This document shows positions 1 to 64,000 of a stretch of DNA of 64,000 bases, one piece after another (the first letter of the stretch is position 1; each line of letters starts with the position of its first letter). The stretch is from Gammaproteobacteria bacterium (GTDB lineage Bacteria > Pseudomonadota > Gammaproteobacteria > CAIRSR01). Below the pieces are notes generated by a model. The model was not told where the DNA came from, searched no databases, and worked only from the letters and a program-made list of their open reading frames with translations. Both the position numbers and the translations under genes were made by a program. Location: the NCBI GenBank assembly GCA_963575655.1, contig CAUYTY010000228.1:1-64000 (forward strand). Reading direction: 5' to 3'.

Positions 1-36
1 GTGAAGGATAATGGATACAGACACTTATCTTGTATC

Positions 37-2019
37 TTACGTCGAACTCAGGTTAATATAGTCATTACCCGTTCCCGCGCTGATAATATTATTACCGTTT
101 CCTGCGGTGATGCTGTCATTACCGTCGTTACCGTTGACAGTGTTGTTGCCGTCATCGGCGTTAATTTGATCGGCTTTCGTACTCCCCTGGATTACGTCAT
201 TACCATAGTTGCTGTCGATAATGAGTCCTTGTGATTGATTGGAGCCATCGATGGTATCGTCGCCAGCCCCGGTATAGATAATCTCGATACTGGTAGTGGT
301 TAAGTTAATGGAGATCCCGGTATCTGATTCGGCATAGGTGGTACCGATACTCAGGGTATCTATGCCCAAGCCACCGTCGATGGAGGTAACCAAACCGCTG
401 ACGTTTATGTTGTCGTCACCGGCCCCACCGATAACTGATCCGCCGCCAAACCCTGCATCGATGGAGTCGTTGCCGTCACCACCATCGATAATATCGTCAC
501 CAGTTCCTCCGGACATGTTGTCGTTTCCGTTTCCGCCATAGATGAGATCCGCACCGGCATTTCCATATATGGTATCGTTTCCGTCATCTCCATACAGGGT
601 GTCTTTACCCTGGCCACCGCTGATATTATCGTTCCCGCTATCACCATGAACAGTGTTTACCCCGTTCCCCGCGTTAATGTAATCATCACCATTTCCTCCT
701 CTGATGATGTCATGGCCGTTTCCGGTGGTGATGCTGTCGTTACCGTCGTTGCCACTGACCGTATTGTTATCTTCGCCGGCGTTGATTTGGTCGGCTCTCG
801 CGCCGCCCTGGATCACATCATCGCCGAAGCTGCTATCGATGGTGAGTGCTTGTTGTTGAGCGGATCCGTTGATGTTATCGTCACCAACTCCGCTATAGAT
901 ATTTTCGACACTTGCGGTAGCCAGGTTAATGGAGATGCCGGTATCTGATTCGGCATAGGTGGTGCCGATACTCAGGGTGTCTGTGCCCAAGCCACCATCG
1001 ATGGAGGTAACCAAATCGCTGACGTTTATGTTGTCGTCACCGGCCCCACCTACAACCGATCCGCCGCCAAAACCCGCATCGATGGAGTCGTTGCCGTCAC
1101 CACCATCGATAATATCGTCACCAGTCCCCCCGGATAGGTTGTCGTTTCCGTTTCCGCCATAAATGAGATCCGCACCGGCATTCCCATATATGGTATCGTT
1201 TCCGTCATCCCCATATAGGGTGTCTTTGCCCTGGTCACTGCTAATGTTATCGTTTCCGCTATCACCATGAACAGTGTTTATCCCGTTTCCCGCGTTAATG
1301 TAATCATCACCGTTTCCGCCACTGATGATGTCATTGCCATTTCCGGTGGTAATATTGTCGTTATCGCCGTTGCCGCTGACCGTATTGTTACCTTCGCCGG
1401 CGTTGATTTGGTCGGCTCTCGCGCTGCCCTGGATCACATCATCGCCGAAGCTGCTGTCGATGGTGAGTGCTTGTTGTTGAGTGGATCCGTTGATGTTGTC
1501 GTCACCAACTCCGCTATAGATGTTTTCGATACTTGTGGTGGCCAGGTTAATAGATATACCGATATCGGACTCGGCGTAATAGGTACCGATATACAGAGTA
1601 TCTATACCCAGACCACCATTAATTGAGCCAATTAAATCGCTGGCGTAGATGACATCGTCACCGATCCCGCCCTTAACCGAACCACCACCGAACCCTGTAT
1701 CAAGGTGATCGTTGCCATCTCCACCGTCGAGAATGTCGTCACCGTCGCCGCCATATAAGGTATCATCGCCAATACCGCCGAATAGGGTGTCGGCGTCGGC
1801 CTCACCGTATATCGTATCGTTGTCTGCTCCGCCGGTTAATTTGTCTGCTCCGTCACCGCCGTAGATAGTATCGTTACCGTTTCCTGCATCGACTGTGTCA
1901 TTCCCACCCAGGCTGGTGATGTAATCGTCTCCCGCAGTTGCGGGACCTCCTGTAACATTGATGGATACGGTAAGTGTGGTAATGGTGTCTTTATTATTGG
2001 TACCAGTGATTGTTGCCAT
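37..2019 (-). CDS. RTX (hemolysin-type) calcium-binding repeat protein
   Basis: A 660-residue protein made almost wholly of glycine- and aspartate-rich nonapeptides of the GGxGxDxxx type (for example GGDGDDILD and GGNGNDNLS), the parallel beta-roll fold that binds calcium in secreted RTX proteins. There is no catalytic domain and no N-terminal signal peptide, which fits type I secretion. Above the nonapeptides lies a long unit of about 207 residues (621 bp), present in almost two and a half copies, marked by the recurring phrases GFGGGSV, AESDTGISINL and NINGS.QQQALTIDSS. The C-terminus stops nine residues after the last repeat (NDYINLSST), so a normal extended type I secretion signal is not evident. 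No ABC/MFP secretion genes lie next to it. It is probably a surface or extracellular matrix protein. Family assignment is firm, function unknown. Confidence 0.9.
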   Translation of the reverse strand: MATITGTNNKDTITTLTVSINVTGGPATAGDDYITSLGGNDTVDAGNGNDTIYGGDGADKLTGGADNDTIYGEADADTLFGGIGDDTLYGGDGDDILDGGDGNDHLDTGFGGGSVKGGIGDDVIYASDLIGSINGGLGIDTLYIGTYYAESDIGISINLATTSIENIYSGVGDDNINGSTQQQALTIDSSFGDDVIQGSARADQINAGEGNNTVSGNGDNDNITTGNGNDIISGGNGDDYINAGNGINTVHGDSGNDNISSDQGKDTLYGDDGNDTIYGNAGADLIYGGNGNDNLSGGTGDDIIDGGDGNDSIDAGFGGGSVVGGAGDDNINVSDLVTSIDGGLGTDTLSIGTTYAESDTGISINLATASVENIYSGVGDDNINGSAQQQALTIDSSFGDDVIQGGARADQINAGEDNNTVSGNDGNDSITTGNGHDIIRGGNGDDYINAGNGVNTVHGDSGNDNISGGQGKDTLYGDDGNDTIYGNAGADLIYGGNGNDNMSGGTGDDIIDGGDGNDSIDAGFGGGSVIGGAGDDNINVSGLVTSIDGGLGIDTLSIGTTYAESDTGISINLTTTSIEIIYTGAGDDTIDGSNQSQGLIIDSNYGNDVIQGSTKADQINADDGNNTVNGNDGNDSITAGNGNNIISAGTGNDYINLSST

Positions 2020-2662
2020 TGATGGGCCTCGTTTATTTGGTGTTACTGGAAAATATGGATGATTGATCAGAAATTTACGTCAAAGTACTTCTCGAAAAAG
2101 AAAGATAGTATCGGTTGCGTAGTGTCAGAACCATGCTTGGTTACGTTCTGGCGCCACTCGATCGGTAAAATTCTTTCACAAATTACTTGGGATGTATAGA
2201 CCGTATGATTTTTATGTGCTAGCTAAGTAGCCTAGTAGTAGTGAAGTGTTGACGTCGGTAACGTTGTTTTTGATCTGAATACTGTCCTTGTTTCTACAGT
2301 AGACCTTATCGGAAACCTCCTCATCACCCACCACAGTCAATATAAATCATGAGGTTGCGTTGTCCGGCAGAGCTAGGTAGGGGGTTTCCGATAAGGTCTA
2401 GTGTTTTGCGTTGATACGCATTATCTTGTTGTGAAAATTTATCAGACCCCACGAGTAAAGATTCAGAGAGCGCAATACTCTGTTCTAGTCCAGAGTCTTG
2501 AATGAACAGAAAGTTAAATAAGAACAAAGGGTAAGATGACTTCGATGATGGTTGGAGGGTTGCACTTAACCAGGTGTTTTGTATGACCATAAAAAAATTT
2601 TATGTCAGGATTGTTTTGTGTTATCGTTGCTATTCCAGATTCCACTGAGGAGATTATCAGCG
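2020..2662. other. Intergenic region between RTX gene and methyltransferase
   Basis: About 640 bases without a convincing gene. It is AT-rich, holds one family A inverted-repeat element (2300-2400), and must carry the divergent promoters of the RTX gene (minus) and the methyltransferase gene (plus). Short ORFs here lack ribosome sites and recognisable sequence. No clear sigma-70 box could be fixed by eye. Confidence 0.6.
2300..2400. repeat. Family A TA-bounded inverted-repeat element (MITE-like)
   Basis: An 18-bp perfect terminal inverted repeat, TAGACCTTATCGGAAACC on the left and its complement at 2383-2400, bounds 101 bp with no coding capacity. The ends begin and finish with TA, as expected of elements moved by IS630/Tc1-mariner transposases. 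Related copies lie at 34861-35029, 42067-42148 and 51565-51639. Confidence 0.8.
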
Positions 2663-3439
2663 GTGAGCCAGTTACCCATCGATGCGCGTGAGACGGCGCG
2701 CGAAGAGTTGTTTGGTGTTGTTTGGACGCGTGATCTGAATACAGTATTCAACAATATTGCGCCGTATTATGATGTGGCGAACTATGTGGCAAGCTTGGGA
2801 TTATGGGGATGGTTTGGACGTAGTTTTATGAAAACAATCGAACTGCATCCGCATGAGCGAGTATTAGATGTATGTGCGGGTACTAATGCAATGGGCATTG
2901 CACTTCTAGAACGTGAACCTACGCTTGAAATGCACGCCATGGATCGCAGCGCAGAAATGCAGAAGGTTGGCGAACGTAATGCGCTGGCGCGTGGTTTCCA
3001 CATCCAAAGTACTATCGGTGATGTACATACTTTGCCATTCCCAGACAATCACTTCGATGTAGTTACCCTCCAATTTGCCTCGCGGCATCTACGGATACGT
3101 CAAGTCTTTGCTGAGATTCACCGGGTGCTTAAACCGGGTGGACGTTTCTATCATTGCGATATGCTGCGCCCCACTAATCGCATTATCGAAGTTGCCTACT
3201 ACAGTTACCTGCGTTTTGTTTTATGGTTCACCGCCTTTGTCTTCCGTAGCGGAGAGACCGCGCTCAACTGTAAGAAATACTTTGTCAATGCGTTGCGGAC
3301 ATTCTACACCGTGCGGGAATTGTTCGACGTGTTGACAGATCTAAACTATGTCAATGTTACGGAAAGGACCATCTTTTCGGGTATGCTTGGGTTTCATCGT
3401 GCGGTTAAGCCGTTACCGAGCAACGATACGGCTGCCTAG
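2663..3439 (+). CDS. UbiE/COQ5-type SAM-dependent methyltransferase
   Basis: Class I SAM-dependent methyltransferase of the UbiE/MenG/COQ5 type, 258 residues from the chosen GTG at 2663, which has GAGGAG (2647-2652) ten bases upstream; an in-frame TTG at 2579 would add 28 residues without a ribosome site. The N-terminal IAPYYDVAN resembles the family's F..IA..YD..N start. Motif I is LDVCAGTNAMG, with D and G residues that bind SAM; GDVHTLPFPDNHFDVV is the post-II region, and EIHRVLKPGGRF is motif III. The CAGTN in place of the usual GCGTGD is a departure, so the substrate may differ from ubiquinol or menaquinol precursors. It stands alone, so context gives no pathway. Methyltransferase assignment is firm; quinone role is a guess. 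Confidence 0.8.
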   Translation: MSQLPIDARETAREELFGVVWTRDLNTVFNNIAPYYDVANYVASLGLWGWFGRSFMKTIELHPHERVLDVCAGTNAMGIALLEREPTLEMHAMDRSAEMQKVGERNALARGFHIQSTIGDVHTLPFPDNHFDVVTLQFASRHLRIRQVFAEIHRVLKPGGRFYHCDMLRPTNRIIEVAYYSYLRFVLWFTAFVFRSGETALNCKKYFVNALRTFYTVRELFDVLTDLNYVNVTERTIFSGMLGFHRAVKPLPSNDTAA

Positions 3440-3504
3440 CCAGCAACGTAAGATTGCGTAGAAGCGATATTCGAAGGGGCTTAATCGGCATTTCGGCAAG
3501 TTGG

Positions 3505-3566
3505 TGACTCAAGTTGCTACCTTTGGTCCAATTCAACCGTCATTCCGGTAAAGATTATCGGAATGA
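3505..3566. repeat. Degenerate family B repeat end with hairpin
   Basis: TGACTCAAGTTGCTACCT (3505-3522) is close to the family B end TAACCCAAGTTGCTACCT, and is followed by an 8-bp stem (TCATTCCG 3540-3547 with CGGAATGA 3559-3566). It lies between the converging methyltransferase and priA genes, where the hairpin could end transcription, though no T-run follows on either strand. The second terminal repeat is not recognisable, so this is a remnant. Confidence 0.5.
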
Positions 3567-3583
3567 TGGCCCGACGGATGAAT

Positions 3584-5881
3584 TTAAAACATATCGACGG
3601 GGTCCACATCTAGCGACCAACGTACCCGTCGATTCGTAGGGAGAGTTTCCAGGGTGGGTGCCCAGCTATTTAATAATCTCTGTAGATCGATACGGCGCGT
3701 TGCTTGGAGTAGGAGTTGGGCGCGGTAGCGGCCTTCCCGACGTTCCATGGGGGCCGCTAGCGGTCCGTAGACTTGGACGGTCCCGTTGGCGATTAGTGAT
3801 ATGGCGTGATCCTTTGCCTCCTGTAAAAAGGCCATGGGAACGTGCTGTTTCGTTGCCTCGGCCCGCAATAGGGCGAGTGCGCTATAAGGGGGCCACTCCG
3901 CTTGGGCACGTTCCGCCAGGGCGGTTCTAGCAAAGGCTGGATAACCCCCGGTAATCAGGATATGTAGTAGCGGATGATCGGGGTTATGGGTCTGGAGCAA
4001 AACAAGGCCGGGTTTATCAGCCCGACCGGCTCGTCCAGACACCTGGACCAGAAGCTGGGCCAATCGTTCGGAATCGCGAAAATCCGCACCGTAGAGACCT
4101 TGATCGACGTTTACTACCGCCACCAGGGTGACCTCGGGAAAGTCGTGGCCTTTGGCGAGCATTTGGGTACCGATCAGGATCTGTGCTTGTCCAGTTCGAA
4201 TCTCGTTGAGCAGTGCGTCAAGGGTGCCACGTCGGCGGGTGCTGTCGCTGTCAATTCGTACCAGCGGGTGGTTGGGAAAGCGTTTAATCAATGCCTGTTC
4301 GAGACGTTCGGTCCCTGCCCCCAGCGGGCGGAGGGCGACCGTGCCGCAACTCGGACAGGTGCGCGGGGCAGGGGTCTCTGCCCCGCAGTGGTGGCAACGC
4401 AGTCGCCACTCCTCACGATAAAAGGTGAGGCGTGCGTCGCATCGCTGACACTCTGCCGTCCAACTGCATTGGTGGCACAGCAGTACTGGTGCGTAACCAC
4501 GACGGTTGAGAAAGACCAGGACCTGCTCCCCTCGTCCCAGATGAGTTTCCATCACCTTTAACAGCGGTTCGGCAAGGCCGTGATAGAGGGTTTTGCAGCG
4601 TAGGTCGATGAGCCGAATTGTGGGAGGGACCGCAGAGCCCGCCCGTTGGGAGAGGGTAAGGAGGCGATAACGGCCCGACTGGGCGTTGTACAAGCTCTCC
4701 AGCGCGGGCGTGGCAGAGCCCAGTAGCACCGGTATCTGGGCGCGTTGGGCGCGTACTATCGCGAGATCGCGGGCATGGTAGCGGAAACCTTCCCACTGTT
4801 TGAATGACAGGTCATGTTCTTCATCGACCACGATCAACCCTAAGCGCGGTAGAGGCGTAAAGATGGCGGAACGGGTACCGATGACCACGTTTGCCTCTCC
4901 ACTGGCGGCAGCGCGCCATGCAGCGCATCGAGCAGAGTCGGGGAAGCGCGAGTGGATCACCGCCAGAGAAGTGGCAAGGCGTCGATGGAAGCGGTCCACG
5001 AGTTGCGGGGTGAGTCCGATCTCAGGGACCAGTATCAGGGCTTGGCGTCCCCTCATCACTACTTGGCGTACGATCTCCATGTAGACCTCGGTCTTTCCGC
5101 TACCGGTCACCCCCTCCAAGAGTAATCCCTGAAAACCTGCCGCTTCAGCGACGGCCGCTACCACTGCCTGCTGGCTCGGGTTCAGGGGAGGACCAGGTTC
5201 AGCGGGGCAAACGGGGAACATTACGGAAGATGCGAGGTCTGTGCAACGTTCGACCAATCCTCGTTTATGCAGGGCGTACAAGGCCCGCAGGACCGCGTCA
5301 CCAAGTTTTTTGGGCGAAGACTGCTGGGCAGCAGGGGAGGGGGTTGGATCCTCGGCGGAGGTTATCAAGCCCTCGGGTAGAGGATTGGGGAGACCTTTGA
5401 GGAATACCTCTGGGTGCTGATGTAGGTAGGAGAGCACCTCTGCTTGGCGTGGGGTGCGGGCGAGTTGAATTGTTGGGTCGGTGGTGCGGCCATCGGTGGT
5501 GAGGCGCCAACCGCTGGCGGGGCGTGGTGTTGTGGTGGGTTGATCGACGCGCAAGCAAGCGGGGAGGGCGCTCCACAATACTTCGCCGATGGGGTAATGG
5601 TAGTAGTCGGCCGCCCACCGCAGTAGACCCAGGACCTCGGCAGGTAGTACCGGTAAGGAGTCCAAGAGCGCAAGGGCGTGGAGCAGCGGTCGCTCGATCC
5701 GTGAACTGGTAGCGACTGCAAGCAGTACCCCTACGTGAGTAGTACGTCCAAAGGGTACGAATAACCGCACACCTGGTACGAGTAGTGCCTCGTCGGTGTC
5801 GGGCGGTGGCAGGTAGTCGAAATCGCGTAGCAGCGGGCAAGGGACCGCGATACGTAGAACAATAGAGGTTTGAGGTTGCAC
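3584..5881 (-). CDS. priA: Primosomal replication-restart helicase PriA
   Basis: PriA, the 3'-5' superfamily 2 helicase that recognises stalled or repaired forks and starts loading of DnaB. At 765 residues (GTG start at 5881) it has the usual length. The N-terminal DNA-binding region is followed by Walker A GVTGSGKTEVY near residue 257, the DEEH box (VDEEHD), the GSATPALE motif, and a cysteine-rich zinc insertion (CHQCSWTAECQRCD, then CHHCG and CPSCG), which binds two zinc ions in the family. The C-terminal helicase motifs include GTQMLAKGHDFP and VSGRAGRADKPG. The gene stands alone on the minus strand, with family B repeat remnants on both sides (3505-3566 and 5945-6000). No defect is visible. 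Confidence 0.96.
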   Translation of the reverse strand: MQPQTSIVLRIAVPCPLLRDFDYLPPPDTDEALLVPGVRLFVPFGRTTHVGVLLAVATSSRIERPLLHALALLDSLPVLPAEVLGLLRWAADYYHYPIGEVLWSALPACLRVDQPTTTPRPASGWRLTTDGRTTDPTIQLARTPRQAEVLSYLHQHPEVFLKGLPNPLPEGLITSAEDPTPSPAAQQSSPKKLGDAVLRALYALHKRGLVERCTDLASSVMFPVCPAEPGPPLNPSQQAVVAAVAEAAGFQGLLLEGVTGSGKTEVYMEIVRQVVMRGRQALILVPEIGLTPQLVDRFHRRLATSLAVIHSRFPDSARCAAWRAAASGEANVVIGTRSAIFTPLPRLGLIVVDEEHDLSFKQWEGFRYHARDLAIVRAQRAQIPVLLGSATPALESLYNAQSGRYRLLTLSQRAGSAVPPTIRLIDLRCKTLYHGLAEPLLKVMETHLGRGEQVLVFLNRRGYAPVLLCHQCSWTAECQRCDARLTFYREEWRLRCHHCGAETPAPRTCPSCGTVALRPLGAGTERLEQALIKRFPNHPLVRIDSDSTRRRGTLDALLNEIRTGQAQILIGTQMLAKGHDFPEVTLVAVVNVDQGLYGADFRDSERLAQLLVQVSGRAGRADKPGLVLLQTHNPDHPLLHILITGGYPAFARTALAERAQAEWPPYSALALLRAEATKQHVPMAFLQEAKDHAISLIANGTVQVYGPLAAPMERREGRYRAQLLLQATRRIDLQRLLNSWAPTLETLPTNRRVRWSLDVDPVDMF

Positions 5882-5944
5882 TACTTTTCTGGTTGTTCTG
5901 GAGGTTTGAGGAGAGAACTATTTCCTACCATCCATGGCGCTTGG

Positions 5945-6000
5945 ATTCCGGCAATTCCTGCCGGAATGGCGACCTGACGAGTTATGGGTAGCAACTCTGG
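5945..6000. repeat. Degenerate family B repeat end with perfect hairpin
   Basis: ATTCCGGCA (5945-5953) and TGCCGGAAT (5959-5967) form a perfect 9-bp stem with a 5-base loop, followed by GACGAGTTATGGGTAGCAACTCTGG. This matches, with substitutions, the right end of the family B copy ending at 51809 (GACGGGTTATAGGCAGCAGC then TTGGG). It lies just upstream of priA and downstream of the FGE-like gene, whose transcript it may help to end. Confidence 0.45.
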
Positions 6001-6048
6001 CAATCTTTCGAGTTGCAGAATACAAAACCGAGGGTTTCCGATTAGGCG

Positions 6049-8541
6049 TTATTTATCAGACGTTCCAATCAAGCGGAAACCAGTGTAGCTGTTTCGATTA
6101 TCCGGTGCCTCACGATAGCGAGCGGCTGAGCGCATCCAATGTTGGAGATTGTACCAAGAACCGCCACGCAGGCTGCGAAGATTTCTATTATCCTTCCCTA
6201 CGCAGCGGTTTTCAGTGCCGTCATAGCTATTAGCGTATATTGAACACATCCATTTCCACACATTCCCCGTCATATCGAATAGGCCCCATGGGTTGGATGA
6301 GAAGGAACCCGCTGGTGCTGTTTGGGTATTGTCCCATTGACTACCGCAACCATCACAGTTGGCCCGAATACGCTCTAGCCCATTTCCCCACCAGTAGGTG
6401 GTCATGGTCCCGGCACGCATGGTGTATTCCCACTCTGATTCGGTTGGTAGGCGATATTTGCGACCGCTTTTATAACTTAACCAGGCTGCAAATTCCTCGG
6501 CATCAAACCATGATACATTGATTACTGGACGATTACCCCGACCCCAACTTTGATCGAATGGCCGGTAGCTACAACCACGGGCTGCCACACAGGCGTCCCA
6601 TTGATCGAAGGTTACGTCATATTTTCCGATGAGGAAAGAGGTGATATTGACAGTATGGACCGGGCCTTCGGCGGCATTACGATTCGATTCATTGGCAGGG
6701 GAACCCATTTGGAAACTCCCCGCAGGTACCCGAATAAAAACCATATTGGTCACTGGTTCGATCCAAGGCAGGGATATTGCCAGTGTTGTACCCGTTTGAC
6801 CAAGCTCGACGGTTTGTTCAACGGATTCGTGGCTGGGTGCCTGTGCCAGAATGCGATAACGGCCACGAGGTAGTTCCATGGTAGGCGTATATGGCCGTTC
6901 TGGATCCAATAGAGTTACTTTAGCATCGGCAGGGTCAGTTTGTACGGTTAGGCGCGACTTTGGCAATTCTGCTCCGCGCTCGAGGGTGGAGATTGGGTGT
7001 TCCGGTTCACGGGAATCGGGGAGCTGTGTTGTTAGTCGGGTGAGGGATTTTAGATCGATGCGTAATTCTTGTTCCAGTTGTGTCAATTCTGTCCAATTAT
7101 CGAATGAGATAAAGCCTGGTTTCTCTACGCGTAAGTGATAACGACCTGACGGTAATTCCATATTAGCAGTACCGAGTCGCTCTGGATTGAGTAGTCGTAT
7201 TTGCGCATCAGGAGGTGTTACTTTCAGCGTGAGGTGGGTGATGGGGGATTTTGTTTCACTCCAGGCGACCCGGAAACCTACGGTTTTGTAGCGATAGTCG
7301 GTGGACTGACCGGTACGATAAGTATTATGCAATTGCTCCGGGAGATTGAACCAGGAACCGCCACGCATTACCCAGGCATTATCTTTCCCAGGTTCTGCAC
7401 ATTTGTTTTCTCCTTCACGAGGAGGTTGAACGGAATAGAATAGTCCGAGGAACAGTGATCGAGCAACGAAGGGGGAACAGGTCCACTCCCATACATTTCC
7501 CCCGAGATCATTGATGCCCCAGGAGTTGGCGGGAAAATTGCCGACTGGTGCGGAGCTACGGAAATCCCAGGGGGTACCGCAGCTACGACACACCGCTTGC
7601 CCCATCCCCAGTTCGTCTCCCCACGGCCAGATGCGGTCGGTGCCGGCCCGTGCGGCGTATTCCCATTCTGTTTCTGTAGGAAGTCGGTAGCTCTCTCCGG
7701 TTCGTTCCGCGAGCCAAGCGGCATAGGCTGTAGCATCTTCCCAAGTGACATCGATCACCGGCTGGCGGCCCCGTCCAAAGCCGGCGTCATTCGGTAAACG
7801 CCGATTGGTGGCTTGGGCGAAGCGGTCGTATTCCTCGAAGGTCACCTCATAGCGGCTCAAGGCGAACTCGCCAAGGCAGGTGAGGACCGTTGGCGATACG
7901 TGCGCCTCCTCATCCTGTTTTTCTTCTTTGGTGGAAGGGGAGGGTGAGGCCGAGGAATCAGCCTCTTTGACCGGGTGGGTGGGTGGGTGAGGGGACTCAG
8001 CACCCACGGCTAGGCACCCAGGCGGGATTAGGATCATCTCCGGTCCCATTGGTCCGTCTTGGATGGGATGGCGAAAGAGCGATTCTGCGCCATAGTTCCG
8101 TATTTTTGGCTTGACGGTGGGGGGTATCGGATGCGGTGGAGTGGGGGGCGGGGGAGAGGTCGCTTCCTGGAGATTGGCATCCTTGAACGAATCTGAGGGG
8201 CCGGGTGCGGACGGGGAAGCAGATTCGTTGGGCGCACCTTTTGTCCCCCCTCCCGCAGGGGGTGATGCCTCGGCGGCAGTCGTACGCAGACGTTCGCATG
8301 TGGTTGGGTCGAGGACGCCGGTCTCCGTCAGCCCTTGCGTTCGTTGATACTGCTTTAGTGCCGCACGGGTTTTTTGTCCGGTCAACGAGCCATTGAGCAC
8401 TCCAGGGTCGTATCCCTCATGTGCCAGCAAGCCTTGTACTTGGCGACTATTTAGAGGGCAATTCGCCGCAAGAGCGAGGGGCATAGCAGATATCACCAGG
8501 GGCATCGCAATGGCGATCAAGAGAAAACGTAGGATCAACAT
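6049..8541 (-). CDS. Exported protein with PG-binding, two FGE-sulfatase-like and two PEGA domains
   Basis: An 830-residue exported protein. The start is set at the ATG at 8541, which gives a clean signal peptide (LLIAIAMPLVISAMPLALA); the longer reading from 8601 adds 20 non-signal residues. Order: peptidoglycan-binding-1-like domain (about 28-85, ending in the G..D..T pattern), a proline/serine-rich linker, a first formylglycine-generating-enzyme (FGE/SUMF1) fold with LPTETEWEYAARAG and GGNVWEW, two PEGA repeats (MELPSGRYHLRVEKPGF and MELPRGRYRILAQAPSH), and a second FGE fold with LPTESEWEY and TGNVWKW. The C-terminal Cys pair that catalyses Cys-to-formylglycine conversion is missing from both (RGGSWFNLP, RGGSWYNLQ), so both are probably binding or scaffold domains of the C-type-lectin-like class. 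A role in envelope architecture is inferred. Confidence 0.85.
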   Translation of the reverse strand: MLILRFLLIAIAMPLVISAMPLALAANCPLNSRQVQGLLAHEGYDPGVLNGSLTGQKTRAALKQYQRTQGLTETGVLDPTTCERLRTTAAEASPPAGGGTKGAPNESASPSAPGPSDSFKDANLQEATSPPPPTPPHPIPPTVKPKIRNYGAESLFRHPIQDGPMGPEMILIPPGCLAVGAESPHPPTHPVKEADSSASPSPSTKEEKQDEEAHVSPTVLTCLGEFALSRYEVTFEEYDRFAQATNRRLPNDAGFGRGRQPVIDVTWEDATAYAAWLAERTGESYRLPTETEWEYAARAGTDRIWPWGDELGMGQAVCRSCGTPWDFRSSAPVGNFPANSWGINDLGGNVWEWTCSPFVARSLFLGLFYSVQPPREGENKCAEPGKDNAWVMRGGSWFNLPEQLHNTYRTGQSTDYRYKTVGFRVAWSETKSPITHLTLKVTPPDAQIRLLNPERLGTANMELPSGRYHLRVEKPGFISFDNWTELTQLEQELRIDLKSLTRLTTQLPDSREPEHPISTLERGAELPKSRLTVQTDPADAKVTLLDPERPYTPTMELPRGRYRILAQAPSHESVEQTVELGQTGTTLAISLPWIEPVTNMVFIRVPAGSFQMGSPANESNRNAAEGPVHTVNITSFLIGKYDVTFDQWDACVAARGCSYRPFDQSWGRGNRPVINVSWFDAEEFAAWLSYKSGRKYRLPTESEWEYTMRAGTMTTYWWGNGLERIRANCDGCGSQWDNTQTAPAGSFSSNPWGLFDMTGNVWKWMCSIYANSYDGTENRCVGKDNRNLRSLRGGSWYNLQHWMRSAARYREAPDNRNSYTGFRLIGTSDK

Positions 8542-8576
8542 GGTGCTAGGTCGTTTTTCCCGGCCAGAACAATCTG

Positions 8577-8900
8577 ACGAAACGATGATTAATGTTGTCA
8601 TCGGTGCCGGTCATCAAGGTGCATTACTGACCGTCAACGAGCGCCGTTCACGTCTCACGCTCATCGTCCATGCGGTTAGCAAGGAGGCCTCCGTCGTGGT
8701 GGACGCGATGATTTCCCTGCTCAGACCCCGCGCCGCTCGCGCTCATACTATCACGACCGACAACGACAAGGAGTTTTCCCAACATCAACGGATCGCCAAG
8801 GAGTTGAATGAGGAGTTCTACTTTGTGTCCTAATATTTTTCCTGGGGATGTGGCTCCAGCGAAAATATGAATAGACTGATCCAACGGATCTTTTCAGAGA
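8577..8900 (+). pseudogene. IS30-family transposase fragment
   Basis: Translation gives VIGAGHQGALLTVNERRSRL, then HTITTDNDKEF and, after an in-frame TAA at 8831-8833, a continuing FSWGCGSSENMNRLIQRIF. These match the catalytic core of IS30 transposases (VIGKGHQGALVT.. , T.DNGKEF, and HSWERG.NEN.N). The first catalytic Asp position is no longer D and the WERG motif reads WGCG. The left part overlaps the start of the FGE-like gene and the helix-turn-helix half is absent. It is a dead remnant whose right edge abuts a truncated iscB. Confidence 0.85.
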
Positions 8901-8903
8901 ATA

Positions 8904-9740
8904 TTGGTCTTAAAGATGGCCAACCCGGAGATTTCTAGTGTCGAGTACCAGCAAGGGACATTGGCCGGGTACGAACTGCGGGAATACTTGCTGGCGAAGT
9001 TTGAGCGGACTTGTGCCTATTGCGGGAAGAAGGATGTACCTCTTCAGATTGAGCACATTCAACCCAAAACCCTTGGTGGTAGTGATCGGGCGTCCAATCT
9101 AACCGTTGCTTGCCGACCCTGCAACGAAAAGAAAGCAGCGCAACCTGTTGAGAAGTTTCTTGCTGGTAAACCTGACCTACTGAAAAAGATTAAAGCACAA
9201 GCCAAAGCACCATTACGCGACGCGGCAGCGGTAAATTCTGCACGTTACGCATTGGGCAACGAGATCAAAGCCTGGGGATTGCCTACCTCGTTCTGGTCAG
9301 GTGGACGAACCAAATTAAACCGCGTCACGCAGGGCTACGCAAAGGACCATTGGATTGATGCGGCTTGTGTTGGTGAAACTGGCGCGGCTGTCGTCATCCC
9401 GCCTGGACTTGTACCTCTACAAATTAAAGCCACAGGACGTGGCACGCACCAGACGGTAAAGACAGACAAGTTTGGATTTCCGCGTGGTGGTGCAGGTCGA
9501 TGCAAACGGGTATTCGGGTTTCAGACGGGGGACCTGGTTCGTCTATCTCAACCCTCTGGAAAATATGCGGGAGACCATCCCGGGCGGTTGGCCGGAATCC
9601 GGACAACTGGTTACTTCGATATTCGCTCTGGCGATGCAAAAATTACCGCACGACACCAAAATTTTACCTTGCTACAAAGAAGCGATGGCTATGAATACAG
9701 TAACGTCAGCGGAAACGTCAAAGGCCGGCGGGCAGGCTGA
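8904..9740 (+). pseudogene. iscB: 5'-truncated IscB (HNH/RuvC RNA-guided nuclease remnant)
   Basis: The reading frame opens at TTG 8904 (ATG at 8916) within the RuvC-II segment typical of IscB (NPEISSVEYQQGTLAGYELR). It then carries an intact HNH domain (CAYCG, IEHIQPKTLGGSDRASNL, CRPCNEKK), the RuvC-III segment with GGRTKLNR and HWIDAACVG, and the C-terminal region (TDKFGFPRG, FGFQTGDLV, GKYAGDHPGR, LLQRSDGYEYS). The N-terminal PLMP domain, RuvC-I and bridge helix are missing, as is the upstream omega-RNA gene, all replaced by the IS30 fragment. IscB is the ancestor of Cas9 and cuts DNA under omega-RNA guidance. Without RuvC-I and RNA this copy cannot work as such; the HNH domain could still fold. 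Classification is strong, expression doubtful. Confidence 0.85.
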
Positions 9741-9950
9741 ACCTCAACGGCAGTGGCTTCAGAATTGCCCTCGCGTCCTCTGCTCCATTGCATTACGCAA
9801 CCGGACTGGGGGGGGGGCGTCGCACTCCCGGTGCTCCTTCGAGGAAATGTCAAAGACCGGCAGGCAGACTGAACCTCAGCGGCAGCGATTTCAGAATTTT
9901 CCTTGCGCCTTCTGCTCCATTACACTACGCAACCGATCTGGAGGGGGTGG
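9711..9950. repeat. Imperfect direct repeat of the iscB 3' end (period 132 bp)
   Basis: A stretch of about 108 bp starting GGAAACGTCAAAGGCCGG at 9711 recurs at 9843 as GGAAATGTCAAAGACCGG and stays alignable through CTCTGCTCCATTGCATTACG / CTTCTGCTCCATTACACTAC to a G-run. The first copy includes the last codons and stop of the iscB remnant. It may reflect duplication of the right end of the iscB-bearing element. The rest of 9741-10085 shows no gene. Confidence 0.7.
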
Positions 9951-10085
9951 ACTTCTGTACTTATTTCAATGAATTACAATTGGCTAATTAATTCGTCGCG
10001 CTTCAAGGTTGCAATCCGCCCATCAGGTGTTGCACATTATTCAAACCTGAATGCGCAACACCTATTCTTTGGTAACGCCGACCAA

Positions 10086-10412
10086 TTATTCTACAAATTG
10101 GAATTCAACTGCTGTTGGGTTTTTTATAACCCAGTTGTCTGATTCGAGCTTCAACATCTGGTAGGGTCCTCCATTATCAAAGGTCATATTATTAACCACG
10201 ATGATAAGGTAATTCCCGTCGCTGACTTTATGTATATCTACAGTTTTCTTGGTTTCCTTAGAAAAATCTATACCAGATATTTTAGCAACTATATTCTTAA
10301 TAACAGGAATCGGTGGTGGTTCTTTCCCTTTATATGGCTCATTCGCACAAATCGTTTGCGCGGCAGATAGAAGAGAAACCCCCAGAATTAAAGAAATTCT
10401 TGACATTTTCAT
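10086..10412 (-). CDS. Small secreted protein, unknown function
   Basis: A 108-residue protein not recognised by family. The start ATG at 10412 has a GAGGG ribosome site six bases upstream. Residues 1-23 form a clear Sec signal peptide (MSRISLILGVSLLSAAQTICA, cut before NEPYKG). The mature part is about 85 residues, mixed charge, without cysteine, and ends in VEFQFVE. The gene is AT-rich compared with its neighbours and sits alone beside mobile-element remnants, which suggests acquired DNA. A periplasmic or extracellular location is likely; nothing in the sequence reveals its activity. Confidence 0.65.
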   Translation of the reverse strand: MKMSRISLILGVSLLSAAQTICANEPYKGKEPPPIPVIKNIVAKISGIDFSKETKKTVDIHKVSDGNYLIIVVNNMTFDNGGPYQMLKLESDNWVIKNPTAVEFQFVE

Positions 10413-11056
10413 ATTGTACCCTCTTTTCAGTTGGTTATCTATAAGAATTTCTAATCGTTACAGTCAGCCATTAGTAATTTTTATGGCAGATATTATTTAC
10501 GCCTGATATAAGTTGTAACATATATCCTTAAAGAGATATTTAATCTTATTAAATATTGTTTTATTGCCAGGCAGACACGCTCTGTGCCAAGAATCTCAGA
10601 AAAATAGCGATAATTACTTTAGGAAATTAAGGTTGGTGGCACTTGGGGGAGGCGATCGTGTATTTGATATACTCGTATTTATTGTGCGGGTAATTTTGAG
10701 TTACATTTCCTTGTAATTTAAATGCGTATCTCGCTTGCCAAATGCCAGGTGGTAGCTGGAGTTTCACTTGTGACGTTGCTAGTTTTAAGGCGGATACCAA
10801 AGCGAGAGTTGCATCAGCAGTCTGCAGGACCATACAGGGTGTTATGAACTCTCAGTGAGTCGATCCCATCCGGTACGTTTACCAATTGCGATGGCTGGTT
10901 GACTGCGGCCCCGCAGTGTTAGTAATTGTTCTATCCTGAAGCTTTATCCTTTTTTCATCAGAGGATTATGGTGGGATTATGGAAGGAGGGCAGAGTGGAA
11001 TATTTACTGTCATCCTTGATCTTTGATTCGGTTGAAACTAAACCTGCCACAAACTA
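10413..11056. other. AT-rich intergenic region before the IS630 copy
   Basis: About 640 bases without a supported gene. A 68-codon minus-strand ORF (10627-10833) is open but has no clear ribosome site, no recognised family and no signal peptide, so it is mentioned here only as a possible short hypothetical or gene remnant. Codon choice is AT-rich like the neighbouring secreted-protein gene. Confidence 0.4.
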
Positions 11057-12200
11057 CTAACCTGCGCGTTGGTTAGGGGACAAGCAAGTAAAAATAATCT
11101 ATTATTAGTCCAACCAAAAAATAAGACATGAAATTGCTAAAATTATGAAAAATTCTGATGGACGTTCTCTCGATCACTCTACCCTTGAGTATATAAGGCT
11201 TCAAGCAGTAAAAGCTGTACGTAAAGGAATGTCTCCTAGGGAGGTGGGCGAGATTTTCGGTATGCACCGATCGAAGGTGTACGAATGGGTGAAGAAGGCA
11301 AAAGAGATGGGTCTAGCTACGTTAAATGCGAAACCTGTCCCTGGAAGAAAATCCTTCATCAATGAACAGCAAGAAGGAATACTAGTATTCTGGCTGTGCG
11401 CATTTACCCCATTGGATTTTGAATTCTCGACAGTCTTATGGACAACTGAAATGATAAAGACATTAATAGAGAGGAAATTTTCTATTTACATGAGTCGTTC
11501 CGCGGTGGGCCGTTTTTTGCGCCGCATTAATTTAACTCCACAACGGCCAGTATATCGTGCGATAGAGAGGGACCAATTTTCAGTAGATAATTGGATTAAC
11601 AAAGAGTTTCCTAGAATCAAAGAGTTGGCAAGTAATGAGGGTGCTATAATCTATTTTCTTGATGAGGCTGGGGCGCGCACCGATTATCACGCGGGTACAA
11701 CTTGGGGGCTAGAAGGTTTAACTCCCATAATTCCCTCCACTGGTGGACGTTATCGCATAAATATGATCGCTGCGATAACTTCTGAAGGAAAGATGCATTT
11801 CCAAATAGGTCCCTCATCGCTCAATGGTGGTGCGTTTGTTGAATATCTAAAAATTTTGGCTCAAGAGAATTCATGCCCCATCTATATTGTAACAGACGGG
11901 TATTCTGCCCATCATGCAAAAGTAGTTAAGGAATATCTGGAGACGACAAATGGAAAGGTTAAAATATTCTTTCTTCCCACCTATTCTCCACACCTTAATC
12001 CTGTCGAGCTAGTATGGAGCAATATTAAGACACAAGGAATTGCGCGTCACCTTATTCGTAATGTGGAGGAGTTAAAAAATAAAGCTACTCAACTTTTAGA
12101 GGATTTAAAAAAATCGCCAGAGAAAGTCAGAGAACTTTTTAAAGAAGAATCCGTCCAATATGCTATTTAGCTGGAGTCCCCTAACCAACGCGCAGGTTAG
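11057..12200 (+). mobile_element. Intact IS630-family insertion sequence
   Basis: An element of 1144 bp bounded by perfect 24-bp terminal inverted repeats: the left reads CTAACCTGCGCG then TTGGTTAGGGGA from 11057, and the right is its exact complement at 12177-12200. It is flanked on both sides by TA (11055-11056 and 12201-12202), the target-site duplication of IS630. One complete transposase gene fills it. Perfect ends and an open frame mean recent arrival. The right flank is the first base pair of a family B repeat (12201-12284). Confidence 0.95.
11145..12170 (+). CDS. IS630-family DDE transposase
   Basis: A 341-residue transposase. The N-terminal helix-turn-helix (GMSPREVGEIFGMHRSKVYEW read in part as SPREVGEIFGMHRSKVYEW) is followed by a winged second HTH and the DDE domain: first Asp in FLDEAG, second Asp in IVTDGYSAHHAK, and Glu in SPHLNPVELVWSNIK. 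This matches the IS630/Tc1-mariner superfamily, which inserts at TA. An ATG upstream at 11128 closes at once, so 11145 is the start. The gene appears intact and could supply transposase in trans to TA-flanked short repeats in this genome, though their terminal repeats differ from those of this copy. Confidence 0.95.
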   Translation: MKNSDGRSLDHSTLEYIRLQAVKAVRKGMSPREVGEIFGMHRSKVYEWVKKAKEMGLATLNAKPVPGRKSFINEQQEGILVFWLCAFTPLDFEFSTVLWTTEMIKTLIERKFSIYMSRSAVGRFLRRINLTPQRPVYRAIERDQFSVDNWINKEFPRIKELASNEGAIIYFLDEAGARTDYHAGTTWGLEGLTPIIPSTGGRYRINMIAAITSEGKMHFQIGPSSLNGGAFVEYLKILAQENSCPIYIVTDGYSAHHAKVVKEYLETTNGKVKIFFLPTYSPHLNPVELVWSNIKTQGIARHLIRNVEELKNKATQLLEDLKKSPEKVRELFKEESVQYAI

Positions 12201-12284
12201 TAACCCAAGTTGCTACCTAGCAAACTGTTGGGCCGTCATTCCAGAGGGAATGTCGACACAGCGGATAGGTAACAGCTTGGGTTA
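12201..12284. repeat. Family B TA-bounded inverted-repeat element
   Basis: TAACCCAAGTTGCTACCTA at the left and TAGGTAACAGCTTGGGTTA at the right (12266-12284) bound 84 bp containing an inner hairpin (CATTCCAGAGGGAATG). The ends are the same as in copies at 37342, 41982, 51641 and 56611. The IS630 element inserted at its left TA, or the TA is shared. Confidence 0.75.
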
Positions 12285-12421
12285 ATGTGAGACGACAGAA
12301 TATGGACGTAAAACGTAAGACCCGATCTCGCCTCTCCGGTTTTGTTAAGTCGTTCGTGATTCGACCAGCCTACCAACCGAAGCTTAACTTAATGGCAGTG
12401 TATCCCGGTCTGGGGTGATTT

Positions 12422-12844
12422 CTAATACCGACGCCCACCACCGCCACCGCCAAAACCACCACCACCACCGCCGCCGCCGCCAAAGCCACCACCGCTGCCA
12501 CCACGACCGCCGCCACCGCCGCCACCGCCACTACCGCCACCGCGACCGCCACGACCGCCACGGCCACCGCCAAAACCTCCGCCACCGGATCTTTCTTCCT
12601 GTGGACGGGCCTCATTAACGGTCAGACTCCGCCCATCGACATCTTTACCATGTAAAGCGGAAATGGCGGCCTGGGCCTCTTTATCACTACCCATCTCGAC
12701 AAAACCAAAACCTTTGGATCGGCCTGTATCACGATCCATGATTACACTCGCAGACGTTACCATACCATGTGCGGCGAACATGGTTTCGAGATCACGATTG
12801 CTTACAGAATAACTTAGGTTACCAACGTACAATTTCTTACTCAT
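12422..12844 (-). CDS. RRM RNA-binding protein with glycine-rich tail
   Basis: A 140-residue protein. Residues 1-80 form one RNA recognition motif with RNP2 LYVGNLSY and RNP1 KGFGFVEM; the rest is a glycine-rich tail with RGG-like boxes (GGRGGRGGRGG). This is the architecture of cyanobacterial Rbp and plant glycine-rich cold-induced RNA-binding proteins, which chaperone RNA at low temperature. It is third in a minus-strand cluster after the RhlE helicase and a second RRM protein, so the set probably remodels structured RNA together. The glycine codons make a low-complexity tract; the His/Arg-rich reading frame opposite it is an artefact. Family is certain, the cold-response role inferred. Confidence 0.93.
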   Translation of the reverse strand: MSKKLYVGNLSYSVSNRDLETMFAAHGMVTSASVIMDRDTGRSKGFGFVEMGSDKEAQAAISALHGKDVDGRSLTVNEARPQEERSGGGGFGGGRGGRGGRGGGSGGGGGGGGRGGSGGGFGGGGGGGGGFGGGGGGRRY

Positions 12845-12917
12845 GAACAGCTCCTAATATTAGGAAAAGAAAGGAACAAAAAAAGAAGGGTGCCTACCGT
12901 TTCCGGTCGGTCAACCG

Positions 12918-13187
12918 TTAACGACGCCTTTTACCAGTAACTCGTCCACGAGGACGTTCTTCGTTGACACGCAAACAATTGCCACGCAAAGAATACCCAT
13001 TCAAGGCATTGATCGCGGCACGCGCCTCGTGGCCTTCCATTTCAATAAAACCAAAGCCGCGACAGCGGCCACTAAAGATATCGCGCGCCAAATCCATCGA
13101 ACGCACCCGCCCATGCGCGGCGAACAGTTCAGTGAATTCCTGCTCAGTAAGGTCGGGTGGTAAATTGCCGGCGTAGATTCTCAGCAT
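12918..13187 (-). CDS. Short RRM RNA-binding protein
   Basis: An 89-residue protein holding a single RNA recognition motif: RNP2 IYAGNLPP and RNP1 CRGFGFIEM. It ends in a short basic tail (RGRVTGKRRR) instead of the glycine-rich tail of its neighbour. The gene follows rhlE by 36 bases and precedes the second RRM gene by 73, all on one strand. The two RRM proteins are clear paralogues. Probable role: RNA chaperone or partner of the helicase. The start ATG at 13187 has a GAGGAGAAATGTT leader, a good ribosome site. Confidence 0.92.
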   Translation of the reverse strand: MLRIYAGNLPPDLTEQEFTELFAAHGRVRSMDLARDIFSGRCRGFGFIEMEGHEARAAINALNGYSLRGNCLRVNEERPRGRVTGKRRR

Positions 13188-13223
13188 AACATTTCTCCTC
13201 TCGGTCGAAGCCCCTGCAATACC

Positions 13224-14483
13224 TTAAAGCGCACGGCGGGGCTGGTTTGATAAGCCACGGCGCGAGGCCGAGCGGCCTTTTGAACGAGGCATTGATTGGG
13301 GGGGCGGCGTCCGTAATGGCGGCACGGGTTCGGTTTTAATAGTAGCGAGGAGTTCCTCTGGTACGGGTTGGGTGGGTAATTTCCGACCGAGCAATCGCTC
13401 GATATCCCTCAATTGTGGGGCTTCATCCGAACACACCAACGATACCGCTTCTCCACCGGCACCAGCACGACCAGTTCGGCCAATGCGATGCACGTAATCC
13501 TCAGGAACGTGTGGAAGCTCGTAATTAACAACATGGGGAAGCTGTTGAATATCCAGGCCACGCGCCGCAATATCTGTCGCCACCAAAATCTGTACTCGAT
13601 CGTCCTTGAAATCAGCCAGTGCTCGCGTCCGTGCGGATTGACTTTTGTTGCTATGAATTACCGCAACTTGGAAACCATTTCGATCAAGCTGTTCCGCCAA
13701 TTTGTTGGCGCCGTGCTTGGTACGGGTAAAAACCAGGGTTTGCCCCCAGCGTCCGACATTCAACAAGTGGGCAAGTAGCCCGTGTTTTCCGGTCTTTGGG
13801 ACATGGTAGACCAATTGATTAATGAGATCCGCCGGTGCATTACGTGGCGCCACGTCAATGCTCAACGGCTGATGCAGAAAACCTGCGGCAAGTTTACGAA
13901 TATCCTCTGAGAACGTTGCAGAAAACAATAGGCTTTGGCGAACCTTGGGGAGCAATCCCAGAATGCGCTTGAGGTCGTGAATGAATCCCATATCAAGCAT
14001 GCGATCCGCTTCATCCAACACCAAAAAATCAATACGCGAGAGGTTCGCATGGCGTTGACCCACCAGGTCCAACAGGCGTCCCGGTGTGGCGATCAGAATA
14101 TCGATACCTTGGCGCAGGGCCGTCACTTGCGGCTGTACCCCAACCCCACCAAATACCACCGCAACTCGTATACCCGTATGTTGACCATACACGCGCACAC
14201 TCTCACTCACCTGTGCGGCCAATTCTCGAGTAGGTACTAGCACCAGTACGCGTGGGGTGTGTCCCAACTGGGCATTGGCCTGTCCACCTTCAGTCAAACG
14301 TTGCAGTAAGGGTAAGGTAAACGCGGCGGTTTTGCCGGTACCGGTCTGAGCTGCAGCCAATAGGTCGCGACCGGCGAGTACAGCGGGGATGGCCTGCGAT
14401 TGAATGGGGGTGGGAGAGGTATAACCTTGTTCAGCGATAGCACGTAACAGGGTCTCGGAGAGACCCAGAGAAGAGAAAGACAT
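13224..14483 (-). CDS. rhlE: DEAD-box ATP-dependent RNA helicase RhlE
   Basis: A 419-residue DEAD-box helicase with all motifs: Q motif ([14 protein letters not shown]), motif [10 protein letters not shown], Ia [43 protein letters not shown] and [12 protein letters not shown]. The [13 protein letters not shown] form and short basic tail (KGRSASRRG) point to RhlE. It unwinds short RNA duplexes with ATP in ribosome assembly or RNA decay. The ATG at 14483 has AGGA nearby. It heads a three-gene cluster with two RRM proteins. A long leader of several hundred bases upstream, with a small hairpin at about 14502-14518, would suit cold-shock style control but this is inference. Confidence 0.95.
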
Positions 14484-15064
14484 TTAGTTTTCCTGGTTCT
14501 GTCTGTCGGGCGACAGGCATAGTACCGACTTAGGCACACGAGCTACGGTGACCGCTGGATGGTCCACGGCGGTACACCATATGCGATCAAGCAAAAGGAG
14601 GAGGGGAACTACTAGCAGAGGTGCCGGGAGGCAGTAACTGAGAGAAAAAATTCCGTATCCTCGTGGCAAAGACCGGCCTTGCGCCACGACAAAATGAGGG
14701 CAGGATCCGCAGTTGCTTATGGACAACAAATAACCAGTGTGGATAGAAAATTCGATCACACCTGGGAATGAATACTAAAGGATACGACCCATACCTACCA
14801 AATTTACCTTCAAACTTTTCTAACCATATGTTTCTAATGGCGTTTGAACGTAAACTAAAACGCAAGTTACAGGTTATACACGGCCTAGTATCATCTGTTG
14901 AGAATGACATTGTCAAGTGATTAGGGTGAAAAAGAGGAAATCAGCAGCGACCGTATAAACCGGTAGTTCATTTTGTACCGCAAGGACACGATTCAACAGA
15001 TTGATTCTTTTATATTTGCAACGATTGGTTAGCCATCTAATCCCTGCTTTTTCTGGATATCATC
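14484..15064. other. Intergenic region upstream of rhlE
   Basis: About 580 bases without a supported gene. It must hold the rhlE promoter and the end of the biosynthetic operon (stop at 15065). Two minus-strand ORFs of about 90-110 codons here show no domain, no ribosome site and no conserved-looking composition. A short inverted repeat (CTGTCG...CGACAG) lies in the rhlE leader. Confidence 0.5.
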
Positions 15065-16915
15065 TTATTTCCTGATAGCGGCGCCAAGAATTTGTGCCGT
15101 TCGCGCAATGACCGCGAGGTCAAAGGGGCCACTCTTCGACAGGGGGAGTTCATGACCAGACCGGAACAGATGTACGCTTCCGGTTGGATCGTTGAGCGGC
15201 ATCAACGTCAGACGGCGACGGAGTTGGTCCCGCGCAACCAGATCTAGAAACTGGTTGCCATGTTTGTGCAGCAAGAGGGCCGTCAGTGTAATTATCCAGT
15301 CCTGTCTTAGTGTTTGCGCCGCACGAGCCCAATTGGGCAGCAACGCACGTATGATGCTGCGCCCAGTTTTGGGCGAAGGTGGCTGATGAGGTATACCGGG
15401 GTCGATCAACCCCACGAAACGTGGAGTTCGTCCCTGTCGCCGTAGTGCATCAGCCAGCGCCAAAATTGCGCCACAGGCGCGTCCCACCCCCAGAAGCAGT
15501 ACTTCCCGCTCGATTTCGTCGCCCTCCACCTGCTGCTTCAGTCCATCAATGAACCGGTGCAACCCCTGTTCGTTGGGGAGTAACCAGGCGCGATGGTCGT
15601 ATTCCAGCAGCCGACAGTCTGCTACTCCGGCCAGGCTTCGCACCAACGCCATAGTGACACGTTGCGGATGTTCAATATCGACCGCCAGGTGTATCAGCGG
15701 TAGTCGAGGGGCGGGCTGCGGAGATTCGAGCGCCGCAATCGACGTTGTCAGTCGGTCCGCGTCGGTCATTTGTTCGAGCAGAGCCAACGGTAGCCGTCGT
15801 CCCAACTCGAATTCCAGACGCAACAGCATGATCAACGCATCGCTACCTCGATTCAGAATGGTCTCCTGGGCACGTCGGATGATCGTACCAAGGTCATCCT
15901 GCGGCGGTGACGGATTCGGCATGGCTAGTGTTTTTGGGGAGCGTGAAGGAAGGTGAAATGAGGTGCGCTGCTCGCGTCGCACGGCCGCAACCCATTGGTC
16001 CACCACTTTGAAGGAAAAATCCATCGGTAAACGGCACCCCGGCGTAATCATGGCTGGACACCCGTTCAGTTGTTGAGTCAGGTTGTCCAGATAGGATTCG
16101 ATATCGCCAACAGCGGCCCGACCAAGCAACATTGTCGTTGTCAGTCCCAGGGCCAGGGGACCGGGGAACAACTCCAATACTTGGGGCAAGGAGGGATTGG
16201 ATGGACAAAGTTCCCAATGTAGCCAGAAACCATGTGGTAGTGGCGTATTCGGTAGGTGTACATGTGTCCCATGCAAATGCAGCAAATTCACCCGCATGGA
16301 CACCATCCGATTGATGCAGGGCAGATCGTAGGCCTGCCACAGCGGTGCATAGCGAGTGGCCGAAAAGAAGGGGGCACGCATGTGCTGTACCGCGAAAAAA
16401 ACGCCATCGGCACCGGCTGCCTCACAACGCTGTATGGTTTCGATGGTGCAGAGGGTCAAACGCTCTAAAACACGCGCCATCAGGGTGGGGCGCCTTGCCA
16501 GTAGGCGAGATCCCTCGTCTCGGGTCAGTTGCAGAAACTGTGAGACGGGACTGAATACAGTCTGAAGCACTGGAATATGAGGTGGGAGGCGGGTGCGAAT
16601 GCGGACAACCGCCTCCATAGCGCGGGTCACCGCAGGGCCGGGAACTGCCTCCTCGGCGAGGCGTTCCCAATCCCAGAGGTGCTGCATGGGTGAATGGACG
16701 ATATCTGCGTAGCCATACCGCCGTCCACACCAGGCATCGACTACCCCGTAGTCCGCGACCTGGTAGGTACCAGGCGGCGATACCTTAACCAGGTCGAAGT
16801 TGAATCGCTGTTGGACATCAACGACGGCATCGGCCAATCCACAGGCGCTACGATCGCTATGAGGATGGTGCCACCAAAACGCCAGCGGAAACGAAGACAA
16901 CGGCGACAACGGCAT
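15065..16915 (-). CDS. URO-D-like protein fused to carrier-like and thioesterase-like domains
   Basis: A 616-residue three-part protein. Residues 1 to about 320 resemble the uroporphyrinogen decarboxylase/methyltransferase barrel (FWWHHPHSD, FDLVKVSPPGTY, ADGVFFAVQHM, ITPGCRLPMD). About 340-400 resembles an acyl/peptidyl carrier domain: helix spacing and FELGRRLPLALLEQMTDADRL match, but the phosphopantetheine serine position reads GSDAL instead of GxDSL. About 410-600 resembles a type I thioesterase, but the nucleophile elbow reads GRACG where GxSxG is expected. Both active serines are thus replaced by alanine. It is last in the operon and overlaps the radical SAM gene by one base. A binding or scaffold role for the C-terminal half is inferred. 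The URO-D call is fairly firm; the other two rest on pattern only. Confidence 0.65.
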   Translation of the reverse strand: MPLSPLSSFPLAFWWHHPHSDRSACGLADAVVDVQQRFNFDLVKVSPPGTYQVADYGVVDAWCGRRYGYADIVHSPMQHLWDWERLAEEAVPGPAVTRAMEAVVRIRTRLPPHIPVLQTVFSPVSQFLQLTRDEGSRLLARRPTLMARVLERLTLCTIETIQRCEAAGADGVFFAVQHMRAPFFSATRYAPLWQAYDLPCINRMVSMRVNLLHLHGTHVHLPNTPLPHGFWLHWELCPSNPSLPQVLELFPGPLALGLTTTMLLGRAAVGDIESYLDNLTQQLNGCPAMITPGCRLPMDFSFKVVDQWVAAVRREQRTSFHLPSRSPKTLAMPNPSPPQDDLGTIIRRAQETILNRGSDALIMLLRLEFELGRRLPLALLEQMTDADRLTTSIAALESPQPAPRLPLIHLAVDIEHPQRVTMALVRSLAGVADCRLLEYDHRAWLLPNEQGLHRFIDGLKQQVEGDEIEREVLLLGVGRACGAILALADALRRQGRTPRFVGLIDPGIPHQPPSPKTGRSIIRALLPNWARAAQTLRQDWIITLTALLLHKHGNQFLDLVARDQLRRRLTLMPLNDPTGSVHLFRSGHELPLSKSGPFDLAVIARTAQILGAAIRK

Positions 16916-18234
16916 TACAAATTACTCCGCTGTTCGCTTGTTTGGATGGATATATTTTTCGGTTCATCGATAGGGATAGTTGGATGCCGAAAAGACCAGA
17001 GAACCATAAGGAGAATTTCCGGGATTGCCTTTATAAGGCGGGATCTCGAACGTAGCACCATAAGAAATCGGCGAGATAGCGACCAGCCGGGAATCTGATT
17101 GCCAAGTAGGTCTTGCGGTGTCACATAGTCCATGGTTCCCATCCGACCGAGTCCAAACCACAGGATCCGTCGCGGCAGGCTGGGTCGTGATGGGCGATGA
17201 CGGGACGATTCCGACTTCGACATCTGTTTTGCGGGTGGTTCGATCTCTTCCCTTCGGATCCAGTGTCCTGACATAACTCGTTCCAAATAGTGGTGACAAT
17301 GTGAGCACGGGATGTCTTCCCTGGGGGGAACGTCTCCCATCAGCATTGCCCGTGCGTAGCGAATTGCCTTACCGTTGATAGCGGCATCCAGATCTTCGAA
17401 CGCATTTCCGCCCAGTATGCGGCGGTAATTGGCGCGACAACCCAAAACCTGACCATCGAAATTGATCTGTGGACGGGTCCAAAGCTCGTGGCATAACTCA
17501 CCCGCATAGGATGTGCGGGTAAGGCGTTGAAACTCCTTGATGGTTGTGGCCGGTAGCCCGCTTTCCCGCAAGATCGTACGGCGATCACGAATGGGCGAGA
17601 ATCGCATATCCCAGGAGAGTTTGGGGCGAAACTTCATGCCTAACTCATCGGCCATGCGTTTGGCAGTGAAGATTTCCCGTTCGTTGTGACCGAAGATCAC
17701 GAATTGCCACGTTAAGTGTGGATAGGCGGTACCGTACCGGGCCTTGTATGCGTTGATGGTGCGAATATTTTCGATTACCTGCTCGAATTGGCCTCGCCGG
17801 CGATAGATGGCATAGGTAGCAGCGCTGGCCCCGTCGAGTGCACAGGTGATGCTGCGCATCCCATACCTGACCAACCCTTCCAGCACTTCTTCACGCACGG
17901 TGTTCAGGTTTGCACCATTGTCACAGGTCAATGCCACGCCGTGTTTGGCTGCGATTCGCAACAAGTCCAGCATCTGAGGATTGAGAAACGGCTCGCCGTA
18001 GTTTGACAGCTCTACGCTATGTAGACCTGGATTACGCTCGATCAGAGAGAGGAAGTCGTTGGCCCGTAGAAATCCCTTGCCGAGGACGCGATGCACTTGG
18101 CCCGCAGCGGTGGGGCAGGAGGGGCATTGCAGTTGGCAAGCTAACGATGCCTCTAGTCGAATGGCGCCGATGCCCACTCGATAGTCGTTAGGTCCGAAGG
18201 GCACGAACCTATCATGTAACCAGTTGATTCTCAA
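16915..18234 (-). CDS. Radical SAM/SPASM-type enzyme
   Basis: A 439-residue radical SAM enzyme. The cluster motif CQLQCPSC (Cys33, Cys37, Cys40; CX3CX2C) binds the 4Fe-4S cluster that cleaves SAM. ELSNYGEPFLN is the GGE-like SAM-binding strand. A C-terminal SPASM-like region follows (CHELW, GQVLGCRANYR, CSHCHHY), expected to hold auxiliary clusters as in enzymes that modify peptides. An extra basic tail of about 110 residues ends the protein. The start overlaps the end of the ABC transporter gene (ATGA-type coupling) and its end overlaps the URO-D-like gene, so the three are made together. The substrate is unknown; the operon suggests a peptide or protein tail (see PqqD-like gene). Confidence 0.85.
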   Translation of the reverse strand: MRINWLHDRFVPFGPNDYRVGIGAIRLEASLACQLQCPSCPTAAGQVHRVLGKGFLRANDFLSLIERNPGLHSVELSNYGEPFLNPQMLDLLRIAAKHGVALTCDNGANLNTVREEVLEGLVRYGMRSITCALDGASAATYAIYRRRGQFEQVIENIRTINAYKARYGTAYPHLTWQFVIFGHNEREIFTAKRMADELGMKFRPKLSWDMRFSPIRDRRTILRESGLPATTIKEFQRLTRTSYAGELCHELWTRPQINFDGQVLGCRANYRRILGGNAFEDLDAAINGKAIRYARAMLMGDVPPREDIPCSHCHHYLERVMSGHWIRREEIEPPAKQMSKSESSRHRPSRPSLPRRILWFGLGRMGTMDYVTPQDLLGNQIPGWSLSRRFLMVLRSRSRLIKAIPEILLMVLWSFRHPTIPIDEPKNISIQTSEQRSNL

Positions 18235-19997
18235 ATTAAGTTACCACGCAAGCCAGGATGGTTGCTGGATACGTTTACCGGCAGATAAGCGCAAAGGTCG
18301 ATGACTGCGTCGCACTTGGCCAACGTCTCGAGCCGGTGGGCCACCAAGATCAGGGTCAGGTCCGGCGACAATGTCCGTATGGCCTTCAGTAGGGTTGATT
18401 CTGCCGCTAGGTCCAACTGAGAGGTAGCCTCGTCCAGTACCAGGACCTGCGGATTGGCCAGGAGAGCCCGCGCGATACAGAGACGTTGCCGTTGCCCGCC
18501 AGACAGGCGCATGCCCCGTTCTCCCAATCGAGTATCCAGGCCAAGGGGCAGGTGATGGACGAATTCGGTCATGCCGGTCAGGGCCAGTACTTCGTTGATA
18601 CGCTCGTCAGATACCTGGCTGTTGGGTAGGCCCCAAGCCACGTTGTTGCGTAGGGTTTCGTTGGCTACGTAGGGATCCTGTGGCACGTAACCGATCAGAC
18701 GCTGCCAATGGAGGCGTATATCCGCAAGTGGATGACCGTCGATCTCGATACGGCCGCCCAGCGGATCGAGCAGGCCCAGTAGGGTGTCGATGAGCGTGGT
18801 CTTACCGCTCCCCGACGGCCCAGCGATGGCCACGGTATCACCGCGCCTGATCTCGGCGTTAAGGTGGATGACCGCAGGAGAACCGGTCCGGTAGCCACAA
18901 TCCAGCGCTTGCAGACGGATGGATTCGGTAAAGACTGCACGCCTGCTCGCCAGTGCGTCAGGAGCGGGTGGTTTGATGTGCGCGGCCTCTGCATTCCACC
19001 GGGAAACCAGGTCACGGGCACTTGGCAGATGGGGACGCATCTGTGAGACGGCATGGAGTATACGGCTGGATAGGGGTAGCAGGCGCCAACCCGCAGCACA
19101 GAATAGGGCTAGAGAAGGAACGATATCCTGTTCTTGTCGTTCGATCAGCACCACCACCACCGCAAACATGAACAGACATAGGAACAGAAAGTTTTCGGTC
19201 CATAGTCGCGGTATGGCTCTGGCAATACCCTCTCGGCCTATGGCCTGGGCATATTTACGGGCGACGTGGCGCATACGTTGCCGAAAGCCCAACTCGCGAT
19301 GCATCACCTTGACTTCCCTGACCGAGGATAGGGCTTGATTAGTTACGCTCAGGATGCCGGGTACGATCTCACGAGCTGCGTGGCGCATCCTCCGCTGGAG
19401 TTTGCGCGTACTCAGCACCTGCGTACCGGCACTAACGGCGAAGGTCAGCCCTAGGGCCACGCTTATGGCCGGATCCATCCACAGTAGGAGGCCCAGTAGG
19501 GAAACGACCACAAATGCGTCTGGTACCAAATCCAGGCAGGGGATTAGGACGTTCTGGATCGATTGACGGAGGTCTTCTATCAGCAGCGCGGTGACCTCAC
19601 CAAGGTTGCGCTCGGATAGTGATTGGAAGGGAGTGGCGAGTTGTTGAATGAAAAGGTTACGTACCGCCCCCTGGATCAGGGGCACCAGGATCTTATTTCG
19701 TAGGAAGACCATGTATCCCTGCATCAGGGTCTTGAGCAGGGAGATCCCCAGCAGGCCCGCAGTGGCTACAACGATCCGCCATTGCGAACGCAGCCATGGT
19801 CCGATCCAGGCGACAAACCAGTCTGACCCGTGCTCCAACAGAGCCACCCGCATCAACAACCGAGCAAACCCTAAAACCCCGAGCATCAACAAAAGGTCCA
19901 AGACCATGACCACCAACGCCAAGGCTACATAGCCACCTATGTGGCGGCGGGGTCCGGGGCCGAGATGGTTCAACAGGGAGACGGCGACGCGGATCAT
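18231..19997 (-). CDS. ABC exporter, fused membrane and ATPase domains
   Basis: A 588-residue half transporter. The N-terminal part (about 1-320) has the six-helix exporter fold, beginning LGPGPRRHIGGYVALALVVMVL. The ATPase domain has Walker A GPSGSGKTTL, Q-loop YVPQDP, signature LSGGQRQRLCIARAL, Walker B VLVLDEATSQ and H-loop VAHRLET. It lacks a peptidase C39 domain, so it is not a leader-cleaving bacteriocin exporter. It works as a homodimer in the inner membrane. Overlap with hprK-like (19994-19997) and radical SAM (18231-18234) genes ties it to the biosynthetic operon, where it probably exports or flips the product. Confidence 0.92.
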   Translation of the reverse strand: MIRVAVSLLNHLGPGPRRHIGGYVALALVVMVLDLLLMLGVLGFARLLMRVALLEHGSDWFVAWIGPWLRSQWRIVVATAGLLGISLLKTLMQGYMVFLRNKILVPLIQGAVRNLFIQQLATPFQSLSERNLGEVTALLIEDLRQSIQNVLIPCLDLVPDAFVVVSLLGLLLWMDPAISVALGLTFAVSAGTQVLSTRKLQRRMRHAAREIVPGILSVTNQALSSVREVKVMHRELGFRQRMRHVARKYAQAIGREGIARAIPRLWTENFLFLCLFMFAVVVVLIERQEQDIVPSLALFCAAGWRLLPLSSRILHAVSQMRPHLPSARDLVSRWNAEAAHIKPPAPDALASRRAVFTESIRLQALDCGYRTGSPAVIHLNAEIRRGDTVAIAGPSGSGKTTLIDTLLGLLDPLGGRIEIDGHPLADIRLHWQRLIGYVPQDPYVANETLRNNVAWGLPNSQVSDERINEVLALTGMTEFVHHLPLGLDTRLGERGMRLSGGQRQRLCIARALLANPQVLVLDEATSQLDLAAESTLLKAIRTLSPDLTLILVAHRLETLAKCDAVIDLCAYLPVNVSSNHPGLRGNLI

Positions 19998-21085
19998 GGA
20001 TCAGCGCCGTTTCGGCCACGAGTTCCGATGAAGTCTCTCACCCTAGCGACCACTTCGGCAGGGTCGCTGGCAAGAGTCAGCCGCCACACCGGCAAGCGTT
20101 TGGCCATCTCGGCCATAACCTCCATGGCTTGGTACCGGTTTTGGATGTTGACGAAGGTGGAGTGGGCTGCCGCTGCGCGCAAAAAGTCACCACTGCGTGC
20201 TGGTTCGATCACGGTTCGCCCCGTACCGCCGATGCACGGTAGCAGGATGGCGCGGATACGGTTCCACGGTGGGGCAGGGGGCAGGCGCCAAAGCGGTTTG
20301 TCCTCGTTGGCGAGAGTCTGGGGTGCGAACCGTTCACAGTCGAATCCGTGCTGCCCCAGATAGAAGGGGTTGGCTAGGGCGGTGGCGTAGAGGCTGTAGC
20401 CGATGACTTCTTGGTCGTGGATTGCTACCGCGATCGTGTCGTCGCCGAGGAGGTCGAGCCCCGCAAATAGGCAGGCTAGGGCGGTGGTGGATTTACCAGA
20501 ACCACCGGCCCCGGCTAGAAGCACGGCATCGCCGCCGCTGCCCACCAAGGCGGCATGTAGCATCACTATGCCCGCATGAGAAAGTACGCCTGCCATCAGG
20601 CGGTGGAGTGGTCGTGCCCACTGGTCGGGCTGCCAGCGAGAAGGTGCTTCCATGCGTCCGACGATACGACCCGCCCGGACATCCAGCACCATGTCCGACT
20701 CGGGGCGCCAGTCGTGAAATAGGCGATGTTCGGGGTCATCCACTACCAAGCCCCAGGGATGGGGGGCGGTCGGCACATCATCGGAAAGCGCCGGAGAGGC
20801 CCACACCTCCACGGTCAACGCCGGCGTCTGGTCTCTCGCATCGTCGAGTCGCAGGTGCGCAAATGGTGCCCATAGCGCCTCGGCCAGTGTGGAACCGACG
20901 ATGGAAAATCGCGTATGCAGGGTGCCTATTCGGGCATTGAAGAGTTGTGGCACTCCGGCTTGTTCGAAGCCCTCGACCAGCCGATGGAAGACCTGGGAGG
21001 GGGTGACGTTGTAGCCGTGGCGAGCCAATAGCGCACGGCGTCTTTCCTCGGCGGACAGTGATGGACAAGGTGAGGAAAAAGTCAC
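19994..21085 (-). CDS. HprK-like serine kinase-related protein
   Basis: A 363-residue protein whose C-terminal half resembles the HPr kinase/phosphorylase fold: HAALVGSGGDAVLLAGAGGS, where GAGGSGKST is the P-loop, followed by LLGDDTIAV. True HprK works on HPr Ser46; proteins of this shorter HprK-related class sit in peptide-modifying clusters with PqqD-like and NTP_transf_5 proteins, and their targets are mostly unknown. The start is a GTG (21085) lying only six bases past the tnpB stop, so the IS607 insertion may have replaced the native start and upstream coupling. Ends in a four-base overlap with the ABC gene. Confidence 0.75.
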   Translation of the reverse strand: MTFSSPCPSLSAEERRRALLARHGYNVTPSQVFHRLVEGFEQAGVPQLFNARIGTLHTRFSIVGSTLAEALWAPFAHLRLDDARDQTPALTVEVWASPALSDDVPTAPHPWGLVVDDPEHRLFHDWRPESDMVLDVRAGRIVGRMEAPSRWQPDQWARPLHRLMAGVLSHAGIVMLHAALVGSGGDAVLLAGAGGSGKSTTALACLFAGLDLLGDDTIAVAIHDQEVIGYSLYATALANPFYLGQHGFDCERFAPQTLANEDKPLWRLPPAPPWNRIRAILLPCIGGTGRTVIEPARSGDFLRAAAAHSTFVNIQNRYQAMEVMAEMAKRLPVWRLTLASDPAEVVARVRDFIGTRGRNGADP

Positions 21086-21091
21086 CTGCTT

Positions 21092-22507
21092 CTAAAAACC
21101 CGGACAAATTTGGCGATTCAGATTTTTAGATATTTCGCACTCCGTTGATAGGTTTGTCGGCCCGCAACTGGAGTCCTGGTTGGACAGTCTCAACCGGAGG
21201 CGCTCGGTCCGTTCTAGCAATATAGATTTCACCTTCTTGAAAGGCGTCCATCGATCTATCCCCGGATCGTGAAGTCTTGCTAAAACGTTTCGCGCAGCGT
21301 TCTCATCCGCCTGCAAAACCACCCCGTCGAAACAGTGAAATTGATCCCCTTTGCGGCTACCTAGTAAACAGCCGCTCCGAGAATCCATTTGTGAGGTATA
21401 AGCAGGATTAACGAGAACCAACGTAGAACCTCTACGCTGGGATACATTCTCAATCGCCTCGGCGATGATGCCTTTGGTCCAATTCGCCAAACGACGATTC
21501 ACATTTCTACCAAAATTCTTGCCACTCATTTGAGCGGTCAAATCTTCCGCTACTATCACACTAGCTTTATCAACAACGGCATGAACCGCCTGGTAAACTT
21601 TATCACGAATCTGAGCCTTTATTATTCTTGCATGACGCTGTTTTTTCTTGCGGCCAAGATTGTGTTTGAGTATGTGTTGACGCTTACGGTTATTACGAGT
21701 GTTCTCGGCGATAGCTCGAAGTTTTGCTCGGCGCTGATTTTTGCTTTTGAGTGCGTCGGATTCAGTGGATAGCAATTCACCAAGACCTTTTCCGTGATGT
21801 TCACCATCGGAATCAACTAATACTTCCGTGTATCCTTTGTCCACACCAATTATTTGTACGCCACAGTCGTTTGTTTGGGTAACTTCGACTGCGTAATGCA
21901 CTTCCACTTTCGCTTCGCGTAAAATTAATCGTAAGGTGCCAGTTGGTTCCACGATGGTATTCAAAGGGATCGCTATGCGTTGCCCGCGTTCTAGTCCTGG
22001 GATTTTTATCCAGGCATGTCCACCCAATTGAAAGGATGTGTAACTATCTGAACGAACAATGATTTGATTGTGCGTATGATTATGGCCCCGATTCCAATAC
22101 TTGCGCATCACGCGCGCCAGATAACGATCCTCAACGAATTGATTTGTTTTTAACCTTGCGTAAAGACTCTTACGTTCTTGAACATCAGGGCTGTGATTAC
22201 GAATCGCTTGTCTAGCCTTTACCTTAGCCGCTTCGACCGTCATAACGATGTTGGTTTCCGCATCACGCAAGGTTTCCTTCCAAGCATTCGCCAAAACCGG
22301 AAAGGTACGTTTTTCATTTATCCAGGTATCACGAATCTGACGATCCGTCAGTCTAAGAGCTTGAATCGAACCATAGCGCTGCCAGACTTCTGAACGGATA
22401 GCGCCAAGCCTTTGCGCTTGTTCTTCTAGCGCTGATAGCTTTCCTGGATTAAGTTGTTTGCTCAACGCTATCCGAGTCGTTTTCATGGTGTTCTTCTTGG
22501 GTTTCAA
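21092..22507 (-). CDS. tnpB: TnpB-family RNA-guided nuclease-like protein of IS607 element
   Basis: A 471-residue TnpB (OrfB/IS891-IS1341 type); start is TTG 22507 or ATG 22486. The three RuvC residues are present: Asp in IIGVDKGYTE, Glu in VIVAEDLT, Asp in LQADENAARN. The zinc-ribbon between the second and third motifs is degenerate: PAYTSQMDSRSGCLLGSRKG and QFHCFDG hold only two separated cysteines instead of two CxxC pairs. TnpB proteins cut DNA with a guide RNA transcribed from the gene's 3' end and right flank; here that flank is the hprK-like coding start. The 5' end overlaps the tnpA remnant in another frame, as in IS607. Confidence 0.88.
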   Translation of the reverse strand: MKPKKNTMKTTRIALSKQLNPGKLSALEEQAQRLGAIRSEVWQRYGSIQALRLTDRQIRDTWINEKRTFPVLANAWKETLRDAETNIVMTVEAAKVKARQAIRNHSPDVQERKSLYARLKTNQFVEDRYLARVMRKYWNRGHNHTHNQIIVRSDSYTSFQLGGHAWIKIPGLERGQRIAIPLNTIVEPTGTLRLILREAKVEVHYAVEVTQTNDCGVQIIGVDKGYTEVLVDSDGEHHGKGLGELLSTESDALKSKNQRRAKLRAIAENTRNNRKRQHILKHNLGRKKKQRHARIIKAQIRDKVYQAVHAVVDKASVIVAEDLTAQMSGKNFGRNVNRRLANWTKGIIAEAIENVSQRRGSTLVLVNPAYTSQMDSRSGCLLGSRKGDQFHCFDGVVLQADENAARNVLARLHDPGIDRWTPFKKVKSILLERTERLRLRLSNQDSSCGPTNLSTECEISKNLNRQICPGF

Positions 22508-22646
22508 GAGATTCTTTCAATACCTGCTTATACTTTCGTAACCCGTATAAACGACAGGAAAAAGTATGAACGATGGCCATTAAATCCTCAACCATTTCAT
22601 GTTGTGGACTTAAATACTCTTGGTTAGCGACGATAATTTCACATCC
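22449..22646 (-). pseudogene. 3' fragment of IS607 serine recombinase (tnpA)
   Basis: Translating 22646 down to 22449 gives GCEIIVANQEYLSPQHEMVE, DLMAIVHTFSCRLYGLRKYK and a short charged tail ending ...EQTT. This is the C-terminus of IS607 TnpA recombinases (..LSP..E.V.DLM.I.H.FS.RLYGLR.Y). An in-frame TAA lies directly upstream (22647-22649), so the catalytic N-terminal part is lost. It overlaps the start of tnpB by about 60 bases. It is too short for the usual ORF length cut-off. Confidence 0.85.
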
Positions 22647-22689
22647 TTATTGGACATGATGTCCAAGATAGTCCGATTTTGTCCTTAAA

Positions 22690-23688
22690 TCAAGATGCAG
22701 TTTTTGGCTCCCCTTGCCGGTGGGTGGCTAACGCCCACCAAGCGAGGTATGCACGCAGCAGCAGAGGTTGTCTGGCCGCCAGGAAACGCCGTCGCCCTAC
22801 AATAGAAAAAACCGTCTGGTAACGTTGGCGAAGGGAAATCGGTAAGGCAGGCAGGACACGACGTAACGTGACAGCATTGGGTAGGGCGAAGGTGTGGTCC
22901 AGGTAGCCGAGTACGCCGTCCACGGCGCAGGCAATCACCGGCTCGCGTTTGGCCAGGTTTTCCAGTCGATTCGGCGTGACGCCTTCCATGCCCACCAGTA
23001 CGGCTGCGTCTATTAGCCAGCGTGGCTGACTGGTACCGCAGTAGGCCAGACAGGCAAGCGCCAGTTCGTCGATGTGGGCGAGGTAGCGAAAGACCAGACC
23101 ATCCACCGTCCCCTCCTGCGCGGCGGCGGTTAGTTGCTCGTGGTCCAGCTCGGAGAGCCCTGGTGGCGTTGATGCGTACAGATGGACCGGTAGCCCGGAA
23201 GGATGCTGGTACTTGAAGACACCTCCCCGTATTGCTACTTCCTCTAAGCCCAACACATTGGTAGCGGCCTGCAATGTTCTATTGTCGGGGAAGAGGAGGT
23301 CGATGCTGGCGGTATGACGAAGTCTTCGGCCGGGGCGAACATGGCCATCGAGTACCAGGGGTGATAGCCCCCGTTGCTCCATTTTCGTCAACAGATCTCC
23401 GAGGATGGTTTGCAGCGCGGTGCCACGCCGCTCCTCTAGGAGGGCTGCTACCGTGAGCCTTCGTGCTACCTCACGGGGGGCGGTCGATGTAAGGCTATGG
23501 CTACGTTCGTGTAACAGTGGTAGTAGATCCTCTCCGCCATGTGGTAACTTGGGTGTATTTAGCCACTGTTGCCAGCATACCTCTGCTTCGTCCAAAGGCA
23601 GGATCATGGTCCCGAGGAACGCATGTTCGGCAGGGGACAAAGCCTGGGAGCAGATCCACCTGAACAACGGAGAGGTAGTGGTGTTCAC
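22690..23688 (-). CDS. Nucleotidyltransferase-like protein (NTP_transf_5 type)
   Basis: A 332-residue protein resembling the NTP_transf_5 family (PF14907) that accompanies PqqD-like and HprK-like proteins. It shows the family layout: LVLDGHVRPGRRLRHTASID, where R..ASIDLLF stands for the usual R..GDIDLLV metal-binding strand, then VHLYAS (for the family's hDlH) and a helical C-terminus with DELALACLAYCGTSQPRWLID, matching the LLH....H.W....WL.D pattern in part. The second Asp of the catalytic DxD is absent (SID), so nucleotidyl transfer is uncertain. It overlaps the upstream glycosyltransferase gene by four bases. Confidence 0.7.
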   Translation of the reverse strand: MNTTTSPLFRWICSQALSPAEHAFLGTMILPLDEAEVCWQQWLNTPKLPHGGEDLLPLLHERSHSLTSTAPREVARRLTVAALLEERRGTALQTILGDLLTKMEQRGLSPLVLDGHVRPGRRLRHTASIDLLFPDNRTLQAATNVLGLEEVAIRGGVFKYQHPSGLPVHLYASTPPGLSELDHEQLTAAAQEGTVDGLVFRYLAHIDELALACLAYCGTSQPRWLIDAAVLVGMEGVTPNRLENLAKREPVIACAVDGVLGYLDHTFALPNAVTLRRVLPALPISLRQRYQTVFSIVGRRRFLAARQPLLLRAYLAWWALATHRQGEPKTAS

Positions 23689-24365
23689 AGAGGCGCTACC
23701 TTGCGGCCGCGATGACGGGCGATGGTGACGAAGGCCGCATCAATGGAGGCTTGGGTAAATCGTCGGCTGGTGTTGTCGCGATGCAGGCGACGCCGTGCTA
23801 GTACCTCTGCTATCTCGACCACCTCGATGGCAGTTCGCTTGAGTCGGGCGAACCATTCGAATTCGGCACGGATGGGCATGGTTTCATCCATGGGGCCGAT
23901 CCGCTCCCAGAGCTGTCGCCGAACCATTAAAGTGCTAGCGATGTAACCTGGCCTCGGCCTCTCAAGATTGGTAGGGATAGTACCTTCACCTAGGTTGGTA
24001 TCCGTAAAGGTATCGATGAGAGTTACACAGCCGCCCGCAGTCGCTGCTATCGCCAAGGCACCAAGCTGACGTTCGAGTTTGGTGGGTAGCCACAGGTCAT
24101 CGGCATCCAGAAATGCCAGCATGTCACCGTTGGCCGCTTGAACACCGGCATTACGGGCCGAGGCGACCCCTCCATTCACCTGCTGGATCAGCCGGACACG
24201 CCCCCTGCCTCGGGCAGTGGCCGCCGATCCATCGGTCGAACCATCGTCCACCACGATTATCTCGTCCGGTGGCCGAGTTTGAGCAAATACGCTGTCGAGG
24301 GCTTGATCGAGGAAACGCTCACCGTTCCATACCGGGATGATGCAGCTCACCACCATGCTGCTCAT
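23685..24365 (-). CDS. Family 2 glycosyltransferase
   Basis: A 226-residue GT-A fold glycosyltransferase of family 2: SCIIPVWNGERFLDQALDSV, IIVVDDGSTDGS (nucleotide-binding Asp), VASARNAGVQAANGDMLAFL and the metal-binding DADDLW. The C-terminal helix region is short, with no membrane segment. It overlaps both neighbours by four bases (PqqD-like upstream, nucleotidyltransferase-like downstream), so it is translationally coupled. It is a paralogue of the gene at 24820-25509. It presumably adds a sugar to the product of this operon; donor and acceptor cannot be told from sequence. Confidence 0.9.
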   Translation of the reverse strand: MSSMVVSCIIPVWNGERFLDQALDSVFAQTRPPDEIIVVDDGSTDGSAATARGRGRVRLIQQVNGGVASARNAGVQAANGDMLAFLDADDLWLPTKLERQLGALAIAATAGGCVTLIDTFTDTNLGEGTIPTNLERPRPGYIASTLMVRRQLWERIGPMDETMPIRAEFEWFARLKRTAIEVVEIAEVLARRRLHRDNTSRRFTQASIDAAFVTIARHRGRKVAPL

Positions 24366-24802
24366 TTGTGTTTTCCGACACTCACCATCGGCAGCGGTGG
24401 ATCGATCGCGAAAGAGTCAGCGAGATCGTCGAATTTTTCAAAGCGTGGAGTGACGTATATCCCCGAACTCGGAATCCGTTGCAGAACCGGGATCGGGGCG
24501 TCGCTGTTTACCGCAACGATCAATCCTGCGGTGTATAGGTTGTGGCTGAAGGCTTCAACGTCTGCGGCGAGGGATGATGATGCTACGTCCCAGTGAGCCA
24601 TGCCCCACTCGGTCATCGCCACGATGGTGGTACCCCGCTCCAGCAATGACCAGAAATCGACGCCGCTACCGCCCAGGGCGAAATAGACTCCCGTATTGAA
24701 ATTAATGATGACGACCTCGTCGTCGGCCATCTGGCTTACGACCTGTTCGTCGTCGGGTACGCGTAAGACAGTTTCGCGTAGCAAGATTGCATCTTCTTTC
24801 AT
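24362..24802 (-). CDS. PqqD-like protein with conserved-looking C-terminal tail
   Basis: A 146-residue protein. Residues 1-95 match PqqD-type peptide chaperones (ADDEVVIINFNTGVYFALGG, then FWSLLERG, where PqqD has ..G....LN..A..IW.L..G), which present peptides to radical SAM enzymes. The last 40 residues form an extra tail containing YVTPRFEKFDDLADSFAIDP followed by PLP. To my knowledge tails of the form P.LEKY.DM.DLL.LDP occur on PqqD-like proteins of such clusters; the resemblance is from memory. With no separate precursor gene visible, the tail may itself be the modified segment or a docking site. It overlaps the next gene by four bases. Confidence 0.75.
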   Translation of the reverse strand: MKEDAILLRETVLRVPDDEQVVSQMADDEVVIINFNTGVYFALGGSGVDFWSLLERGTTIVAMTEWGMAHWDVASSSLAADVEAFSHNLYTAGLIVAVNSDAPIPVLQRIPSSGIYVTPRFEKFDDLADSFAIDPPLPMVSVGKHK

Positions 24803-24819
24803 GGTGATATAAATGGTAT

Positions 24820-25509
24820 TTATTTCGAGGCGGATCGTCGGCGGGCGAGGTCGCGGGCCACGAGCGTAAACGCAGTGTTAATCCGCTGAGAGTTGGCGAA
24901 ATCGCGGATGAGGTTACGTGTATGCAAACGGCGATTTACGAATACCTCATCTAGGTGCCTGAAGCAAGCTCGCGCCGTGACTACCCGGAGGAACCAGTCG
25001 GTATCTTCGCCCCACGGAAACAGGGTCTCGTCGAACAGACCGACCCGATCGAATAGAGAGCTGCGGGCCATGGCAGTTGAGAGCAGGAATTCGCCGCTGT
25101 GACGACCTAGTAGGGGCAGCCGCCAATCGCCGGGGATGGTGCAGGGCGGGTCGGCGAAGTTTTCAGCGGCGACCAGGCACAGATCCAGATCCGGCCAGCG
25201 CACGAATGCCTCCACCTGTCGCTCAAGTTTGTGTGGTCGCCAGATATCGTCGGCATCGAGAAAAGTGATCAGGTCCCCCCTCACTACACCCAGTGCCGTA
25301 TTGCGTGCGCCTGCAGGTCCCCGCCCTTGGGTGGGCAGAACCGTGGGGCATAGAGCATGACCTCGCGCACACTCGACCGAGGCGTCGGTCGAACCATCAT
25401 CAATCACCAATACCTCAAACGGACAAATACTTTGCGTCGCGATGCTGTCCAAAGCCTTTGTCAGAAAGGGCATTCCGTCACGAACCGCGATGATGCAGGA
25501 GATCTTCAT
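24820..25509 (-). CDS. Family 2 glycosyltransferase, first gene of the operon
   Basis: A 229-residue GT-A glycosyltransferase: SCIIAVRDGMPFLTKALDSI, VLVIDDGSTDAS, GPAGARNTALGVVRGDLITF, DADDIWRPHKLERQ, and a conserved FPWGEDTDWFLRV near the C-terminus that carries the ED catalytic region. Similar in length and order of motifs to the second glycosyltransferase of the cluster, so the two arose by duplication but have diverged. It is the first gene of the minus-strand biosynthetic operon; the 335 bases upstream should hold the operon promoter. Cytoplasmic, no membrane helix. Confidence 0.9.
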   Translation of the reverse strand: MKISCIIAVRDGMPFLTKALDSIATQSICPFEVLVIDDGSTDASVECARGHALCPTVLPTQGRGPAGARNTALGVVRGDLITFLDADDIWRPHKLERQVEAFVRWPDLDLCLVAAENFADPPCTIPGDWRLPLLGRHSGEFLLSTAMARSSLFDRVGLFDETLFPWGEDTDWFLRVVTARACFRHLDEVFVNRRLHTRNLIRDFANSQRINTAFTLVARDLARRRSASK

Positions 25510-25844
25510 GGGGTGATGATTTCTGGAACTTAGGGTAACTAACAGGTGTCTGTGTATTTGTCAATGCGTAAGTCCTATACCAATTACACTTAAAATGTTC
25601 CTTATGTTGGATGATAATACTAATCAAACGTCCATTAATGCGCCATAACAGAAAATATAACTAACTGAATTAGAAATAATAATTCTATGTCCAAGAAAAG
25701 CGCAGCAAGGAATTTGATGGGTTAAATAATATGATGGATAAAGAAACTTTTGGATATGCTTGGTATAGTATTAGGTATTTCATTATTGTGCCCCTTCGGG
25801 GCAGTTGGCTGTAACCTGACGAAACGATGACCAAGACCAATTAA
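25510..25844. other. AT-rich gap between biosynthetic and Kai operons
   Basis: About 335 bases with no supported gene. It holds the promoter region of the glycosyltransferase operon and the 3' end of the Kai operon. A short GC hairpin (GCCCC-TTC-GGGGC, 25790-25802) lies just past the GGDEF stop and may help end that transcript, although no T-run follows it on the minus strand. Confidence 0.5.
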
Positions 25845-26835
25845 TTAGTCAAACACAAACCGATTTCGTCCATTTTGCTTGGCTTTATATAACCGTTCGT
25901 CCGCCCGTCCAACCAACAAAAACGGTGACGCTTCTCTAGAAGGTATCAGAGTCGCTCCTCCCATACTAATCGTGATATGTGACGCGACCTTGGAATATTT
26001 ATGAGGAATACGTAGTTTATTAATATTTTCTATCAACCGATTCCCCATAAAAACTAGGCCCGAGGAATCCACTTTTGGTAGGATGCAAACAAACTCCTCC
26101 CCGCCATAACGCGCCACCAGATCGGAAAGAGCGAGCGGTGGACGTCGCCAAGGTTTTAGCAATCGTTTTCAGACAATCATCTCCGGCAAGATGGCCATAA
26201 TGATCGTTAAACAACTTAAAATAATCGACATCAATAACAATCATTGATATTGGCGAACTATCACGTAATGCTCGACTCCATTCCTGTATTAAATATTCTT
26301 CGAATTTTCTTCGGTTCGGAATCCCGGTTAACCCATCTGTAACAGAAAGATTCTCCAGCATTTTATTCAACACTAATAATTGTTTATTTTTTTCAGATAA
26401 TTCATCATTCTTCCGTTGTAAATCCTCTTTGATGCGTTGATAGGAAATAGTGTTGCGGCATCTTGTCAACAGAACCAATGGACTGCTAGGCTTGCGGATA
26501 AAATCTACCGCCCCCAGTTCCAACCCAACGGTCTCATCGTTCTGACTCTCTTTTCCTGTCAGGAAAATTACTGGGATATTTTTGGTTAAGGGATTATTCT
26601 TTAACTGTCGACAGGTTTCATAACCATCCATGGCCGGCATCACCACATCAAGGAGAATAAGATCCACACCGCCAATATTAGCAATTTTTATTGCAAGTTC
26701 TCCGCGGGTTGCGATCTTTATAAAGAAAAATGAGTCCAAAGCCGATTTGATGATTCTAATTTGCTCAGGCTGATCGTCGACCAGTAATATTGTGCCTTCT
26801 TTGGAATCGGTGATCTCTGATATAGGCTCAATCAT
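25845..26835 (-). pseudogene. Response regulator-diguanylate cyclase, frameshifted
   Basis: The start ATG at 26835 overlaps the stop of the histidine kinase gene (ATGA). Frame one gives a receiver domain (TILLVDDQPEQIRIIKSALD, phospho-Asp in LILLDVVMPAMDG, VIFLTGK) and the first half of a GGDEF domain (VTDGLTGIPNRRKFEEYL, VDYFKLFNDHYGHLAGDDCL), but after STARSF it runs into nonsense and stops at 26020. The next frame resumes LSDLVARYGGEEFVCILP through to NGRNRFVFD at 25845. The shift is at the AAA run 26126-26128, one base too many. Read through, it would be a c-di-GMP synthase with an intact GGEEF. Either a real loss, a sequencing error, or slippage; the first two are likelier. Confidence 0.88.
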
Positions 26836-29800
26836 ATCTGAATGCCTTCTTCTTTCGCCCAATCGCGGAAAAGGTTCAAGCAAAGCTCGAAATCATAAGC
26901 ATCCGAGGCAAGCTGAATGGATTTCAACATTTTTCGCTGATGTCTGCCTCGCGCTAAAGGAACCAGTCTTTCTACAATATTTTCAATCGAAGAGTCAAAG
27001 GAGATAAGTAGTTTGATAGCTTTATGAAACAAGGGGGTTAGTTCTTCAGGACTTGCAGCAATCTCCTGTTTATTTTCTATAATTAATTCTGGTTTCTGGA
27101 TCTTGGTTTCGATAGCAAATACAATCTGCTCTAGTTTGTCTTTCGCCATTTCAATCAGTTCCGAAATATCATCCAATCCCCCCGGAATTCTGGATTTTCC
27201 TTCGATCTTATCCGCCAAGTCCGCCAATTGCACAGCACCGATGGCAGCGGCAACTCCCTTTAAGGAATGGGCTAGATGCCCTAAGGTTATAGCATCTTTG
27301 GATGCAAAACTCTTCTCCATTTGCTTACAGGTCAATCGCTGATTTCCGGAGAACTTGAGTAGAACTTCCTGATAAAGTTTTGTATTTCCTCCCATATTCT
27401 TTAGTCCCCTGGTCGCATCAATCCCTGGAATTAACGGAGTTAGAGGTATAATATCTTCCCAAAAATCAGGTGCCAATATGGCGGTATGGTCTGGAATTAA
27501 ATTAAGATCGAACTGGATCCATTTTGCTAAAATATTATATAACTTCGCAGGCACTACTGGTTTGTCGATATAATCATTCATGCCAGCATCTAGACACTTA
27601 TCTCGAACATTGGGCATGGCATTGGCAGTTATGGCAATGATTGGAACGTCCTTATATGCTGGTATTTTTCGAATCTCTCGCGTAGCTTCGTAACCATCCA
27701 TAATCGGCATCTGAATGTCCATGAGGATACCATCAAAGTTCCCTTTTTTTGTTGCTTCAATGGCTTCCTTTCCGTTCTCGGCAATCGTCAGACGAACACC
27801 AATCTTCTCTAATAACTCCAGGTTGATTTGCTGATTAATTTCGTTGTCTTCGACGAGCAGGAGATGAACTCCTGTATTTTGATTATTGAATAGTTTTCTT
27901 GAGGAATCTTCCATTTTTTCCGTATATTTTAAACCGTACCTCCCAGGGGAAGGGAGACAAGAAGTTTCCATTTCTTCTAGCGATTTTTCTAGTCGTACCG
28001 TGAAGATGAAACGGCTTCCAATCCCGAGAGCGCTTTCGACATAGATCTCTCCCTTCATCATTTCTACTAACTGTTTGGAGATGATTAAGCCAAGGCCAGT
28101 ACCTCCGTATTTTCGAGTTGTTGAGGAATCTACCTGCGAGAACGCCTGAAACAGTCTTTCCTGTTGTGCCTGTGTCATGCCGATGCCAGTGTCACAAACT
28201 GTGAATTGAAGCAAGACATCTTTTTGTGTTTCATCCAGCAATTTTATGATGATGGACACTGCACCCTTTTCAGTAAACTTGACAGCATTGTTACTTAGAT
28301 TGATGAGAATTTGTCCCAACCGTAAAGGGTCACCCACGAAGTAGGAAGGTACGTTTACGTCAGTATCCAGAAATAATTCCAGTCCCTTTTCGGAAGCTTT
28401 CACGTTAATGACGGATGCCAGATTGTTTAATACCTCTTCCAGTGAAAAATTCACATGCTCCAGATCCAACTTACCAGCCTCAATTTTGGAAAAATCAAGG
28501 ATGTCATTGAGCAGACGCAACAAGGTGTTGGCGGAATTGTGGATTTTACGCAAATAGTCGAGCTGCTGATTGGTCATCCCGGTTTGCATGCATAGGTAGG
28601 ATAAACCGATAATGGCATTCATGGGGGTGCGAATTTCGTGACTCATGTTGGCCAGGAATTCGCCTTTCGTTCGGTTAGATTGCTGGGCGGCTTGCTCAGC
28701 TTGTTTGATGCCTTCGATGTCGATATTACAACCATGCCATTTTACAATCTGTCCCTCTGAATTTCGGACGGGGGTTCCTCGCACTTTAAACCAGCGGTAA
28801 ACACCATCATGCCGACGAATACGGCCTTCAAGGTCATAGTTTTCACCGGTTTGTAGCGAGTGTATCCAGACAGCTTGGATTCGGTCGCGATCCTCTGGGT
28901 GAATATGATCGAACCAGCGAGTGATATCAGTTTCGCCCGTGTAAACCCACCATTGTTGACTGACATACTCGAGCCCGCCGTCCGGGGTGCAGGCCCAGAC
29001 GATGTGCGGCATGGCCTCGGCCAGGTTGCGCCAATTTTCGCGGCTACGCTCGAGTTCGGTTTGTGCCCGAATTCGTTCTGTGATGTCGACCACAATAGCT
29101 AGGGTGAACTTTTCTTCTCCGCTGTCAAAGCGATTCAGCGACAACTCGATGGGGAGTTCGCGACCTTCCCGATGCTGGGCGTGTAATACACGTTTGGAAT
29201 GATAATTGTAGTTGGATGGATTTCTGAAAAATACCTGGCGTTGTTCGACATGTTTTTCTCGTTGCGCCGTTGGTATTAAAACTTCCACGGGTTGTCCGAT
29301 TAGCTCGTTCGCGGCGTAGCCCAATAAGGTTTCCAGCGCAGGATTAATCATGACGATTTTACCGTCGGCGTTGGCAACCAAAAGACCATTGGTCGCCGAG
29401 GTAAATATTAATTTGAGGTAATTCTGGTTTTCTCGCAGTGCTATTTCCGCACGCTTGCGTTCGGTAATGTCATTTATCCCTATCAGGGCCTGAATTTTTC
29501 TTTTATAGTAAATAGGTAACGCCCAGTAAAGACCAATCCATTTCTTTCCCGTATCTTGACGCGTTACATGTAATTCAAACTCGCTGACAGGTTCCCCCTT
29601 TAATGCGCGCATCGCTGGCCATTCTTCTGGTAATACGGCATCGCCATTGGCATTGGTGCATTCAAAAAGAGGTATGAAATCCTCAATTTCTGACAAGGGA
29701 CGGTCGGGCGAGATGCCATGCAGGTCGTACATGGCGGGGTTTGCCCAAGCTATTTTTCCATCACTATCGATCAATACCAGACTGTCGGGAATGCCGTCGA

Positions 29801-31202
29801 GAATTACTTCCAAGAGTCCCTCGCTTTCCTTGAGCGCAGCATTGGCTCGTTGGCGTTCGGTAATATCTTGGACAAAGGTAAAGAAGCGATCGTCCGAAAA
29901 GGCAGTACTGACCTCGATATCGATGATCTCCCCATCTTTTCGCCGCCAGCGGGTTGTAAAACGGTCGCTTCCGGAGGCCATGATTCGACCCATGCGGGCC
30001 CCGATTTCATCGGGGGATTCAATTATCTCAAGATCGGAAATATACAGGGTCGTTATTTTTGCTGTGCTGTAGCCGGTAATCTCGCTCAGGGCAGCATTGC
30101 AATCGATAATCCTACCCGCCTGATTCACGACCAGATAGCCGTCGATTGAAGTTCGGAGTGCTACCCCGTGGCGTTCCATCAAGATAGCCTGCTCGGCAAG
30201 TAACACCAGTGATTTCTTACGCCATAACAGCCAGAAAATGCTTATGAGCAAAAGCAGTAGAACGGACGCTACAACAAGAGTAATCACCCCTACTACCCTA
30301 GCCAAATAATCAATCTCAGTACGGTCGACTTTCGTCATCATGATCCAGGATGTGCCAGAAATCCGCTGGTTATCTCCGAGCACCTCCACGCCACGATAGT
30401 CATACCCCGTCAGCAGACCAAACTTGCCATCCACCAGTGTCCTTTCAGCCAGAGTTTCCCGACCATTACCAATAGGCAGTCGAAAAGACAATGGCGAAAT
30501 ATTAGGCATGAAACGCAGTGGGCTTAGGAATAGGACCTCGTTACCTTCCTCCCGTCGCACTAGGATGGTTTCCATGGACAGACTGAAGGTGGGTTGAGAC
30601 TCCAAAATGGGGAACAAATTTTGCCGGGCATCTAGTTCAAGGTAGACGGCACCTACCACCAAGTCGTTCTCATTGTCGTTGGCATATATCGGATGAGCAA
30701 TGCCAAAAACGATATCGCCTTCCATAGCAAAATGTAGATCGACTACAGCACTTTGGTGTGTTTCGATAACCTTTTGCAGGGTCGATAGCTCAACCGGTTC
30801 AAGTCGGTTGGAAGTGACTGATGCAATAACCTGAAGAAGTTTGTCAACTACGAGAATACGGCGATATCCATATGACTGATAAGTGCTGGTAACGGCTTTG
30901 TTTAAGCGTAAACCCTCCTGAACCACATCGGTGGCACTCAAGGTTTTCCAGACAGAGGGACGCGCGACAAAAACATCGGCATCAGCATGACGTTCGGCCA
31001 ACATCTTTTCAATCTGGGTCACCTTTATTTTGGAAAAGGCATCTAATTCTTTCTGTCCATTGTTATCCAACTGGTTGGCAACAAAGCGAAACGACCCATA
31101 GGCGCTGACCAAGACAACCAGACTAACAAGCGCAAACAGGGCAAGCAGGGCCGTAACGGGTGCTTTCAGCGCCTGATCGCTGGAATTCTCATAAATATTC
31201 AC
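26832..31202 (-). CDS. Large hybrid sensor histidine kinase (sensor-PAS-HK-REC-HPt)
   Basis: A 1456-residue membrane kinase; GTG start at 31202 with AGAGG six bases upstream. Helix one is near residues 17-37 and a second near 305-327, bounding a periplasmic Cache-like sensor. Four or more PAS domains follow ([55 protein letters not shown]). HisKA is [20 protein letters not shown] (His near 854), then an HATPase with [13 protein letters not shown] and GGTGLGL, a receiver with [12 protein letters not shown] and phospho-Asp in [14 protein letters not shown], and an HPt with [15 protein letters not shown] (His near 1307). This BarA-like phosphorelay sits in the Kai operon and overlaps the receiver-GGDEF gene, so it may be the output or input kinase of the clock. 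Confidence 0.93.
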
Positions 31203-31244
31203 TGGTTACCTCTTATTGGCCATTCACCATTGTCAGGTAATCAT

Positions 31245-31541
31245 TTATAGTCCTTTTGGAACAGGTGGATAAGCGAGGTTTGGTTCAAACAGGCTACTAG
31301 ATCGTTTTGTAAAATCTCCGATTAGGCGACGCATTGGTCGTGGCAACTCACGGATCAGGGTAGGAATGGCAAGAATCTTGCCTTCTCGTGCCCGATCGGG
31401 GTGTTCGAGAATATCGACGATCTCCAAGGTGTAGTCTCCATTAGTCTCTGTTTCACAGAGATGCCGCAAATTTACAATCGCTTGTTCTGTATAAGGTGTA
31501 TGACCGGCAATATAAAGCGTAAAACAATGGTGAATGATCAT
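31245..31541 (-). CDS. kaiB: KaiB, canonical type
   Basis: A 98-residue thioredoxin-like KaiB. FTLYIAGHTPYTEQAIVNL aligns with the cyanobacterial LYVAGNTPNSVRAL start, EIVDILEHPDRAREGKILAI with [20 protein letters not shown], and PTLIRELPRPMRRLIGDF with PTLAKVLPPPVRKIIGDL. KaiB is a fold-switching protein that binds the CI ring of phosphorylated KaiC and captures KaiA. It lies between kaiC and the histidine kinase gene, with gaps of 44 and 42 bases on the same strand. It has a C-terminal proline-rich extension (NLAYPPVPKG) beyond the usual end. Confidence 0.93.
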   Translation of the reverse strand: MIIHHCFTLYIAGHTPYTEQAIVNLRHLCETETNGDYTLEIVDILEHPDRAREGKILAIPTLIRELPRPMRRLIGDFTKRSSSLFEPNLAYPPVPKGL

Positions 31542-31585
31542 GGATGTTTTCTCGCCAGGAAAACTTTGTGGTACTGTCCGTCGAA

Positions 31586-33100
31586 CTATTCAAACATCTT
31601 ATCAAAACGATCAGAATCCCTTATCGGTGTGACTGAAGCAACGCCAAGCATGATGTTCTGAACGTTTTGGAACGGTTCTCCAACATGCATACCGTCACCG
31701 TCGATGGTAAATTCGCGAATGCGCTTATCATGTTGCGAACCGCGCATCTTAATGACCGCAATTCCTCGACGTAGGATACCGTTGATCTCCACATAGCGTA
31801 ATAAAGCAATAACATCGGTAATGGTTGATATGTGGGTCTCAGTGACCGACTCACCACCGGAGAGTTGTGGGGTGGTGCTGGTGAATAGACTACACACCCG
31901 CTCCTGTTTCATAAAAGAGGTCAAACCAATCACGAACTCTCGGAAATTGCGGACACTAGCTACCCGTTCCATAGCAGAGATACTGTCCATAATTAGACGT
32001 CGCGGCTTGAAGCCAAGAATTTCACGGCGGATCACCAACAGGTGATCCTCAAGTCCCATTGCTTCTGGATATTGGCAGACGATGCGGAGTAGTCCTTCCT
32101 GTTCCCACTTGAAAAAATTAATACCCCAAGAGGAGGCATTGCGTAGTAATTGCTCACGGGATTCCTCGTAAGCCAGTAGCAACACTTTCTCGCCGCTACG
32201 ACAGCCCTCGGCAGCAAACATGGCGGACATTAGAGTCTTGCCACCACCGGTTGGTCCACTGACCAAGAAAATTGAATCCCGGAAGATGCCGCCATTGGTC
32301 ATGAGATCCAGGTCGGAATTCCCGGTACCAGTGCGATCATTGGAGGATTCTTGGGTAAGTTCCATCGCTGACAATGCCAAAATTGTGATGCCGGTATTGG
32401 TAATTGTGAAGGGATATTCACCCTTGCAATGTACGTCACCTCGCATCTTCAATACTTGGATGGTGCGGCGGCATTTTTCTTCGAGGAGGACATTGCGTAC
32501 GACGATAACGTTGTCGGAGATGAACTCTTCGACGCCGTGGCGTGAAATATGGCCATACTCGTCGAGACGTTCGGCGGTCATCAGGGTAGTTACACCGAGT
32601 TCCCGCATCACTTCGGTGATACGGAAAATTTCCAGTCGCACTTTGGAGGTATCGGAAAACTGGTGAAACAGTGATCCAATCGAATCGATTACCACAAAAT
32701 CGGCATTAATTTGTGTTATCGCTTGACGAATTTGAAAGATTAATCCTTCGAGGTTGTAATGACCTACTTCTTCGGCAGGAATTGGATCTGGGGAGCCATC
32801 AACGAAGGCTAGTTTGTTTCGCTTTATGAGTTCCATCAAATCCCAGCCGACACGCTTGACATTGCGCATAATTTCGATCGGCTTTTCCTCCAGGGTAACA
32901 AAAATCCCAGCGTGACCGTGCTGCGTAATGCCCCGATAGAGAAATTCGACGCCGAAAATGGTCTTACCTGACCCAGAGGTACCCACCAGGAGGGTGGTAC
33001 GGCCCTGTGGCAACCCGCCCATCGACAGATGCTCAAATCCCTCGATACCTGTGGGTATTTTGGTTGGTGCACGAATATCCAATGTTTCTAGATTTTTCAT
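31586..33100 (-). CDS. kaiC: KaiC circadian clock ATPase/autokinase
   Basis: A 504-residue double RecA-like ATPase. CI carries Walker A GTSGSGKT, catalytic glutamates in VTLEEKP and Walker B VVIDSIGSLF. CII carries GPTGGGKT, LAYEESREQL and LIMDSISAME. The phosphorylation segment reads VTETHISTITDVIALLRYVE and keeps the adjacent Ser-Thr pair (S431/T432 of Synechococcus KaiC) and a Thr at the T426 position; the A-loop-like tail is shorter than in cyanobacteria. KaiC forms hexamers and slowly autophosphorylates and hydrolyses ATP. ATG 33100 has GGAG ten bases upstream. It is flanked by two kaiB genes in one operon. Confidence 0.96.
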   Translation of the reverse strand: MKNLETLDIRAPTKIPTGIEGFEHLSMGGLPQGRTTLLVGTSGSGKTIFGVEFLYRGITQHGHAGIFVTLEEKPIEIMRNVKRVGWDLMELIKRNKLAFVDGSPDPIPAEEVGHYNLEGLIFQIRQAITQINADFVVIDSIGSLFHQFSDTSKVRLEIFRITEVMRELGVTTLMTAERLDEYGHISRHGVEEFISDNVIVVRNVLLEEKCRRTIQVLKMRGDVHCKGEYPFTITNTGITILALSAMELTQESSNDRTGTGNSDLDLMTNGGIFRDSIFLVSGPTGGGKTLMSAMFAAEGCRSGEKVLLLAYEESREQLLRNASSWGINFFKWEQEGLLRIVCQYPEAMGLEDHLLVIRREILGFKPRRLIMDSISAMERVASVRNFREFVIGLTSFMKQERVCSLFTSTTPQLSGGESVTETHISTITDVIALLRYVEINGILRRGIAVIKMRGSQHDKRIREFTIDGDGMHVGEPFQNVQNIMLGVASVTPIRDSDRFDKMFE

Positions 33101-33125
33101 TTATTTATGTCTCCACGTATTTAAC

Positions 33126-33410
33126 TCAATCTATCGTATCAACATCAAGGCCGATAGTTCGAGTTACTCTTTCCGAGTCTGTTAAATGCCCAATAAATCT
33201 GCGAATCGGCAACGGTTTTGTACGAATTAGCAATGGTGTGGCCAATACACGGTATTTTACAACAGCCTCCGGTTGAACCGAGAGGTCGATCATCTCCAAT
33301 TCGCAAGTTTTTCCCGCGCGCTCGACTAGTCGCATCAGCGACTTTTTCAATTCGCCAGCGGAAGTATTTTCTCCAAAAAATAACAATGTAAATTTGAAAT
33401 TCACTGCCAT
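33126..33410 (-). CDS. Divergent KaiB-like protein
   Basis: A 94-residue KaiB-family protein, more divergent than the one at 31245-31541. FKFTLLFFGENTSAGELKKS replaces the usual LYVAGNT start; VLATPLLIRTKPLPIRRFIG matches the ILATPTL.K.LP.P.R..IG core, and it keeps the IGLD ending seen in cyanobacterial KaiB. The start ATG overlaps the stop of the KaiA-like gene by one base (TAATG), indicating coupled translation. Two KaiB forms in one operon suggest different partners, for example KaiC and the KaiA-like protein or kinase. The thioredoxin-like fold is also used by SasA-type sensors, but here it is a free-standing protein. Confidence 0.85.
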   Translation of the reverse strand: MAVNFKFTLLFFGENTSAGELKKSLMRLVERAGKTCELEMIDLSVQPEAVVKYRVLATPLLIRTKPLPIRRFIGHLTDSERVTRTIGLDVDTID

Positions 33411-34408
33411 TAACTCGAATCCTCATTATTTGAAAATTTCATCGCCCAATCGCGGTAGATGTCGACCAAACGCCCCAATATTCTAATAAGGACCAACCGA
33501 GCATCCATTGAAAACGATCGCTCTACGATCGGCAAGGCTCTTTCTTCATTTTCCCTTAATACGCGTTGGTGAAATCTTACTACTTCACGAGCACCATAGC
33601 CCCTGGCGGCAAATAGTCTAGCGACGGACTGATCATACTCAGGCAGTTCATTTTCACCTGCTCTCAGCATCCGCACGGAGCGGTAAACCAGGGCACGGTA
33701 TTTGGCCTCGATGGCGACATCATCCTTGGGTAGGTCACAGGTGGGACATAGCTTCGACGCCAAAGGTACCTTTGAACGATAGCACTGGTAGCATCGAGCG
33801 ACCTCGGCGCTATACCACTGATGCTGTTTATTGCGCCAAGCCTGTTCCAGGGCGCGGGCCAGATATTTACGCTCGTAGGCGTAGCGCAAAGCACGAATTA
33901 GCAGCGCGCCACTGAGTTCGGACTTAACTAAATAATCCTGTGCTCCGTGCTGTAATGCTTCGATTCCCTGACGCTCATCGTGTTGTGTTGTCAGGACCAC
34001 CATCGGTAGATCTGAGGCTGACTGTTGCAAAACGTCCAGGGTTTGCAGACCCTGGCTATCCGGTAAATCCAGATTTAGAAGTATCAGATCAATCCCCCCC
34101 GCCAGTAGTCGTTCCAGGGTTGAGGAAAGTTGGTTGGTGATCCTGAGTTGGAAGGGATGCTCTACGACTACACTCGCTAACATCGTTCGAATGATTTCAG
34201 CATCCGTAGAATTATGTTCGACTAGTAAAACCCGCAATTTCTCACTAGGCATTTGAAGCTCGAAATGGGGCCTCTCGCCTTCGAGTGCTAGAGCGATTGT
34301 TACCAGAGGAAGCTGGATGTTTTTACCGTCCTGCTTGTCTGATGAGTTGGTTTCGTTGGCGAGCATTCGATCCAGGGAAGTCGGGGTTGAATTCTTTACG
34401 CATGTCAT
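33410..34408 (-). CDS. KaiA-like protein: pseudo-receiver, zinc ribbon and KaiA/RsbU-type helical domain
   Basis: A 332-residue protein (ATG 34408; TTG 34411 also possible). Residues about 58-180 form a receiver fold (LRVLLVEHNSTDAEIIRTML, VVLTTQHDER, GAQDYLVKSEL), but the phospho-Asp position is Asn (LILLNLDLPDSQG) and one acidic-pocket Asp is His (VEHN). A zinc ribbon follows (CYQCYRS, CPTCDLP). The last 95 residues pattern-match the KaiA C-terminal four-helix domain: IEAKYRALVYRSVRML, then EYDQSVARLFAARG, VVRFHQRVL, and ARLVLIRILGRLVDIYRDW, against KaiA YRQIILNYF, NEYLDEFVNNAF, VVEIHMELM and YRLTLIDVIAHLCEMYRR. It begins the kai operon. KaiA identity rests on domain order, alignment by eye and context; an RsbU-type domain is the alternative. 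Confidence 0.75.
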   Translation of the reverse strand: MTCVKNSTPTSLDRMLANETNSSDKQDGKNIQLPLVTIALALEGERPHFELQMPSEKLRVLLVEHNSTDAEIIRTMLASVVVEHPFQLRITNQLSSTLERLLAGGIDLILLNLDLPDSQGLQTLDVLQQSASDLPMVVLTTQHDERQGIEALQHGAQDYLVKSELSGALLIRALRYAYERKYLARALEQAWRNKQHQWYSAEVARCYQCYRSKVPLASKLCPTCDLPKDDVAIEAKYRALVYRSVRMLRAGENELPEYDQSVARLFAARGYGAREVVRFHQRVLRENEERALPIVERSFSMDARLVLIRILGRLVDIYRDWAMKFSNNEDSS

Positions 34409-35418
34409 CAATGTGAAAATATTAATACCACTCGATGTTAAAGTTTTTCGCGTTGACTCCAGGTTAACTATCCCACCAATGAACGTTGCTTACTTGCAAC
34501 CAACTAATTTTATTAGATCACATCCTCGGATGAGTGAGTGATTCTGCTGATGTCAAGGGTAGAATCCAATAAACACAATGGGTTACAAAAACTTGAAAAT
34601 TGAGTACCAAAGGGCAATACCCTAGCGATGTTGTCAACTATAGCTTCCGATTCGCCCATTGTAAAGCAGGGCTACCCACCTGAGTCACAACAGTTTAAAA
34701 ATCAATGAGTAATTGGGGTAGGTATCTTTTACGCACCTTCAAGAGGGTAGCCTTTCCCTCGTTGGCATGTATTGCGAGTTTAAGGGGGCGGTCCTCGAGG
34801 ACTAGACCAGTACCGAGCAATCAAACTGGCGTGTATATCTGTCATTTTGTGGATACATATTAGACATTATCGGAAACCCAAAACCTCACCCCCCGCCCCC
34901 CTCTCCTTAACAGGAGAGGGGGAGATTTTTTGCCTGTTCCGTTCAGGAGTTAAGCATAACAACGGAATAATTCTCCCCCTCTCCTGTTAAGGAGAGGGGG
35001 GCGGGGGGTGAGGTTTCCGATAATGTCTATTGCACAAACATCCCCTTAGCGTAAGATGTTGAATACTTTTACCCATGTTGGGTCATTTGCCAAGCCAAGG
35101 TAGATGGCCAATAATGTTGTCGTCCCGTGAGTTCCTCGGGACCTTGGGCCTGTGGAGAGGTCGTGAGACTTGGGGGGTTGTCGGCTGTGGTGCAATCTAC
35201 GTAAAACGCCCTATTAAGGGGTGTTTTTCTGGGGAAAACTAGGTAATTCCCATGGTAGCCTCGATGAAGCAGGAACCGAATACTGTTTATCTTCTGGGAT
35301 AAGTGGGTAGGCCATTCGGAGAATGGATTATCTGGTAGGTGCTGTGTTTAAACCTTAATCAAGTAAGATTCTTAATTTCCCAATCAAAAACGACCGCTAA
35401 TCGAGGAGCGACGCAACC
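34409..35418. other. Long intergenic region upstream of the kai operon
   Basis: About 1 kb without a convincing gene. It contains the kai operon promoter (minus strand), a large family A inverted repeat (34861-35029), and at 35090-35310 a sequence whose short broken frames (RDLGPVERS, LRKTPY, ASMKQEPNT or GSLDEAGTEY) recall the C-terminal end of TnpB genes of IS200/IS605-like elements; that resemblance is weak. The last part holds the leader of the small secreted-protein gene. Confidence 0.5.
34861..35029. repeat. Family A inverted-repeat element with long stem and T-run
   Basis: Begins TAGACATTATCGGAAACC and ends with its complement at 35029. The homology of the two arms continues inward through a C/G-rich tract and CTCTCCTTAACAGGAGAGGG, giving about 57 paired bases interrupted by a seven-base insertion in the left arm. 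The left arm itself holds CCCTCTCC-TTAACA-GGAGAGGG followed by ATTTTTT, a terminator-like structure. No coding capacity. Confidence 0.85.
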
Positions 35419-35760
35419 ATGCGGACCATCCGATGGGTGATGTTAATCATGATGTTGACGGCGACGTTACCAGCAATGGCAGCAAGTGGGGATTTGCAAC
35501 CGGGATTTCTGCTGTCTGGAGACAATAGCGAGTTAATCAGCGTTCAATCCGGGTCCTTTGCAGCCAAGAGCAGCTTCCAGAAACTCTCCGCAGGTCAGGC
35601 GACTGCCTTTGTTGGGGGGGGTACCCTTGGGGCTGTTTTTCTCGGTCGCTTTTTTGCCAGGGCATTGTCACTTGACCGCGCCCCGTTCACTTTGATGGGC
35701 GCCATACTTGGCGCCGTTCTCGGTGGTCAGTGGTGCGACAATGATTGGTGGCCTTGTTGA
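35419..35760 (+). CDS. Small exported protein with glycine-zipper-like segment
   Basis: A 113-residue protein of unknown family. ATG 35419 has GAGGAG twelve bases upstream. A signal peptide spans residues 1-22 (MLIMMLTATLPAMAA). The mature part has a hydrophobic segment with small residues (FVGGGTLGAVFLGRFFARAL and TLMGAILGAVLGG) resembling glycine-zipper membrane proteins, and ends in a tryptophan- and cysteine-rich tip (QWCDNDWWPC) with two cysteines that could form a disulfide. It stands alone. Likely an envelope protein; function unknown. Confidence 0.7.
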   Translation: MRTIRWVMLIMMLTATLPAMAASGDLQPGFLLSGDNSELISVQSGSFAAKSSFQKLSAGQATAFVGGGTLGAVFLGRFFARALSLDRAPFTLMGAILGAVLGGQWCDNDWWPC

Positions 35761-35824
35761 GGATTACAGCGCAATACTTAACCGCTCATTACGAATAGTC
35801 GATCGTGGTGGGCGCTCTCTCGGA

Positions 35825-36451
35825 TTACCCACCTGGTGATTCCCCCGTAGGCAGACTCAGGAAGTGCTCGCGATAGTGGCGTAGCTCCGCCACCGAGGCC
35901 CGGATATCCTCAATCGCAAGATGGGTAGAGTTCTTCTTGAAAGATTTTGCTATCGTGGGCGCCCAACGTTTGGCAAGTTCCTTGACGGTGCTTACGTCTA
36001 AATTTCGATAGTGGAACCACTTCTCTAGGGTTGGCATGTAACGGGCCAGGAAACGTCGATCCTGACAGATACTGTTGCCACATATAGGAGATTTGTTGGC
36101 GGGGACATAGCGACTGACAAAGTCCAAAGTCAAGCGTTCCGCTTGTGCCACGTCGATACGACTGGCTCGGACCCGCGCTACCAACCCCGAGGAATGGTGT
36201 TGGCGGGTGTTCCACTCGTCCATCCGGATCAGCGCGGTATCGTTTTGATGTACGGCGATTACTGGACCCTCAGCCACGAGATTGAGGTGGGTATCGGTAA
36301 TAAGGGTGGCAATCTCGATGATGAGGTCACTCTCTGGCTCGAGCCCGGTCATCTCCAAGTCAATCCACACCAGATGGCTCGGATTCTGTGAGACGTTGAC
36401 CATAGGAACTGGGGGCTGTTCTGAAAATTGTGACGAATCATTACTCTGCAA
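35825..36451 (-). CDS. orn: Oligoribonuclease
   Basis: Orn, the 3'-5' exonuclease that finishes degradation of two- to five-nucleotide RNAs, including pGpG from c-di-GMP breakdown. It shows the DEDDh exonuclease motifs: [44 protein letters not shown] and the [17 protein letters not shown] catalytic His/Asp. The start is placed at TTG 36451, six bases after GAGGAGA (36458-36464); the ATG at 36403 has no ribosome site and the frame to 36490 adds unrelated residues. This gives 208 residues, slightly more than the usual 180. It stands alone, divergent from the PilZ-like gene. Confidence 0.95.
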
Positions 36452-36546
36452 GTGTATTCTCCTCGTCCGAATGTGAGATCTAAAGCCCAAATAGGCTCTG
36501 CCGATACCCCCAAAAGAAGAGGATTCCGACAGATACCGGAGGACTA

Positions 36547-37239
36547 ATGTTCGATCTGTTTAAAAGTAAGAAAGTACCCCCAGGTATGATTGGGGAGACG
36601 GCACGCATCAATGCCCTATTTCAAACCGTAAAAGAACAAGGGGCAGTAGTATCTCTGCGGATCGCGGGTTCTGAGGTTTGGTACAACAGCACACTGGTTG
36701 CGATGGAGCCGCGTCAGGGACTGTTGGCGCTGGAGCGTATCCAGGAAGAAAACGGCCACCAGCGTATGATTCGAGTCCGTCGCTTTCATGCCATGACCCG
36801 CTGCAAAGGAGTCCTCAGTTTCAATGCGGAACTCCTTCCTGGTATCAAGGAGGGGCAGACCCGCTACGTAATACGAATGCCAGAAGCCGTAGAGTACCAA
36901 GAGCGGCGCACCGGTAGTATCTCCCTGTCCACCACTGCACCGTCGGCCATCACCCTCATGGGAATGGGGCGTGTGGCGCGCGGTTATCTATCTGATATCT
37001 CGCTTACCGACCTTGAGCTACGTACCCGCGACATCGTTCCTTTTCGACCCGAAGAAGAGGTGGCCTCTTGTACCTTTCAGCTACCTGGTGGTCTATCGGT
37101 GTCTTGCCGGTTGAAGGTGATTAGTACGCAGTTGGACACTATTGCTCACGAGACTCGGGTAAGAGGTGAGTTGTTAGACCTTCCCGAATTCCAACGCCGC
37201 GAGTTGGATCGAACACTTGCCGAACTTGCCCAAGCCTAG
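36547..37239 (+). CDS. PilZ/YcgR-like c-di-GMP effector protein
   Basis: A 230-residue soluble protein with the two-part YcgR layout: an N-terminal beta-barrel (about 1-110; [20 protein letters not shown]) and a C-terminal PilZ-like domain starting at [10 protein letters not shown], with the RxxxR-type arginines and a degenerate D.S..G motif ([11 protein letters not shown], where the family has D-S-x-x-G). PilZ domains bind c-di-GMP; in YcgR this slows the flagellar motor. Because the second motif lacks its glycine, binding needs testing. GGAGG lies just before ATG 36547. No flagellar genes are in view. Confidence 0.75.
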
Positions 37240-37341
37240 GGGTAACGCGAAAAATAATGGTTCGTCTCGATTGGGGGGGGGCTTGAGAATCTAATTTCTT
37301 GTTCTAAAAACAAAGTTTTCCCCAACCCATCACGAATTAAT

Positions 37342-37434
37342 TAACCCAAGTTGCCACCTAGCGCGCCTTTCTCCCCTCTCCCTCCGGGAGAGGGGCTTTT
37401 TCGTTCCTCACCGCATAGGTGGCAACTTGGGTTA
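37342..37434. repeat. Family B element with perfect 19-bp ends
   Basis: TAACCCAAGTTGCCACCTA at the left and its exact complement at 37416-37434 bound 93 bp. The core is a rho-independent terminator (37373-37401). Lying between the PilZ-like gene and queA, this insertion probably ends the upstream transcript. The ends carry TA on both sides, as in TA-targeting elements. Confidence 0.9.
37373..37401 (+). terminator. Rho-independent terminator inside family B element
   Basis: A perfect 10-bp stem, CCCCTCTCCC (37373-37382) and GGGAGAGGGG (37386-37395), with a three-base loop, followed by C and a run of five T. It is the best terminator of the window, reading plus strand after the PilZ-like gene (stop 37239). 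The strand reverse to it has no T-run. Confidence 0.85.
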
Positions 37435-37464
37435 ATTATCTATAAAGGGATGGAGTGCTGACTT

Positions 37465-38502
37465 ATGCGCCGTAGCGATTTCTCTTTTGATCTACCCCCC
37501 AGCCTTATCGCCCAATATCCCATCGAACGTGGTACGAGCCGCCTGTTGACGCTTGATGGAATCAGTGGCCACAGCGAGGATCGTACCTTCTCGGAATTGC
37601 CGGAGTTACTCGTCGCCGGTGACCTGATGGTCTTCAATGATACCCGCGTAATCCCTGCCCGGTTACTGGGCCACAAGCGTAGTGGTGGCCGAGTAGAGGT
37701 GTTCATTGAACGTATTCTGGACCGCGAACGAGTCCTCGCTCAGGTACGAGGTGGAAAATCCCTCGCCCTTGGCAGTAGCCTGTTGCTGGAGCGGGGTGTA
37801 GAGATCGAGGTATTGGGACGGCGTGATGAATGGTTTGAACTGCGTTTCGATGACCCACGTCCCGTGTCTGAGATCCTTGATGATATCGGACACATTCCCC
37901 TGCCCCCCTACATTCAGCGTCCCGATGAATCTCTGGATCAGGATCGCTATCAGACCGTCTATGCCCGCTCTCCCGGTGCGGTGGCGGCACCCACTGCCGG
38001 TCTCCACTTTGATGAGACGTTACTCAATCGACTTACCGCGCGGGGGGTAGAGAGTGCCTACGTCACCTTGCACGTAGGCGCAGGAACCTTTCAGCCAATG
38101 CGAGTGGAAGACCCCTCCCAACATCGGATGCACAACGAATGGATGGAGATACCGGAGGAAACCTTTAGTGCGGTGCGTGCGGCTCGTGTGCGGGGGGGGC
38201 GGGTAATAGCTGTGGGCACTACCAGCGTGCGTGCCCTAGAGAGTGCCTCCTGCACCGGTCACCTGCTTCCCTTCCGCGGTGAGACCGACATCTTCATCTA
38301 TCCCGGCTACTGCTTTCGTACCGTGGATGCCCTAGTGACTAACTTCCATCTCCCAGAATCTACCCTACTCATGCTGGTATGTGCCTTCGCTGGCCGAGAG
38401 CACGTTATGACGGCCTATCGCCACGCCGTAGCAGCGGGCTACCGCTTCTTCAGCTACGGTGATGCCATGTTTCTGACTGCGAATCCCCGCACCCGGCCGT
38501 AA
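37465..38502 (+). CDS. queA: S-adenosylmethionine:tRNA ribosyltransferase-isomerase
   Basis: QueA, which transfers and isomerises the ribosyl part of SAM to preQ1 at tRNA position 34 to make epoxyqueuosine. At 345 residues it has the family length. Conserved segments are present from end to end: [71 protein letters not shown] and [21 protein letters not shown]. No tgt, yajC or secD follows as in many bacteria; the next gene is on the other strand. Confidence 0.97.
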
Positions 38503-38548
38503 CCGTTTCCTAGAGTCTCCGTCACCATTCCGATGCTCCTACCTCGTC

Positions 38549-38579
38549 CCCCTCTTCATTATTCATGAAGAAGGGGGTG
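38549..38579. terminator. Hairpin after queA
   Basis: CCCCCTCTTCATT and ATGAAGAAGGGGG form an imperfect stem of about 12 pairs with a short loop in the gap between queA and the sqr cluster, which converge here. It could stop transcription from both sides, although T-runs are weak. Confidence 0.5.
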
Positions 38580-38686
38580 GGTATGAATTTTGCTCTGGAA
38601 TGATAAGCAAGACGCACGGATTACGCCAATTTTCCCAGACACCAAAGATATTTCTTTAATGTCTGGAACTAGTCGCCGGTATTTCG

Positions 38687-38800
38687 CTAAGTACGCCGCA
38701 CCAACTTAACAAACTGTAACCCCATTATCACAAAACGCCAGAGCTGCCACAAAGGATTGCGTTGAAACACTTTATCGGTTTTGCTGATGATATATTTCAT
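38687..38800 (-). CDS. 37-residue small protein downstream of sqr
   Basis: A short gene not long enough for usual ORF cut-offs. ATG 38800 has AAAGAG about seven bases upstream and lies 29 bases past the sqr stop on the same strand. The product starts MKYIISKTDKVFQRNPLWQL and ends in VKLVRRT; three aromatic residues, a central hydrophobic helix (WRFVIMGLQFV) and basic ends suggest an amphipathic or membrane-attached peptide. It may be a small partner of the quinone oxidoreductase. Coding nature is inferred from the ribosome site, position and residue composition. Confidence 0.55.
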   Translation of the reverse strand: MKYIISKTDKVFQRNPLWQLWRFVIMGLQFVKLVRRT

Positions 38801-38829
38801 GTCGTTTCTCTTTATCCGTGTAAATAGGC

Positions 38830-40272
38830 TTAGGGCATGTACTTCCACATAGGCTTAGCGCTCAACTTGTAGAGGAACGCATGGTGGAGCCCCTTCTTAA
38901 TCCATGCACCAGCGAGACCCATATCCACGGTGGTTGCATTGATGTCGCGCCCGTTGCTTTCTGGGAAACGCTTACGGTCACGCACAATTGGATAGATACC
39001 AATCGTACATCCCGAACCGCTGGTTACTGATCCCTTCAAGGACGCAATACACATTCCCGGCGTTTCGGCCAAGGATGCGGTATGACTGGGTTCACGCCCC
39101 TGAATCATTTCCGCAATGTTCAGTGCAGCAGCTTTACCAGTCAATTCCGAGGTATAACCAGTACGGGGAATCGCCGGACAGATGAGGGCGCCACTCGGGG
39201 CCGTCATGGGTTTAGACATGCACCCTGGCGGGGCAAAGGCAATGCCGGCCGCGAACATATTCTTGTAGATCGGATTCTGGTAGGTCTTTGGCCAATCTTG
39301 ACCGTCGAGCTGATCGTATGGCTTCCCATAGACGGCGTCCACCTTCAAGAATCCACCCGGATTGAGCAGCTTGCTGGCCAGATCATTACCATCCCGGTCC
39401 AGATAGCGAATTGGTTTGCCCCGGAAAGGAGGGATTAGCATCGCAAAATCGTATTGGATCTTGCCAATTTTGCCATCCACGTCCTCGGTATGAATGAATT
39501 CCTCGTCTACCCGGCTGACATGGCTCCGTACCTGGGCCTGGATGTTATAGTCGGTATAAATGGATTCAGCCATATCATTCGAGGTGAACAAGATGGAGCC
39601 CATCATCATCTTGGTCTCGAATCCATCAATACCAAAATCACCGAGCTGCGGCTCGTTGGACACCCATTTGAGATCAACCTGATTGCGGAGACCACGATCG
39701 GTCAAGTCATTATGGATCTGAGCGATGAATTCAAAGGCCGCGCCTTGGCAGGTACAGGTACCATGCCCAGTACCAACAACAATCGAGGCACGGCCCCCCT
39801 TCTTCAGCTTTTCTACCAATTGCAGATAACGTTGTGCGGTCTGCTCGGCGTGGCCAGGGGTACAGATAGAATAGGTGTGGCCTTTCTCTGGCCCTAGTCC
39901 GGGGGTAGCATCGAAATTCAGGAATGGACCCGTTGCATTGATCAGGTAATCATAGTTAACACGGATAGGATCTTTGCTGGAGCCATCCTTCATATCCACG
40001 ACGACATACTGTTCGTCTGGATGTATCTCCGTAGCCAACCCTTGAACAAATTTGATACCGAGACGATCGTAAACAGGCTTGAGTTCAAACTGGGTTTTTT
40101 TGGTCTCCATCTGACCGATCCCAACCCAGATCAACGAGGGAATAAAGGTGAACGTGGTGGTTGGATTCACTACAATAACTTCGTGATTACCCTTTCCCTT
40201 GAGGGCATCTTGCAAAATGATTGCAGCATATTGTCCGGCAAATCCGGCACCCAGAATTACGGTTTTAGCCAT
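38830..40272 (-). CDS. Sulfide:quinone oxidoreductase-like flavoprotein
   Basis: A 480-residue FAD enzyme of the disulfide-reductase fold. ATG 40272 is preferred because it starts directly at the Rossmann strand (TVILGAGFAGQYAA); the frame extends 15 residues upstream. Other features are the second glycine motif (VVGTGHGTCTCQGAAFEF), whose cysteines fit a redox-active Cys site, and GYTSELTGKAAALNIAEMI. SQR oxidises sulfide to polysulfur and passes electrons to quinone at the membrane; the C-terminus (LHHAFLYKLSAKPMWKYMP) suits a membrane-binding helix. It is larger than types I-III and the subtype is not settled. It lies in a sulfide oxidation gene set with fccAB and cytochromes. Confidence 0.85.
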   Translation of the reverse strand: MAKTVILGAGFAGQYAAIILQDALKGKGNHEVIVVNPTTTFTFIPSLIWVGIGQMETKKTQFELKPVYDRLGIKFVQGLATEIHPDEQYVVVDMKDGSSKDPIRVNYDYLINATGPFLNFDATPGLGPEKGHTYSICTPGHAEQTAQRYLQLVEKLKKGGRASIVVGTGHGTCTCQGAAFEFIAQIHNDLTDRGLRNQVDLKWVSNEPQLGDFGIDGFETKMMMGSILFTSNDMAESIYTDYNIQAQVRSHVSRVDEEFIHTEDVDGKIGKIQYDFAMLIPPFRGKPIRYLDRDGNDLASKLLNPGGFLKVDAVYGKPYDQLDGQDWPKTYQNPIYKNMFAAGIAFAPPGCMSKPMTAPSGALICPAIPRTGYTSELTGKAAALNIAEMIQGREPSHTASLAETPGMCIASLKGSVTSGSGCTIGIYPIVRDRKRFPESNGRDINATTVDMGLAGAWIKKGLHHAFLYKLSAKPMWKYMP

Positions 40273-40431
40273 AGTTCTCTCTTTATTAGAAGGAAAGACA
40301 TTGGGAGTAATGGACACTGGAGGTTATCGAAAATCCGTTTATCTACCATACGGGCCTTGTACACCTTCACTGGCGGCACGACAACCTCTATTACGAAAAT
40401 CACCTACCTAGGGGATCAAGCGATGCCCTAA

Positions 40432-41043
40432 TTATTTATCCTTCGATGTAGACTTTCTATCCACCTCATCCTCCTGCGCAGACCCACTGGGCATCTTGTG
40501 GGCAATGCCCTTGTGACAATCAATACAGGTCTGGCCATGCTCGAACGCACCTTCATGTTTCTTTCGGGCAAAACGGTCTTGCTCGCTAAAGTCCATGTGC
40601 GCAAAAGAGTGGCAATTCTGACACTCCCTTGAGCTATTTTCCTTCATTTTGGCTCAGACGCTCTCAGCCATTTCCAGACGGTGCGCCCCATACTTCTCTG
40701 GGGTGTCAATCGTCCCCAAGATCTCATGGAGCAGATCCCTACTCGCCATAATTTTGGCCTGCATCTTTGGCCAGAAACTCTTCGGTACATGACAATCTGC
40801 ACAGTTGGCGTGAACACCGACACGATTGTTCCAGTGGGTCTTCTTTTCCTGAAACTCCTTGAGGTTAACCTGCATGGAGTGACGGGAGGTACAGAACTCG
40901 GTCGTGTTCGTTACCTCCAAACCGACACTAAAAAATCCTACCAGGATTACGGTAAGAATGAACACAACGACACCTAAAAGGATCCGTTTACGCATCGAAT
41001 CCCCGGATTTTTGACTAGCAGGATCACTGGAAGTCATCGTCAA
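40432..41043 (-). pseudogene. NapC/NirT-type tetraheme cytochrome, inactivated
   Basis: Read straight through, a NapC/NirT membrane-anchored quinol-oxidising cytochrome: N-terminal helix (ILLGVVVFILTVILVGFFSV), then heme sites CADCH, CQNCH and CIDCH, with the typical AHRLEMAESV and ENSSRECQNCHSFAHMDF. Two defects are visible. An in-frame TGA (40654-40656) replaces a codon that is normally Trp (ESV-stop-AKMKEN), and the first heme motif reads CTSRH instead of CxxCH. Two independent lesions make decay far likelier than recoding or one sequencing error. It lies 16 bases after the diheme cytochrome gene, before sqr. The fragment after TGA could restart at ATG 40647. Confidence 0.85.
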
Positions 41044-41059
41044 CCTTGCTAGGATATCA

Positions 41060-41794
41060 TCAATGGGGTGGAATACTAAATGGTCCCGGACGCATCATAA
41101 ATTGCGCGGGAAAGTCGGGATTACGCCAACCAACTGGGGCGGTTAGTTCCGGTGGCGGTCTTAGTCGCGAGATAAAGTCCGCTGTGGCAACCATGTCGCT
41201 TTCGGTCAAGTCTTTAATCTTCTTGACCATTATTGTACCAGTGTTGTGTCTCTGGTCGTTCTTTATCCAATAAAACTGACGAAGCAGATAGGAAAAGTGC
41301 TGCCCCTGCATACGAGGATAAAAATCCTCATCGCTGCCCTCTCCATTCGCGCCGTGACATTTCACGCAATGTTCTTTGTAGAGTTTGGCCCCGTGCTCCA
41401 GATCGATGCCCGGTCCTAGTTCATTATTCGGAGACATGGGCAAACGAGCGATGTAGGCAGCTACATCGGCAATATTCTGGGGACCACCCAAGACGCTATG
41501 CTGGGAGAAAGAATACATCGCAGGATTCTCACGGTTACCCGCACGAATATCAGCAAGCTGCTTGATAATCACGTTGACGTGTTGCCCGGCAATCTGAGGA
41601 TAGTGCCCCATTTGGCCGCCCCACCCCATAGGGGTGTGACAGAACGCGCATTTCTCATAGATGCGCGTCCCATTCTCCAGGTTAGGAGTCAGGGCCATGG
41701 CCTCTTCTTTCTCATCATTCCAAGCCAAAACCTCAACCGCAAGAATTAGACCTAAAACTACCACAAGAGGCTTGGAGAGCAATAGCTGCGCCAT
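41060..41794 (-). CDS. Diheme cytochrome c (c4-like)
   Basis: A 244-residue periplasmic cytochrome. The signal peptide is MAQLLLSKPLVVVLGLILAV ending before the mature part (cut near EVLA). Two c-type heme motifs, CAFCH near residue 51 and CVKCH near 145, each followed by a GQH... methionine-bearing domain (MYSFSQH and MVKKIKDL regions), give the doubled-domain layout of cytochrome c4. It transfers electrons in the periplasm, here plausibly from sulfide oxidation to the oxidase. It lies upstream of the decayed NapC-type gene, with fccAB further upstream. Confidence 0.88.
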   Translation of the reverse strand: MAQLLLSKPLVVVLGLILAVEVLAWNDEKEEAMALTPNLENGTRIYEKCAFCHTPMGWGGQMGHYPQIAGQHVNVIIKQLADIRAGNRENPAMYSFSQHSVLGGPQNIADVAAYIARLPMSPNNELGPGIDLEHGAKLYKEHCVKCHGANGEGSDEDFYPRMQGQHFSYLLRQFYWIKNDQRHNTGTIMVKKIKDLTESDMVATADFISRLRPPPELTAPVGWRNPDFPAQFMMRPGPFSIPPH

Positions 41795-41981
41795 CGTAAT
41801 CTTTCGGTGATGGACTTAAACCTGGCCGCCGGTTACTTCTTTCGAATATTGGTTTTCTGAAGAATCACGGGACAGCACCCAATAACGCGCATGAAGATAG
41901 TGGATGATGGACATACAACACCGCACCACAATCCTCATGTATTTGTAAAAACTTCAAATATGACACCAGGCACAATATTAG

Positions 41982-42068
41982 ACAACCCAAGTTGCCACCT
42001 CGCACTCTTTTCTCCCCTCTCCTGAAGAGAGAGCTTTTTCGTTTCTTAATGCATAGCAACTAGGATTA
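41982..42068. repeat. Degenerate family B element
   Basis: Left end ACAACCCAAGTTGCCACCT is intact; the right end (GCATAGCAACTAGGATTA) matches the family complement at most positions. The core CTCCCCTCTCCTGAAGAGAG and following CTTTTTCG repeats, in decayed form, the terminator core of the copy at 37342-37434. Its last TA is the first TA of the neighbouring family A copy. Confidence 0.7.
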
Positions 42069-42148
42069 GACATCATCGGAAACCCTGGACCCTATCCCTC
42101 GTATCTTTATCCCAACCCGAAAGTGGCCAGAATTCCCGATAAAGTCTA
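42067..42148. repeat. Degenerate family A element
   Basis: Left end TAGACATCATCGGAAACCC and right end CCCGATAAAGTCTA bound 82 bp; the right end has lost several pairs. It shares the TTA junction with the family B copy to its left, so one inserted at the boundary of the other. Confidence 0.7.
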
Positions 42149-42207
42149 TTCAACACAACCGCTTACTCCCACTCCTACGAGAAGGGGTGTGAACAATTAC
42201 GTCGCGA

Positions 42208-43503
42208 TCAACCAAACATGTCCTGGGTAATGTTCTTGTACCAACTATAGGCGTAGGCCACTTCACGTTTACGCTGGGCGGCGCTCGCCTTCGCCGGGGA
42301 AACACCACCAGAACCCTCAACCGATTTAATAGTGGCGCCTTCCAGGCGATAAACCCCTGCTACTGAAATACCCCAATCAGGATTGAGGAGGCTGTAACAA
42401 GTATTCAGATAGGTAGGTGTTGGCATTTCGCCACCGTTCAGGGCCGCCACCACTACTGCTGCCGCTAGCTTGGCCTGAGAGTTTGCAGAGTAGGCAGACT
42501 TCGGCATATCTGCGGCAATACAGGCATCACCTATGACATGCACATCCTTGGCCTTTGTGGATTCAAAGGTGGCCTTATTGACAGGACACCAACCTTTCTC
42601 ATCGGTCAATCCACTGGTTTGGGCGATCTTGCCCGCCATCTGCGGTGGGATGATATTGATGATATCGCCATGGGTCACTGTATCGAGTTCCCCGGAGTAT
42701 ACCGTCATGGTATTTGGATCCACCCTCGTGACTTTTCCTTCAGCAGATGCTGGGAGCCAACTAATCATGCTATCCGGGGTACCAAAACCATAAAGGGCGG
42801 TCCAGCCTTCGACGAATAGCGCCTGTTTGGAAAACTTTTCCTTGGCATCCAGGATGATGACCTTGGACTTTGGTTTGTGTTGCTTCAGATAATGAGCGAT
42901 CTGGCTAGCACGCTCGTAAGGTCCAGGGGGGCAACGATAGGGATCAGCCGGTGCTGAGATAATTACTGTCCCGCCATTCTTCATTGCTACCAATTGCTTG
43001 CGCAGCAATTCGGTCTGAGGGCCAGCTTTCCAGGCATGGGGGAGTTTTTGGGTAATGGCCTCGCTATAACCATCAATGGCATCGTATTTGAGGTCAATAC
43101 CGGGAGAGACCACCAGTCGATCGTACTCCAGGGCTGCGCCACCCTCCACCGTCACTTTATGCGCCACGGCATCGATCGCAGTGGCCATCTTCGCAACGAT
43201 TTTTACGCCGTGTTTAATGAGGCCACTATAACTAAACTTCAGCGAATCCAGGGTACGCTCTCCCGAGATCACCTCATTACTCAGGAAGCAAGTGTAATAA
43301 TTCGGATTCTGTTCGACTAGCGTCACTTCGATAGCGGGATCGGCCATCTTAATATACTTGGCAGCAATCGTGCCACCTGCTCCACCACCAATCACAACCA
43401 CCCTTTTTGCAGCACCCCGTGTGATGAAAGGAAAACCAAAGGTGCTGGCCGCCGTTGTAGTAACCGCTAACTTTATAAAATTTCTGCGGGTAAGATTGGA
43501 CAT
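42208..43503 (-). CDS. fccB: Flavocytochrome c sulfide dehydrogenase, flavoprotein subunit
   Basis: FccB, 431 residues. ATG 43503 has GGAG nearby and begins a twin-arginine signal ([20 protein letters not shown]). The mature protein starts with the FAD-binding [18 protein letters not shown] and has the catalytic cysteines expected for the family ([13 protein letters not shown] and [11 protein letters not shown] region). It oxidises sulfide to sulfur/polysulfide in the periplasm and passes electrons to the heme subunit FccA, encoded just upstream (gap of 13 bases). The C-terminal domain [20 protein letters not shown]-like region ([18 protein letters not shown]) is also typical. Confidence 0.94.
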
Positions 43504-43516
43504 GCGAGCGATCTCC

Positions 43517-44107
43517 TCACTTATTTTGACTGGCGTAGAACTGCAGAACACTATCGAGGCCGTTAGGGTTCGCATCGAGGATTGCATCAATGCGCTTCTT
43601 CATCTTCCTCGGCATGTTACGGGTACCCGCCCGGAAATCTTCCATGGCATGTTGCAAATAGGGCAACCACTGCCCTGCGAGGATCGAGGAGCCATCTTCA
43701 TCCTTTCTTCCTGCGTCGACATGGCAGCTTTCGCAGTTTTCGCTCGCCAAGGCCTTACCTGCCTTTACTTTGGCTGCATCAACCGGTTGCGGGTGTCGCT
43801 CGAATTTCTGCTTGCTGAAATACTCGGCCATTGCATTAATTTCTTCATCCGTGTAACCCTTGGTGAGACGGTCCATGATGGTGGATGGACGTTCACCAGT
43901 TTTGAAACCTTTCATCTCTCCGACAAAGGTCTCTACCGAAATTCCAGAAATGATAGGAGTTGCGGGACCCATACTAGAGCCATTAGGACCGTGACAACCC
44001 GTACAAGTGCTCGCAAGAAGCGCCCCATTGGGGCCAGCAGACCAGGCAGCGGTAGTCATTGCGCAGCCTAACGCTAAAGCAGATAAACCGATTATTTTCT
44101 GGCTCAT
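43517..44107 (-). CDS. fccA: Flavocytochrome c sulfide dehydrogenase, diheme cytochrome subunit
   Basis: FccA-type diheme cytochrome c, 196 residues. Signal peptide [15 protein letters not shown], cut before GPNGALL. Heme motifs CTGCH near residue 35 and CESCH near 128. The first domain shows [16 protein letters not shown]; the second ends with a C-terminal helix [10 protein letters not shown]. It accepts electrons from the FccB flavin and passes them to a small cytochrome. The fccA-fccB order and short gap match the known operon of sulfur bacteria. The gene lies at the head of the minus-strand sulfide cluster. Confidence 0.92.
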
Positions 44108-44704
44108 CCTCGTGACCTCTTCATGCGCAATAGTAATTCATTTATCTGTTGTAACCGTTTAGTTTTTCACGGTATCCCGTTCTCTGATTGAGAAGATTTC
44201 GGGGTGAGAATTCTAAATAGTTACTGCCGGTTAATTGTAGTCAAATCGATATCCAGGGATTATCGGAAACTCATTTTGTTGGATTTGATAAACTTGGGTA
44301 GAAAGGGCCGTTCTAAATTATCCGGTAATCCTTACGGCACTCAACACGGCACCGCTGCCCTCAATTTCTAGGGAGACGGCATGAACAACTCTCAGAAATT
44401 TCACGGCGAATATAAGAATCTTTGAATATTTGCAGCTACTCGAGTAACTGCCTTTCAATCTGCGCACTTTTGGTTCGCGGCAGTTATAGCACGCACCATT
44501 TGTGATGGTCAAATATCACATCCTGAAACACATAATTGCGTTTGAGCTTTCGAGTAGTGAGGGTTGTGCAATAATGCCTCTCTACTAACCGAGATAGGTA
44601 GATCGCATTAGCTGTCTAAGAATTTTCGATTATCTTCATTAGGTATAAAATAGTCAGCTTCCGTGGTAGATGATAATTACTATCAATAAAAAGGAGGGTG
44701 TTTG
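44108..44704. other. Intergenic region between fccA and ppk2
   Basis: About 600 bases between divergent genes with no supported gene; a 64-codon minus-strand ORF (44318-44512) lacks a ribosome site. It should contain the fccAB promoter and the ppk2 promoter. A single family A-like end (ATTATCGGAAACTCA at about 44259) is seen without its partner. Confidence 0.5.
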
Positions 44705-46258
44705 ATGTTCGAGGCTGCCGAGTTGGGACGTACCCTCTCCGCTCAGGACTATCGGGAAGAGGTCCCTCTCCTACGAGAGCAACTCTTACAGCTTCAGGAT
44801 GAGCTACGAGACGCCAATTTTTCCGTGATTATCCTGTTTCACGGGGTAGACGGGGCGGGAAAGGGGGAGACTGTCAATCTCCTCAACGCATGGATGGACC
44901 CACGAGGAATCGTTACTCGTGCCTTCGGTGACCCCTCCGACGAAGCGCGGGAGCGTCCCGAGTTTTGGCGTTTCTGGCGGGAACTGCCCCCTAAGGGGCG
45001 GATCGCCCTGTTTTTGAGTTCCTGGTACTCACGTCCGATCCTCGACCATGTCTATGGCCTGACCGAGACCGCGACCTTTGAGCGCTGCCTGAATCGTATC
45101 GTTACCTTCGAGCGGATGTTGGTCGAAGATGGGGCGTTGCTCATTAAGTGTTGGATGCATCTAGGTAAGAAGGCTCAGAAAGGGCGCCTCAAAAGCCTCG
45201 AAAAAGACCCGCGCACCCGCTGGCGCATTACCCAGACCGATTGGAAGCACTTCAATCTCTACGACCGTTTCATCGACGCGTCGGAACATGTCTTGCATCG
45301 AACTGCCACCGGCGAGACCCCGTGGACGATTATTGAAGGGTACGATCCAAACTATCGGGAGATTACGGTGGGACGAATGGTACGCGATGCGATCCGTCGT
45401 CATCTGGAGCAATCCAAGTACCACAACCGATCGGCGCCACCAACGCTCACCCAGAGTTTTACCGCTATCCGTGGAGGTAATGATGCCTCTCGTACTGTTC
45501 TATCCCACCTCGATATGACCCTCGCTGTAGATAAAAAAGAGGACTACAAGGGGCGTTTGGAGGAGCTCCAGGGCAAACTTAACCTTCTATTTCGCCGTGC
45601 CAAGCAGCAACGGCACTCACTCGTGGTGGTTTTCGAGGGCTGGGATGCTGCCGGTAAAGGGGGGACGATCCGCCGGGTAACTGCGGCCTTGGATGCCCGC
45701 GACTACCAAGTTATCCCAATTGCGGCCCCCACGGACGAAGAACAAGCCCACCACTACCTGTGGCGTTTCTGGCGTCACCTACCGCAGGCGGGGAGGGTGA
45801 CCATTTTTGACCGTTCCTGGTACGGTCGGGTGCTTGTGGAGCGCATCGAAGGGTTTGCACCAGAACCCACGTGGATGCGGGCCTATTCAGAAATTACCGA
45901 TTTCGAGGAACAACTCCACGAACATAACATCCTTGTGGTGAAATTCTGGTTGCACGTCACCCAAGAAGAACAACTGCGACGTTTCGAAGAACGTAAAATT
46001 ACTCCCTATAAACATTATAAACTCACCGAAGAAGATTGGCGTAATCGGGAGAAATGGGACCTCTACGACTTTGCCGTTAACGACATGGTCGAACGTACCA
46101 GCACTCGTTTTGCCCCCTGGACCCTGGTCGAAGCCAACGATAAACGTTATGCCCGCATCAAAGTCTTGAAGACGCTCTGCGACCGCCTTGCAATAGTAGT
46201 AGACAAATTGGAAGAACCCAGCCAGAATAAAGAATCAAGCAAAAAACAGAAAACATAA
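44705..46258 (+). CDS. Two-domain PPK2 (polyphosphate:AMP phosphotransferase type)
   Basis: A 517-residue PPK2 protein with two kinase domains in tandem. ATG 44705 is preferred over TTG 44702 because AAGGAGGG stands seven bases before it. Domain 1 has VIILFHGVDGAGKGE (P-loop), then FRFWRELPPKGRIALFL-like lid segments (FWRELPPKGRIAL). Domain 2 has VVFEGWDAAGKGGTIRR, TIFDRSWYGRVLVERIEG and KFWLHVTQEEQLRRF. Two-domain class II members phosphorylate AMP to ADP with polyphosphate. It is followed by ppk1 on the same strand. Domain 1 lacks the RSWYGRVL signature (LSSWYSRPIL), so domain 2 is likely the active one. Confidence 0.9.
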   Translation: MFEAAELGRTLSAQDYREEVPLLREQLLQLQDELRDANFSVIILFHGVDGAGKGETVNLLNAWMDPRGIVTRAFGDPSDEARERPEFWRFWRELPPKGRIALFLSSWYSRPILDHVYGLTETATFERCLNRIVTFERMLVEDGALLIKCWMHLGKKAQKGRLKSLEKDPRTRWRITQTDWKHFNLYDRFIDASEHVLHRTATGETPWTIIEGYDPNYREITVGRMVRDAIRRHLEQSKYHNRSAPPTLTQSFTAIRGGNDASRTVLSHLDMTLAVDKKEDYKGRLEELQGKLNLLFRRAKQQRHSLVVVFEGWDAAGKGGTIRRVTAALDARDYQVIPIAAPTDEEQAHHYLWRFWRHLPQAGRVTIFDRSWYGRVLVERIEGFAPEPTWMRAYSEITDFEEQLHEHNILVVKFWLHVTQEEQLRRFEERKITPYKHYKLTEEDWRNREKWDLYDFAVNDMVERTSTRFAPWTLVEANDKRYARIKVLKTLCDRLAIVVDKLEEPSQNKESSKKQKT

Positions 46259-46470
46259 ACGCAATGTATTATTGTGTGATCATCTACTTCCTCCCGTTGG
46301 CGGGGGGGTGATTACGATTCTACGCCCCAGAGTCGAAAGGGAATTTCCGCTGCGATCCGGGGGCGTTTCGTTCAACTTTCGGCTAATAACTGGCAACCCT
46401 CCGGGTTGCAAAACACAACATCGGGGTTTTTGGCTAGGCACTAGCTAGAACAACTTAATTCGAGAGGACT

Positions 46471-48654
46471 ATGAACGATTCCACATCCAATCCCATTGCT
46501 GCCTCTTCTCCTCTCGCTGGATCCACGATAGATCTAAGTATTCCGGAGTTTTATCTTAATCGGGAGCTGACCTGGCTTTCCTTTAATCGCAGGGTGCTTC
46601 ATGAGGCCCAGGATTCCCGCACCCCTTTATTGGAACGACTCAAGTTTGTAGCCATTGTGGCCGCAAATCTGGATGAATTCTTCATGAAGCGCATCGGGGG
46701 TCTTAAGCAACAGATCGAAGCGAAGGTATGTATGCCAAGCCCCGACGGTCGAACTCCGGTACAACAACTCGCCGAATGCCAGAGGATGGTGCGTGATTTG
46801 GAGGCAACCAAACACGGGGCCATGATAGAGGTGTTACATTTATTGGAGCAGCATGGCATTTTTATTCGTCGCTATATCGATCTGGACGATGCCACTAAGG
46901 CAGGGCTACGTGAACACTACATCAATAATATATTTCCGCTAGTCACGCCGTTGGCTATGGACCCGGCCCATCCTTTTCCCTTCGTTTCTAATCTGGCGCT
47001 CAATCTGTTGGTGACCCTGCGCTTCCCCGGCGATAGCGAGACGTATCTAGCGCGGGTCAAAGTACCGATACGTAGCGGGATTGCACCGCGTTTTCTCCAG
47101 GTGGGAGATAGCCACACCTATGTAACCCTTGAGGATGTCATGATCAACAACCTGGATCTTTTATTCCCAGGGATGAAGGTCCACGCCTGTGAGATGTTTC
47201 GAATAACCCGTAATGCTAATGTAGAACGAGATGAAGAAGAGGCCGACGATCTGCTGGAGATGATCGAATCCGAATTGCGTGACCGTCAATTTGCCCCAAT
47301 TGTGCGTTTGGAGGTTATGCAAGGCATCGGTGCGATTCATCGTGGGATGTTGGCGGCAGAGTTGGGGTTAAATGAGGTCAATGAGGTCTATGAGGTAGCG
47401 GGTATGATGGCCCCGCGCGATTTGATGCAACTCGCAGCCCTCGAACGCCCTGGATTGCGCGATGTCGTACACCATCCTATTGACAATCCACGCCTCCAGG
47501 ATCCGCGTAGTATTTTCTATATCATCCGTGATGGTGGGCCGATTCTACTTCAACACCCATACGAGTCTTTTGCTACCTCGGTGGAGCGTTTTCTGCGTAC
47601 CGCTGCTGAAGACCCCAAGGTGCTGGCGATCAAAATGACGCTTTACCGCACCTCTGCGGATTCTCGTATCATCGCCTATCTCATTAATGCCTCCCGCAAG
47701 GGAAAACAGGTATCGGTGTTGGTGGAGGTCAAAGCGCGTTTTGATGAAGCGGCCAATATCCAGTGGGTACGGCGCCTGGAAATGGAGGGGATTCATGTTA
47801 CCTATGGAGTCATCGGCCTCAAGACTCACACCAAGGTGATCTTGGTGGTGCGTAAGGATTTTGACCGTCTGCGCCGTTATGTTCATATTGGTACCGGTAA
47901 TTACCATGCCGGGACGGCGCGTCTCTATACTGACTTCGGTATGCTTACTTGCGATACCGCCATTGGTCAGGATATTAGTGAACTCTTCAATTTTCTTACG
48001 GGTTATTCGCCGCCGCGTAGTTATCGGAAACTCCTGGTGGCCCCCTATACTCTCAAGAATTCTTTGTTGGGACGTATCGAGCGAGAAATAAAATTACACC
48101 GCTCCGATAATCACGGTTGCATTCAATTCAAGATGAATGCCTTGGAAGATCAAGACATCGTAGCGGCGTTGTATCGTGCGTCTCAAGCGGGGGTAAAAAT
48201 AGACCTTATTGTGCGTGATACCTGTCGCCTACGTCCAGGGGTTCCTGGGGTTAGCGAAAATATTCGAGTTCAGAGTATCGTGGGCCGTTTTCTGGAGCAC
48301 AGTCGTATCTTCTATTTCCGTAACGGAGGCGATGAGGAGTATTACATCGGTTCTGCGGATTGCATGAAACGCAATTTGGAGAGCCGCGTGGAGGTGGTAG
48401 CACCGGTAGAGGATAAGCGATTACGTGAGGATCTTCGTCTGGTTCTAGATATTCAGCTTAACGATCGACGCAATGCCTGGGATATGCAACCCGATGGCAG
48501 CTATCTGCAACGCACCATGGGTGAAGAAGAATCGCTGGGTACGCAAGAACAATTGATCGAACTGGCTAATAATCGATCCAAAGCCGTGGCCAAACGTAAA
48601 CGCAAGAAATTCCGCAGCAAGATGTTGCACCGATTTCTTGGAGAAGGGATCTGA
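46471..48654 (+). CDS. ppk: Polyphosphate kinase 1
   Basis: PPK1, 727 residues, the membrane-associated enzyme that makes polyphosphate from ATP. It starts with FYLNRELTWLSFNRRVLHEA and has the two phosphorylated-histidine segments: IGLKTHTKVILVVR (His435 of E. coli) and GRFLEHSRIFYFRNG (His592 region). The tail is KAVAKRKRKKFRSKM. ATG 46471 has GAGAGGA close upstream. Adjacent to the two-domain PPK2, so polymer synthesis and use are encoded together, as expected for a sulfur bacterium storing polyphosphate. No exopolyphosphatase follows. Confidence 0.96.
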   Translation: MNDSTSNPIAASSPLAGSTIDLSIPEFYLNRELTWLSFNRRVLHEAQDSRTPLLERLKFVAIVAANLDEFFMKRIGGLKQQIEAKVCMPSPDGRTPVQQLAECQRMVRDLEATKHGAMIEVLHLLEQHGIFIRRYIDLDDATKAGLREHYINNIFPLVTPLAMDPAHPFPFVSNLALNLLVTLRFPGDSETYLARVKVPIRSGIAPRFLQVGDSHTYVTLEDVMINNLDLLFPGMKVHACEMFRITRNANVERDEEEADDLLEMIESELRDRQFAPIVRLEVMQGIGAIHRGMLAAELGLNEVNEVYEVAGMMAPRDLMQLAALERPGLRDVVHHPIDNPRLQDPRSIFYIIRDGGPILLQHPYESFATSVERFLRTAAEDPKVLAIKMTLYRTSADSRIIAYLINASRKGKQVSVLVEVKARFDEAANIQWVRRLEMEGIHVTYGVIGLKTHTKVILVVRKDFDRLRRYVHIGTGNYHAGTARLYTDFGMLTCDTAIGQDISELFNFLTGYSPPRSYRKLLVAPYTLKNSLLGRIEREIKLHRSDNHGCIQFKMNALEDQDIVAALYRASQAGVKIDLIVRDTCRLRPGVPGVSENIRVQSIVGRFLEHSRIFYFRNGGDEEYYIGSADCMKRNLESRVEVVAPVEDKRLREDLRLVLDIQLNDRRNAWDMQPDGSYLQRTMGEEESLGTQEQLIELANNRSKAVAKRKRKKFRSKMLHRFLGEGI

Positions 48655-48730
48655 AAGGTTTTAGATGCTATTTTCTTCCTCCTTTCGATACTGAATCCAG
48701 TTTAATGGTAATCGTCTAATTGCTTACTCT

Positions 48731-48749
48731 CCCTCCCACCGAGGGAGGG
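48731..48749. terminator. Hairpin between ppk and the RND adaptor gene
   Basis: CCCTCCC (48731-48737) and GGGAGGG (48743-48749) form a 7-bp stem with a 5-base loop in the short convergent gap. No T-run follows, so it is only a candidate terminator. Confidence 0.4.
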
Positions 48750-48773
48750 TGAACGGTTACCCTCCATGCAGTT

Positions 48774-50177
48774 TTATTGTGGACTATGTTGTTTCCCTCC
48801 CTTACGTGAATGATTCATTCCTTCGGGACGAGTCCCCGGAGCCCGAGTCTCACCAGTGGGTCGATCGATACCCGCGCCACTTCCGACAGCTAATTCTATG
48901 CGAGCCCCCTCGCGGAGCTTGTCCAAACCGTCCACGACCACTCGATCACCAGGCAGGATTCCCTCTTCTACGGTCACCCGATTACCTTCACTGGGACCTA
49001 GGCGTATTGAACGTACTGTGACCGTTTGATCTTCGCGTACTAAATAGACGAAAACCCCTTGTGTCCCGCGCTGGATTGCCGCACTTGGCAGGGTTGTAAC
49101 TCCCCGCAATGTATCCAAGCGCAGACGAACCGTCACGAATTGATTGGGAAAAAGGTTCTCATCCCGATTAGAGAATTGTGCCTTAAGTTTAATCGTACCG
49201 GTCGCGGGATCGATCTGATTATCCACGGTTAGCAAGGTTCCTTCCGCTAAACGAGTGCTGCCGTTACGGTTCCACGCCTCTACTGGTAACGTGATTCCGG
49301 TGTGTAGGGATTTCATCAGCGTGGGCAATCGGTCTTCAGGCAGGGGAAAGACAACCGTAATAGGCTGAAGTTGGGTAATTACCACCAATCCATTTTGATC
49401 GTTGGTATGGATAAGATTGCCGGGGTCCACCTGACGTAGGCCAATCCGTCCGCTAATGGGAGCAGTGATCTGACAGTAAGAAAGTTGGAGGCGCGCACTT
49501 TCAATTTGGGCCTGATCCACTTTGTGGGTGGCCTGATACTGATGTACGAGGGCAGCTTGGGTGTCAAGCTGTTGTTTTGCGATGGAATCTTCTTTAAACA
49601 GGCCGCGATAGCGGGCAAGGTCGACCTGAGCGTTTTGTAGTAGTGCTTCATCGCGAGCAAGTTGGGCCTGCGCCTGGTCTAATTGGACCTGGAAGGGACG
49701 CGGGTCGATCTCCGCCAAGGTGTCGCCGGCCTTGACCATCTGCCCTTCCCGAAACAAGATCTTGGTCAGTTGACCCTCCACGCGAGTGTGCAATACCACG
49801 GTATTAAGCGCAGTAACCGTACCCAAACCGTCAAGATAGAGGGCAACATCCGCCACCACCGCTGTAGCCACCGCCACTGGTGGAAGCCGCAATTTTCCCG
49901 CTCCCATCCCTTTTCCGGATTGCGGGGTAGCAGGCCCCTCATCGGAATGAGAAGAGAGGTAATAGTAATATCCACCACCACCAACCAGAGAAAGCAGCAG
50001 CCACCAGAGGAGTGCGCGACGCTTCCGATGCCGCTTAGGGACGAAAGAGGATTCGTTGGAGGGAGCGATCGTCGGAGGGGCCGCTTGGTCTGGCTCGGGA
50101 GTTACGGTGTCGTTCATCAGAGAGTTATGCACAGAGTAGTGGTAACGCCCACTTGGATGCTGATTTTGGAAATCCAT
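48774..50177 (-). CDS. RND efflux periplasmic adaptor (MdtA-like)
   Basis: A 467-residue membrane fusion protein. The N-terminal cytoplasmic part is followed by a helix (RALLWWLLLSLVGGGGYYYY, about residues 53-73), then a lipoyl-type domain (ITLP.. VEGQLTKILFREGQMVKAGD and SGRIGLRQVDPGNLI), a helical hairpin with heptads (QLDQAQAQLARDEALLQNAQ), and beta-barrel and proximal domains. The GDTLAEIDPRPFQVQLDQAQ stretch is typical of MdtA/AcrA. No RND pump or outer-membrane gene is within the window; the neighbours are ppk and small hypotheticals. The start is uncertain: the ATG at 50177 lacks a ribosome site, and 50117 is another in-frame ATG. Confidence 0.88.
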   Translation of the reverse strand: MDFQNQHPSGRYHYSVHNSLMNDTVTPEPDQAAPPTIAPSNESSFVPKRHRKRRALLWWLLLSLVGGGGYYYYLSSHSDEGPATPQSGKGMGAGKLRLPPVAVATAVVADVALYLDGLGTVTALNTVVLHTRVEGQLTKILFREGQMVKAGDTLAEIDPRPFQVQLDQAQAQLARDEALLQNAQVDLARYRGLFKEDSIAKQQLDTQAALVHQYQATHKVDQAQIESARLQLSYCQITAPISGRIGLRQVDPGNLIHTNDQNGLVVITQLQPITVVFPLPEDRLPTLMKSLHTGITLPVEAWNRNGSTRLAEGTLLTVDNQIDPATGTIKLKAQFSNRDENLFPNQFVTVRLRLDTLRGVTTLPSAAIQRGTQGVFVYLVREDQTVTVRSIRLGPSEGNRVTVEEGILPGDRVVVDGLDKLREGARIELAVGSGAGIDRPTGETRAPGTRPEGMNHSRKGGKQHSPQ

Positions 50178-50531
50178 TTCAGTCTGTTTTGTGGGCTATG
50201 AGCGGCTAGCCTAGCATACAAATCAGCTTGTTACATGAAAGGCTACAGCCATCAGCACTTCCTACCTAGCGCCTGACCATTGGCCCTATAATGGGTTTAT
50301 TTCATGTGATTAGTGAGGTATTCTGGGACCTAAAAATTGCAGCAAGTCTGTGCTTTCTTGGTTAGAGTGATCCGGTAGAATGGCCCGTGATTTTCTGGTT
50401 ACACACGCAGGTGAGGATCGATTTCACTCCTCATCGAATCCACATACCACCACTATCCAGCCGTAGATAAGATTTCCTTCTTCTCGAGGGGGGGGGAATA
50501 ACCGGTTGCCAATTATTTTGGAGACAGCAAA
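50178..50531. other. Intergenic region between adaptor and membrane-protein genes
   Basis: About 350 bases between divergent genes with no supported gene. It has a TATAAT-like box (about 50287) and a run of nine G (50488-50496). Likely holds both promoters. Confidence 0.45.
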
Positions 50532-50927
50532 ATGTCGAAGCGTGCAGGTCTGGCCATTCTTGCAGTATTTGTTATCGGTTCGCTCCTCGATTTCGTACTT
50601 CACGGAATACTACTTCGATCAACGTATGAAGCCACGGCATATCTGTGGCGTCCTATGAAAGATATGAATTTACCCCTTATCTATGCCGTGATGCTCGTAT
50701 TTTCTGTCTGTTTCGTGGCTATCTACGGGCTATTGGTCGATAATAAATCAGTGTGGTCAGGCATTAAACTGGGGTTTCTCTTTGGTTTGACGACTGGGGT
50801 AAGCATGGGTTTTGGTTCGTATAGTTACATGCCAATTCCCCTGACGCTTGCCGTGAGTTGGTGTGTAGGGAGCTTGGTCGAGATTACGATAGCGGGGGCC
50901 ATTGTCGGGGCCATTATGCGCGATTGA
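50532..50927 (+). CDS. Small integral membrane protein, unknown function
   Basis: A 131-residue hydrophobic protein with four predicted membrane helices (about 6-26, 47-68, 77-95 and 103-126). The first helix ends in DFVLHGILLRSTYEATAYLW, a pattern with His and Trp residues seen in small conserved membrane proteins. No enzyme motif. ATG 50532 follows GGAGACAGCAAA, a fair ribosome site. The next gene starts 11 bases after its stop, so they are likely co-transcribed. Function not recognised. Confidence 0.7.
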   Translation: MSKRAGLAILAVFVIGSLLDFVLHGILLRSTYEATAYLWRPMKDMNLPLIYAVMLVFSVCFVAIYGLLVDNKSVWSGIKLGFLFGLTTGVSMGFGSYSYMPIPLTLAVSWCVGSLVEITIAGAIVGAIMRD

Positions 50928-50937
50928 GCAGCAAGCA

Positions 50938-51564
50938 ATGTTCAAACTGAAAACCGGTGCGATCGTTCTGGCGTTGACAGTGACGCTTATATTTTTGCTT
51001 CGGACCGGGGGAACAACGGAAGAGGTCGCGATAGCGACGGATGGATGTCGTGCTACCGAAGAATCCCAGGAACAACTCAAGACCACTACCTCTGAACTAG
51101 AGCAGATCCGTCGAGATTTTCAGATTGCCAAGGAGCGCATCAGCATTCTGGAAAAGAGTTGGGCTCCCACGGAACCTCGGATCGCCGATGCGCAACGTCC
51201 CGGTTTTGATTTCCAGGAAGGACATGATATAACCCGCGAAGACATCGATCGGATACGCACCGAAAAAGAACGTTGCGCAGGCGATCGGGCACATCTGGAT
51301 GATGTGGCTGTGCGTTACCAGACGAGTCAGACCCAACTCTATAACCTCCAGCAGCGTCTACGTGAGACTGAAATCTCGATAGCGGTCATTACCCGCGAAC
51401 GAAACGACCTCAAAACTCGCTACAACAGGCTCAGGACAGAACTGAATACCGTGCTCCAAGAAAGCGACCAACCATATCTGACACGAACTGAGAAAGTCTC
51501 TGAGAAAGTTTCGGACGATTGGGATAATCAAAAAATCCAGAATCGTCAGGATGAACAGAAGTAA
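50938..51564 (+). CDS. Membrane-anchored coiled-coil protein, unknown function
   Basis: A 208-residue protein. A single N-terminal helix (AIVLALTVTLIFLLRTG) anchors it. The rest is charged and strongly helical with heptad spacing (EQLKTTTSELEQIRRDFQIA and YNLQQRLRETEISIAVITRE), so a long coiled coil in the periplasm or cytoplasm is predicted. Two isolated cysteines are present. ATG 50938 is preferred; the frame also opens at 50902 inside the preceding gene. Likely co-transcribed with it. No homologue recognised. Confidence 0.6.
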   Translation: MFKLKTGAIVLALTVTLIFLLRTGGTTEEVAIATDGCRATEESQEQLKTTTSELEQIRRDFQIAKERISILEKSWAPTEPRIADAQRPGFDFQEGHDITREDIDRIRTEKERCAGDRAHLDDVAVRYQTSQTQLYNLQQRLRETEISIAVITRERNDLKTRYNRLRTELNTVLQESDQPYLTRTEKVSEKVSDDWDNQKIQNRQDEQK

Positions 51565-51639
51565 TAGACATTAGATGTTATCCGAAATATCCCCTCTCCC
51601 AAAGGGAGAGGGGAGTTGATGGGTTTCGAATAATGTCTA
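51565..51639. repeat. Family A element, short copy
   Basis: TAGACATTAGATGTTATCCG at the left and GGGTTTCGAATAATGTCTA at the right bound 75 bp, the core being a CCCTCTCCC/GGGAGAGGG hairpin. Starts two bases past the stop of the coiled-coil gene. A family B copy starts one base later. Confidence 0.75.
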
Positions 51640-51640
51640 T

Positions 51641-51809
51641 TAACCAAAATTGCCACCGGGAAACATGGTTCAGCCGTCGTTTCTGTAGGAATTTCCGGAA
51701 TTCAGCCGCTGTGGATGATTTAGTCGGTGACTCATGTCCCTGTGTCCTATATTCCGGTAACCCCTGTCAGAATGACGAAGTGACGGGTTATAGGCAGCAG
51801 CTTGGGTTA
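51641..51809. repeat. Family B element, long copy
   Basis: TAACCAAAATTGCCACC at the left and GGCAGCAGCTTGGGTTA at the right bound 169 bp. The inside has ATTCCGG-containing palindromes as in the remnants at 3505 and 5945. Together with the family A copy it fills most of the space before prfB. No other gene is seen between 51565 and 51950. Confidence 0.7.
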
Positions 51810-51950
51810 GGTACGTGATGTAACCGCTCACTCCCTCCTCTCGTTGAGAAAGAGAATGAGTGATTGCTTTCGGGTTAACCGCGCGCCTCTCAGATAGAGT
51901 GGGCATTTCCTAAACCAAGACCATACGATAATTAACAAGGATTACCCCAA

Positions 51951-53049
51951 ATGCTCGAACTCAATCCAATTTTCAATCGTATCAAAGATCTCGAAGGACG
52001 CAGTCGTGTCCTGAGGGGGTATCTTTGACTACGATACCAAACACGACCGTCTCATCGAAGTATTGCGCGAATTAGAAGACTCGAAGGTTTGGAATGACCC
52101 AGAGCGGGCGCAGGCCTTGGGTCGAGAACGTGCCCAACTTGAACAAATCGTGGCAACGCTGGGTGATCTCAGTGAACGCCTTGATGAAGCACGCGAATTA
52201 CTAGATCTGGCCGGGGCAGAAGGTGATGAAGCCGCTGTGGAGGCCATTATCCTCGACCTCGATCGTGTTGAGGAACGGGTCGTGGCCTTGGAGCTTCAGC
52301 GTATGTTTTCTGGCGCCATGGATGCCCACAATTCATTTTTGGACATTCAATCAGGGTCCGGCGGTACCGAGGCCCAGGATTGGGCCGAGATGCTGCTACG
52401 CATGTATCTACGCTGGGGGGAACGGCGTAATTTCGGGGTCGAGGTCATGGAAGTTACTGGAGGTGAGGTCGCGGGTATTAAAGGCGCCACGCTACGCTTC
52501 GAGGGTTCCTACGCCTACGGTTGGCTACGCACCGAAACCGGTATCCACCGCTTGGTACGTAAATCTCCCTTCGATTCTGGAAATCGTCGTCACACGTCAT
52601 TTGCCTCGGTATTTGCTTATCCTGAGGTCGATGAGGATTTCACCGTCGATATTAATCCTGCCGACCTCAAGGTGGATACCTATCGTTCCAGTGGGGCCGG
52701 TGGTCAACACGTCAACAAAACTGAATCGGCGATTCGTATTACTCACGTTCCGTCGGGCATTGTGGTCCAATGCCAGAGTGAACGTTCGCAACACAAAAAT
52801 CGCTCCAAGGCGATGTCTCAGCTCAAGGCAAAACTCTACGAGCGCGAAATTCGTAAACAGCAGACGGAAAAACAGGCCATGGAAGATTCTAAATCTGACA
52901 TCGGTTGGGGCCATCAGATCCGTTCCTACGTCTTGGACCAATCCCGAGTTAAGGATCTGCGCACCAATATCGAACGTGGCGATCCCGATAAGGTCCTCGA
53001 TGGTGATCTCGATGAATTTATCGAGGCCAGCCTAAAGAGCGGTTTGTAA
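51951..53049 (+). CDS. prfB: Peptide chain release factor 2, made by programmed +1 frameshift
   Basis: RF2, which ends translation at UGA and UAA. The gene begins at ATG 51951; 25 codons lead to an in-frame TGA (52026-52028). The ribosome must shift +1 at CTT-TGA-C and continue from 52027, giving 365 residues, exactly the E. coli length. Domain II has the stop-codon recognition tripeptide SPF ([16 protein letters not shown]) and the catalytic GGQ loop ([17 protein letters not shown]). The shift lets RF2 control its own level through UGA. A plain ORF search would miss the first 37 codons and start at 52063. lysS does not follow. Confidence 0.97.
52014..52029 (+). promoter_or_regulatory. RF2 +1 frameshift signal
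   Basis: AGGGGG (52014-52019), a Shine-Dalgarno-like sequence, then TAT CTT TGA C: the same 16-base arrangement as in E. coli prfB. The internal Shine-Dalgarno pairing, slippery CTT codon and slow UGA stop together drive the shift when RF2 is scarce. Confidence 0.97.
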
Positions 53050-53217
53050 GGTGATGAGGGCCAGGGTGCGCAAATAGATTCATCGTTTGCGCACCTGGAA
53101 TCAATCTAGTCAGTGAATAAACAATCTACCCACCTGCGGACTTATGTTCGAAGTACAATTCTTATCAATCGTCCTATTCCACTAGTTCTACATCCGTCTC
53201 TCAGTGGTTCCCATTCG

Positions 53218-53943
53218 TTAATTATTGCACGTCGGAAACAAAGCGGAGAGTAAGAACGATTCCAACAATGATTGCAAACGTGGCCCCACTGGCGATGCGC
53301 TCATGGGTAATTCGGGGAGACAGTAGATGGTCGGCCCCAACCAACGCTGGAGATCTGCGGCGTTATCCATTCCTGGGACCGGGGCAGCCCCGCAACGATT
53401 GAGAATTACCGCAGCAAGACGCAATCCTCGCGCAGTAATGGCCTCCACCGTAAGCAGGGTATGGTTGAGGCAACCCAAACGGTCTGCAACAACGAGTACT
53501 ACAGGCAATCCCAAAGCAACGGCCAGTTCGGCGTTGCGCACGCCTGGGGCCAATGGACTCAGGAATCCACCCGCCCCCTCTACCCACAAGAAATCTCCAC
53601 ACTCGACTCCAGCGCGACAGGCCGTCGTAAGGTCATCAAGGGTGAGCGAAAGCCCGACCAATGTGGCCGCTCGTTCCGGGGAGAGCGGGGCTGCCAAGGG
53701 CCACGGACAGACTCGAGCCAAAGCTTCGCGATTCCCCGCCGCCTGTTGAAGGGCTTCGGCGTCAGCGGGCAGGAGAAGCCCCGTCGTTGTCTCATGACAC
53801 CCCGACTCCAGCGGCTTTCTGGGGCGTACGACCACCCTCTGTGCCGTTAGATGCCCAATCACCGCAACCCCCAGCGCGGTCTTTCCAACCCCGGTATCGG
53901 TGGCCGTGACGAACAAACCGCGTGATGGCTGTTTGATTCCCAT
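53218..53943 (-). CDS. bioD: Dethiobiotin synthetase
   Basis: BioD, 241 residues, ATP-dependent carboxylation of DAPA to dethiobiotin. P-loop FVTATDTGVGKTALGVAVIG, then KPLESGC, the VEGAGGFLSPL glycine loop, and LGLPVVLVVADRLGCLNHTL with ILN further on. ATG 53943 is chosen since it starts just before the P-loop strand and three bases after the TauE-type gene stop. The frame extends far upstream into that gene without meaning. The other bio genes are not in the window; the tight link to a TauE/SafE permease may be chance. Confidence 0.93.
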   Translation of the reverse strand: MGIKQPSRGLFVTATDTGVGKTALGVAVIGHLTAQRVVVRPRKPLESGCHETTTGLLLPADAEALQQAAGNREALARVCPWPLAAPLSPERAATLVGLSLTLDDLTTACRAGVECGDFLWVEGAGGFLSPLAPGVRNAELAVALGLPVVLVVADRLGCLNHTLLTVEAITARGLRLAAVILNRCGAAPVPGMDNAADLQRWLGPTIYCLPELPMSASPVGPRLQSLLESFLLSALFPTCNN

Positions 53944-53945
53944 AG

Positions 53946-54740
53946 TTAGACCGACAGCAACATGCGCACCCCAAGGGCGAACAGAAATAGGGCAAAAAAG
54001 CGCTTGAGCAAAGTGGTCGGCAGGGTGTGGGCGAGCCATGCCCCCAGCGGAGCGGTGAGCATACTGGCCGCAGTTACCCCGAGCAGGGCTGGCCAGTAGA
54101 TATAACCAGTACTGTGTAAGGGAAGCGTTGCCACCGCCCAACCAGTAACAACGAAACCCAGGCTGCCCGACACTGCGATAGGGACACCACAGGCAGAAGA
54201 GGTAGCAACGGCATTACGAATGGGGACGTTACACCACACCAAAAAGGGCACGCTGAGAATTCCACCACCAATTCCGATGATCCCTGAGACAAAGCCGATC
54301 AATGCTCCTATCCAGAACATCGCAGATCGCCCCGGTAGTTGGCGGTGGGCATGCGGACTCAGCCCAAAACCAACCTTGGCCGCCACTATCAGCTCGAATA
54401 CCCCGAAGATAACAGTAAGGGTCGTTGCTGGTAGCAGGTGTACTACCTCGGCACCCAGCCAGGTCCCTATGACGATCCCAGGGGTAAGTTGTTGTACTAC
54501 CGGCCACAATACCGCCCCACGCTGATGGTGGGCACGTACCGAGGAGAGCGAAGTTACTACGATGGTCGCGAGTGAGGTACCAATCGCGAGATGAACGATC
54601 ACCGTTGGATCCATCCCTTGGTTCTGGAACAGAGATACCAGTACCGGCACAATCACGAGTCCGCCCCCAACCCCTAAGAGACCAGCAAGCACCCCGGCGA
54701 AGGCCCCGAGGGTGGCATAAGAGAGGATAATCACGGTCAT
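53946..54740 (-). CDS. TauE/SafE-family permease
   Basis: A 264-residue membrane protein with eight or so helices and the paired-repeat signature of TauE/SafE: AGVLAGLLGVGGGLVIVPVL in the first half and GFVSGIIGIGGGILSVPFLV in the second. Family members export sulfite, sulfoacetate or other organic anions; in a sulfide oxidiser, sulfite export is plausible but not shown. It is directly upstream of bioD (gap of two bases), so probably co-transcribed. ATG 54740. Confidence 0.92.
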   Translation of the reverse strand: MTVIILSYATLGAFAGVLAGLLGVGGGLVIVPVLVSLFQNQGMDPTVIVHLAIGTSLATIVVTSLSSVRAHHQRGAVLWPVVQQLTPGIVIGTWLGAEVVHLLPATTLTVIFGVFELIVAAKVGFGLSPHAHRQLPGRSAMFWIGALIGFVSGIIGIGGGILSVPFLVWCNVPIRNAVATSSACGVPIAVSGSLGFVVTGWAVATLPLHSTGYIYWPALLGVTAASMLTAPLGAWLAHTLPTTLLKRFFALFLFALGVRMLLSV

Positions 54741-54968
54741 GGCGGGAGCTGTACTTGTGGTCGTGGGAAAAATGGGTGATGTTAATGAATTGGTTACTAG
54801 CTACAAACCCTATAGCAGTCACGGTGAATCGGCAAGGATGGCCTTGTACTGCCGAATAACCTAGGATTTTGCTCGGCAATGGCGCTAGACTATGACCATC
54901 TTTTGGTTAGTTGCTCAACATTTGTTTTACCCCAATAGAGTTAGGGGTCATGTCGGAGGAGATTAAGA

Positions 54969-56060
54969 ATGACTGATGTACAGAAGTCCCAGGTGGAAAC
55001 AGCCCTTGCGGACTACGTGGATCCCTATCTTGGCAAGGATCTGGTATCCGCCAAGGTGGTCAAGGAGATCGCCATTACCGGGGACACCGTAAAGGTTTCG
55101 GTGGTACTTGGTTTTGCCGCTCAGGGTTACCACGAGGTGCTCAAGGAACGGATTAAGGGATGTATCAAGACCGTGGCCGGGGTAGCGTCGGTGGAGGTCA
55201 CGATTGCCACGCATATTGTGGCCCACCAGACCCAGAAGGGCATCAATGCCATCAAGGGTGTCAAGAACATTATTGCCGTGGCCTCTGGCAAAGGAGGCGT
55301 AGGGAAATCGACCACGGCCGTCAATCTTGCCCTCGCCCTTTCAGTTGAGGGGGCCAATGTGGGGCTTTTGGACGCTGACATCTATGGTCCCAGTCAGCCC
55401 CGCATGTTGGGGGTCAAGGCTCGCCCGGAGTCAAAGGACGGGAAAACTCTTGAACCGGTAATGAGCTACAACCTCCAGTCGATGTCGATCGGCTACCTCA
55501 TCGACGAAGAAACACCGATGATCTGGCGCGGCCCGATGGTCACCCAGGCCTTGGAGCAGCTCATCAAGGACACCAACTGGCACGACCTAGATTACCTGGT
55601 GGTGGACCTACCCCCCGGTACCGGCGACACCCAGCTCACCCTCGCCCAGAAAGTCCCCGTCTCCGGGGCGATTATTGTTACCACGCCCCAAGATATCGCC
55701 CTATTGGACGCCCGCAAGGGGTTGAAGATGTTTGAGAAGGTGGAGGTGCCCGTACTCGGCATTGTGGAAAACATGAGCATCCATATTTGCAGCCATTGCG
55801 GCCACGAGGAACCCATCTTCGGTGAAGGGGGAGGGAAACGCCTATCCGAACAACATGGCGTGGATTTCATGGGTGCCCTGCCCCTTGATATCCACATTCG
55901 CGAAGATGCCGACGGTGGCCATCCGACCGTGGTCTCCAAGCCCAATAGCCGCATCGCAGAGATCTATCGCGACATCGCCCGTCGGGCAGCGGCCAAGCTT
56001 TCCATGCAAGCAAAGAGCTACGCGGGCAAATTCCCGAGTATCGTCATTCAGAATACCTAA
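54969..56060 (+). CDS. mrp: Iron-sulfur cluster carrier, Mrp/ApbC family
   Basis: A 363-residue Mrp/NBP35-type P-loop ATPase. An N-terminal MIP18/DUF59 domain (about 1-80; VEVTIATHIV) precedes the deviant Walker A ASGKGGVGKSTTAVNLALAL, switch DADIYGPSQPRMLG and VDLPPGTGDTQLTL. The CxxC pair in IHICSHCGHEEPIF bridges a 4Fe-4S cluster in the dimer. It delivers clusters to apoproteins. ATG 54969 follows GGAGGAG at good spacing. It stands alone on the plus strand. Confidence 0.96.
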   Translation: MTDVQKSQVETALADYVDPYLGKDLVSAKVVKEIAITGDTVKVSVVLGFAAQGYHEVLKERIKGCIKTVAGVASVEVTIATHIVAHQTQKGINAIKGVKNIIAVASGKGGVGKSTTAVNLALALSVEGANVGLLDADIYGPSQPRMLGVKARPESKDGKTLEPVMSYNLQSMSIGYLIDEETPMIWRGPMVTQALEQLIKDTNWHDLDYLVVDLPPGTGDTQLTLAQKVPVSGAIIVTTPQDIALLDARKGLKMFEKVEVPVLGIVENMSIHICSHCGHEEPIFGEGGGKRLSEQHGVDFMGALPLDIHIREDADGGHPTVVSKPNSRIAEIYRDIARRAAAKLSMQAKSYAGKFPSIVIQNT

Positions 56061-56086
56061 AGAGTTTTAGGTGGGAAATGAAGAAG

Positions 56087-56109
56087 CCCCTCTCCTTCCG
56101 GGAGAGGGG
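56087..56109. terminator. Hairpin between mrp and the DUF29 gene
   Basis: CCCCTCTCC (56087-56095) and GGAGAGGGG (56101-56109) give a perfect 9-bp stem in the 84-base convergent gap. The sequence is the same as the core of the family B terminator at 37373, but no T-run follows; TTGG follows instead. Confidence 0.6.
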
Positions 56110-56144
56110 TTGGCAGCGAGGAGGGAAGGCAAGAATCACACCAA

Positions 56145-56591
56145 CTATCCGTCCACATTTGTCGGCAACCAATCAGGAGAAAGAACGTTTTCCATCGTCC
56201 ACGGACACATCTCTGGGAAATCTCCCTCTCCCGTCTCCTTAATTGCAATAGTAACCGCATCCGCCCAAACAACATCCAACCATTCAGGGTCAGCTAATTT
56301 CTGTTTCAGACTGGGAACCTGTTTTACATGGAATTGGATCGCCTTGCGTTGCTCCTTTATGGTTCTTCTCCAACTAGGCCCCTGTCGTTCTGGCTGGAAC
56401 TGCCATTTGAGGAGATGCGCCATAAGCACAGCCATTCGGCTTGCTAATTCACGTTGCTCACTCTTACCCACATCCTCGATTTCCTCGGCGATGTTTTCAA
56501 TATCCAATAGGTCAAATCTTCCATTACGAACTAGCCACGCCTGTTCGTTGGACCAGGCGATAATGTCTGTTTCGTAACTAGCCGTTACCAT
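56145..56591 (-). CDS. DUF29-family protein
   Basis: A 148-residue protein of the DUF29 family: YETDIIAWSNEQAWLVRNGR, FDLLDIENIAEEIEDVGKSE, then SRMAVLMAHLLKWQFQP and SWRRTIKEQRKAI, all hallmarks of the family. The function of DUF29 is unknown; members are common in cyanobacteria and large sulfur bacteria, often in multiple copies near mobile DNA. The C-terminal tail (PWTMENVLSPDWLP) is also typical. It lies alone, with family B repeat at its 5' side. Confidence 0.92.
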   Translation of the reverse strand: MVTASYETDIIAWSNEQAWLVRNGRFDLLDIENIAEEIEDVGKSEQRELASRMAVLMAHLLKWQFQPERQGPSWRRTIKEQRKAIQFHVKQVPSLKQKLADPEWLDVVWADAVTIAIKETGEGDFPEMCPWTMENVLSPDWLPTNVDG

Positions 56592-56610
56592 AACCTACTC
56601 CCTCATATTT

Positions 56611-56760
56611 TAACCTAAGTTGCCACCTACTTGCCCTCTCCCCAGCTCTCCCCGTAAACGGGGAGGGAGTAGGCCGCAGACCTCCCCCCGTTTACGGGGG
56701 GGATTGAGGGGGGACGATTGGATGCGATCCCGAATTTTGAATAGGTGGCAACTTGGGTTA
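56611..56760. repeat. Family B element with near-perfect ends
   Basis: TAACCTAAGTTGCCACCTA and its complement (with one difference) at 56742-56760 bound 150 bp. The core contains two copies of a palindrome based on CCCCGTAAACGGGG (56651-56664) and CCCCCCGTTTACGGGGGG. It lies between the DUF29 gene and the minor pilin genes. Confidence 0.85.
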
Positions 56761-56799
56761 TTTTATTTAGGAAAATCCACATACATTTGAAGCAGAAAT

Positions 56800-57537
56800 T
56801 TAAAATACCGGACGGTAGAGTCTATCCAATTTGACAGAAGATACACTCGCGAGATGCGTTTCCACATATAGTGGGAGGGGGGTTGGTAAATTCTGCAGGA
56901 CAGGAGTAGAGCCCTTATCTGATAAACGCAAATTAAGGGCCATGTATTGGTTAGTTGTCGGAAAAAAACCATTGGTAATTACAAAGCAGTAGTTTTGACC
57001 AAGGTCTTGATAGTGCCAGCTGCGTGCGTAATCGGTCTCAGGGGTAGTGGTACCGCAAGTACCAGCATTGGCAGTACGATTACTGCTAACGGCTGCTCGT
57101 CCTAAATCCGCCCGAAGGACTCCAAAAATATTAGGTGCAAAGTCATGAGCATCATTGCCGCTAGTATCGTTACCACAATTGGAAGTAGTCCCTGATGATT
57201 GGCAGTAGAATCCACTGCCATTGGTGATGCTAGTTCTGCTGCTGGGATTGATTCTAAACTTACCAAAATTTCCATAATCATTCGCGCCACCACTGTTATT
57301 TACAACACCTGATGCCAATACACGGCTTGCTACATAGTTCCAATGCCCCATCATCGCCCAGTAGATTCTAATCCGTGCCAATGATTCGTCCACCGCCTTT
57401 GCTTCATTTACCGCGTAGTGTTCGATGAGGGCAGATACCAGCAGCATAATGGCCAAGGTGGTTACCATGACCGTCACCAGAATACTTCCTCGTTGATTAA
57501 GAGGTGGTGGGTGTCGTTTTTCTTGCATGACTATCAC
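56800..57537 (-). CDS. PilX-like minor pseudopilin
   Basis: A 245-residue protein with the PilX N-terminal pattern: NQRGSILVTVMVTTLAIMLL, a leader ending in Gly followed by a long hydrophobic helix, then AVNEAK. PilX and the other minor pilins prime type IV pilus assembly and promote adhesion. The rest shows several cysteines (CGTTTPETD, YCQSSGTTSNCG) that may form disulfides. Start is GTG 57537 or ATG 57528; neither has a good ribosome site. It is last of three minor pilin genes on the minus strand. Confidence 0.8.
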   Translation of the reverse strand: MIVMQEKRHPPPLNQRGSILVTVMVTTLAIMLLVSALIEHYAVNEAKAVDESLARIRIYWAMMGHWNYVASRVLASGVVNNSGGANDYGNFGKFRINPSSRTSITNGSGFYCQSSGTTSNCGNDTSGNDAHDFAPNIFGVLRADLGRAAVSSNRTANAGTCGTTTPETDYARSWHYQDLGQNYCFVITNGFFPTTNQYMALNLRLSDKGSTPVLQNLPTPLPLYVETHLASVSSVKLDRLYRPVF

Positions 57538-57558
57538 GATTAGCGGTTTCAGTAAATT

Positions 57559-58329
57559 CTAATTGGTGGTGTTCATGAGGAAACTAGTACGATAGGTTTC
57601 ACGATAATCCCATTTCGTATAATTTTGATCGCGCCAACCAGCCAAACGGGGATCCACTAGAGTATATCCTACATCGACGGTCTTATTATTTATCGGACGG
57701 GAGGTATCTACTTTTAGGTGAGAAACATATCCGTACACAACAAGAGCAGCGGTTGCATTAGGGCAGTCATAATACGGTTCCCCAGCCAAAGGATTAGTCG
57801 GAATCTGACCAGCAGCACGACAGGAAATGCTTTGGCCGTTTCGGCTGATCGCGCTACTCATCCGTGTACGATCACTACCATTGACATAAGAAATAACTAA
57901 TCGATTATCCGTTGAGTCAGCCTGGGTTTCATCCTTAGAAACAGAGATTTTTGTAGTTTGCGAGGTAACCGCACCAGAAGGGTTTGCAATAGCCCCATTG
58001 ATGGATGATAGAACATAAGAAGTGCTTGAAGTGCTCATACCAACTCCTGAACCCTCTCGTAACCCCGGTATCCGATCACTATCATCAATAATGCCAACCG
58101 TCTCTATACCAGTAGTACCACTACCATCAACTGTCTTTCCCGTCCCCAACATATCGAAAATCAAGCGTGCTTCGGCATTAAGTTGTGATTTACTAATCAT
58201 CACCGTAGCCATCTGTTGGGCCTGAATGGCCAAAGTCATGATCACTATGGACAGACCAATAGCCAAACTCGAAGCTACCAAAACTTCGATCAAGGTGAAG
58301 CCTTGTTCTCTATGTTGGTGGGGCATCAC
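57559..58329 (-). CDS. PilW-like minor pseudopilin
   Basis: A 256-residue prepilin-like protein. The class III leader and helix are EQGFTLIEVLVASSLAIGLS, with Gly before the processed Phe and the Glu5 needed for assembly. It is the usual second gene of pilV-pilW-pilX sets. GGAGG stands six bases before GTG 58329 (ATG 58326 alternative), and the pilV-like stop overlaps it, so translation is coupled. The C-terminal part is beta-rich with two cysteines. Confidence 0.85.
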   Translation of the reverse strand: MMPHQHREQGFTLIEVLVASSLAIGLSIVIMTLAIQAQQMATVMISKSQLNAEARLIFDMLGTGKTVDGSGTTGIETVGIIDDSDRIPGLREGSGVGMSTSSTSYVLSSINGAIANPSGAVTSQTTKISVSKDETQADSTDNRLVISYVNGSDRTRMSSAISRNGQSISCRAAGQIPTNPLAGEPYYDCPNATAALVVYGYVSHLKVDTSRPINNKTVDVGYTLVDPRLAGWRDQNYTKWDYRETYRTSFLMNTTN

Positions 58330-59090
58330 TGTATTCCTCCCACGATGGTTTGCAAGCTGATCTCTGTAGTCGGCCCCATAACGGCAGCAATGGGGATCTC
58401 ATCACTTTGATAGCGGAAAGGGTATCGAAGGTAAACAATCAATACTCGACAATGATTCCCAGTCGTATCATCAGTATCAACCATACCCGGACCACTTCCC
58501 CACTTACAATCTGCAGCGTTTGGACCAACCGCCTGCGAGAAATCCCAACTCAAGGTGGCCGTGATATTTCGTTCTCTATCTAACCATACAATATTGTAAT
58601 AAGTGCTATTAGCCGTGTAGACAAAGATTTGCGAATCGGACATATTGGTGGTAGTTGTGGTCAGGATATTTTGCGGATCAGAAGTCGCCAAATCCGAATC
58701 AGTCGTATCCTGATCATAAACATAACGTAGGGTAGGATTAATCTGCCAAGGACTGTTTATACTTGCTCCTGTACTTGGATTCACATAATTCGAATTTCTC
58801 TTTAACCAGTTATTTGTGGAAAGGTCTTTGTATCGGAATGCCGCCACCAATCTCTCCGTTTCTCCGTTCAAAATAAAAATCGCCTTTTGTTTAAGCGTCA
58901 ATTTAAAGAATTCATCGCTCACCATCGCCCAGGTGCCACTCAGGGCAAGTACTAGGATTGAGGTGAGTACGACCCCCACCATTACTTCAATAAGAGTCAT
59001 ACCTCGAACAGACCATAACGGAGAGTCTGGAGGATTAATGCACCCCCGAGGAGATGGCGAGAACTTTCTGAACTGTTTAACAATTTCCAC
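58326..59090 (-). CDS. PilV-like minor pseudopilin
   Basis: A 254-residue prepilin-like protein with a long leader; the cleavage site and helix are RGMTLIEVMVGVVLTSILVL, with Glu5 conserved. The position at the head of the three-gene minor pilin set suggests PilV or FimT/FimU-like function. The start at GTG 59090 leaves a leader of about 33 residues, longer than normal, so a later start is possible. After the helix it has GETERLVAAFRY and a beta-rich C-terminus with two cysteines. Confidence 0.8.
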   Translation of the reverse strand: MEIVKQFRKFSPSPRGCINPPDSPLWSVRGMTLIEVMVGVVLTSILVLALSGTWAMVSDEFFKLTLKQKAIFILNGETERLVAAFRYKDLSTNNWLKRNSNYVNPSTGASINSPWQINPTLRYVYDQDTTDSDLATSDPQNILTTTTTNMSDSQIFVYTANSTYYNIVWLDRERNITATLSWDFSQAVGPNAADCKWGSGPGMVDTDDTTGNHCRVLIVYLRYPFRYQSDEIPIAAVMGPTTEISLQTIVGGIQ

Positions 59091-59249
59091 TTGGCAGAAC
59101 CAATGAAATGTTTGAAAGGGAAAAAGTGACTATCCCGAATAGTGAATACAACCGATTTTCTAGAACGCCAAATCTATTGTGTGCGGAATGCGTCAATAAA
59201 ATTACTAGCCCATTTTGCTTTCATCTCTGCTACATAACCTAAGTAGCTA

Positions 59250-60155
59250 CTATTCCTCACCACGGAGGAGGCCGCGTCTTAGTCTGGCTGCGTCATGCCA
59301 ACGCAGACGTTGCGCAACCAATTGTTGTTTATCCCGCTCGGAGAATCTGCAACGACGACCGCGTTGACACCGCTCACCCTCAAAACTCGTGGTTAGGAAG
59401 GATACGCCGATACCAAAATTGAGATTCCTTCCCTTGCCGTGCCTCCACCCCTGCGTCAAATCGGTATCTGTGTAAACCGAACCATGGTACGACGCATATT
59501 GGCCGTCACGACGCCCCCACCTTGGCAAAATTGCGGCCCTTGTCGAGTGCTCCGTAGCAGTACCGGGAACACACGACCCCGCCGCCCGCCCGTAAGAGTC
59601 CGCAGTGGAACTCTGCGTTGAATCCGCCGAAACGGCCTCGTATTCTCGTAGACAACCCAAAACCCGTCCCACGTATTCCCGAGTCTCTGGATAGGGGGGA
59701 AGACCACCATAACGGGTTACAGAATTTTCACCGGCGTTATATCCAGCCAGCGCCAAGGACAGGTCACCACCGAAGCGGTCTAGTAAAAATCGCAGATAGC
59801 GTACCCCACCGGTAACATTTTGCTGAGGGTCCCAAGGGTCTCCCACCCCAAATCGATGAACCGTACCCGGCATCAACTGCATCAATCCCATCGCCCCCTT
59901 GGGTGAGCGCGCATCAGAATAAAAGCCAGATTCTACCGAGACTACCGCCTTCACCAACGCAGCATCTACCCCCCAATGGCGAGCCTCGCGCTCAATGAGG
60001 GCGTGAACATTAGAAGAATTTGTAGTCTCCGCCCACAACCGCCCAGGGATTATCGCCAGCAATAACAACATACCTCTATATAAAATCCCACATTTGATGC
60101 TGTCCCTCGCACGGACAACGACTCTCGACCCATGTAAGAGATTAGCTATGGTCAC
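59250..60155 (-). CDS. Lytic transglycosylase (SLT domain)
   Basis: A 301-residue secreted muramidase-like enzyme that cuts peptidoglycan between MurNAc and GlcNAc with anhydro-ring formation. Residues about 55-165 form the SLT domain: ALVKAVVSVESGFYSDARSP (catalytic Glu in VESGF), KGAMGLMQLMPGT and LALAGYNAGENSVTRYGG. A hydrophobic helix (MLLLLAIIPGRLWA) before the domain is the signal. The start is GTG 60155 after GAGGAGAG, or ATG 60071. The C-terminal 120 residues are basic, and unlike the family. Such enzymes open the wall for pili or flagella, which fits the neighbouring pil genes. Confidence 0.9.
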   Translation of the reverse strand: MTIANLLHGSRVVVRARDSIKCGILYRGMLLLLAIIPGRLWAETTNSSNVHALIEREARHWGVDAALVKAVVSVESGFYSDARSPKGAMGLMQLMPGTVHRFGVGDPWDPQQNVTGGVRYLRFLLDRFGGDLSLALAGYNAGENSVTRYGGLPPYPETREYVGRVLGCLREYEAVSADSTQSSTADSYGRAAGSCVPGTATEHSTRAAILPRWGRRDGQYASYHGSVYTDTDLTQGWRHGKGRNLNFGIGVSFLTTSFEGERCQRGRRCRFSERDKQQLVAQRLRWHDAARLRRGLLRGEE

Positions 60156-60214
60156 CTCTCCTCATCAAAAAGATAACGTGCCAATTCATTGGAGACGCAG
60201 TAACACGGTTTGGG

Positions 60215-61057
60215 CTACTGTTTATCGGTAGCGGTTGCACGGAATTTCAGTACAAAGCTTTGCTTTCCGTTCGCGGTATCCTCGGTTAGCAACACGCGGT
60301 CGGCCTGAATCTTTTCGATCTTTTTACCGTCCAACAGATAGCCTTCATAGTAATCTTTGCGGTCGATAGTTGCATATTGTCCAACTTGATCCCGACCTGT
60401 ACCGGTGAGGCGATAGATCCACGTAAGGTCTACACTGGTATTAACCATCCGCTGCTTGGCATCGAAGGCAAAACGCTGGAAGGGATTACGTTTTTCTTTT
60501 TGATCGACCATCTTTTCTAGTGCGGCCAAACGTTCTCCCGTGATTGGCTCGGCATCATTGCGCGGGGTCATCGAAAAGGTAATAACATGCTGGGGTAGCG
60601 ATTTGTATCGATTGTCCTTATCCATTTCACCCATGGAATAAGGATGCACCTGGAGGTTAGTAATCGTGGTGTCCAGAGATTCCAGATCTGCCGCAAAATG
60701 CAAAAACTTATAGTAATCGACCAGGATTTCAATGGTGAATTTAATGTGGTCTTGTGGGTCAGGGAGAAGCTTACGAATAATGATATCATTTTTCTTGGAG
60801 ATATCATTGATTCTATTCAGGAATCCCGAAAGCGAACGAATCGCAACGGTGGTCCCTTGTTGTTCCTTGGTTAAAGCCGCAAAATGTTTTTCAAGAATAG
60901 ATCGCTCATCATTCAGATAAGTATTAATCTTTCTCAGATCAGCAATAGTTTGCTGACGGTCTAAATAGAAAACCGTGTAACCACAAAAGAGCAAGGCACA
61001 CACTAAATAAAGAGTAGAAATAACTAAATTTCGATGGCTTGCGACAAATTCATTCAT
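60215..61057 (-). CDS. PilO/PilP-like pilus assembly protein (apparent fusion)
   Basis: A 280-residue inner-membrane protein. The first helix (VISTLYLVCALLFCGYTVFY) and coiled coil (LRKINTYLNDERSILEKHFA), then a ferredoxin-like region, are PilO-type. The last 95 residues (NPFQRFAFDAKQRMVNTS, then TGTGRDQVGQYATIDRKDYY, GKKIEKIQADRVLLTED) match the HR-like domain of PilP in pattern. PilO and PilP are usually separate proteins of the alignment complex joining inner membrane and secretin. Ends 14 bases before the PilM/PilN-like gene in transcription order downstream of it. The fusion reading is inference from pattern. Confidence 0.7.
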   Translation of the reverse strand: MNEFVASHRNLVISTLYLVCALLFCGYTVFYLDRQQTIADLRKINTYLNDERSILEKHFAALTKEQQGTTVAIRSLSGFLNRINDISKKNDIIIRKLLPDPQDHIKFTIEILVDYYKFLHFAADLESLDTTITNLQVHPYSMGEMDKDNRYKSLPQHVITFSMTPRNDAEPITGERLAALEKMVDQKEKRNPFQRFAFDAKQRMVNTSVDLTWIYRLTGTGRDQVGQYATIDRKDYYEGYLLDGKKIEKIQADRVLLTEDTANGKQSFVLKFRATATDKQ

Positions 61058-61071
61058 GGCGGTTCCTTAGC

Positions 61072-63024
61072 TTAGCGCGCCTTAATGCCGGCAGCTTGTT
61101 CGGTGGCCAGAGTACGTTTGTCCACGGCCTGTTGCATATTGACAATTGGATTACCTTCTCCCACTGCCGTGATTGTTTTACGTTTGGTAGGATCGTAGTG
61201 CGCCTCTAGTGTAAAACGTACCACCGGGTCAGCATCCGTAGTGTCGGCAGTAAAACCACCAAAGGTGATATCTCGGAAGTCGGACATAAACATCGGTTCG
61301 TCTTTCATTAAGGTGTCTACGAAGTCGGCAATAACGCCAACATGACCATCTGACTTAGGTAAGGCCGCCCCCTTCATCACCAATTTAAGGGAGGACAACA
61401 CATTGTTACCGACAGTATAACTATCACCCTCTAGGTAGATATCACTCAGCCACAGATTCTCGGTAATATGATTACCAATCGCCAGAAATTTTTCAGTCCA
61501 CAATACTTTATTTTCGCGCCCAGTAGACACCGAGATCAACCCTTGACGTTGAATCTTCTGACGCAGGTTATTGTTTTCGTCAAAATTATGAGAATAAAGA
61601 CTGGTGGTTGAACGAAACTGTTTGTCAAAACCAGAGTATTGGTCATAGCCAAAATACAACACGAGCAGAGCAAATGTTGCCAACAGAGCAAAATAGGCGC
61701 CTTCGTTTTCGGTACCATCCCTCGTAATCTCGTTCTCAGCTTCATCGCGAGAAAAAGAGAACTTTTTCTTCAACTCTGCAAGAAATCCACTCTGGTCCCG
61801 TGACTTTTGCTGTGTCGCACGTTTCCTGCCCCTGGCACCAGTTCTGGTAGTGCCCCCAGAAGTGCTACTAACCTCTTTAGTCGCTCTTGTGCTTGGGACC
61901 ATGCCCTCTTTTTCGCTGAAGGACAGTTTGACTTTACCGACGGAGATCAGTACGCCTTCGGTACCTTTAAGCAAATTGAAAGCGATAGGAAAGGGACGTC
62001 TAATAAAAGTATCGAACAGTAGTTCGGAGCTACCCTTAATCTCGATTTGAATCTCACCAGGAAATCCAGATCTTAACCAATTGTCTAATCCACGAATGCG
62101 TTTCGTCTCTCCAAAGATTTCGATTTTGCGCGGCGCCCCACAGGCGCGCTGTGAGCGGAAATATTCCAAGGTTGAGACAATCTCGTCATTGAGTTTTCGC
62201 AATAACGGCATCAGGACTTCTTCCTGAGGGCTCAAGGAATGCTCGTTGAATCTGTCATTTCCGGTTAAATCTGATAGATAGTCCCGTTCTTTCAGTACGG
62301 TGAGCACCTCCTCGGGGCGTGTTCCCGTTCTTTCAGCTACGGCCATCACCAGGGTAGCAATACCCACTGGGATATGACGCACCGTTACCGCCCCGATCCC
62401 TACATGGGCAAGTACAACCTCGGTATATTCGGCGCCAACGAAGATGGCCCCATAGGGTTCGTTGGGATACGCCTCCGCTTCTTTGAATAGAAACACCTCT
62501 GTTGGGATGATTTCTCGGATTTTTGGTGCGATATCACCGAGTCCCCCCAAAATTTTGCGCAACAATGCGGTATCGGCAAATGCATAAACACCATTGCTAC
62601 GCGCTCCCTGGGTAACTGTCCCAAAACTGGTATAACCAAAGGCGACATCGCGACAATTGAGCAATTCGCGGCCGAATTCCCGGACTCGCGCCGGACTCGC
62701 AGCACGCAAGGTCTCTACTTTGGTATCAACGAAGATTAAATCATTGGAATCGAGCAACAAGTAGCAATGCTTTAAGCGTTTGCGTAAACCCGAGGGTATT
62801 CCTTCCAAGGCCATTCGCAACATGCGTTCAGTACGTGATTCATTGCCATCAATTGGTAGAACCGATTCGCCAGCGTTCGGTACCTTCAAAGGCTTGCCTA
62901 GCGGGTCAAATGCCTGGGCACGCCACCCCGTAGTACCAAGATGTAGGAATAGGGTAATTCCTTCTTGAGCCGCGTCCCGGGTAGTAGCCTTATCGGCAGC
63001 AGATTTCGATTTTGAAAACAACAT
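61072..63024 (-). CDS. PilM/PilN-like fusion, type IV pilus assembly
   Basis: A 650-residue protein. Residues 1 to about 350 have the actin-like PilM fold (TLFLHLGTTGWRAQAF, PYGAIFVGAEYTEVVLAHVG, IEIFGETKRIRGLDNWL), a basic linker follows, then a membrane helix (FALLATFALLVLYFGYDQYS) and a PilN-like periplasmic part with coiled coil and ferredoxin-like fold (GNHITENLWLSDIYLEGDSY). In most bacteria PilM is cytoplasmic and binds the N-terminal tail of PilN. Here they form one chain. The next gene downstream is the PilO/PilP-like gene. Together they make a two-gene form of the PilMNOP inner-membrane platform. Confidence 0.8.
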   Translation of the reverse strand: MLFSKSKSAADKATTRDAAQEGITLFLHLGTTGWRAQAFDPLGKPLKVPNAGESVLPIDGNESRTERMLRMALEGIPSGLRKRLKHCYLLLDSNDLIFVDTKVETLRAASPARVREFGRELLNCRDVAFGYTSFGTVTQGARSNGVYAFADTALLRKILGGLGDIAPKIREIIPTEVFLFKEAEAYPNEPYGAIFVGAEYTEVVLAHVGIGAVTVRHIPVGIATLVMAVAERTGTRPEEVLTVLKERDYLSDLTGNDRFNEHSLSPQEEVLMPLLRKLNDEIVSTLEYFRSQRACGAPRKIEIFGETKRIRGLDNWLRSGFPGEIQIEIKGSSELLFDTFIRRPFPIAFNLLKGTEGVLISVGKVKLSFSEKEGMVPSTRATKEVSSTSGGTTRTGARGRKRATQQKSRDQSGFLAELKKKFSFSRDEAENEITRDGTENEGAYFALLATFALLVLYFGYDQYSGFDKQFRSTTSLYSHNFDENNNLRQKIQRQGLISVSTGRENKVLWTEKFLAIGNHITENLWLSDIYLEGDSYTVGNNVLSSLKLVMKGAALPKSDGHVGVIADFVDTLMKDEPMFMSDFRDITFGGFTADTTDADPVVRFTLEAHYDPTKRKTITAVGEGNPIVNMQQAVDKRTLATEQAAGIKAR

Positions 63025-63250
63025 GGCGTATTCCCATCGCTGCCAACGGCACTAGCCATTCGCGCAGCGGTATCGTTGTAGAAACCATAGATGGCAAACT
63101 AGTTGGTAATCGCCACCCTTTCAACAGGAGAAGGCAGGGGAAGAGCGTCTAAAAATGAAACGCAACTAACGATCGTAAGTTGAATCAGCCATTTCCCGAT
63201 CGACCTTCTTCTGTCCGTTGATATAAGGGAGTGAATGGTTATCGCACTGA

Positions 63251-64000
63251 TTAGTGTCCTACTGCCTTGCCCATATCGAATACTGGCAAGAATACGGCAA
63301 CCATCATACCCGCTACGGCGAGCCCGACGGTGATGGTAAGAATCGGGTTGATCAGTGCAGTCCAGCGTTCTAACTCATTATCCAAGAGCCGCTCGAAATA
63401 ATCAGCAGCTGATAGCAATAACATATCCAGGGTACCCGCTTCCTCACCGGCGGCAATCATCTGCAGGACAATCCCAGAAAATACTTCATATTCCCGGAAA
63501 GATTCTGCAATACCTTTACCACGTTCAATATCATCAATGATCGCATTGATCAAGTCTTCGATATAGACATTAGCTACAGCTCCCGAGGCCAACTGCAGGG
63601 ACGGCAACAACTCCACCTCATTTTGCAGTTGCACAGCAAAAGTACGCAAGAAGCGACTGAGTGCTGCCAAACGCATCAGGTTACCAACTGCAGGTAGGCG
63701 TAATTTGTGTTGGTCCCACAGATAACGGCCTTCGTTCGTTGCCACCCACACTCCAGCAGCGATCACCGCCAGACCACTTCCTAATATTACCCAATACCAA
63801 TTTGCCTGCCACCAGTCGCCGAAATCCATTAGCATCTGAGTAATCTTGGGTAGATCCTTCCCGAAGGATGAAAACATGGCTTTGAAGCGTGGCAGAATGA
63901 AGAAAATCATGCCATTCAGCACCACGATAAATGAGATAAACATAAAGATGGGATACGCTAGGGCTGACCGTATCTTGCCACTAGATTCGTCCATCTTTTT
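63251..64000 (-). CDS. PilC/GspF-type inner-membrane platform protein (5' end outside window)
   Basis: The C-terminal 249 residues of a GspF/PilC family protein; the frame continues beyond base 64000, so the first half is not seen. Two GspF domains are typical; here the end of the first (SALAYPIFMFISFIVVLNGM), then the second with LSRFLRTFAVQLQNEVELLP, VFSGIVLQMIAAGEEAGTLD and the tail PILTITVGLAVAGMMVAVFL. It anchors the ATPases of pilus assembly and retraction. It is followed at 226 bases by the PilM/PilN-like gene on the same strand. Confidence 0.9.
   Translation of the reverse strand, partial: KKMDESSGKIRSALAYPIFMFISFIVVLNGMIFFILPRFKAMFSSFGKDLPKITQMLMDFGDWWQANWYWVILGSGLAVIAAGVWVATNEGRYLWDQHKLRLPAVGNLMRLAALSRFLRTFAVQLQNEVELLPSLQLASGAVANVYIEDLINAIIDDIERGKGIAESFREYEVFSGIVLQMIAAGEEAGTLDMLLLSAADYFERLLDNELERWTALINPILTITVGLAVAGMMVAVFLPVFDMGKAVGH

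Follow-up and report, generated by a model that had tools for sequence, protein, structure and literature searches.

The C-terminal tail of a PqqD-like protein encoded in the window (the whole 64,000-nucleotide stretch of DNA that was analysed) belongs to a family of tails held by at least about 18 phyla, counted from the 18 named phylum-level groups in the record titles, and sequence comparison supports the reading of this tail as a deeply conserved leader-like element fused to an RRE. The window copy is a poor representative of the family, because the near-invariant H..GWP end has been lost.

The 146-residue ORF is real and consists of a PqqD/RRE domain plus a C-terminal extension. Pfam PqqD (PF05402) covers residues 29-95 with an E-value of 3.4e-10 and 40.5 bits against a cut-off of 23.4, and the protein has the wHTH RRE fold by Foldseek (E 8.8e-6 and TM 0.87, by target length, to 5v1v), the top matches and nearest solved structures in this structural search being the TbiB1-leader complexes 5v1v and 5v1u. 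The original prediction had given the extension 40 residues and an end at DPPLP; an extension is present, with a length of about 51 residues (96-146) in which a variable linker precedes the conserved tail (116-146, YVTPRFEKFDDLADSFAIDPPLPMVSVGKHK), and MVSVGKHK comes after DPPLP. The sequence YVTPRFEKFDDLADSFAIDPPLP sits inside this extension. The protein divides as follows:

24362..24802, minus strand: PqqD-like RRE protein with C-terminal tail, 146 aa (ORF; Pfam PqqD; Foldseek)
24518..24742, minus strand: RRE domain, residues 21-95 (alignments, covariation)
24560-24562, minus strand: D81, equivalent of LppB D70 (alignment, covariation; crystal contacts PMC13381572)
In the RRE domain: F85, equivalent of LppB F74 (alignment; crystal contacts PMC13381572)
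24458..24517, minus strand: variable linker, residues 96-115 (mean pairwise identity among homologues 11%)
24404..24457, minus strand: leader-like half, residues 116-133 (YVTPRFEKFDDLADSFAI), with a YxxPx[LF] motif (tail-profile match, AlphaFold)
24365..24403, minus strand: core-equivalent end, residues 134-146 (DPPLPMVSVGKHK), without the H[DE]V..GWP of most homologues

Conservation of the tail

A DNA pattern for DP[IV..]H[DE]xxxxGWP was run against bacterial and archaeal genomes, one for each species; at least 116 stretches matched, and at least 80 loci were built from them. Among the matches listed, the pattern is C-terminal in PqqD-domain proteins at 80 of 80 loci and lies 3-15 residues from the stop, the exception being L054, where it runs into a second unit. 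In that locus a single ORF (7088-7999) holds tandem PqqD-like units, with an RRE, the tail motif and a second RRE-like stretch. The tail consensus among homologues is [FYW]xxPxLxx[YF]xDMxxLLLLDP[IV]H[DE]Vxx(x)GWP. Residues within the search pattern are conserved by construction and the upstream positions are free of this selection; at the loci among the matches listed, these outside positions hold [FYW] at -18 (74/80), Pro at -15 (72/80), Tyr or Phe at -10 (75/80), Asp at -8 (75/80) and Met or Leu at -7 (78/80). Mean pairwise identity in the family is highest in the leader half (44.7%), lower in the RRE (29.4%) and lowest in the linker (11.1%). Relatives recovered by protein search end in LTLNKYTDLEALLLLDPVHDVSSEGWP plus a few residues (L002, same genome) and in PPVREKFEDMSELLMLDPIHDVDEMGWP plus a few residues (L006, another genus).

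For a selection independent of the motif, a profile built from the HprK-like kinase of the neighbourhood was used to search genomes. Ten of the 12 loci selected in this way that have a PqqD-like neighbour carry DPxH...GWP, the two exceptions being L134, which is truncated, and the window. Poor conservation among homologues had been named in the original prediction as an outcome that would speak against the tail being the modified peptide; the tail is conserved, and it is the window copy that diverges. Even so, the likeness of the window tail to the family exceeds chance: against a profile of homologous tails it scores 14.8 bits (best of 1000 same-residue shuffles, 9.1), aligning through Asp-Pro and diverging after. 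Within Acidobacteriota, Planctomycetota and Bacteroidota, high-scoring members have the tail or a variant of it, and low-scoring discrete RREs are without it. A tail-only profile gave no match to PDB chains. Against one lasso precursor (L008) the tail profile scored a non-significant 2.0 bits; it is the motif, and not the profile, that ties the tail to lasso leaders. At that locus (G035:C221, another genus), ORFs resembling lasso precursors (KKPYHTPKLNELGNVKELTL...) occur in two copies close to a discrete PqqD.

Evidence for docking of the leader half

The first half of the family tail is the [Y/W]xxPxL motif by which lasso and LPP leaders bind RREs, the recognition motif of lasso-type RREs being [Y/W]xxPx[L/V/I/F/A] (PMC12710340; PMC13381572). 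In the LppB-LppA crystal, Asp70 hydrogen-bonds the leader Tyr, Phe74 packs against the Pro, and the sheet gains a strand from the residues that follow the leader motif (PMC13381572). AlphaFold predicts a strand where the crystallised leaders have one: in the window protein, residues 111-120 have a mean pLDDT of 93 and a strand lies at 120-124, at odds with the earlier view of an extension separate from the PqqD fold, and in an intact member the strand (113-115) comes right after the aromatic-xxP segment. In both models, pLDDT is about 85-93 over the leader half and about 57-66 from DP to the end (61-64 at the window end).

The tail aromatic covaries with RRE position 81, the column that comes out on top when all RRE columns are scanned: Asp is found with Tyr in 13 of 24 cases and with Phe in 2 of 48 (p 2.5e-6), the held-out set containing only 2 Tyr tails. 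For independent contrasts, the tree left out both the tail and the position 81 column. With all branches, about 8 of 18 contrasts on the best tree run as expected and about 0 run opposite (median p 0.008, maximum 0.07), and well-supported branches hold only 3 contrasts, too few for a test of their own. Together, motif, predicted packing and covariation give indirect support to a tail that occupies the leader pocket of an RRE, its beta/alpha3 cleft, either within one chain or across protomers. Neither the covariation nor the identity of the motif separates these two arrangements, and in a trans arrangement the leader half of one protomer could fill the RRE of the next, with a domain-swapped dimer or oligomer as the result; we consider this unlikely, since the linker of about 20 residues permits cis docking and the single-chain model orders the leader segment with high confidence.

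A recurrent gene set

The genes around the window copy, all on the minus strand, include:

18231..19997, minus strand: MsbA/PglK-like ABC transporter (profile match; 17/80 loci have one, among the matches listed)
19994..21085, minus strand: HprK-like kinase that retains the His, Walker A Lys and Asp-Asp (alignment)
22690..23688, minus strand: NTP_transf_5 nucleotidyltransferase-like protein (6.7e-7, just under the Pfam cut-off)
23685..24365, minus strand: GT2 glycosyltransferase, its start overlapping the stop of the PqqD-like gene (ATGA)
24820..25509, minus strand: second GT2 glycosyltransferase, upstream (Pfam)

The kinase matches NCBIfam HprK_rel_A at 4.5e-8, under the cut-off (32.5 of 200 bits), and its family profile matches the solved HprK 1jb1 at 8.8e-8. 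In lasso kinases, residues of the same types as this His, Walker-A Lys and Asp-Asp are reported to be catalytic (PMC9266682).

Neighbours were counted by a six-frame profile search of the 80 loci listed (at most 8 kb each), because greedy-length ORF calling under-counted genes in GC-rich loci. An HprK-like kinase is present at 63 of these loci, GT2 at 65, NTP_transf_5 at 40, GT4 at 21 and an ABC transporter at 17; where at least 3 kb lie downstream (n=42 among the matches listed), HprK is found at 38 and GT2 at 39. The larger regions show a compact PqqD-HprK-GT2-NTP_transf_5 operon, and in one case the glycosyltransferases are accompanied by sulfotransferase and epimerase genes. At another locus (L135; G191:C11:6657-7676) an HprK-like gene with an internal TGA, a possible pseudogene, lies next to a tailed PqqD gene that is itself intact.

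Asn synthase, B2 peptidase and radical SAM enzymes are not among the Pfam families that recur in the neighbourhoods, and no Asn synthase or B2 peptidase recurs among the long unassigned neighbours. A radical SAM domain occurs in 2 of 82 unassigned neighbours, and the radical SAM protein of the window clusters with only one other locus. We therefore reject the radical SAM enzyme, which is not conserved in the gene set, as the tail modifier that the original prediction had envisaged; the conserved set is the HprK-like kinase, GT2 and NTP_transf_5. The expectation that these clusters have no separate precursor gene, on the other hand, is borne out: no small ORF family recurs near the PqqD-like gene at the family loci, and the two small ORFs nearby that match a YxxP-type pattern are isolated and unrelated.

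Several further features of the window were recorded. An IS200/IS605-type TnpB (21092-22507, minus strand; NF040570 above cut-off), with no evident TnpA partner, lies between the NTP_transf_5 and HprK-like genes. The radical SAM protein, whose nearest model is a tungsten cofactor maturase (far under cut-off), precedes a 616-aa protein that weakly matches URO-D/methyltransferase; this pair (15065-18234, minus strand) is outside the conserved cassette. Elsewhere, a KaiC-like double ATPase ORF (31245-33410, minus strand) lies, by eye, between two small KaiB-like ORFs and adjoins a large multi-PAS hybrid histidine kinase.

Relation to known systems

The closest described system is that of the linear polyphosphorylated peptides (LPP), with LppA, the RRE LppB, the HprK LppK, the NTP transferase LppN, the peptidase LppS and the MsbA-like transporter LppD (PMC13381572, 2026). 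Shared are a same-fold RRE, an HprK-like kinase, an NTP transferase, a YxxPx[V/L] leader motif, an MsbA-like transporter at some loci, the absence of a macrolactam cyclase and glycosyltransferases that are often near; in the window, kinase, NTP transferase and transporter are all present beside the RRE. However, the LPP precursor LppA, which supplies the Ser acceptor, is a protein of its own, whereas the RRE here carries the leader-like segment on the same chain and no distinct LppA-type ORF with YxxPxVLxHQxIxFETxxS was found near the gene. No peptidase of any kind, and hence no counterpart of the SpI-type LppS of LPP, was seen in the window cluster or among the recurrent neighbour families. 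GT2 is standard here. Finally, LPP is described as Bacillota-restricted (PMC13381572), unlike the tailed family with its at least about 18 phyla.

The lasso peptides paeninodin and pseudomycoidin have a PqqD-like B1, an HprK-like kinase with His-Lys-Asp-Asp, the nucleotidyltransferase-like PsmN and a Y/WxxP leader motif in common with the family (PMC9266682), but here the precursor-like part is fused and no C-terminal Ser acceptor is conserved. The Asn-synthase-like cyclase C and the B2 leader peptidase are absent from the window cluster and the recurrent neighbour families, and on the lasso B1 model NF033536 the window protein scores 41.6 of 80 bits, under the cut-off. Judged by its genes, the module would work like an LPP or paeninodin tailoring module, yet it belongs to neither class because a separate precursor, SpI, B2 and a cyclase are all missing.

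Other comparisons are more distant. The TbiB1, TfuB1/FusB1 and PqqD RREs (5v1u, 5v1v, 6jx3, 5sxy) share the fold and the leader pocket but are discrete, have no fused tail and bind a peptide from another gene. In borosins the precursor is fused to its modifying methyltransferase; the idea of a fused substrate is alike, but the partner there is a methyltransferase and not an RRE, and the proteins are unrelated. The HPr-rel-A system of NCBIfam (TIGR04352/TIGR04353) likewise combines an HprK-related kinase with a PqqD-like protein, but the window kinase, at 32.5 of 200 bits, falls far short of the model cut-off there, and TIGR04353 does not match the window PqqD and matches only 9 of 57 PqqD members (best 2.1e-5). 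The best NCBIfam matches are the lasso PqqD and HprK_rel_A models, with window scores far under their cut-offs, and the tested members approach the cut-off of no NCBIfam model. A literature search confined largely to open-access papers returned no description of the tail motif, of an RRE-precursor fusion or of a fused leader.

What the tail may do

Leader motif, covariation, conserved gene set and the lack of a separate precursor make a fused leader-like substrate plausible, and we put the chances at even that the protein is, as its most likely function, a self-presenting fused RiPP-like substrate in which an RRE carries its own leader-like segment and a short core whose end is modified. The RRE, a peptide-binding wHTH, would be joined by a flexible linker to this leader-like segment and short C-terminal core. 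The [FYW]xxPxL segment would dock in the leader pocket of its own RRE and extend the sheet by a strand, so that the terminal DP...GWP (DPPLP... in the window) stays exposed for the HprK-like kinase, the GT2 enzyme or enzymes and the NTP_transf_5 protein, and the C-terminal end could then receive phosphate, nucleotide or sugar. The window copy would have kept the docking half, with an end of the divergent DPP.P subtype. More tentatively, and with the balance of our judgement somewhat against it, the family could represent an undescribed, widespread class of ribosomal peptides whose precursor and RRE form a single chain, with the leader held in cis and the DPxH...GWP end presented to the HprK-like kinase, GT2 and NTP_transf_5 protein, giving a tail that bears phosphate, nucleotide or sugar, possibly at His or Asp and not at Ser.

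The nature of the acceptor bears directly on this proposal. PsmK phosphorylates Ser. Ser is likewise phosphorylated by LppK and PadeK, and PsmN adds hexose to that phosphate (PMC13381572; PMC9266682). In the tail end Ser, Thr and Tyr are not conserved, and 18 of the 79 tails listed lack all three between DP and the C-terminus, with HprK near 14 of those 18; the known HprK chemistry is therefore not general there, and an acceptor in the end, if any, would be another residue such as His or Asp. The fused peptide tail of the original prediction survives as a conserved leader-like element fused to the RRE, without the conserved Ser, Thr or Tyr that known HprK chemistry would use.

These observations also suit a different role, in which the tail is a docking or scaffolding arm and not a substrate: the leader half would lock on the RRE, and the GWP end would recruit the kinase and glycosyltransferase to act on another acceptor, such as a glycan, a lipid-linked sugar or a protein. 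Besides the missing hydroxyl acceptor, the tail end is near-invariant across phyla, as is typical of a binding motif and unlike most RiPP cores (some cofactor-type RiPP cores are also fixed), the partners are glycosyltransferases, once together with the sulfotransferase and epimerase genes, and no leader peptidase or other protease is conserved in the cassette. We nevertheless think this role possible rather than probable, because RREs bind their substrates through the very motif found in the leader half, lasso peptides that are phosphorylated and hexosylated are tailored by the pair of kinase and NTP_transf_5 (PMC9266682), and no other conserved acceptor gene was seen in the family neighbourhoods. 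A functionless acidic extension, for which the divergence of the window copy and nothing beyond it would speak, is extremely improbable for a tail that is more conserved than its RRE across at least about 18 phyla.

The window copy and its paralogue

Whether the substrate or the docking role applies to the family, the window copy could be decaying or already non-functional, with an intact paralogue doing the work. Such a paralogue (L177, contig C2) is present in the same genome with HprK, GT4, GT2 and NTP_transf_5, and a tail-profile search of this genome found only the window copy and the contig C2 paralogue. The short contig of the paralogue also encodes a second, distant HprK-like protein without a Pfam match (11756-12724, minus strand). 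The invariant end is lost from the window tail, with DPPLP where homologues have DPIH...GWP, and the TnpB element lies between the NTP_transf_5 and HprK genes.

Other evidence makes us doubt such decay, which we rate as a minority possibility. The window ORFs and HprK catalytic motifs are intact, gene overlaps are retained, and D81 is kept together with Tyr116. A frameshift as the cause of the lost GWP end was rejected, there being no clear remnant in other frames; one alternative frame of the window tail reads SIHRCRW, probably by chance. Furthermore, two Acidobacteriota tails (L193, ADLLALDPPHPGL, and L195, ADLLALDPPIPGL) are near the ADSFAIDPPLPMV of the window, and the cluster of the latter (L238) has HprK, GT2 and NTP_transf_5. 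At L238 (1969-2868) and L237 (4468-5229), DPPIPGL and DPPHPGL replace DPIH..GWP, a window-like second tail subtype. DPP.P may thus be a real tail subtype, the three sequences being few. Searching genome contigs with a nucleotide pattern drawn from the window protein alone yielded no relatives because this copy is divergent; the conserved GWP pattern succeeded.

Implications

If the tail is only a docking arm, the family would still present an RRE whose pocket is filled by its own chain. If it is a fused substrate, a family in at least about 18 phyla, without an NCBIfam model, would join recognition domain and substrate in one chain, so that study of the substrate would need no guess at a precursor gene. 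It would also offer a defined tail with which to probe the HprK-like kinases, NTP_transf_5 proteins and GT2 enzymes of lasso- and LPP-like clusters.

Follow-up and report, generated by a model that had tools for sequence, protein, structure and literature searches.

A receiver-KaiA-type kai operon of a divergent lineage, with kinase and GGDEF genes, in a gammaproteobacterium

The 64,000-nucleotide stretch of gammaproteobacterial DNA analysed here (contig CAUYTY010000228.1; hereafter, the window) contains a six-gene kai operon, which with a probability of roughly 0.5 encodes a receiver-KaiA type of Kai phospho-switch or timer, belonging to a divergent lineage that we term 'beta'. This reading is based on the match of the first gene product to the KaiA domain, on the conserved KaiC sites, on the joint occurrence of the beta trio in 11/11 loci, on the precedent of the KaiA3-KaiB3-KaiC3 system (PMC11372060), and on recurring kinase and GGDEF neighbours.

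All six genes are encoded on the minus strand. The list of open reading frames and Pfam confirmed the gene order given in the first-pass annotation, with gaps of at most 44 bases, and this arrangement is far beyond chance. The operon starts with kaiA-beta (33410..34411; TTG start at 34411, alternative ATG at 34408; 333 amino acids), followed by the divergent kaiB-beta (33126..33410; 94 amino acids; Pfam KaiB 3.5e-15), which overlaps kaiA by one base, and, after a gap of 25 bases, by kaiC-beta (31586..33100; 504 amino acids; Pfam KaiC 4.4e-113). A second, alpha-like kaiB gene (31245..31541; Pfam KaiB 1.5e-24) is located 44 bases behind kaiC, and a gene for a hybrid histidine kinase of 1456 amino acids (26832..31202) follows after another 42 bases. 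The receiver-GGEEF region (25845..26883) overlaps the kinase gene, and a start at the ATG at 26835 would leave an overlap of 4 bases. The other five genes are open throughout; the last one, annotated before as a single protein, is split into two overlapping frames. Sequence comparison places the organism in kinship to a record from the sulfur bacteria of the Thiotrichales, and an Rfam scan of the window yielded nothing at gathering level.

The assignment of a KaiA-like gene to the head of the operon was corroborated by profile, model and structure match. KaiA-beta is composed of a degenerate receiver, a coiled coil, a four-cysteine linker and a KaiA-type four-helix C-terminal domain (33419..33730, minus strand; AlphaFold2 pLDDT 93). 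The last ~105 residues match a profile of 66 KaiA domains, from which the protein's own family had been excluded, with a domain E-value of 1.5e-12, and the predicted fold is nearest to KaiA, contrary to the possibility raised earlier that these residues fold differently. The best structure matches of the C-terminal model are the KaiA C-terminal domains 1r5q (Z 12.2) and 1q6a (Z 10.4); close below, the VIA structure rows list a domain of a stressosome protein (3zta, Z 9.7) and globins (Z 9.0 at most), and according to the tool's own warning, Z-scores under ~13 may reflect only a common arrangement in helical bundles. Likewise, KaiA chains top the Foldseek list obtained with the short C-terminal model, at weak E-values (best 0.1), and the fold search with full-length KaiA-beta returned receiver-containing proteins in its best 50 rows. 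Given this concern over generic bundles, the KaiA-domain claim is carried by the profile and the gene order. A profile seeded in the window's KaiA family converged on 73 of 9166 frames, all of them located no more than 344 bases from a kaiB or kaiC frame. When built from standard cyanobacterial KaiA alone, a profile gave no match to the window at E up to 10; from this profile, the link to KaiA-beta therefore requires intermediates.

As in the KaiA3 architecture, a response-regulator receiver (33917..34240, minus strand; Pfam 3.9e-15, structure model) is fused to the N-terminal side of the KaiA domain. Its phospho-accepting position is occupied by Asn113 (codon 34075-34073) in place of Asp, and its metal-acid position by His66 (codon 34216-34214). 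The acceptor Asp is intact in all ten other beta KaiAs examined. Thus, the receiver offers no conventional phosphorelay target in the window lineage, and we do not file KaiA-beta as a phosphorylatable KaiA3. The linker comprises two CxxC pairs (33737..33793, minus strand; Cys207, 210, 222 and 225), present only in the window protein among the 73 KaiA-profile matches, and judging from the residues these cysteines possibly form a zinc or thiol site.

KaiC-beta carries two KaiC ATPase domains and keeps both Walker A motifs, the catalytic Glu pairs and the HISTITD phosphorylation site with its Ser-Thr pair in CII, which bears out its identification as KaiC. In a quick tree with long-branch warnings it falls into a separate clade of 10 rows, termed beta (SH-aLRT 100, stem 0.61), outside the cyanobacterial KaiC proteins of receiver-KaiA loci, which we took as KaiC3 by our own assignment. 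Beta KaiA, KaiB and KaiC occur together in every one of the 11 loci with a beta kaiA, accompanied in six of them by an ordinary (alpha) kaiC. The window's genome harbors the beta set and one alpha-like KaiB, and a beta kaiC without an alpha kaiC is found in three other near-complete genomes. A remnant of an alpha set in the window was rejected, since tblastn with nine proteins of the genomes G001 and G003, including their alpha KaiA, KaiB and KaiC, revealed nothing beyond the genes described, and since genome searches yielded only one KaiC, two KaiBs and one KaiA domain. Among the best 80 of 485 KaiC loci, beta kaiC occurs in Thiotrichales, Magnetococcales and a magnetotactic Nitrospirota, groups known from redox gradients.

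The KaiA and KaiB profiles were built from loci pre-sorted by the KaiC tree, so that only the window and L176-L179 serve as independent tests; here, KaiA-beta scored 72.8 bits against the beta and 22.3 bits against the alpha profile, KaiB-beta 55.3 and 47.3 bits, respectively, and the second KaiB 84.9 bits against beta and 100.1 bits against alpha, indicating that the latter is alpha-like. In the KaiA tree, a branch with support of 100/100 parts the beta KaiAs together with standard cyanobacterial KaiA from the other 44 rows, which we do not read as kinship because of the branch length of 4.78 that leads to the cyanobacterial rows. The KaiB tree, with long branches and unsettled bootstrap values, was used only together with the profile scores. 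L047, a duplicate of the G001 locus L039, was excluded from the three trees (2 KaiA, 3 KaiB and 2 KaiC rows); apart from this, no row was lost to filters. KaiA-beta and both window KaiBs are placed on long branches, which could reflect relaxed constraint. We found no published report of a beta KaiABC lineage, and the separate, well-supported beta KaiC clade with its own KaiA and KaiB, often in tandem with a standard set, looks new.

Both window KaiBs exceed the Pfam cut-off for the KaiB domain, and KaiB-beta shares a two-residue insertion with other beta KaiBs. The earlier contrast between a 'divergent' and a 'canonical' KaiB has to be qualified: KaiB-beta, the divergent one, retains the GLD near the C-terminus, whereas the supposedly canonical second KaiB lacks it, unlike other KaiBs. 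The second KaiB has lost residues associated with the control of fold switching.

The premise that kaiA is rare outside cyanobacteria stands for random genomes, where a KaiA domain was found in 4/369 of the class and 22/398 of the phylum, but not for near relatives of the window KaiC. Among the best 80 of 485 KaiC loci (L039, L040 and the window lie outside these counts), a receiver-KaiA gene is located upstream in 33 of the 51 non-cyanobacterial loci, which rules out that a kaiA is unusual beside these relatives, and KaiA3 orthologs are described in five non-cyanobacterial genera (PMC11372060). Hence, kai gene sets with a KaiA-type activator outside cyanobacteria are already known. Behind the non-cyanobacterial kai genes of the same best 80 of 485 loci, a kinase gene is present in 30/51, a GGDEF gene in 12/51 and both in 9/51. 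In the window, kinase and GGDEF genes indeed directly follow the kai genes, as first annotated; the novelty of this neighbourhood had to be abandoned, as, according to the part of PMC3164672 (2011) considered here, almost all of the kaiB-kaiC clusters from outside cyanobacteria that were compared have a gene for a histidine kinase or a GGDEF/EAL protein immediately after kaiC/kaiB. That part reports no KaiA-like gene outside cyanobacteria, whereas the window has one.

The hybrid kinase comprises PAS repeats, HisKA, HATPase, receiver and Hpt domains (Pfam). A KaiB-like SasA sensor domain gave no Pfam match in its 1456 residues at E up to 1, and so no known contact joins the kinase to KaiC. In the receiver-GGDEF gene, the upstream frame (26020..26883, minus strand; likely start ATG 26835) encodes the receiver, with an Asp at the acceptor position, and the first GGDEF half, and the downstream frame (25845..26162, minus strand) contains the GGEEF motif. 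As the two frames match positions 2-72 and 73-161 of the GGDEF profile, respectively, nothing of the domain is lost and only the frame changes. The frames cross at the 14-mer AGATCGGAAAGAGC (26119..26132), which we take to be the 13-base core of an Illumina adapter plus one A; the frameshift is therefore probably an assembly artefact. In the organism's own genome the adapter 12-mer had no match, compared with ~0.5 expected and one match for the reversed control, a comparison that carries no information on this point. A phosphorelay from the kinase to the receiver-GGDEF protein could exist, and it is plausible that the Kai proteins form a switch or timer whose output runs through the kinase to the cyclase. 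However, a GGDEF gene follows the kai genes in only 4/11 beta-kaiA loci (the window, L039, L049 and L178), and in G003, a member of the same genus, neither gene follows and a hybrid kinase gene lies upstream in divergent orientation. The link to a GGDEF output is thus not conserved, even within the genus.

KaiA3 is likewise a receiver-KaiA fusion, and in Synechocystis and relatives its gene precedes kaiB and, usually, kaiC, as in the window; KaiA3 drives a damped rhythm of KaiC3 in that system, and the acceptor Asp is usual in KaiA3, with Pleurocapsa as an exception (PMC11372060), and the Hydrococcus protein (L094) carries an Asn at this position. In contrast to this system, the window has a KaiC of a separate clade, no acceptor Asp and a four-cysteine linker, and its operon adds a second KaiB, a kinase and a GGDEF gene. 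With Synechococcus KaiABC it shares the KaiA domain fold, the KaiC phosphorylation site and, as far as the part of PMC12632262 considered here goes, an N-terminal pseudo-receiver in KaiA; yet the KaiA sequences are only weakly related, and no SasA-type sensor domain was found in the window kinase. In Candidatus Magnetocorallium XS-1 (L052), the beta set adjoins an alpha set and five kaiC copies are present, as opposed to one in the window's genome; PMC10278575, in the part considered, describes kaiBC clusters in XS-1 and assigns kaiABC systems to cyanobacteria.

We propose that the four-helix domain of KaiA-beta dimers would bind the C-terminal tail of KaiC-beta and raise its autophosphorylation at the Ser-Thr pair, and that KaiB would bind phosphorylated KaiC and undo this effect, which might provide the timing. 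The signal would then flow outward: phosphate would travel through the hybrid kinase (His, Asp, Hpt) and on to the receiver domain in a presumably intact GGDEF protein, which would set c-di-GMP and thereby might influence attachment or motility. Phosphorylation of KaiA as an input would have been lost in the window lineage with Asn113, and the four cysteines might have taken its place by sensing metals or thiols; alternatively, the pseudo-receiver might bind a ligand, as it does in the cyanobacterial protein.

This switch or timer reading is weakened by the GGDEF frameshift as assembled, the non-conserved output link and the missing SasA sensor domain, as well as by the standard KaiA profile that misses the window protein, Z-scores within the helical-bundle range and long branches. 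An hourglass or stress switch, in which KaiC-beta phosphorylation tracks ATP/ADP or redox without oscillating and the kinase-cyclase pair serves as readout, has close to an even chance. The occurrence of beta kaiC in presumed redox-gradient dwellers (best 80 of 485) agrees with it. There is precedent for hourglass timers made of KaiBC (see the discussion in PMC11372060), although a pure KaiBC hourglass would need no dedicated KaiA. Rather doubtful is the reverse direction, in which the kinase would convey signals from the environment to the Kai proteins, the GGDEF gene being incidental. The scarcity of this gene in beta-kaiA loci, the intact receiver Asp of the other ten beta KaiAs examined, on which a kinase could act there, and the unidentified cognate kinase suggested for KaiA3 (PMC11372060) all point this way; in the window, however, the KaiA receiver carries Asn in the acceptor position and His in a metal-binding position.

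A self-sustained circadian oscillator, free-running at ~24 h and gating c-di-GMP, we regard as unlikely. All three Kai components are present and the key KaiC residues are kept, but KaiA and both KaiBs have diverged strongly and the alpha-like KaiB lacks residues associated with the control of fold switching. The related KaiA3-KaiB3-KaiC3 set does oscillate in vitro, yet the rhythm was damped (PMC11372060). Still less probable is a remnant in which KaiA-beta, the KaiBs and the cyclase erode after loss of an alpha set: the lost KaiA Asp, the long branches, the altered KaiB C-terminus and the frameshift would fit, whereas five genes remain open, KaiC is 69% identical to that of G001 with its catalytic residues kept, the KaiA domain is predicted with high confidence, and beta kaiC persists without alpha kaiC in other genomes.

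Beyond the switch or timer reading, it is a tentative and rather improbable idea that KaiABC-beta represents a distinct, unrecognised class of clock proteins, which would have arisen next to the alpha set in sulfur and magnetotactic bacteria as a coupled timer paired with it in a common operon or neighbourhood. In the window's lineage it would have become a stand-alone system, in which redox or metal sensing by a four-cysteine knuckle took over from phosphorylation as the input to KaiA, with c-di-GMP output. If true, two side-by-side KaiABC sets, each with a KaiA, would amount to a natural experiment, outside cyanobacteria, on the coupling of protein oscillators, and the window lineage would be a reduced case open to experiment, with one Kai set and a KaiA without phosphorylation site. 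Likewise, if the Kai proteins are linked to c-di-GMP, this would bear on the shift of the cyanobacterial clock by c-di-GMP described in the part of PMC13001216 (2026) considered here. Finally, the GGDEF case suggests that the trimming of adapters may create spurious frameshifts in genome assemblies.

The kai genes of the window lie on the minus strand in the order receiver-KaiA gene (34411-33410), KaiB-beta gene (33410-33126), kaiC (33100-31586), a second, alpha-like kaiB (31541-31245), hybrid kinase gene (31202-26832) and receiver-GGEEF gene (26883-25845). The six-gene run described in the first-pass annotation holds for its order and for overlaps or gaps of at most 44 bases, the latter if the last gene is taken to start at the ATG at 26835, but this gene consists of two overlapping frames. 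Upstream of kaiA, about 1 kb is free of long frames, and a G/C-rich motif forming an inverted repeat (CCCCCTCTCCTTAACAGGAGAGGGGG) is present there in more than one copy (34890-35010).

Pfam assigns positions 2-72 of the GGDEF profile to one frame of the receiver-GGEEF gene and 73-161 to the other, and thus the frame changes within a GGDEF domain that has no missing part. The crossing point (26119-26132) lies near AGATCGGAAAGAGC. We take AGATCGGAAGAGC to be the core of the Illumina adapter that is removed by trimming programs; about 0.02 one-base-insertion variants of this core are expected in the window. Trimming of reads with true adapter matches would leave only error-bearing reads to cover the crossing point, and the frame break is a probable assembly artefact. 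Given the near-perfect match to the core, trimmed assemblies may generally gain false frameshifts in this way.

In the protein of the first gene, Pfam recognizes only a receiver. Five proteins of the window family supplied their C-terminal parts for a profile, which was run against the 9166 stop-to-stop frames of 82 loci and the window (83 sequences in all) and converged on 73 of them. Each of the 73 has a kaiB or kaiC frame no more than 344 bases away, in loci that had been chosen around kaiC. Among them are the KaiAs from 20 cyanobacterial loci, taken here as standard; the KaiCs of these loci form one clade. When the whole family of the window was excluded, a profile of 66 KaiA domains matched the window protein (domain E 1.5e-12, 46.6 bits); a profile of the 20 standard cyanobacterial domains alone yielded no match to it. 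The AlphaFold2 model of the protein combines the receiver with a long helix and a set of four helices, and the C-terminal part modelled alone reached a pLDDT of 93. This part most closely resembles the C-terminal domains of KaiA in 1r5q (Z 12.2, rmsd 2.1 over 87 aligned residues), 1q6a (Z 10.4) and 1r8j (Z 9.8), followed closely by 3zta, a stressosome domain (Z 9.7), and by globins (Z up to 9.0); helical bundles can attain Z-scores of this size from a common arrangement alone. The proposed resemblance of the C-terminal part to KaiA is thus upheld, mainly by the profile match.

The best 80 of 485 confirmed KaiC loci in the genome collection were surveyed. A KaiA-domain gene lies upstream on the same strand in 62 of these 80, namely in 29/29 cyanobacterial and 33/51 other loci as judged from record titles; L050 and L061 carry it on the opposite strand. 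Whole-genome sampling, in which the window's own genome was counted, gave the domain in 4 of 369 genomes for the class and in 22 of 398 for the phylum, indicating a patchy distribution. Hence, kaiA is rare in such genome samples, but the assertion that Kai genes outside cyanobacteria usually lack it is not supported among near KaiC relatives, and kaiA beside kaiBC is not unusual in this setting. In L060, L066 and L091 the KaiA domain follows no recognized receiver, and the N-termini of the latter two appear PAS-like by eye. Within 6 kb downstream of the 51 non-cyanobacterial loci among the best 80 of 485, at least 30 have a kinase gene, at least 12 a GGDEF gene and at least 9 both, these counts being minima, as some contigs break off and overlapping genes were missed (e.g. 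L060). According to a 2011 comparison (PMC3164672), nearly all non-cyanobacterial kaiC-kaiB clusters compared are followed directly by a gene for a histidine kinase or by a GGDEF/EAL gene.

A quick-method KaiC tree of 91 rows, with SH-aLRT as the only support measure and long branches flagged by the program, unites the window and nine others in a clade, here termed beta, with support 100 and a stem of 0.61. Its members belong to Thiotrichales (G001, and G003 from the window's genus), Magnetococcales, Candidatus Magnetocorallium (Nitrospirota) and Rhodospirillales. Among 21 KaiA-bearing phylum genomes, a set overlapping the tree loci (three genomes are those of L046, L048 and L049; G415 is that of L065), KaiC matches reaching E 1e-100 or better number 25, and these are either 52-54% or 67-75% identical to the window KaiC, with none in between. 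Moreover, KaiA profiles separate the lineages cleanly in four further loci: the four KaiAs beside beta kaiC score 145-154 bits with the beta and 34-35 with the alpha profile, the single alpha KaiA shows the reverse, and the window KaiA scores 72.8 versus 22.3 bits. A two-residue insertion is common to beta KaiBs and the first KaiB of the window. Taken together, these sequence comparisons place the window KaiC in a second Kai lineage, with support also from outside the tree.

Eleven loci contain a beta kaiA (window, L039 of G001, L040 of G003, L046, L048, L049, L052 and L176-L179), and six of them also an alpha kaiC. The kaiA-kaiB-kaiC set occurs twice in tandem in G001, G003, L049 (alpha kaiC incomplete), L052 (beta set first) and L178 (starting within the first set); in L177 the two sets face each other. 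Both an alpha-like KaiB and KaiB-beta are found in 11/11, the latter in two frames in L176 and beside the alpha set in L177. There, KaiB-beta stands behind alpha kaiC and the alpha-like KaiB ahead of the convergent beta kaiA-kaiC, which suggests that partners were reshuffled between the sets. L050, L051 and L053 have beta kaiC with no beta kaiA nearby, and the same genome has an alpha-like kaiC and one KaiA-domain gene. At thresholds of 1e-60 or 1e-100, beta kaiC only is present in the window's genome (98% complete), G438/L046 (96%), G402/L048 (98%) and G412/L176 (97%); the 4.3-kb contig of L179 is too short for such a call. The phosphorylation pair is Ser-Ser (HFSSITD) instead of Ser-Thr in the KaiC of L065 as well as in the alpha KaiCs of L039, L040 and L049.

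In the open-licence literature, we found no paper naming Thiotrichales with kaiC and circadian, and at the level of titles and abstracts none describing the beta KaiC clade; titles and abstract beginnings likewise yielded none describing tandem kaiABC sets. One paper joins kaiABC with magnetotactic bacteria and, in the portion covered, treats XS-1 as kaiBC. The beta lineage appears to be a variant on the known Kai theme, with a putative timing role.

Several features are peculiar to the window. Its KaiA receiver has Asn113 at the acceptor position, which is Asp in the ten other beta KaiAs, and His66 at the metal-binding acid position; judging from its sequence, this KaiA is not a conventional phosphorelay target. 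Elsewhere, a non-Asp acceptor was seen in Hydrococcus (L094), Lamprocystis/Thiodictyon (L056-L058) and, with a less sure alignment, L050. The residue is seemingly Glu, Asn and Thr in L056, L057 and L058, and Asp is kept in L059. The linker carries Cys207, 210, 222 and 225, a double CxxC seen in no other of the 73 KaiA frames. As a phosphate-free input, quinone binding by KaiA, covered in a review of pseudo-receivers (PMC12632262), offers a model. The stand-alone receiver gene ahead of kaiA in G001 and G003 is not in the window operon; elsewhere, the genome encodes two receivers that share 45-49% identity with it. The alpha-like KaiB of the window lacks GLD near its C-end; changes at Gly and Asp of this motif presumably favour the fold-switched state.

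KaiC-beta retains both Walker A motifs, both catalytic Glu pairs and HISTITD, which by homology makes it plausible that KaiA would raise its autophosphorylation and KaiB would reverse it. The hybrid kinase contains receiver and Hpt domains and the GGDEF protein has a receiver with an acceptor Asp, which would allow a natural relay of phosphate from kinase to cyclase. We favour, at a probability of about one half, a Kai phospho-switch or timer of the beta lineage with a predicted kinase-to-cyclase output. Alternatively, the kinase might feed signals into the Kai proteins and the GGDEF gene be incidental, which we consider rather unlikely. This alternative is strengthened, and the switch or timer with cyclase output weakened, by the finding that a GGDEF gene follows in only 4/11 beta-kaiA loci (window, L039, L049 and L178). 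Behind the kai genes of G003 there is neither a kinase nor a GGDEF gene, a hybrid kinase gene being located upstream and divergent; together with the count of 4/11 this speaks against a fixed output. No contact is known between KaiC and the hybrid kinase. In G001, the kinase and GGDEF genes are followed by a third KaiB-like gene (L039:2502-2849) and, after it, by a gene for an 802-residue PAS-type protein whose long C-terminal part is unassigned (L039:110-2518).
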